DNA of 20,957 bases from a virus, in IMG/VR virus record IMGVR_UViG_3300035661_000369, positions 1 to 20,957 of that record. One strand, written 5' to 3'. The notes under the pieces were generated by a model, which did not search any database, was not told the origin of the DNA, and saw nothing but the letters and a program-made list of their open reading frames with translations. The position numbers and the translations under genes are program-made. This document shows positions 1-20,957 of the stretch, one piece after another. Position 1 is the first letter of the stretch. Every line of letters starts with the position of its first letter.

Positions 1-76
1 ATGTACAACACGCACAGTCCGCTGGCTGTGTATTTAGTTCATATTGACTAGCAAATCTAGCAAATTCTTGAATCAC
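1..76 (-). CDS. Second copy of 49-aa small ORF, partial (5' part only)
   Basis: This is a GTG-started reading frame (codon at 76-74) whose first 25 codons are identical to the small ORF at 5703-5852; it runs off the left edge. As in the intact copy, its start overlaps the stop (73-75) of the peptidase reading frame, but here only the last 11 peptidase codons remain. A late-promoter-like box at 144-137 lies about 60 bases upstream and would transcribe it. Whether the protein keeps the same C-terminus or is fused to different sequence cannot be seen here. It could instead be a non-functional relic carried with the repeat. Confidence 0.4.
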   Translation of the reverse strand, partial: MIQEFARFASQYELNTQPADCACCT

Positions 77-109
77 GATTCAACAAAACTAATTACCGAA
101 TTATTCTTT
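1..109. repeat. 109-bp direct repeat, left copy
   Basis: Bases 1-109 are identical to 5777-5885; identity stops at base 110 (c) against 5886 (a). Read on the minus strand, the repeat holds the last 11 codons plus stop of the NlpC/P60-like peptidase gene (here a 3' remnant, 109-73) and the first 25 codons of the small ORF that overlaps that stop (76 leftward). The left limit is unknown because the copy touches the window edge, so the true repeat may be longer only if 5776 and upstream also match. The two copies flank the whole tail-fibre module. Confidence 0.97.
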
Positions 110-136
110 CCCTTTAACTACATTGATCTCATATTG

Positions 137-144
137 TATTTATC
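137..144 (-). promoter_or_regulatory. T4-like late promoter box GATAAATA
   Basis: The minus strand reads GATAAATA from 144 to 137, one base from the T4 late consensus TATAAATA. The same eight bases occur at three other plausible late start points in this window (11842-11835, 17377-17384, 17405-17398). It lies just downstream of the last tail-fibre gene and points left, so it would restart late transcription for genes beyond the left edge. Confidence 0.55.
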
Positions 145-152
145 CCCTACCG

Positions 153-479
153 TCAATAGTAGATATACTTGTCCAGTGCCACGGTTTCAGTTAGCCCTTG
201 AGTATCCGTCATAATCACTTCGTAGTAGTAGGTACCGTCAGCTTGCGTTGCTTGGTCCAGTGTTGGAGTGAATGTGACTTGGCCGTTTGTGGCGGGTGCG
301 ACAATTGTACCCGTCAGCGAATATAATAAATTGGTGCCGAGTGAGTCGGGCGCCTTATCGGTGGTGATGTTCATGACAAAACTGCACCCCGTGATGTCAA
401 TTGGCAAATTCGTAGATGAACTGATGATTGTCAGCAAATCCTTATGTGTATTGCCGCGTCTGCGTCTTATAATTGCCAT
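153..479 (-). CDS. Small adsorption-module protein, BppU-N-like beta fold (tentative)
   Basis: A 108-aa protein and the last gene of the fibre module. The ATG at 479 is preferred over an upstream TTG because AGGAG lies five to six bases before it; the previous gene stops 11 bases upstream. After a basic N-terminus (RRRRG), the pattern of a polar start, 'PIDITG', a strand ending 'SFVMNI', a 'GQVTFTPT' strand, 'ADGTYYYEVIMTD' and a closing 'ALDKYIY' strand resembles the beta-sandwich at the N-terminus of phage BppU-type baseplate/receptor-binding proteins. This is pattern resemblance only. It probably decorates or connects the fibre; a chaperone role is also possible. Confidence 0.7.
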   Translation of the reverse strand: MAIIRRRRGNTHKDLLTIISSSTNLPIDITGCSFVMNITTDKAPDSLGTNLLYSLTGTIVAPATNGQVTFTPTLDQATQADGTYYYEVIMTDTQGLTETVALDKYIYY

Positions 480-490
480 AGTGGCTCCTA

Positions 491-823
491 TCAAATACCT
501 TGTGAAACTGATACGATTGTTACGTCTGGAGTGTAGGCCGTAACAGCTGTATCGCTGTTATACATGCCAATATTCGTTGTAGTGTCGTTTACCACAGCAG
601 AAACGGATATGTCGTTTACCACGGCAGAAACGGATATGTCGTTTACCACGGCGGAGACAGATAGGTCATTTATTACCACTGCAGAGACAGATATGTCATT
701 GATCGTCCCAACGGCGTCGTGAACCAAGATGCTTCCGCCGCCAGTTTTCGGGTGAGTGAGTAAATCCCAAGCCGTGCCAGTGGTTAAACTGGATGCTGCC
801 AACAGATTAGTCCACGCGCTCAT
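491..823 (-). CDS. Fibre-module protein with tandem 9-aa repeats
   Basis: A 110-aa protein of unknown function. The ATG at 823 overlaps the stop of the upstream gene as ATGA, so it is preferred over an in-frame GTG at 838. The N-terminal part has 'AWDLLTHPKTGGGSILVHDAVG', then four near-identical units of the type ISVSAVVND (one is a residue longer), then a Ser/Thr/Val-rich tail. Alternating polar and aliphatic residues in the repeats suggest a beta-solenoid or fibrous shaft segment. It sits between two other fibre-module genes with tight spacing, so a virion tail role is inferred. No catalytic motif is visible. Confidence 0.65.
   Translation of the reverse strand: MSAWTNLLAASSLTTGTAWDLLTHPKTGGGSILVHDAVGTINDISVSAVVINDLSVSAVVNDISVSAVVNDISVSAVVNDTTTNIGMYNSDTAVTAYTPDVTIVSVSQGI
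584..694. repeat. Tandem 27-bp repeats inside a fibre-module gene
   Basis: There are four units: 584-610, 611-637, 638-664 (27 bases each) and 665-694 (30 bases, one extra codon). Units 1 and 2 differ at one base; units 3 and 4 diverge progressively. All keep the reading frame, coding ISVSAVVND-type nonapeptides. The gradient of divergence looks like expansion by slippage or unequal recombination. Confidence 0.93.
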
Positions 824-1200
824 TGTGTATACGACCACACTGCTGTGGCAATATCCGCAGGTGTTGCTCCACCAGCACCAATACTGGTAACTGCGTATGC
901 GGCAGATTGTGTGCGTTCAATATATGCCCCTGGTACTGGGTTGATCGTGCAGTCCAAGTTACCACCGCGGATAACCCAATTTCCAGCTGGAAACTGAAGT
1001 GTCCATCCATTGACAAAAGCAATGGCGGGGAACACCGCCCCGCCACCCAGGCTGACTTCTTTATACGTATGGATGGCGGGATAGATTATAGCATCCGCCC
1101 CGTCCTCAATATCGCGCAGCGCGAGGTGAAACGCCACCATATCTGTAATGGAGGCGTCCGAATGTACTATCCGGCTCGCAAAGTCTACCGTAAGAGACAT
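820..1200 (-). CDS. Conserved phage tail/adsorption structural protein, unknown function
   Basis: A 126-aa protein with an ATG at 1200, eight bases after the 486-aa gene's stop. The middle contains 'LGGGAVFPAI', 'NGWTLQFPAGNWVIRGGNLD', a pattern I associate with a small family of virion-associated proteins found beside tail-fibre genes in unrelated siphoviruses and podoviruses. The C-terminal 'ATPADIATAVWS' motif is also typical of that group. No enzymatic residues stand out. It overlaps the next gene by ATGA, implying coupled translation. The role is inferred from its neighbours and not proven. Confidence 0.7.
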   Translation of the reverse strand: MSLTVDFASRIVHSDASITDMVAFHLALRDIEDGADAIIYPAIHTYKEVSLGGGAVFPAIAFVNGWTLQFPAGNWVIRGGNLDCTINPVPGAYIERTQSAAYAVTSIGAGGATPADIATAVWSYTQ

Positions 1201-1208
1201 TTTATGCC

Positions 1209-2669
1209 TTAAACGTCAGCGTTTCGAATAGCATTAACTGATCCGCCAGTAACAGTTACCGGGAACGTGGTTTCAAATGGCACGATGGGCGATGCCCCGC
1301 CATTACGGACACGAACGCGCGCCGTAAAGTCGGCCACATAGTTAAATGTCCCGCTCGATTCCGATGTTTGCGATGTCTGCTTGTCGATATACGGGAACCA
1401 TACCGATGCAGCAGAGTATCCACCAGACGGTATCGCGGGCGACAACCCAGACACGGTTGTGCCCGATATTCCGGTATAGGTGTGAGGATTATTCGCAATG
1501 CGAATGTACCCTGCGCCAGTAGCAACATCACCCGCAGGCGCACTGGATAGGGTTAGCGTAGTACCAGAAGCGCTTCCTGTTCCTGTAATGCCAGTGGTTG
1601 TGTTGAATCCGCCAGTGCCATTGTCTTTACCTATGAGGATGTAGTCAGTGGACAGCAGATTCCCGGCGGATACGGCGATAACGTTTGGTGGTACTACTGT
1701 GGTGCCATCATCGCTTATCAGTTGATACGCCTGTAAATCCGCGCTATTTAGGCTGTTTACATCTATCCACCAGCCTTGCGCAGCAAAGAACTTGCCGCCA
1801 GATAGTGTACCAAAGGGAGCCGCTTGGACATCATTATAAGCGGCGTCCAGTTTCCGATATTGCCACCCCGCTATACCGTTCAGCGTGGCCGTGCTGTTTT
1901 CATGGCAAGCCCACTGCAAAGCCTGATACACCTCAGTCAGCCGTAACGCACCCGTCCAAGAAATCGTGCCTTTATATAGCTTGGTCACGCTTCCTAATGT
2001 TTTAGTAACAGAACCGAAGGTTAGGGTGACGACACCCGCGGGCGTTGTAGAGGTAACGGTATTTGCACCGCCAGTATAGTTTCCGACAAGCCTGGAAATA
2101 TTGCTGTCGGCCGACACCGACAATGCAGCAACCTGTTCAGAACCAGCGGAACAGTCCACGTCGAAGTGGCTGAATGCGTAACCCCATTCTCTGGACAGCA
2201 CGGTAACAATGCCCGAGTTGATTAGAGCGCCTGCGGTTTTTACCTTAAACAATGCCCTAATCGGCCCGGCAGGCCACCACTTAGTGCCAGAATTATACTT
2301 GGCGCCATTCTGCACAACGTAGTGACTACGACCTGTCAAACCTGAACCGATGGTATTGATGCCGGTATATAACTCCGCCCCGCTTCCTTGCTCAATGGAA
2401 CCGAAGTAAAAGCGCTGGCTTGTTAAGGAGTCAATGTTGACGCCGTTTAGAAGCGTCAGCGCTGACGGTCTAAGAGCATTACGCTTACCAGCAAGTTCCG
2501 ACGGTACAGCGCCTAAGATAGAGACATTATCGTCAGCAGTTACATTCGGATTATCAGCGAGGTCTTGCAACCACGCATGGAGATCAAGCACCGAATAAAC
2601 AGACGTTCCTGCTACACTACGCAAGTCCCCGTTTGTTGCTATACTAAAATCTGTTGCGGTTATAGACAT
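1209..2669 (-). CDS. Tail-fibre-module structural protein (486 aa)
   Basis: ATG at 2669 with GGGGAAG about eight bases upstream. The N-terminus has 'SVYSVLDLHAWLQDLADNP', 'PSELAGKRNALRPSALTLLNGVNID' and 'YFGSIEQGSGAELYTGINTIGS', a combination I recognise from large conserved virion proteins encoded next to tail fibres in several unrelated phages. The C-terminal half (from about residue 330) is rich in Gly, Thr and Ser with short strands, including a 'TGTGSASGTTLTLSSAPAGDVATGAGYIRI' type segment, as in fibre repeats. A fibre shaft or receptor-binding component is likely. Base composition is about 50% G+C, like the rest of this module and unlike the baseplate genes. Confidence 0.75.
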   Translation of the reverse strand: MSITATDFSIATNGDLRSVAGTSVYSVLDLHAWLQDLADNPNVTADDNVSILGAVPSELAGKRNALRPSALTLLNGVNIDSLTSQRFYFGSIEQGSGAELYTGINTIGSGLTGRSHYVVQNGAKYNSGTKWWPAGPIRALFKVKTAGALINSGIVTVLSREWGYAFSHFDVDCSAGSEQVAALSVSADSNISRLVGNYTGGANTVTSTTPAGVVTLTFGSVTKTLGSVTKLYKGTISWTGALRLTEVYQALQWACHENSTATLNGIAGWQYRKLDAAYNDVQAAPFGTLSGGKFFAAQGWWIDVNSLNSADLQAYQLISDDGTTVVPPNVIAVSAGNLLSTDYILIGKDNGTGGFNTTTGITGTGSASGTTLTLSSAPAGDVATGAGYIRIANNPHTYTGISGTTVSGLSPAIPSGGYSAASVWFPYIDKQTSQTSESSGTFNYVADFTARVRVRNGGASPIVPFETTFPVTVTGGSVNAIRNADV

Positions 2670-2681
2670 AAAATCTTCCCC

Positions 2682-3083
2682 TTAATCAAGTTGTTGTTCG
2701 ACATATAGGCTGGTCGATCCTACAGTGGCCGTCTGGCGTGTTTCGTATGGTTTATAGTAGGGTGCCGTGGTTCCTTGCCGCACTTTGATCCGTAGATCGT
2801 TCTTCGGATCGCCGGATTGATACACCCCTAGATTTATGAGCTGCGTCGTGCTTGCAGCTACTCCAAAGAATAGTTGCTGTCCCGTACTGTAAGCCTCAAC
2901 AGATATTGCGGAACCCACTACCACATTGGTTAGAGTCAACGCGAAGTTGCCAATAGAGTCTGTGGGAAGGCGCCCTTTTGAGACGGCCACCCCTCCGCCA
3001 ACAGTAAATGGCCCCCTGGTGCTGGGAACTGATAGCGCGTTCGCGTAGCTAGAGTTCATCGGGGCGAATACAGCGTTAGCCAT
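2682..3083 (-). CDS. Fibre-module protein, unknown function (133 aa)
   Basis: ATG at 3083 overlaps the fibre gene's TAA by one base (TAATG), so the two are translationally coupled. The protein is beta-rich with many Ser, Thr, Val and Gly and no signal peptide or membrane segment. Its C-terminus ('DPKNDLRIKVRQGTTAPYYKPYETRQTA', then a segment ending in EQQLD) matches a pattern I associate with small proteins accompanying tail fibres in other phages. It could be a fibre-associated structural protein or assembly factor; nothing in the sequence decides between them. Confidence 0.7.
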   Translation of the reverse strand: MANAVFAPMNSSYANALSVPSTRGPFTVGGGVAVSKGRLPTDSIGNFALTLTNVVVGSAISVEAYSTGQQLFFGVAASTTQLINLGVYQSGDPKNDLRIKVRQGTTAPYYKPYETRQTATVGSTSLYVEQQLD

Positions 3084-5275
3084 TATGCAAGACTCATATC
3101 AGGGTCGATAAACAGCACTTGCTGCACATTGGTTACTGATGTCCCAATATGCACCTGAGCAATGATCTCGCAACCAGAAGTCATGTCATGCCCCGCCGGA
3201 GTGCTTAGCACGAATTTATACCTGTCAAAGTTGATCGTTCCGCCAGATATCCACGTTGCCTTGGTCCCATTCCACGTAGACCATCCAGTGTTCGTCGATG
3301 GCGTTAATGCTGCGGCAGGGAAAATCTGGCGAGTCGTTAAGTACACGGCTCGTCCATTGGTATCGGTATATGTCAACTCTGCCCAAAGATTGCTGGTATC
3401 AATCCCAGACAACGTGTCATTTAGCAGATATTCCAGAGTAATTGTTCTTGCCCCATTAGCGAGCGAATTGATCTTCGATATGCGTGGGCTAGAGTGAGGT
3501 CTACCTGTTGATGTTTGGCCTGGAATTATGCTGGCGAGGAATTTAATACTCCAAGGGGTCACCCCATCAAGCAGCGTAGCACTAAGCGTTGGAAAGCCCA
3601 GACCAGAAATCCAGTCGCTCTTGCCGCGTATGGTGTTTATCTGGAAATCTCTGGTTACAGCACTAGAAAATATTGATACAGTTCGGTACAAGGTATTATT
3701 ATTACCGTTTCCATACATTGATGCGATTGGATCAAACGCAAAAGCATTGCCAAGATCAGCATTGATAATCAAAATGTTGCCAGCACCTATACCGCTAGAA
3801 CTTTTTACTGATTTGGAGCCCACAAGGCAGTTGATAGCCTTAATCCCATTGATAACTAGATCATTGTTTGCGCTAACACAATTTATTAACCCTGTATGCG
3901 GCGCAGTCGCCCCCGAATTGTCAAATACAAGGTTTCGGATCGTGCCCGAACAGTAAGCGTTCCCCAAGTCGTATATATTATTAGACGTATTGCTGAACGA
4001 CATAAAAATATCGTCAAACATAACACCAGCGCCAGCATCGGCTGAGTTGGAAACAGCTAATTGTGCGTAAATGCCAGTGTTGCTTTGGTAGTCATTATAG
4101 AACCCGACTCCTTTCGCATAACAATTATTCGAAAAAGTCCATGCAAAATATGTACCATTCGTAATAGCGGAGTTTGTGTTATGAAATTGTAAATTAGGTA
4201 GCCCTGTTGAATTTACTTTCCCAACAATTCTTGTGGCTTTGTGAGCAATCAGGGAAAGTGAGTTGGCTAGGTTAGTATCGGACGCCCAATTAACTCTAAA
4301 CACCGGATCGGGTGCGTCAGCATTCCAAGCCGGGACATTAGTCCCGTCATCAAAAATGATATTTGTCGGGAGTGCCGCCGTGCTAAAAGTTGTCGGTGGG
4401 GTTAAGTAGTAATTTGCGTTGTAGCAATACAGAATTTTATTTGAGCGCACATAAATGTTGTCTCCTGGAGATACCGCTCCAAGAAACGGTTGCGTCGCTC
4501 CAAATAACCCGTAGTTTGCAACAGCAATGGCGCTAGGCCACATGACATAAGTATTAAACAGCCATCCCCACGCGCCTGATGTTCCACCCGCAAACTGTAC
4601 TACAGTAGGCGCAGTGCTCCACCCTGACGAAGAAATCGCCATATAACTGTTATTTGCATAGTTCGAGTTGACACTACCCTGACGGGTCATGATATTGACG
4701 ACTGATCCGCTTGCGGATGCAAATATAATGTTGCGCAATTGCGTGAGCGTTGCCGAGACATTCGCGCCAACCGCACCAGTTGCAGCGTTGAGTGCGGTAG
4801 CAATATTCGTCGCCTGGGCATTAACGTCTGAGCCTACGTTAAACTGTGTGGCCGTAGCGCCGGAAGAAACCGCAGTGAGCGTTACCCCTGCAATGGTTAT
4901 GGTATTTCCAGCAGCGGCTACTGCATTTATTGTCAACGAAGCCAGTGCGGGGGTTGCTTGCCCTGGAGCAAGGCCGTCACCATCTTGAGCAACGCCCCAA
5001 GCAGGCATTGCTATACTCGGATTGCCATTCGTGCTTGTTAGTGTCGTGCTCGACAGGGTAAACGAGTTATTGAGGTTGTAAGTTCCTGTTCCTCCCTGCC
5101 CCGTGCCAAGAGACGTAATGAATGTGCCAGCAGGCACACCGACACCAGTTAAAGCCGAACCAATGCCGATAACACCAGATGTCACCGATGACACAGTTAA
5201 GGTGGTACTAGAAACAGAACCAGTAAAGGATGCATTAGTGGCATACAGATAATGGTCGAGATACTTGTTAGCCAT
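3083..5275 (-). CDS. Tail fibre / receptor-binding protein (730 aa)
   Basis: This is the largest gene of the adsorption module. Residues about 17-80 form the common phage domain with 'TTLTVSSVTSG', 'GVGVPAGTFITSLGTGQGGTGTY' and 'LSSTTLT' (a Ser/Thr/Gly repeat domain widespread in phage fibres). Residues about 110-200 contain the 'ITIAGVTLTAVSSGATATQFNVG' plus 'ATNIATALNA' domain. The centre (about 230-590) is rich in Asn, Ile, Gly and Val short strands, as in right-handed beta-helix fibres. The last 130 residues look like a beta-sandwich tip. ATG at 5275 overlaps the upstream gene by eight bases (ATGGCTAA). It probably determines host recognition; a depolymerase activity is possible but no catalytic residues can be assigned. 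Confidence 0.85.
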   Translation of the reverse strand: MANKYLDHYLYATNASFTGSVSSTTLTVSSVTSGVIGIGSALTGVGVPAGTFITSLGTGQGGTGTYNLNNSFTLSSTTLTSTNGNPSIAMPAWGVAQDGDGLAPGQATPALASLTINAVAAAGNTITIAGVTLTAVSSGATATQFNVGSDVNAQATNIATALNAATGAVGANVSATLTQLRNIIFASASGSVVNIMTRQGSVNSNYANNSYMAISSSGWSTAPTVVQFAGGTSGAWGWLFNTYVMWPSAIAVANYGLFGATQPFLGAVSPGDNIYVRSNKILYCYNANYYLTPPTTFSTAALPTNIIFDDGTNVPAWNADAPDPVFRVNWASDTNLANSLSLIAHKATRIVGKVNSTGLPNLQFHNTNSAITNGTYFAWTFSNNCYAKGVGFYNDYQSNTGIYAQLAVSNSADAGAGVMFDDIFMSFSNTSNNIYDLGNAYCSGTIRNLVFDNSGATAPHTGLINCVSANNDLVINGIKAINCLVGSKSVKSSSGIGAGNILIINADLGNAFAFDPIASMYGNGNNNTLYRTVSIFSSAVTRDFQINTIRGKSDWISGLGFPTLSATLLDGVTPWSIKFLASIIPGQTSTGRPHSSPRISKINSLANGARTITLEYLLNDTLSGIDTSNLWAELTYTDTNGRAVYLTTRQIFPAAALTPSTNTGWSTWNGTKATWISGGTINFDRYKFVLSTPAGHDMTSGCEIIAQVHIGTSVTNVQQVLFIDPDMSLA

Positions 5276-5690
5276 TTAAGATCGTCTCCATTTCTGTCTT
5301 GGTTATGAGACCAAGAGCAACATACAACGACAGAATCTGAGAAATGGACGCATCATCCAGGTTAATTTCTGACGCCGCCTTGAAGTCCTCCAGCCCCGAT
5401 CTTATATCGCGCTTCTGATCCGCCGTCAGAAGTGGGCTTGACTCAAACGTAGCATTGAATTCATCCACATAAGGCCGCGCTGTGTCTGGGAATAATCGTC
5501 TGAACTCCAGTTTCGATAATATGCGTCTCCCGCCGTATACGAGTTGAGGCATTTGTGCTACTGGCGCGTCGATAACTTCGGTGTAATCAAACGACGAGAA
5601 CGGAAATAAGTCCAACTCAGTGAGAGCTTGGGCCTCAAAGCGATATTCCTCTTTCCCGGATGCTTTATTTGTGACTGAAAAAACTGGCAT
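5268..5690 (-). CDS. Fibre-module N-terminal connector-type protein (140 aa)
   Basis: First gene of the fibre module, ATG at 5690. Its ribosome binding site (AGGAA) overlaps the stop of the small ORF at 5703. The central segment 'GGRRILSKLEFRRLFPDTARPYVDEF' resembles a family of short proteins encoded just before tail fibres in many phages ('KLaFLNRFTD...ID' type), followed by an alpha-helical region ending in 'ALGLITKTEMETIL'. A connector or assembly-factor role is inferred from position. No enzymatic motif is visible. G+C is intermediate to high, matching the module downstream. Confidence 0.7.
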   Translation of the reverse strand: MPVFSVTNKASGKEEYRFEAQALTELDLFPFSSFDYTEVIDAPVAQMPQLVYGGRRILSKLEFRRLFPDTARPYVDEFNATFESSPLLTADQKRDIRSGLEDFKAASEINLDDASISQILSLYVALGLITKTEMETILNG

Positions 5691-5702
5691 TATTTAAAGT
5701 TC

Positions 5703-5852
5703 CTATTGTGATCCACACTGATATCTCCATATCCATTGCCAAATCATCCATGCCAACTCAGTGTGCTTGTCTTGATATGTACAACACGCACAGTCCGCTG
5801 GCTGTGTATTTAGTTCATATTGACTAGCAAATCTAGCAAATTCTTGAATCAC
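5703..5852 (-). CDS. 49-aa Trp/Cys-rich small protein
   Basis: A GTG-started frame whose start overlaps the peptidase stop as GTGA; the stop TAG is at 5705-5703. The N-terminus is 'MIQEFARFASQYELNTQPAD', then a CACC cluster (Cys 21, 23, 24), and a tryptophan-rich end 'LAWMIWQWIWRYQCGSQ' with Trp at 35, 38, 40 and 42. Coupling to the peptidase upstream and to the fibre module downstream (its stop overlaps that gene's ribosome site) supports translation. The Trp-rich stretch could be membrane-interacting, and given the spanin/peptidase neighbours a lysis-related role is conceivable. I do not recognise a family. Its first 25 codons recur at 76-1. Confidence 0.5.
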   Translation of the reverse strand: MIQEFARFASQYELNTQPADCACCTYQDKHTELAWMIWQWIWRYQCGSQ

Positions 5853-5885
5853 GATTCAACAAAACTAATTACCGAATTATTCTTT
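5777..5885. repeat. 109-bp direct repeat, right copy
   Basis: Identical to bases 1-109. This copy is in its natural context: it spans the 3' end of the peptidase gene and the 5' half of the 49-aa ORF, both complete here. The repeat is therefore derived from this locus and the left copy is the duplicate. Copy spacing is 5776 bases, enclosing all the fibre genes. Confidence 0.97.
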
Positions 5886-6343
5886 AAAAGATATTCAACA
5901 GTATTGGTTGGAACATCTGGAATTTCTTCAAAGTTGGGATCAATCGTTGCCAATGTATCATTTACTAATTTTGCACATTCCCAAACTTTTTCGTCTTTAG
6001 TGTTCAGACCAAGAAATGCCTTGATTGCTTCCCATTGTGAATATGGTTTCCCAACCGTTTCTAACATCTTCTCTTCTGCTTCTTTGCTCCAACTATATGG
6101 AGTCTTGATAAGGTAGAATGGTGTTAGTTTTGAAAGAGGGTAAATTCGCACAAGTGGAATTACTGCTTCAACCACGAACACTCTTTCTCCAACAACCCAA
6201 GCAATCCCAACATGGGAATATTCCGATCTAGTAAAAATGCGAACAATGTTAAGTTTGATGTCGCGCAAACTCTTCCAACTTCCCCCAGACCAGGCCAATA
6301 TGTCGCCACTTTTAATCTGAGATCTGACATCAAGATATTTCAT
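5849..6343 (-). CDS. Permuted NlpC/P60 (YiiX/YaeF-like) cysteine peptidase
   Basis: A 164-aa protein, probably a cell-wall or lipid-targeting cysteine hydrolase. The ATG at 6343 overlaps the o-spanin stop (ATGA) with AGGA six to eight bases upstream; the TTG further upstream is unlikely. Order of motifs: 'SGDILAW' (12-18), 'SEYSHVGIAWV' (40-50) with His44, 'VVEA' with Glu59, then 'VWECAKLV' with Cys123. His-Glu before Cys is the circular permutation typical of YiiX-type NlpC/P60 enzymes. There is no signal peptide, so access to peptidoglycan would depend on holin or membrane disruption. It lies directly behind the spanin pair, implying a lysis role. Its last 11 codons are duplicated at 109-73. 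Confidence 0.8.
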   Translation of the reverse strand: MKYLDVRSQIKSGDILAWSGGSWKSLRDIKLNIVRIFTRSEYSHVGIAWVVGERVFVVEAVIPLVRIYPLSKLTPFYLIKTPYSWSKEAEEKMLETVGKPYSQWEAIKAFLGLNTKDEKVWECAKLVNDTLATIDPNFEEIPDVPTNTVEYLLKNNSVISFVES

Positions 6344-6606
6344 TTGGCGTCCTTTACACAATCGTTCAGCAAATTTGACAATTCGAGCTCAAACTGCTTT
6401 CGTTGTTGTCTTTCAACTCTTAACGCAATCATCATATCCCAGATATCAGCGTTGATATTTAATTTATCTACCTCGAATGTTGGAGTATCGGGAACAATAA
6501 CTTGACATGGGACATAAACAGGAACCTTGACTTCAGTTGGCTCCTTAACGGTCTGTCCAGCACATCCAACCAAAAACAACAATACAACTAACGGAAAGAT
6601 TTTCAT
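6340..6606 (-). CDS. Outer-membrane spanin subunit (Rz1-like lipoprotein)
   Basis: An 88-aa protein with an N-terminal signal of hydrophobic residues ending in a lipobox LVGC (Cys15), followed by a Pro/Val-rich stretch (about 21-45, 'KVPVYVPCQVIVPDTP') and a helical C-terminus (50-85). The lipid anchor, Pro-rich linker and small size are those of o-spanins, which join an i-spanin across the periplasm to fuse the membranes at the end of lysis. The ATG at 6606 overlaps the i-spanin stop (ATGA). At about 73 mature residues it is longer than lambda Rz1. Assigned by architecture and gene pair; sequence identity to known spanins was not assessed. Confidence 0.82.
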   Translation of the reverse strand: MKIFPLVVLLFLVGCAGQTVKEPTEVKVPVYVPCQVIVPDTPTFEVDKLNINADIWDMMIALRVERQQRKQFELELSNLLNDCVKDAK

Positions 6607-7019
6607 TTGGTCTTCCTCTCTTCGATCAATTCTTTCATAAAATCAACCCTTGCTGCTTCACATAAATCCTTAGAAGGTTTTGGAGTGTTCTTAATCGTAT
6701 TTATAGCAATGTCCGACACTTTCTTTTGCTCCGCCAATCTCTTAACAGTTTCGTCGATCATGACTTGTTTTTGGTCAGTTATTTCCTTTAACTTTTCAAC
6801 TGCAGCATTCTGTGTTTTTATTACTTCTTGATAATTCTCAATTGTTTTTGTATAATTTACAATTCGAGAATTCAATTCAGTTACAATGGGTTCATAATGG
6901 TTTCTGGTATGCTTAGCCCCAGACATTGTCCCCACAATAAAAACCACGACCACAAGAATTCCAACCCAAAGAATCTTCGAACTCAAGATTGGTCTAATCA
7001 TTGTTAAAAACGAAAACAT
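6603..7019 (-). CDS. Inner-membrane spanin subunit (Rz-like)
   Basis: A 138-aa protein with one N-terminal membrane segment (about 17-34, 'LWVGILVVVVFIVGTMSG'), a basic residue after it, and a long heptad-like helix (about 40-115) rich in Glu, Lys, Gln, Ile and Val that ends in a 'DLCEAAR' segment, a feature common in Rz-type proteins. ATG at 7019 with a strong AAAGGAG site about six bases before it. It is immediately followed by, and overlaps, the lipoprotein gene, the standard i-spanin/o-spanin arrangement. It would sit in the inner membrane with the coiled coil in the periplasm. Confidence 0.83.
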   Translation of the reverse strand: MFSFLTMIRPILSSKILWVGILVVVVFIVGTMSGAKHTRNHYEPIVTELNSRIVNYTKTIENYQEVIKTQNAAVEKLKEITDQKQVMIDETVKRLAEQKKVSDIAINTIKNTPKPSKDLCEAARVDFMKELIEERKTK

Positions 7020-7030
7020 TGTATTCTCCT

Positions 7031-9424
7031 TTAAGAAATATCAACAGTCACAAACACATTCGTGTTATTTTGTTCAAACCTTTTTGGGTTCGTCTTGAAC
7101 AAATTTGAATATCGACCAATATACGCAAGTGACTCGTAAAAATCGCCCACATTGGTTTGATTGGTGCTATAATTACCAATTAGTTGAGGAATAACGACTT
7201 GTCGTTGATTCCAGATAAACGATTTCGTTTCTATGTTATATTGACCATCCGCAGCGAAATATCTTGTTGGGTCGTCTGAGGATAATATTTCTGGCGTCGA
7301 CATATAACTAAATCTTGTCTTTGGAGAAAGTGGATCATCTATTACATCTCCAGCCATTCTCTCGAGTAACTTTGTATTTAAATATGGAGTCCCAAAGGAA
7401 CTCGAATTGTTAAACAACGAAAATACTTCAAACTGTTCATTTTCTATATTTAATGCCGAATCAACTACATAATGAGAATCTAACCAGATTTGCTTCGAGG
7501 TTTCACCGTTTGCAATCATTGTCGAGAAAGAAGATGTACTCGGTTGGATGTAATCATATTCTCCCAATACATATGCAGCAACTTCGACTTCCTTTCGTTT
7601 ATATGGATTATTGATGAGTTCGTTGAAATCCAGAATTGTAAAATCGTAAAATTCGCGATATACGTTTGGATCTCTATAAGTGGTATTTAAAATAGCATCG
7701 TCGACGACATATTCTTCCAATAACCACCAGTCTCTTGCTTTAATTTCTAATTCAATCGCTGCGAGAGATGAAGAATTATCATATTCATCAGCGTGAGCAT
7801 ATCCATCGACAACGAATGGAGAATCGCAAATATATCCAGAAGTATCTAACACGTCTCCGATAATCATATCTTCGATATCGGCAATTTCTTGTATTGCAAG
7901 TTTGTTTACGTCGATTTTATTATTGGTATTGAACGAATTTCCATTCCACATTTCAACCTTTAAGAAAAGATTGATGATGTCCTCAAGAAGACCAACCCCA
8001 ACAACGAACGCATCATAGTCCACAGTATAGAAAGTATATGATGATAGTTCGTCTTGGATGTTCCATCCATTCATGGTCATATTGAGTTCTGTAACATCTC
8101 GAAACTCGCCAAACATCTTGAACCCAGCGGGATGTGCAACCTCTTTAATGATGTCTGCATAATGCGACACGTCAACGCCCGCTTTCAGAACATATGAATA
8201 ATCTTGATAGAAATTGGAATCTTGAATTCTATCCTTATCGTTTAAGAACCCGTCTTTATTACTATATCCAGAATAAGTATGAACTGCTCCACTAAAAAGT
8301 TTCAAGAAGCAGTTTCTCCCAATGGACACAACAGATCCAGTAGGTGCCACATTAACATCAAACCCAGACCCTACAATGTCCAGTTCTTTAACGGATCCAT
8401 TTCCAGATATATTGGCTAAAACAGATGCTCCACTTCCATTTACAGACGAAATCGTTACGGCTGGAGACTTGAAATATCCATTGCCAGCATCAATAATTCG
8501 TATAGACGAAATATTGCCATCTACTGTAACGGATTCGACGATTGCTCTAGCACCACCACCGCCCGTTTCCATATTGTCAAAAACAACTTTATCTCCGACC
8601 GCATAGTTAGACCCAGGAGCCACGACTTTAATTGACGAAACGACTCCGCCAAGAACAGATTTAACATTCAAAAGACATTTCGAAGAAAACGATACTGGAA
8701 CTTCAATTGTTTCACCTGGGACAAAGTCATGTCCACCAGAAATAATTTCAATACGATTAACAATTGGGGATGAAATAAACTGAACAAATATTCCAGGTGA
8801 AACCTCACATCTAATCGTTTCGTTAGGTTGGAACCCGATTCCTTCTATATCTTCAACGAAGAGTTCTGCAACTTTCGTTGCCCCGACTAGATAACAAATA
8901 ATGTTATTTACACGAGCCCGAGTCTTGGATGTTTCGCCATATATGCTCTTTGAAATTAATTTGAACACATCGGACGTTTCACCCGAATAGTGAACCTTCA
9001 TCGAAGAAACGGTTTCCCATTTTCCATTAGAAGGTCTTAGCAAATCATTTCTTGGATAATAGAACTCAACTGGTTTATTATAAATTGCTCTGAAGAAAAG
9101 TTCGAATGCTTTTTCAGTTCCCTTTGCTTTATAGAAATCTAAAATATGTTTGATTAGTAATGTTTTGTCACTTGCAATTACATCTGGAAAATCTGTTAGA
9201 AATGTATTTTTAAAGAACTGAATGAATTCTGCCTTAGTGGTGTCAATATTTGAGTAATTCGGAATATTTGCGCCAGCACTTAATGGATTACCAGGTTTCC
9301 CTAGCCATTCGTAGTATGCTTCTAAAAATGGAATGATGAGTGCTTGATCTTCAAGCAAATAACGTGGAAGAACACTAGCAACGTTTGACTGAAACGAAAT
9401 TACGGTATCTAATGCGGTTGCCAT
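7031..9424 (-). CDS. Large baseplate/virion structural protein, cyanomyovirus-type (797 aa)
   Basis: Follows gp6 by 15 bases; ATG at 9424 with AAGGA about five bases upstream. The N-terminal 150 residues ('LPRYLLEDQALIIPFLEAYYEW', 'FYKAKGTEKAFELFFRAIYN', 'PVEFYYPRNDLLRPSNGKWE') match a domain I associate with virion structural proteins encoded after gp6 in cyanomyoviruses and related T4-like phages. Residues about 225-365 hold several 'I..I.I...G.GY...P.V.IS' type strand repeats. The C-terminal half is less distinctive, with many aromatic and acidic residues. It occupies the place of T4 gp7/gp8, and a peripheral baseplate wedge or fibre-attachment role is inferred. Confidence 0.75.
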   Translation of the reverse strand: MATALDTVISFQSNVASVLPRYLLEDQALIIPFLEAYYEWLGKPGNPLSAGANIPNYSNIDTTKAEFIQFFKNTFLTDFPDVIASDKTLLIKHILDFYKAKGTEKAFELFFRAIYNKPVEFYYPRNDLLRPSNGKWETVSSMKVHYSGETSDVFKLISKSIYGETSKTRARVNNIICYLVGATKVAELFVEDIEGIGFQPNETIRCEVSPGIFVQFISSPIVNRIEIISGGHDFVPGETIEVPVSFSSKCLLNVKSVLGGVVSSIKVVAPGSNYAVGDKVVFDNMETGGGGARAIVESVTVDGNISSIRIIDAGNGYFKSPAVTISSVNGSGASVLANISGNGSVKELDIVGSGFDVNVAPTGSVVSIGRNCFLKLFSGAVHTYSGYSNKDGFLNDKDRIQDSNFYQDYSYVLKAGVDVSHYADIIKEVAHPAGFKMFGEFRDVTELNMTMNGWNIQDELSSYTFYTVDYDAFVVGVGLLEDIINLFLKVEMWNGNSFNTNNKIDVNKLAIQEIADIEDMIIGDVLDTSGYICDSPFVVDGYAHADEYDNSSSLAAIELEIKARDWWLLEEYVVDDAILNTTYRDPNVYREFYDFTILDFNELINNPYKRKEVEVAAYVLGEYDYIQPSTSSFSTMIANGETSKQIWLDSHYVVDSALNIENEQFEVFSLFNNSSSFGTPYLNTKLLERMAGDVIDDPLSPKTRFSYMSTPEILSSDDPTRYFAADGQYNIETKSFIWNQRQVVIPQLIGNYSTNQTNVGDFYESLAYIGRYSNLFKTNPKRFEQNNTNVFVTVDIS

Positions 9425-9439
9425 ATAATCCTTTGCTGA

Positions 9440-11215
9440 TTACACAATCGTTTCTGCTTGCACTTGAACATCAATCTTTTCTGGAGAGATATAAAGCACT
9501 TGATTAAATTGTGGAATGATATCGTTATTTTCACAGACCCAAGTTATTTCAGAAAACTCACCGACAAAGTTTTCAACAACCAAATTATCTAGAACAATTG
9601 TTCCGTTAGTATAATCAACAGATCCAGCTTTATAATTTGGTAAATAAACTTTATTTGAAAATTCATTCAGTTTATAAGCAACGATGTTTCCCTTCGAATC
9701 ATCTTCCAATATATACGAACTCAACTGGTCGGAACTGAAATTCATTGGAGTTGAGCGAACAGACCCAAGTTTAATTGGATTCTTGAAATCGACCTTCAAA
9801 ATTTGAGTTGAGTTTATTTTTGGAACAAAACGATATACTAGGGTTACAGTTGAGATATTCCCAATCACTCCAGATACCTGGTCAATGCTTGACAATAAAT
9901 TTGAAAGATATAAAGGTTTTCCGTGTCCTTCTAATGCATCAATCCCAAATGCAATAATCTTATCGTTTACCGAACTCTTTAAAGCAGTTAAATCATTTAT
10001 AAGTCTCGGATTGTACTTAACAACAGTTTTCACTCCGACAAAAATATTTTGCGGGTCAACGATAGTTGGGACAATACGAAGAAATGATCTATCCAACAAA
10101 ATATCATTTATAATCATTCTCTTATTTTCTTGAGTCAGTTTTGTTCCGTCTTGCGTAGCAATAGACACGAACACTTTTCCATATTTTGGAGGATTCTCGG
10201 CTTCGCCACCCCAAACGTTAACTGATTTGGCGTATGGGAATTTGTCCATTATAACTGCTCGATAATCCTGTGTGGTGACACATCTATCTTGAGACGAATA
10301 CATCTTTCGGGCAGTTTGTCTAATTGAGTTGATTCCCTCAGCAGAAGCACCGCCAGTTGATGTAACATCAGTTGTTACAATCGGAGTAAATCCACCAATC
10401 GATCCAACTGTGAATGTTCTTGCAAAATTCCCAAATATTCCATTAGTAGCAATATATTCTAATCTAACCGTGTCGCCAACACTTAACGATTTACCTAAAA
10501 CGCCATCTCCGAAATAAACTTCGAATTGCATTGAATCGACTTCTTGAATATAGTAAATTGTTGAAGCATTAGTTAATCCAAGAATAGAGTTTGCTTCTGT
10601 ATAAAGAGAAAAAGTTGAACCACCAGATGGCTTTACATATACGCGAAGCGTCGATATATCCGCATTATTATTTGGAATAATAAATCTATCGGATGCTGGA
10701 TTTACAACGACGAAATCGTTCGTTATAATCTCGCCTTCATAGATCGGAAGATTTGTAATTTGAAACTGACCTGGATTGGTTATTGCATTCGTTGGAAAAA
10801 TTGAAACAGAATCTCTGTTTACGAATGTGAATATATTTGATTTAATTCTAGTTGAAAACTTTGTTCCTTTTGGAAGTTCAAGATTCACATAGTTCAAAGG
10901 CACCCCTTCGAACGTCAAAGATACTTGAGCCTGAGAAGCAACGATTGATCTTGGTGTATATCCAACCAATTTAGCAAGGGACACGACACTCGATCTAAGA
11001 ATTGCACTATCCAAAAACATTTCATTGGATAGCATATTTGCTAAATAGGCATATTGCTGAGAGTTATATGCTAACACCTCAATGATAGCATTTAGCCCAG
11101 ACCCATCAAAATCGTAATCAGTAAAGGTTGGATTATTTGAAAGAAAACTTTTTAAACTTTCTTTCAAACCATCATAATCTAACGAGGTAACATTAGCGGA
11201 AACGATTGAAGTCAT
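9440..11215 (-). CDS. 6: Baseplate wedge protein gp6
   Basis: A 591-aa protein (T4 gp6 is 660 aa), the ring-forming component of the baseplate wedge. Recognised by the N-terminal 'LDYDGLKESLKSFLSN', 'FDGSGLNAIIEVLAYNSQQYAYLANMLSNEMFLDSA' and 'LVGYTPRS' segments, the gp6/baseplate-J-like signature, and by the central 'RKMYSSQDRCVTTQDYRAVIMDKFPYAKSVNVWGGE' region. ATG at 11215 overlaps the gp25 stop as ATGA. The 25-6 order is conserved in many T4-like relatives outside the T-even group, whereas in T4 itself gene 25 lies elsewhere. It works with gp25, gp53 and gp48 in building the wedge and inner baseplate. Confidence 0.93.
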   Translation of the reverse strand: MTSIVSANVTSLDYDGLKESLKSFLSNNPTFTDYDFDGSGLNAIIEVLAYNSQQYAYLANMLSNEMFLDSAILRSSVVSLAKLVGYTPRSIVASQAQVSLTFEGVPLNYVNLELPKGTKFSTRIKSNIFTFVNRDSVSIFPTNAITNPGQFQITNLPIYEGEIITNDFVVVNPASDRFIIPNNNADISTLRVYVKPSGGSTFSLYTEANSILGLTNASTIYYIQEVDSMQFEVYFGDGVLGKSLSVGDTVRLEYIATNGIFGNFARTFTVGSIGGFTPIVTTDVTSTGGASAEGINSIRQTARKMYSSQDRCVTTQDYRAVIMDKFPYAKSVNVWGGEAENPPKYGKVFVSIATQDGTKLTQENKRMIINDILLDRSFLRIVPTIVDPQNIFVGVKTVVKYNPRLINDLTALKSSVNDKIIAFGIDALEGHGKPLYLSNLLSSIDQVSGVIGNISTVTLVYRFVPKINSTQILKVDFKNPIKLGSVRSTPMNFSSDQLSSYILEDDSKGNIVAYKLNEFSNKVYLPNYKAGSVDYTNGTIVLDNLVVENFVGEFSEITWVCENNDIIPQFNQVLYISPEKIDVQVQAETIV

Positions 11216-11589
11216 CTTGTTCTCTTCAGGATTACTGAAATATCTACGTCTTTGTTAAGCGATAAAATTCTAAAATAAATCCTCACAGCTAATGCTGGCA
11301 CATCTTCATAAAAATCTGATATGCATTTCAAAAACTTTACTCTTGGTTCATATCTATCAATTAAATTCTTGATATCAACTTGAATTTGTGCATTCTGAAT
11401 TTCAGTATAGGTCTCAAACAGAAGAGCAGAAATATTTCCGCCTCTATATGGACTAAACGGAATTTCGTAATAATTGGTAAGTATCAGATGCTTGACAGCA
11501 GCCTTTATCGCTTGTTCGTCAGTGAGCTGAACAACATCCTTTGTATTAGGATGCATCAGAAACGAAAGACCTACATCAACATAACGCAT
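11212..11589 (-). CDS. 25: Baseplate wedge protein gp25
   Basis: A 125-aa protein (T4 gp25 is 132 aa) with the gp25/W fold found in all contractile injection systems, where it nucleates the sheath at the baseplate. Seen here: 'LSFLMHPNTKDVVQLTDEQAIKAAVKHLILTNYYEIPFSPYRGGNI', then 'LFETYTEIQNAQI', 'RYEPRVKFLKCISDF' and a final pair of beta strands ('LAVRIYFRIL', 'KDVDISVILKR'). ATG at 11589 overlaps the upstream 75-aa gene's TAA by one base; its own stop overlaps gp6. These overlaps make the three genes a coupled unit. Confidence 0.93.
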   Translation of the reverse strand: MRYVDVGLSFLMHPNTKDVVQLTDEQAIKAAVKHLILTNYYEIPFSPYRGGNISALLFETYTEIQNAQIQVDIKNLIDRYEPRVKFLKCISDFYEDVPALAVRIYFRILSLNKDVDISVILKRTR

Positions 11590-11816
11590 TACTGCATCGC
11601 TTCGTCAAAGTAATCGTTTACGACAGTGGTTGCATCTTCAACAGAAATCCCATATTCTTTCGAAATCTTCTTGGCAGCGTCGGTTAGACGAGAAGCAATC
11701 CATTCGTCTCCGCCACTTTTCTTATATTTCTTGATATCCCTGTTCAATATCTGTTCGAGTTCAGAGTGAATTTCCTTCATCTTACCTTCTAAGATATATT
11801 CTTTAAACGTTTTCAT
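11589..11816 (-). CDS. 75-aa protein with capsid-targeting-like N-terminus
   Basis: Unknown protein inserted between gp5 and gp25. The N-terminus MKTFKEYILEG closely resembles the T4 internal-protein capsid-targeting sequence (as in IPI, MKTYQEFIAEA), and the residues I-L-E before G fit the I/L-x-E cleavage rule of the gp21 prohead protease. The rest is helical and charged (Lys/Glu-rich, 'DIKKYKKSGGDEWIASRL'). ATG at 11816 with GGAAT about six bases upstream and a late promoter box about 20 bases upstream. A small protein packaged in the head and injected with DNA is possible. In related phages similar N-termini also occur on other small proteins, so this remains a hypothesis. Confidence 0.75.
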   Translation of the reverse strand: MKTFKEYILEGKMKEIHSELEQILNRDIKKYKKSGGDEWIASRLTDAAKKISKEYGISVEDATTVVNDYFDEAMQ

Positions 11817-11834
11817 TTTGAATTCCTTTTAACT

Positions 11835-11842
11835 TATTTATC
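11835..11842 (-). promoter_or_regulatory. T4-like late promoter box GATAAATA
   Basis: The minus strand reads GATAAATA from 11842 to 11835, in the short gap between the gp5 stop (11850) and the ATG at 11816. Late promoters of this type start transcription a few bases downstream of the box, leaving a leader of about ten bases that includes the GGAATTC ribosome site. It would drive the 75-aa gene, 25, 6 and possibly the genes beyond. Confidence 0.7.
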
Positions 11843-11849
11843 TACCCAC

Positions 11850-14507
11850 TCAAGCATACTTCTTTCCATCACATCCAACAAGTCCAGATAGAATTCCACT
11901 ATTTCCAGAACCGAAAGTCGAACAGGGCTTGTGTCTATTTCCACTTGCAACTGCCGAAACATGGAACACTTCGGAGTGTTGGTGCTCCAAAATGAATTGG
12001 TCAAAATCAACCGCAGCCATGATTTCCCTTGCTCTATTTATTCCCAATAAAGGATCTGCCCTTGAAACATCGGAAAATTGAAGATCGACTGCTTGCCCTT
12101 TACAATGTTGCGAAACTCTACCATTTCCAGCTTGAGTATTTCCATATCTAAGCCCAGATACTATTTTCATACTAGGCCCATAAATTGCTAACAATGGCTC
12201 AAGAACAGTTGTTGCAAGAACCCTAAGATTTTCGAGTATTTGCTGTTCTGTCAACCCGTATTGTGCCTTTAATCCATTCTTTGCTAAATCTTTCACCCAA
12301 TAATGTGTGGACAACCTATCATCAGTTATAACATCGTCCGGAGTTCCAGGGGGTGTTGGTTCTGGAGTGGTTGGGGTCGATGTTGCCGCATCTTGACTTT
12401 GTATTTCAGTCATTCCGTTTGAAATTGCAGTAGATTCTTCATTTTTTGGAACAGTTTCGTCTGAGTCATTTTCATAAAGTTCAACTGTTCCATCATCCAG
12501 AATCATTCTATTTACGGAAACATCTAAAGTATCGCCACACACGTTTCCTGTTTCGACTGAAAATGATCTATATTCTCTATCTGTTGATTCTAAGCCGACA
12601 AGATGAAGAACTTCCCTCGCATTCACATACGTATCACCGCGTCCTGAAACTGCTGCGGTATATCCAGTCAAAAATGCAGTATCGCTCGCTGAAACTGCCG
12701 CGGTGTTCCCAGACAAACTTGCAGTGTCGCTTGCTATAATATTAACATTTTTATTCGAAGATATTTTGAAATCGCCTTTGGTTTCAAAGGTCATATCATC
12801 TTCACTCAAAAAACTCAATTTTCCCTTCACTGAAAGCGAATAATCTCCGCCAACATAAATCTTCTTGTCTCTTAGGTTGATTTCAAAATTATCTTGTTGT
12901 GTTCTAAAAACAATATTACCATCTGGGTGGAATTCAATAAACGATCCCTGGCGATGATAAATTTGAACTCTCTCTGCCCCAACCGTATCGTCCAATTCAA
13001 TTACATGACCAGATTCCGTGCATGTCACGTGATTTAATGGATATTTCGAATTATATTTACTTTTTGGCTCTTCCCAGACTTTGCCACCACATGCAACATT
13101 TACGTTGGTTACTCTATTCTGTTCTTTAACCCGAACAATAGTGTTATCAATTTTTTCATTTCTTGCCAACCGATGAACATCGGATTCTCCAACCCAAGAC
13201 TTTCTTGGGTAGTATTCTTGTGGATCTCTAAACCCCAATTTATTGGAAACTCTTTGTCTACCAGGAGGCGGCGGGAATCTTCTTTGATTTTCGGCTTGTT
13301 GTGCTGGCGTTATGTCTTCTTGTCCAGTTGGTGGAATAGTTGGTGCTTTCTCTGTTTGTTCTCCACAAGCATCACACAGTACAAGTAGTTCGGCCGATTC
13401 GGATGTGCAACGATTTCTAATACCATTCCAATAACTTGGGCTACTTCTAAAAAGTGTCTGAACATTGTTCTTAATATAATCAAAACACGTTTGAACGATT
13501 TCCGCGTCACACATCGTTGAAATATCTTTTTCATTCAACGCTTTCGTAACGACTGATGTGTTGGGGCCAAGCCAAACTCCAATCAAAAACAACATTTCTT
13601 GAATTGGATATCCACGCTTTCCTAAATCTGGATTTTTACGAACTTGTGGTGCATAGTTAACCGATCTAGCAAATTCATATTGCTTTTGTTTGAAGTTCGG
13701 ATCGGATGCAAGAGAAACCCATGCCTTGTCAAATGCTGGAGTTCCTGGTGTCATTCCAGCAAACGTCGATGAATATCCAGACGATTCAATGAATTGAAGG
13801 ACTGGAGATTTCCCCTTTGAAAGAGCATTCTGTCTACCAGAACTCGTCGCTGGCATATAAGACGCAAACTGGAAACATCCATATGACGCTCCACCTAAAT
13901 CTCCACTAGCCTTACCAAGATAATCGTTTACCATGGTAGGAACATTTCCAGATTCACGATTTGCGGTCAATTCTCCAATCTTGTCCAACATAGAACCAGA
14001 TGAAACAGAAGATGAAGCCGAAGATTGAGTTGAACTAGGAGAATTAGATGAATTTAAAATCTGAGTTTTGTTGATTTGATTTCCGTTTGAATCAACCGAA
14101 ACGGCGCCAGGATCATCTGGATTATACGACGTCAACCCAGCTGTTGTCGGGTCGGCGGCATTGGTTATTGATCCGAATGCGTCGGTAACCAAGTCGTCGG
14201 TTCTTTCTGAAACAAGATGTGGATCGGCTGGAATCCCACCAATCGTTCCGAGAATTAACGGTTCTTGGAACGATCCCTCATCTTTAAAAACCACTACAAC
14301 CCACGTTCCCTCAACTGGACCCATCGGTGTATGACCAATCCCATTCATTGCCGCACTTGTTATCGGCTGAATCGGTTGTGCCCAAGGAAGATCTGCTACT
14401 GGAAGAACTGTTTTGTTGTCAGTATGAACACCGACTACTCGAACACGACAACGACCCAACTTATCTGGGTCATTCCGACTTTCTACACAAGCATAATACA
14501 GTTTCAT
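11850..14507 (-). CDS. 5: Baseplate hub spike gp5 with two peptidoglycan hydrolase modules
   Basis: An 885-aa protein (T4 gp5 is 575 aa). Residues 1-95 are the OB-fold of gp5/VgrG ('SRNDPDKLGRCRVRVVG', 'EGTWVVVVFKDEGSFQEPLILGTIGG'). A Ser-rich linker (150-172) leads to a lysozyme/transglycosylase-like domain (about 172-380) with 'RESGN' (Glu185) and 'GGASYGCFQF' (205-214). Residues about 430-690 are the triple-stranded spike helix ('EEPKSKYNSKYPLNHV', 'TESGHVIELDDTVGAERV', then short repeats such as AVSASDTA). After a Pro/Thr linker, residues about 735-865 form an M15-type peptidase with metal ligands His801, Asp808 ('HCKGQAVDLQF') and His849 ('FHVSA'). It pierces the cell wall during infection. 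The start at 14507 overlaps the hub gene (ATGA). Confidence 0.9.
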   Translation of the reverse strand: MKLYYACVESRNDPDKLGRCRVRVVGVHTDNKTVLPVADLPWAQPIQPITSAAMNGIGHTPMGPVEGTWVVVVFKDEGSFQEPLILGTIGGIPADPHLVSERTDDLVTDAFGSITNAADPTTAGLTSYNPDDPGAVSVDSNGNQINKTQILNSSNSPSSTQSSASSSVSSGSMLDKIGELTANRESGNVPTMVNDYLGKASGDLGGASYGCFQFASYMPATSSGRQNALSKGKSPVLQFIESSGYSSTFAGMTPGTPAFDKAWVSLASDPNFKQKQYEFARSVNYAPQVRKNPDLGKRGYPIQEMLFLIGVWLGPNTSVVTKALNEKDISTMCDAEIVQTCFDYIKNNVQTLFRSSPSYWNGIRNRCTSESAELLVLCDACGEQTEKAPTIPPTGQEDITPAQQAENQRRFPPPPGRQRVSNKLGFRDPQEYYPRKSWVGESDVHRLARNEKIDNTIVRVKEQNRVTNVNVACGGKVWEEPKSKYNSKYPLNHVTCTESGHVIELDDTVGAERVQIYHRQGSFIEFHPDGNIVFRTQQDNFEINLRDKKIYVGGDYSLSVKGKLSFLSEDDMTFETKGDFKISSNKNVNIIASDTASLSGNTAAVSASDTAFLTGYTAAVSGRGDTYVNAREVLHLVGLESTDREYRSFSVETGNVCGDTLDVSVNRMILDDGTVELYENDSDETVPKNEESTAISNGMTEIQSQDAATSTPTTPEPTPPGTPDDVITDDRLSTHYWVKDLAKNGLKAQYGLTEQQILENLRVLATTVLEPLLAIYGPSMKIVSGLRYGNTQAGNGRVSQHCKGQAVDLQFSDVSRADPLLGINRAREIMAAVDFDQFILEHQHSEVFHVSAVASGNRHKPCSTFGSGNSGILSGLVGCDGKKYA

Positions 14508-15778
14508 ACCGGCACCTTTGGATTATTATACGCATCGCGGATTAGTTCAACTGACATTCGGTAACCCTCAAGAGTTACGATATGTCTAACGGCAGATACC
14601 ATCCATTTTCCGGACAGCAATGGATCTTTATGTTCTTCTTTTGTTGTAACTGCGTCCGATCTCTGGTCAGCTCCAACATTCGGAAGTTGAAGATGAACAT
14701 TCATTCCACACCGAAGATCAAAAAACCCAGGAACATTCATCCTAATTCGAACGTAATTGGATGCTTCTCTCAACATTTGAGTTCGTAGATAGTAATTAGT
14801 AGGATTGAACGCACTTGTCTGAACATAATTCTTTACGTTGACTGAAGAATCCCGCTCTTCAAATGCTGACTTAAAAATTGTCTTGGTATAGACTAATGGA
14901 TTATTTGACGGTTCGTTGCTTGAATCGTCATAGAAGTCGAGATAGTCTAATTTGCGTCTTTCCACTCTGCGTTCTAAATCGTCATGAACCCATAATGTAG
15001 ACGACTCAAGTCCCGATTCAAACATACTAAGAGTATCAAACGTGTTCACGATCTCATATGTTGACACTGTAAATGGGTCAATGGTTCCAGTTTTCATTGG
15101 TTCATATGAATAACGTATTTCATCATTTGTTCCAGTTGTTGGGTTCTTATAAGTCGCAATTGGGGCACGAAGCAAAGTCTTAATGCTTTGAAACTTAAAC
15201 CCGCTCATTGTTTCAAAAAACATAAATCCAGCAGCACCGGCAGTCGTATATGCCTTGCTCGCCAACCAATTCAATGCTTTAAATGGTTTCCACATCGGAA
15301 ATACAACATGGTGGATAGAATTTTGATTTGTCGCTTCGATATCAAACTTTTTGTTGGTGTTCAAAGATTTGAACACCTTTGCCGCCATATTTGAATATAT
15401 GTCCGTCATTGCAAACGAAATATTGGATGCTTCGTTTGCAATCATTTCCATTGAACCGAAGTTTATTAAATATGATTCGAGAGTGTCTGATATAGTTTCT
15501 CTATTAGTTACCGAATAAATCCAAAAGTTAAACTTCAACGGTTCCGAAGACGACGCATTGTCAAACTCAACATAAAGACGTTCTTGCCCAGTTAATGGAT
15601 AATATCGAATCAGCCCAAACGAGTCAGTTACAAATACAGATCCAGTAACACAAGATGAATAGATATCTTCAAATATGCTCAATTCACCGATAATCGGAGT
15701 AATGTCAATCTCATCATTCTCATTTATAATGAGAATCTTATTGATTTTTATTTGGGCAGGAAAGAATTGAGTTGCCAT
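14504..15778 (-). CDS. 27: Baseplate hub protein gp27-like
   Basis: A 424-aa protein (T4 gp27 is 391 aa) that would form the trimeric hub joining the tail tube to the gp5 spike. The N-terminus has 'IDITPIIGELSIFEDIYSSCVTGSVFVTDSFGL' and 'PLTGQERLYVEF', the first barrel pattern of gp27/VgrG hubs. The middle has 'VFPMWKPFKALNWLASKAY', and the C-terminus has 'RCGMNVHLQLPN' and 'DPLLSGKWMVSAVRHIV', the usual closing barrel. It starts at an ATG two bases after the gp53 stop, with AGGA about ten bases upstream, and overlaps gp5 by ATGA. The direct 27-5 adjacency fits their physical partnership; in T4 these genes are apart. Confidence 0.85.
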   Translation of the reverse strand: MATQFFPAQIKINKILIINENDEIDITPIIGELSIFEDIYSSCVTGSVFVTDSFGLIRYYPLTGQERLYVEFDNASSSEPLKFNFWIYSVTNRETISDTLESYLINFGSMEMIANEASNISFAMTDIYSNMAAKVFKSLNTNKKFDIEATNQNSIHHVVFPMWKPFKALNWLASKAYTTAGAAGFMFFETMSGFKFQSIKTLLRAPIATYKNPTTGTNDEIRYSYEPMKTGTIDPFTVSTYEIVNTFDTLSMFESGLESSTLWVHDDLERRVERRKLDYLDFYDDSSNEPSNNPLVYTKTIFKSAFEERDSSVNVKNYVQTSAFNPTNYYLRTQMLREASNYVRIRMNVPGFFDLRCGMNVHLQLPNVGADQRSDAVTTKEEHKDPLLSGKWMVSAVRHIVTLEGYRMSVELIRDAYNNPKVPV

Positions 15779-15780
15779 TA

Positions 15781-16302
15781 CTACAATTTCCTAGAGTCTA
15801 AATCTTGCACGATATTCGAAACTTCGCGCAAAATATAATCTACATATTTTCGCTTCAATACTCTGATTGACCGTTTTGCATTGTTCAGGGATTCTTCGTA
15901 CATGATATTAGTAACAATTGTTGCTTGAGGATCGGTTGCATCTACTACGTGTCCAGCATTATTCACATAATGATGAATGCCGAATTGATTTCCGACACCA
16001 TATTTCATCTCAATAAACCGATCCAGTTCGTATGACGATTTCGGGAAATCTGTTGGGTTTACGATTGAGTTTGCTAGATATATCAGCCAGTATAGATATG
16101 AATTGTCATATAATTTCAACGCAATCAAATCTGGTCTATCGCCATCGTTAACAAAATATTCGTCAAACAAATCTGGATTTTTTTCGTAGAAATCTAGTAT
16201 CTTAAATCTTCTTAAGATATGAGGAACCTTAATTGCAGTTGACTCATCTCCATTGAAAAAATAGTAGATGCTTGGGAAATTGCTGAAATAGTCGATTGAC
16301 AT
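15781..16302 (-). CDS. 53: Baseplate wedge protein gp53
   Basis: A 173-aa protein (T4 gp53 is 196 aa) that in T4 clamps neighbouring wedges together around the hub. Recognised by the N-terminal 'YFSNFPSIYY', then 'RRFKILDFYEKNPDLFDEYFV' and 'GDRPDLIALKLYDNSYLYWLIYLANSIVNP', the gp53 signature with its LysM-like region. The ATG at 16302 directly follows the gp48 TAA, with GAGGT inside the end of gp48 acting as ribosome site. Synteny with gene 4 nearby agrees with T4, where 4, 53 and 5 are neighbours. Confidence 0.92.
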   Translation of the reverse strand: MSIDYFSNFPSIYYFFNGDESTAIKVPHILRRFKILDFYEKNPDLFDEYFVNDGDRPDLIALKLYDNSYLYWLIYLANSIVNPTDFPKSSYELDRFIEMKYGVGNQFGIHHYVNNAGHVVDATDPQATIVTNIMYEESLNNAKRSIRVLKRKYVDYILREVSNIVQDLDSRKL

Positions 16303-17361
16303 TTAGAACCTCAACTCTGTTTTTGATCCAGCTTTTGAAGAACGTTCGGCCCATGCTTCTTGTATATTATTCTTTGTAAGAACTTCCATTTCCATAAAAC
16401 TCAATGTTAATGAATATCCAACTGGTGCCGGAAAGTGTTGATTGTTGCTCCCCTCAACTGCATTCCATGTTCCAGTTGGCGTCATATTGATTGAAATGTT
16501 AGTTAACGCACAGGTCGATGTTTGGAATAACCATGGGTTCTGTACGTCGCCAGTTCGTAGTTCAATATCGAAAACCGATGGATAAAGGAAGAATGCTCCA
16601 GCAGTTCCATCTACGAGTTCTGGGTGAGCATGATGTTTGAACGATTGAAGAATCATTCTGATATCGGCTGCTTCTTGTTCGTTTGACGGAAAGAAATCCC
16701 AGCTCATATCGAATGTTCTATTATTAACTCCCTTAAATAATACTTCAATTCTTGGATTTCTAACTTGCTTAGTTCCAAGTTGAACAGCATTGGCTAGAGA
16801 ATCCGCACCCACAAAATTCAACATCGAACCTGCACCATGAATAGCATAGGTGGTAGCAATTTTTATCGCATCCTTCATTTTCTTTTCTGAACCAGCGATT
16901 CCGTCAATAGCCGTTCCCAGTTCTAATGCAAGTCCAGCTGCATCCTGATCCCAATTCAAGGTATAGTTCGTCACAATATTATCTGGGAATGGAAGCCGAA
17001 TAGTATTTTTCAACCTCTTGTAACTTGTAATCACTTTTCCTGAACTAACGTTTGAAATCATTTTACTTGCCGAAGACACGCCATCTCTTTGATATAAGGG
17101 AGAATCGCTTGAAATTCTATTCCCGTAACTCTTTTTATTCTGGCTATTCTCGACTACACTAATAAAGAAAGTAACACTATGAGAATTTCCAGCTGATCCA
17201 AGGTCCGATGGGAACTTCAAGTTATTTCCAAGTGCGGTCAACCCCTCCACTACTGGTTTGCCACTGTTCGTGGGCGGGGCAGCACTACTTGGGTTTTTGT
17301 CGTTTTGTAGTTCTGCCTGTGTTGGTGTCGGCATTGAAAGAGTTGTATAATCAAATAACAT
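16303..17361 (-). CDS. 48: Baseplate tail-tube cap protein gp48-like
   Basis: A 352-aa protein (T4 gp48 is 364 aa) that would cap the baseplate hub and start the tail tube. Diagnostic region: 'NPRIEVLFKGVNNRTFDMSWDFFPSNEQEAADIRMILQSFKHHAHPE' followed by 'FFLYPSVFDIEL', 'STCALTNISINMTPTGTW' and 'PVGYSLTLSFMEMEVLTK', the tube-like fold at the C-terminus. The N-terminal 60 residues are Pro/Ser/Asn-rich and probably flexible. ATG at 17361, first gene of the leftward baseplate operon, with a late promoter box at 17405-17398. The related gp54 is the alternative, but length and motif order favour gp48. Confidence 0.85.
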   Translation of the reverse strand: MLFDYTTLSMPTPTQAELQNDKNPSSAAPPTNSGKPVVEGLTALGNNLKFPSDLGSAGNSHSVTFFISVVENSQNKKSYGNRISSDSPLYQRDGVSSASKMISNVSSGKVITSYKRLKNTIRLPFPDNIVTNYTLNWDQDAAGLALELGTAIDGIAGSEKKMKDAIKIATTYAIHGAGSMLNFVGADSLANAVQLGTKQVRNPRIEVLFKGVNNRTFDMSWDFFPSNEQEAADIRMILQSFKHHAHPELVDGTAGAFFLYPSVFDIELRTGDVQNPWLFQTSTCALTNISINMTPTGTWNAVEGSNNQHFPAPVGYSLTLSFMEMEVLTKNNIQEAWAERSSKAGSKTELRF

Positions 17362-17376
17362 TTGAACCCACCGAGA

Positions 17377-17384
17377 GATAAATA
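17377..17384 (+). promoter_or_regulatory. Rightward late promoter box GATAAATA for gene 4 operon
   Basis: The plus strand reads GATAAATA at 17377-17384, about 33 bases before the GTG start of gene 4. It and the leftward box at 17398-17405 lie only 13 bases apart and cross over each other: each reads across the other, so the two late transcripts would begin inside the opposing promoter region. Confidence 0.75.
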
Positions 17385-17397
17385 ACTTGTAATCAAC

Positions 17398-17405
17398 TAT
17401 TTATC
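17398..17405 (-). promoter_or_regulatory. Leftward late promoter box GATAAATA for baseplate operon
   Basis: The minus strand reads GATAAATA from 17405 to 17398, about 36 bases before the gp48 ATG. It is the only candidate at the head of the leftward baseplate genes and would produce a leader of roughly 25-30 bases. Confidence 0.75.
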
Positions 17406-17417
17406 GTTTGGGAAACC

Positions 17418-17870
17418 GTGGCTTTCAACTTCCTTCAAGGAAAATTCAATCCAAAACATCCAGAAAAATATGTAGGGGATGTTTCACAAATCATTTATCG
17501 TTCTTCATTCGAACGAAAGTTCATGCTATGGTGCGATAGACACCAAGACGTGATTTCTTGGGCATCAGAGGAAATAGTAGTTCCATATTTCTGGGAAGGG
17601 GATGGGAAATCTCATAGATATTTCGTGGATTTTTGGATAAAGGTTAAGCGAGCAGATAACACTATTGCCACTTGTTTAATTGAAATCAAACCATCATCTC
17701 AAACCAAGCCTCCTAAGATTTCAAAGGGAAGGCGAAAAAAGACTATGTTAAATGAGGTTTCAACGTATTCTAAGAACTTAGCAAAATGGAAAGCAGCAGA
17801 AGCATTCGCGATGAAACACGGAATGCAATTCCTAATTCTCACCGAAAAAGATTTGAACATCAAAGATTGA
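17418..17870 (+). CDS. 4: Head completion protein gp4 (TnsA/restriction-nuclease fold)
   Basis: A 150-aa protein, the same length as T4 gp4, which is needed to finish the DNA-filled head before tail joining. Seen: 'QGKFNPKHPEKYVGDVSQIIYRSSFERKFMLWCD' (N-terminal signature with Glu in the SSFERKF helix), 'HRYFVDFWIKV' with Asp, and 'CLIEIKPSSQTKPP' with the E-x-K pair, giving an E..D..ExK nuclease-like active site as in TnsA. It starts at GTG 17418 with a weak GGGA five bases upstream; no ATG lies near the conserved start. It heads the plus-strand late unit shared with the lysozyme. The usual neighbour in T4, gene 53, lies close by on the other strand here. Confidence 0.92.
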   Translation: MAFNFLQGKFNPKHPEKYVGDVSQIIYRSSFERKFMLWCDRHQDVISWASEEIVVPYFWEGDGKSHRYFVDFWIKVKRADNTIATCLIEIKPSSQTKPPKISKGRRKKTMLNEVSTYSKNLAKWKAAEAFAMKHGMQFLILTEKDLNIKD

Positions 17871-17879
17871 GTGCCAACC

Positions 17880-18344
17880 ATGAACCAAGAAACGATAGAT
17901 CAAGCAATTGACATCACAATTCAATTGTGTAAAGAATTTGAAGGCTGTTCATTAAAAGCCTATCACGACGCAGCTGGTTATCCAACCATTGGCTATGGCA
18001 AACTGCTTTCAAAAGTTAAATTTGAGAATCTTTCAAAATATCCAAATATAACTCAACAAGAAGCAGACAAAGATTTAGCAGATGTCGTTAGAAATAAGAT
18101 GAACTTAACTGTTAAGATGTTTGACGGAGTCGATCTTTCCGCAAACCAGTTAGCAGCTCTATGTGATTTTTGCTACAATCTCGGAGAAGGTACGCTTGAA
18201 AAATCAACACTAAGAAAGAAAATCTTAGCCAACGATTTTAAGGGGGCAGCCGAGGAATTTATGAAATGGACAAGAGCTGGCGGAGTTGAACTAAAGGGAT
18301 TGGTCAGACGTAGAACGAAAGAACAATCCCTTTTTCTTTCCTAG
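17880..18344 (+). CDS. GH24 lysozyme (endolysin, T4 lysozyme-like)
   Basis: A 154-aa muramidase that cleaves the MurNAc-GlcNAc bond of peptidoglycan for lysis. The active-site signature 'KEFEGCSLKAYHDAAGYPTIGYG' supplies Glu (EFEG), Asp (YHD) and Thr (PTIGYG), matching Glu11, Asp20 and Thr26 of T4 lysozyme. Further family motifs are 'LSANQLAALCDFCYNLG' and 'GLVRRRTKEQSLFL'. There is no signal peptide or membrane anchor, so a holin elsewhere is needed. The ATG at 17880 is chosen for its GAG-type ribosome site; a GTG at 17871, abutting the gene 4 stop, is the alternative and adds three residues. It is separated from the spanins by the entire baseplate block. Confidence 0.92.
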   Translation: MNQETIDQAIDITIQLCKEFEGCSLKAYHDAAGYPTIGYGKLLSKVKFENLSKYPNITQQEADKDLADVVRNKMNLTVKMFDGVDLSANQLAALCDFCYNLGEGTLEKSTLRKKILANDFKGAAEEFMKWTRAGGVELKGLVRRRTKEQSLFLS

Positions 18345-18425
18345 CAGAAAGGCCAAGGTTTTACGGCGTGCTTTTAACTTGTTCCAATAGTATATTAGTG
18401 TGATTTCGTCAAAGTTGAACAATTA

Positions 18426-18433
18426 TATAAATA
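18426..18433 (+). promoter_or_regulatory. Exact T4 late consensus TATAAATA before tnpB
   Basis: The plus strand reads TATAAATA at 18426-18433, ending five bases before the tnpB ATG at 18439. If used like a T4 late promoter, transcription would start at or within a base or two of the ATG, giving an essentially leaderless message; no Shine-Dalgarno sequence precedes the ATG. The AT-rich context makes chance occurrence possible. Confidence 0.4.
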
Positions 18434-18438
18434 CGTAT

Positions 18439-19713
18439 ATGAAACAATTTATCTCGTACAAATATCGGATTTATCCGACAAAGGATCAAGAAGTCCTCTT
18501 AAGCAAAACCTTTGGCTGCAAGCGAGCGATCTTCAATCATTACCTCGAAGTGCAGCAAACTCGATATAAGAACAACGAAAAGAATTTAAGTCGATTTGAC
18601 ATCAATAACGATATCACCAAACTGAAGAAAGAAAAGGAATGGTTGCGTGAAGTCGATTCGAATGCTCTACTATCTTCTGCTGAAGATTTAACAAAAGCAT
18701 ACGACAATTTCTTCAAATCAGTAACTGGTAAGAGAAAAGGTCCAAAAATTGCTGTCCCAAAATTTAAAAATAAACACTCCAGACAATCATATAGGACTCA
18801 CTATGTTCACGTCAACGAAGACGGAACACTGCATATTCCAAAACTAAAGTCAGTCAAAGCAGCCATCCACAGAGAAATTCCAGAAGGATCGAAAATTAAA
18901 TCGGCGACCGTTTCAAGAAATCCTGACGGAAGATATTATGCATCGATATTAGTAGAAACAGAAGTAGCATTAAGACCGATGACCTATCGGGAAGTCGGTT
19001 GTGATTTCGGGTTGAAAGATCTTCTCATCATGTCGAATGGGTTAAAATTCAAAAGACCTGATGATTTACCAAACATTGCGAGAACCAAGCAATTGTTGAA
19101 ATTGAAACAAAAACAGTTCGCAAGAACCGTTAAAGGTAGCAAAAATCACGATACACTTCGGCGTCAAGTAGCACGTTTGTATTCAAAGGTCACTCGACAA
19201 AGAAATGAATATTATCATCTAGTTAGCAGATATCTAGTCGATAATTACGATTCTATCTATGTTGAGGATCTTTCAAGCAAGAACATGCTACAGAATAGGA
19301 AGCTGAGCAGAGCGATTCACGAAGTGGCTTGGTCAACCTTGTCTGGGATGATCCAGTACAAATCATCCTGGGCTGGTCGGACATACCATCGGATTGATCG
19401 TTGGTATCCAAGTAGCAAGACTTGTTCTTCTTGTGGTCATAAACTTGAAACACTTGACCTCGGCACTAGAGAATGGACTTGTCCAGATTGCGGAACTCAT
19501 CATGATCGTGATTTGAACGCTGCATTGAACATCCTCCAGGTCGGGCAATCCGACTGCTATGGAGAAGCAATAAAGTCGCATGCAATAGGCGACTTGGGAT
19601 TAGAGATCCCATCGGCCCTACAGAAAATGATCGTTAAAATCGAGAGATCCAGTACAATGCTGGTTGGTCATGGGAGTGGGCAAGCCGCGTCCTTTATAGG
19701 GCATGGTAGTTGA
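18439..19713 (+). CDS. tnpB: TnpB RNA-guided nuclease, lone IS200/IS605-type (IS1341-like)
   Basis: A 424-aa protein, full length for TnpB. The N-terminus 'MKQFISYKYRIYPTKDQEVLLSKTFGCKRAIFNHYL' is the OrfB helix-turn-helix domain, so ATG 18439 is preferred over the GTG at 18400. The RuvC site looks intact: Asp189 in 'GCDFGLKDLLI', Glu276 in 'YVEDLSSKNM', and Asp356/358 in 'HHDRDLNAALNIL'. A zinc ribbon has Cys329, 332, 348 and 351. In studied systems TnpB cuts DNA next to a short TAM, guided by an omegaRNA from the element's right end. No TnpA transposase is nearby. It sits between the endolysin and a convergent nuclease gene, like a homing-type insertion. The last 55 residues lie over a hairpin-rich stretch. 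Confidence 0.92.
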   Translation: MKQFISYKYRIYPTKDQEVLLSKTFGCKRAIFNHYLEVQQTRYKNNEKNLSRFDINNDITKLKKEKEWLREVDSNALLSSAEDLTKAYDNFFKSVTGKRKGPKIAVPKFKNKHSRQSYRTHYVHVNEDGTLHIPKLKSVKAAIHREIPEGSKIKSATVSRNPDGRYYASILVETEVALRPMTYREVGCDFGLKDLLIMSNGLKFKRPDDLPNIARTKQLLKLKQKQFARTVKGSKNHDTLRRQVARLYSKVTRQRNEYYHLVSRYLVDNYDSIYVEDLSSKNMLQNRKLSRAIHEVAWSTLSGMIQYKSSWAGRTYHRIDRWYPSSKTCSSCGHKLETLDLGTREWTCPDCGTHHDRDLNAALNILQVGQSDCYGEAIKSHAIGDLGLEIPSALQKMIVKIERSSTMLVGHGSGQAASFIGHGS

Positions 19714-19720
19714 CCCTAGC
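19530..19720 (+). ncRNA. Candidate omegaRNA (reRNA) over the tnpB 3' end
   Basis: The 3' end of tnpB beyond the last RuvC motif contains successive perfect stems: GTCGG/CCGAC (19540-19544 with 19550-19554), AAGTCGC/GCGACTT (19573-19579 with 19589-19595), GGGAT/ATCCC (19596-19600 with 19606-19610), CCAG/CTGG (19649-19652 with 19660-19663) and TAGGG/CCCTA (19697-19701 with 19714-19718). TnpB guide RNAs are known to be made from this part of the element. The exact ends, and therefore the guide that would follow the right end, cannot be fixed from this sequence alone; the limits given are approximate. Confidence 0.5.
19697..19718. terminator. TAGGG/CCCTA hairpin between convergent genes
   Basis: A five-base-pair stem (19697-19701 with 19714-19718) and 12-base loop overlap the tnpB stop and end four bases before the end of the convergent HNH gene. 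It could be a weak bidirectional terminator, the right-end hairpin of the TnpB element or part of its omegaRNA. The short stem and lack of a clean T-run make the terminator reading weak. Confidence 0.25.
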
Positions 19721-19721
19721 T

Positions 19722-20231
19722 TTACTTCTGTGTAAACTTCGGAAATTCTTTTGCGACGAAACGATAATATAACACTCGCCAGTCTGTCATCAATTGCTTT
19801 TGTGCTTCGATTAACGTAATCCTGCCATCACAAACAGCACGGTTCGTTGCAGTTTCTGCCTTGTCCTTCTGATGGGCGCCTTCATCAAGCCCGTTGACAT
19901 TCAAATACCAATACTCTGGCCACAAGTTCTTAGGATCGAATGGAGCACCACCGACCTCAAGGGACAACAAGTGATCCAACTCGATCTTATCGATGTCGGC
20001 GGCAGGTATGCCATACGCCGCCATTGATGCACGCTTGACGCGGTTAGTGTAGCTTGTGGACGGGCGAATAGTCTTTGTCCACCCAGCAACACAAATCGTC
20101 TGGTGGATATTTGATTGAGTAACGGAAGGATTGATTGCTCCTGGAGTTAGCTGTTGGTTTGGCAATTCTCCAGCAAATGCTGATTGTACTACAACTGTTA
20201 GCACAACCACCGCAAATTTCAAAGTGTTCAT
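19722..20231 (-). CDS. Secreted HNH-type nuclease
   Basis: A 169-aa protein with a clear Sec signal peptide (hydrophobic 6-16, cleavage after AFA at 20). The mature part carries an HNH-like site: 'IELDHLLSLEVGG' with Asp86 and His87, 'DPKNLWPE' with Asn102, then 'AHQKDKAE' (His120), and ends in a 'VCDGRITLIEAQKQLMTDW' segment. This is the pattern of a family of secreted bacterial HNH proteins. Cys47 and Cys134 could form a disulfide. It would act in the periplasm or outside the cell on DNA. ATG at 20231 overlaps the upstream gene (ATGA). G+C counted on two sample lines is 50-57%, against 20-35% in neighbouring lines, so recent acquisition from a bacterium is likely. Confidence 0.8.
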   Translation of the reverse strand: MNTLKFAVVVLTVVVQSAFAGELPNQQLTPGAINPSVTQSNIHQTICVAGWTKTIRPSTSYTNRVKRASMAAYGIPAADIDKIELDHLLSLEVGGAPFDPKNLWPEYWYLNVNGLDEGAHQKDKAETATNRAVCDGRITLIEAQKQLMTDWRVLYYRFVAKEFPKFTQK

Positions 20232-20491
20232 TGCTTTGCCTTCTTTGGATGAGTGACTGATCTTGGCAAAGCAGAGATGAATCGTTTTACCTGATCTAGG
20301 TTTGGATAGTTCAGCTTCTTCGATCCATACAATTTTTGAACTTCCGCTGGTGCGTCCTTGGCAACAGTTAGAATGAAGTAATTGGAATCGTTTCGCTCCA
20401 CTGAGAATCCAAGAGAATTGAGTTTTGCTACTACTTCGTCTTCAGTGTCCAATGCCTCTGAAACGAAATCTTTGAAAGTTAGAATGGTCAT
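20228..20491 (-). CDS. 87-aa protein with capsid-targeting-like N-terminus
   Basis: Unknown protein. ATG at 20491 with GGAA about six bases upstream. The N-terminus 'MTILTFKDFVSEALDTEDE' resembles T4 capsid-targeting sequences (K-T-Y-Q-E-F-I-A-E-A), with V-S-E before A at the place where the prohead protease cuts. The remainder is a small mixed fold ('VVAKLNSLGFSVER', 'YFILTVAKDAPAEVQKLYG') with a basic C-terminus (KKAKQ). It overlaps the secreted HNH gene by ATGA and follows the helicase and 64-aa genes. It may be packaged in the head, but the motif is short and the role is inferred. Confidence 0.7.
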   Translation of the reverse strand: MTILTFKDFVSEALDTEDEVVAKLNSLGFSVERNDSNYFILTVAKDAPAEVQKLYGSKKLNYPNLDQVKRFISALPRSVTHPKKAKQ

Positions 20492-20500
20492 AGTATTTCC

Positions 20501-20695
20501 TTAGTGTAAAGTTGTTGAAATCAACGCGTTGTTAATTAGTAGCTGGTTTGTGATGATTTTCTCGACAGCAATTTTCTTCTCTTCTATATCATCAATCGAA
20601 TCAATCCAATTCATGAAAAGCAGTCCGCTTGAATTCACCTGGATGAATTGTCTCGGTGTGCGTTCTTCGTCGGCAAACTTGTAATTACGTTTCAT
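20501..20695 (-). CDS. 64-aa protein of unknown function, next to helicase gene
   Basis: A small, probably cytoplasmic protein with a basic N-terminus (MKRNYKFADEERTPRQF) and a helical Ile/Leu/Glu-rich C-terminus ('DDIEEKKIAVEKIITNQLLINNALI'). ATG at 20695 overlaps the helicase stop as ATGA, so it is translationally coupled. T4 also has small genes after uvsW (uvsW.1, uvsY.-2, uvsY.-1), but no sequence resemblance is evident to me. No motif or membrane segment is visible. Confidence 0.65.
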   Translation of the reverse strand: MKRNYKFADEERTPRQFIQVNSSGLLFMNWIDSIDDIEEKKIAVEKIITNQLLINNALISTTLH

Positions 20696-20957
20696 CTTAA
20701 TTTCTTCTTCGGAGGTTTAAATTGTTTTGAAAGATCGAATGCGGCCTTTATCTCTTCATCAGTTAATATTTTATCAATTTTAATTTTTTCAACTGTGAAT
20801 TGCTGTTTCTCATAAATCTTTAATCTTTCTAAAAAATGTTGATATGTGTGAAATTTATGTTTACATTGTGTAAATCTATCTGCAATATCAACTAAGATAC
20901 ATTCTTTTTTGTTCTCCGACAATCGCAACCCACGGCCAATCGACTGCAAAACTCTAA
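20692..20957 (-). CDS. uvsW: SF2 helicase, UvsW-like, C-terminal end (partial)
   Basis: The gene enters from the right edge; the last 88 codons are present. The frame reads 'RVLQSIGRGLRLSENK' at the edge, which is helicase motif VI of superfamily 2 (Q-x-x-G-R-x-x-R), followed by 'ILVDIADRF' and 'HTYQHFLERLKIYEKQQF', the arrangement at the end of T4 UvsW and relatives (an RNA-DNA/branched-DNA helicase that helps the switch from origin to recombination-dependent replication). The Lys-rich tail (PPKKKLR) is typical. Other phage SF2 helicases end similarly, so the uvsW assignment rests on this motif and T4-like context only. Confidence 0.75.
   Translation of the reverse strand, partial: RVLQSIGRGLRLSENKKECILVDIADRFTQCKHKFHTYQHFLERLKIYEKQQFTVEKIKIDKILTDEEIKAAFDLSKQFKPPKKKLR

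Follow-up and report, generated by a model that had tools for sequence, protein, structure and literature searches.

The window analyzed here, a 20,957-bp stretch, is the entire IMG/VR record IMGVR_UViG_3300035661_000369 (class linear); its base 1 is a raw contig end with no sequence further left. To the right of position 5849 lie T4-like genes encoding a spanin pair, gp6-, gp25-, gp53- and gp5-type baseplate proteins, and a tail-tube cap. The synteny of the four baseplate genes places the phage among the T4-like viruses, and distant relatives of this backbone are found among Pseudomonas, Acidovorax, Methylophilales, and cyanobacterial phages. The gp5-type baseplate hub (11850–14507) combines a VgrG3-like C-terminal domain with one that is M15-peptidase-like. 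A protein with a TnsA-like endonuclease N-terminal domain is encoded on the plus strand at 17418–17870, adjoining the lysozyme gene. A TnpB-type (IS605 OrfB) gene lies within 18346–19717, its TnpA partner not visible; this ~1.37-kb stretch is absent from the 98%-identical sibling virus described below and is thus a polymorphic insertion directly after the lysozyme gene. Rfam and tRNA scans found nothing.

The backbone gene nearest the left end, a C92-like (YaeF/YiiX) peptidase gene on the minus strand (5849–6361), adjoins a block of seven open reading frames (ORFs) plus a 49-aa ORF, where the original prediction had counted six fibre genes. Judged from its G+C content (0.486 over 153–5848 vs. 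0.385 in the backbone), this 5.7-kb block is foreign. All of its genes are on the minus strand, and the block is headed by a conserved Cys/Trp-rich gene of 49 aa (5703–5852), whose GTG start overlaps the peptidase stop and which is present in every intact cassette version seen. Cys21, Cys23, and Cys24 of its product are invariant, several Trp residues accompany them, and the protein belongs to no known family. There follow, leftward, genes for a 140-aa protein (5268–5690; phrog_25252), a 730-aa tail-fibre-like protein whose N-terminus matches tail fibre phrog_38233 (3083–5275), cassette proteins of 133 aa (2682–3083), 486 aa (1209–2669; matching no known family), and 126 aa (820–1200), and a 115-aa protein (491–838). 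The last of these contains 27-bp tandem-like repeats (VNDISVSAV) at 583–702, at the left exchange boundary discussed below; the matching place in the sibling holds a different repeat (AYVQDTPI), and SQGI closes both frames. At the far end, a 113-aa gene (153–494; phrog_1084) shows weak Ig-like/BppU_N similarity. Positions 110–152, also on the minus strand, are the leader of the next backbone gene, with a late-promoter-like ATAAATA at 137–143.

Several features suggest a receptor-binding role for the cassette: its location, with baseplate genes on one side and neck genes on the other; the N-terminal match of the 730-aa protein to a tail fibre; a lectin-like domain in the sibling's cassette; and the pattern of exchange. 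The putative fibre function itself rests on that one weak family match together with gene position and exchange pattern. Purifying selection acts on the 140-, 730-, and 486-aa genes (dN/dS 0.04–0.13). AlphaFold models of the 730- and 486-aa proteins were too poor for use, and a PDB sequence search gave no useful match. There was no sign of an invertible cassette of the Mu G-segment type: no inverted repeat pair surrounds 1–5885, and no invertase was found among the window proteins scanned.

As originally predicted, the block lies between perfect direct repeats (hereafter R): bases 1–109 and 5777–5885 agree at 109 of 109 positions and in the same orientation, an identity that rejects a chance match. 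ORF coordinates confirm that the right copy is in its natural place, covering the final 12 codons of the peptidase and the first 25 codons of the 49-aa ORF. All that the left copy contains is this end of the peptidase gene and the opening portion of the small ORF. A genome terminal repeat was likewise rejected, with the second copy internal at 5777 and the right end of the window matching nothing. An exact search for R in other viral contigs found none, and a second R is absent from all other cassette-bearing records.

A sibling virus, 3300035180_000343, with a record of 129 kb, matches the window at 98% identity over 5701–14361, 14302–18345, and 19718–20957. Between its small ORF and its last cassette gene, it carries five unrelated genes, one of them encoding the lectin-like domain, and nothing there aligns to approximately 508–5700 of the window. 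Both small end genes are retained, the 113-aa gene at 94% DNA identity. R occurs once in the sibling, at the peptidase. On the 3' side of its 113-aa gene is a leader with GGATAAATA and AAAAGGGAAAAGATAAAGATG, followed by a 175-aa gene and then neck and baseplate genes. The window tracks this leader to about base 110, ~10 bases before the start of the next gene, and there jumps into R at a short shared stretch. The natural gene order to the left of the cassette is therefore very probably that of the sibling, with the left R a jump away from that order. A search for siblings using the downstream gene and leader pattern showed this region only in the known sibling, along with one more contig (4.4 kb) that begins within the downstream gene. 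With a single T4-like sibling to go on, it is uncertain how many swaps took place and in which direction.

The same multi-gene block occurs in phages with unrelated backbones. At least four others carry it, 88–89% identical in DNA to the window's copy; two of these have siphovirus-type tail genes, a third is contractile, and one is of unassigned type. Besides the block, phage B encodes a tape measure and a central fibre J of 1693 aa; phage C, a different J protein, a portal, and a terminase; and phage D, a gp6-type baseplate protein and a tail sheath. In phage E, the block adjoins a terminase, a DNA polymerase lies elsewhere, and the left end of the block is missing. The upstream flanks of the block in B–E have a G+C content of 0.52–0.56. 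Contigs L028 and L029 also carry it, ahead of genes of unassigned type. Furthermore, the 49-aa ORF heads several different cassette versions, and the cassettes of B–D and of the sibling have only the two end genes in common. A further version was present in other backbones (contigs L042, L046, and L048), where an 862-aa protein ends in the window's 133-aa protein; swaps therefore also happen inside the block. Searches of isolate phages and plasmids with the cassette, and of bacterial genomes for hosts, gave no match.

Divergence along the block points to where the exchange may happen. Identity to B–E is 75–77% in the 49-aa gene, 81–85% at 5600–5702, and 86–95% from 5599 to 820, then drops to about one third at 491–672, placing the left exchange boundary within that interval; the 113-aa gene is 77–83% identical to those of B–D. 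Between window and sibling, backbone genes have a dS of 0.03–0.12, the 49-aa gene 0.36, and the 113-aa gene 0.22, while against the other phages dS exceeds 1 in both end genes and is 0.3–0.65 in the middle genes; the end-gene values are rough because these genes are short. Because of these divergence patterns, the end genes appear to be long-standing residents that may serve as homology arms for replacement of the middle.

The edges of R do not coincide with those of the cassette. On the right, the module boundary falls inside R, at the start of the small ORF, and alignments with the other phages stop between 5846 and 5810; on the left, 43 bases of resident leader separate the cassette from R. 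These positions bear on the original prediction, in which a foreign cassette had been inserted with duplication of a 109-bp junction and could be removed by a single crossover between the copies. Repeat geometry and the foreign composition of the block fit such an insertion. However, in the sibling the cassette at this locus has the same two end genes without any second R, the module boundary is inside R rather than at its edge, and the intervening leader means that R does not abut the cassette, so we consider this origin highly improbable. A relative with one R and no fibre module had been proposed as a check; the sibling has the single R but carries its own cassette. R as the frame or vehicle of the module was thus not borne out, given the single R in the sibling's cassette locus, the straddling of the right module boundary, and the lack of a second R elsewhere. 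The idea of an exchangeable foreign adsorption-type cassette was nonetheless right, on grounds other than those first offered: the sibling's different cassette, the sharing with unrelated phages, and the G+C step. The original prediction had also named a contig-end artefact as its alternative, and with base 1 at the contig end and a single R in the sibling, that alternative explains the left copy better.

For the left copy of R (1–109), the likeliest explanation is a junction at the contig end, chimeric or rare, rather than a frame. Its length is informative here. The overlap at a contig break corresponds to the largest k of a de Bruijn assembly (PMC10914622), and by that rule the 127-base exact overlaps with which contigs of the same environment (L029, L046, and L048) break are as expected from assembly at k = 127. 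An ordinary k-mer overlap is accordingly disfavoured for R. A match of 109 rather than 127 bases instead points to a dead end supported by few reads, such as a chimeric read or a rare molecule, though this is an argument and not a proof: the 127-base rule is taken from same-environment contigs, and the window's assembler may differ. The same length counts against our own account in that, if assembly was at k = 127, 109 matching bases require a read-limited dead end and not an ordinary graph overlap. The left R resembles the contig-end overlaps treated by COBRA (PMC10914622) in that an exact terminal sequence is repeated elsewhere and lies at a contig end, but it differs in being 109 long, as opposed to the largest k (127 in same-environment contigs); given this difference, one has to suppose a read-limited dead end or a different assembler.

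Alternatively, the left R may be genomic, a mark that the 5776-bp unit of R plus cassette was duplicated in tandem or excised as a circle, illegitimate recombination having joined the leader beyond the last cassette gene to the peptidase 3' end. An exact direct repeat in the correct orientation, with a short shared stretch at the junction, is what such an event would leave, and a contig is expected to stop at such a repeat. We nevertheless consider it unlikely, as the sibling has a single R, samples with 127-base break overlaps would leave 127 matching bases rather than 109, and a full duplication should also show a fork into the resident leader. Less likely still is that the left R opens a second, alternative cassette with its own small ORF, in a fibre-cassette array switching by repeat recombination. 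Although the 49-aa ORF heads several cassette versions and the contig ends just within this ORF, two small ORFs were never seen in one record, neck genes come after the sibling's single cassette, and a copied peptidase tail would be unexpected in an array. Taken more broadly, a genomic left R with tandem or alternative fibre cassettes, each headed by the small ORF and switching between identical repeats, is doubtful; if true, it would be a natural host-range switch in a T4-like phage.

Our preferred account, in which the left R is a junction at the contig end, can be set out as follows. The region 153–5852 would be the host-recognition (tail-fibre-type) cassette of a T4-like phage, whose 49-aa (head) and 113-aa (tail) genes probably remained with the T4-like lineage through replacement of the middle. 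Homologous recombination within or next to the end genes may have exchanged the middle genes, with the replacements drawn, at least once, from a pool that also supplies unrelated phages in the same environment. The left R would play no part in this exchange, being a chimeric or rare-junction tail at the contig end: there, the sequence would quit the resident leader at a few bases of microhomology and re-enter the peptidase end. We consider this account as a whole, comprising an exchangeable host-recognition cassette, resident end genes, and a left R outside the mechanism, to be reasonably probable.

The closest precedent comes from Alteromonas phages A5, V22, and P24, which have a host recognition module in common (Gonzalez-Serrano et al. 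2023, PMC10579305). That module spans three morphologies at ~59% sequence similarity and comprises ten genes, including distal-tail parts and a tested fibre and chaperone (PMC10579305). Like it, the block described here is a multi-gene module, putatively receptor-binding, in phages with otherwise unrelated genomes. Unlike it, the block is shared at 88–89% DNA identity, and is therefore more recent, across at least five backbones in one environment; it also has conserved small end genes, and its role is predicted from sequence. In T-even phages, tail fibre genes undergo allelic exchange between close relatives via conserved flanking sequence. Here, too, fibre-type genes would be swapped between close relatives through conserved flanking sequence, but the donors would include unrelated phages, and the whole gene set between two small end genes is replaced.

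Our data thus add a new, recent, and wide case of the known exchange of host-recognition modules between unrelated phages. They also carry a caution, that exact repeats at contig ends should not be taken as mobile-element boundaries. One receptor-binding-type block circulates among at least five unrelated backbones in one environment, its copies almost 90% identical in DNA. Exchange probably takes place at the two conserved end genes, and modular host-range exchange thereby becomes directly testable inside a single community.
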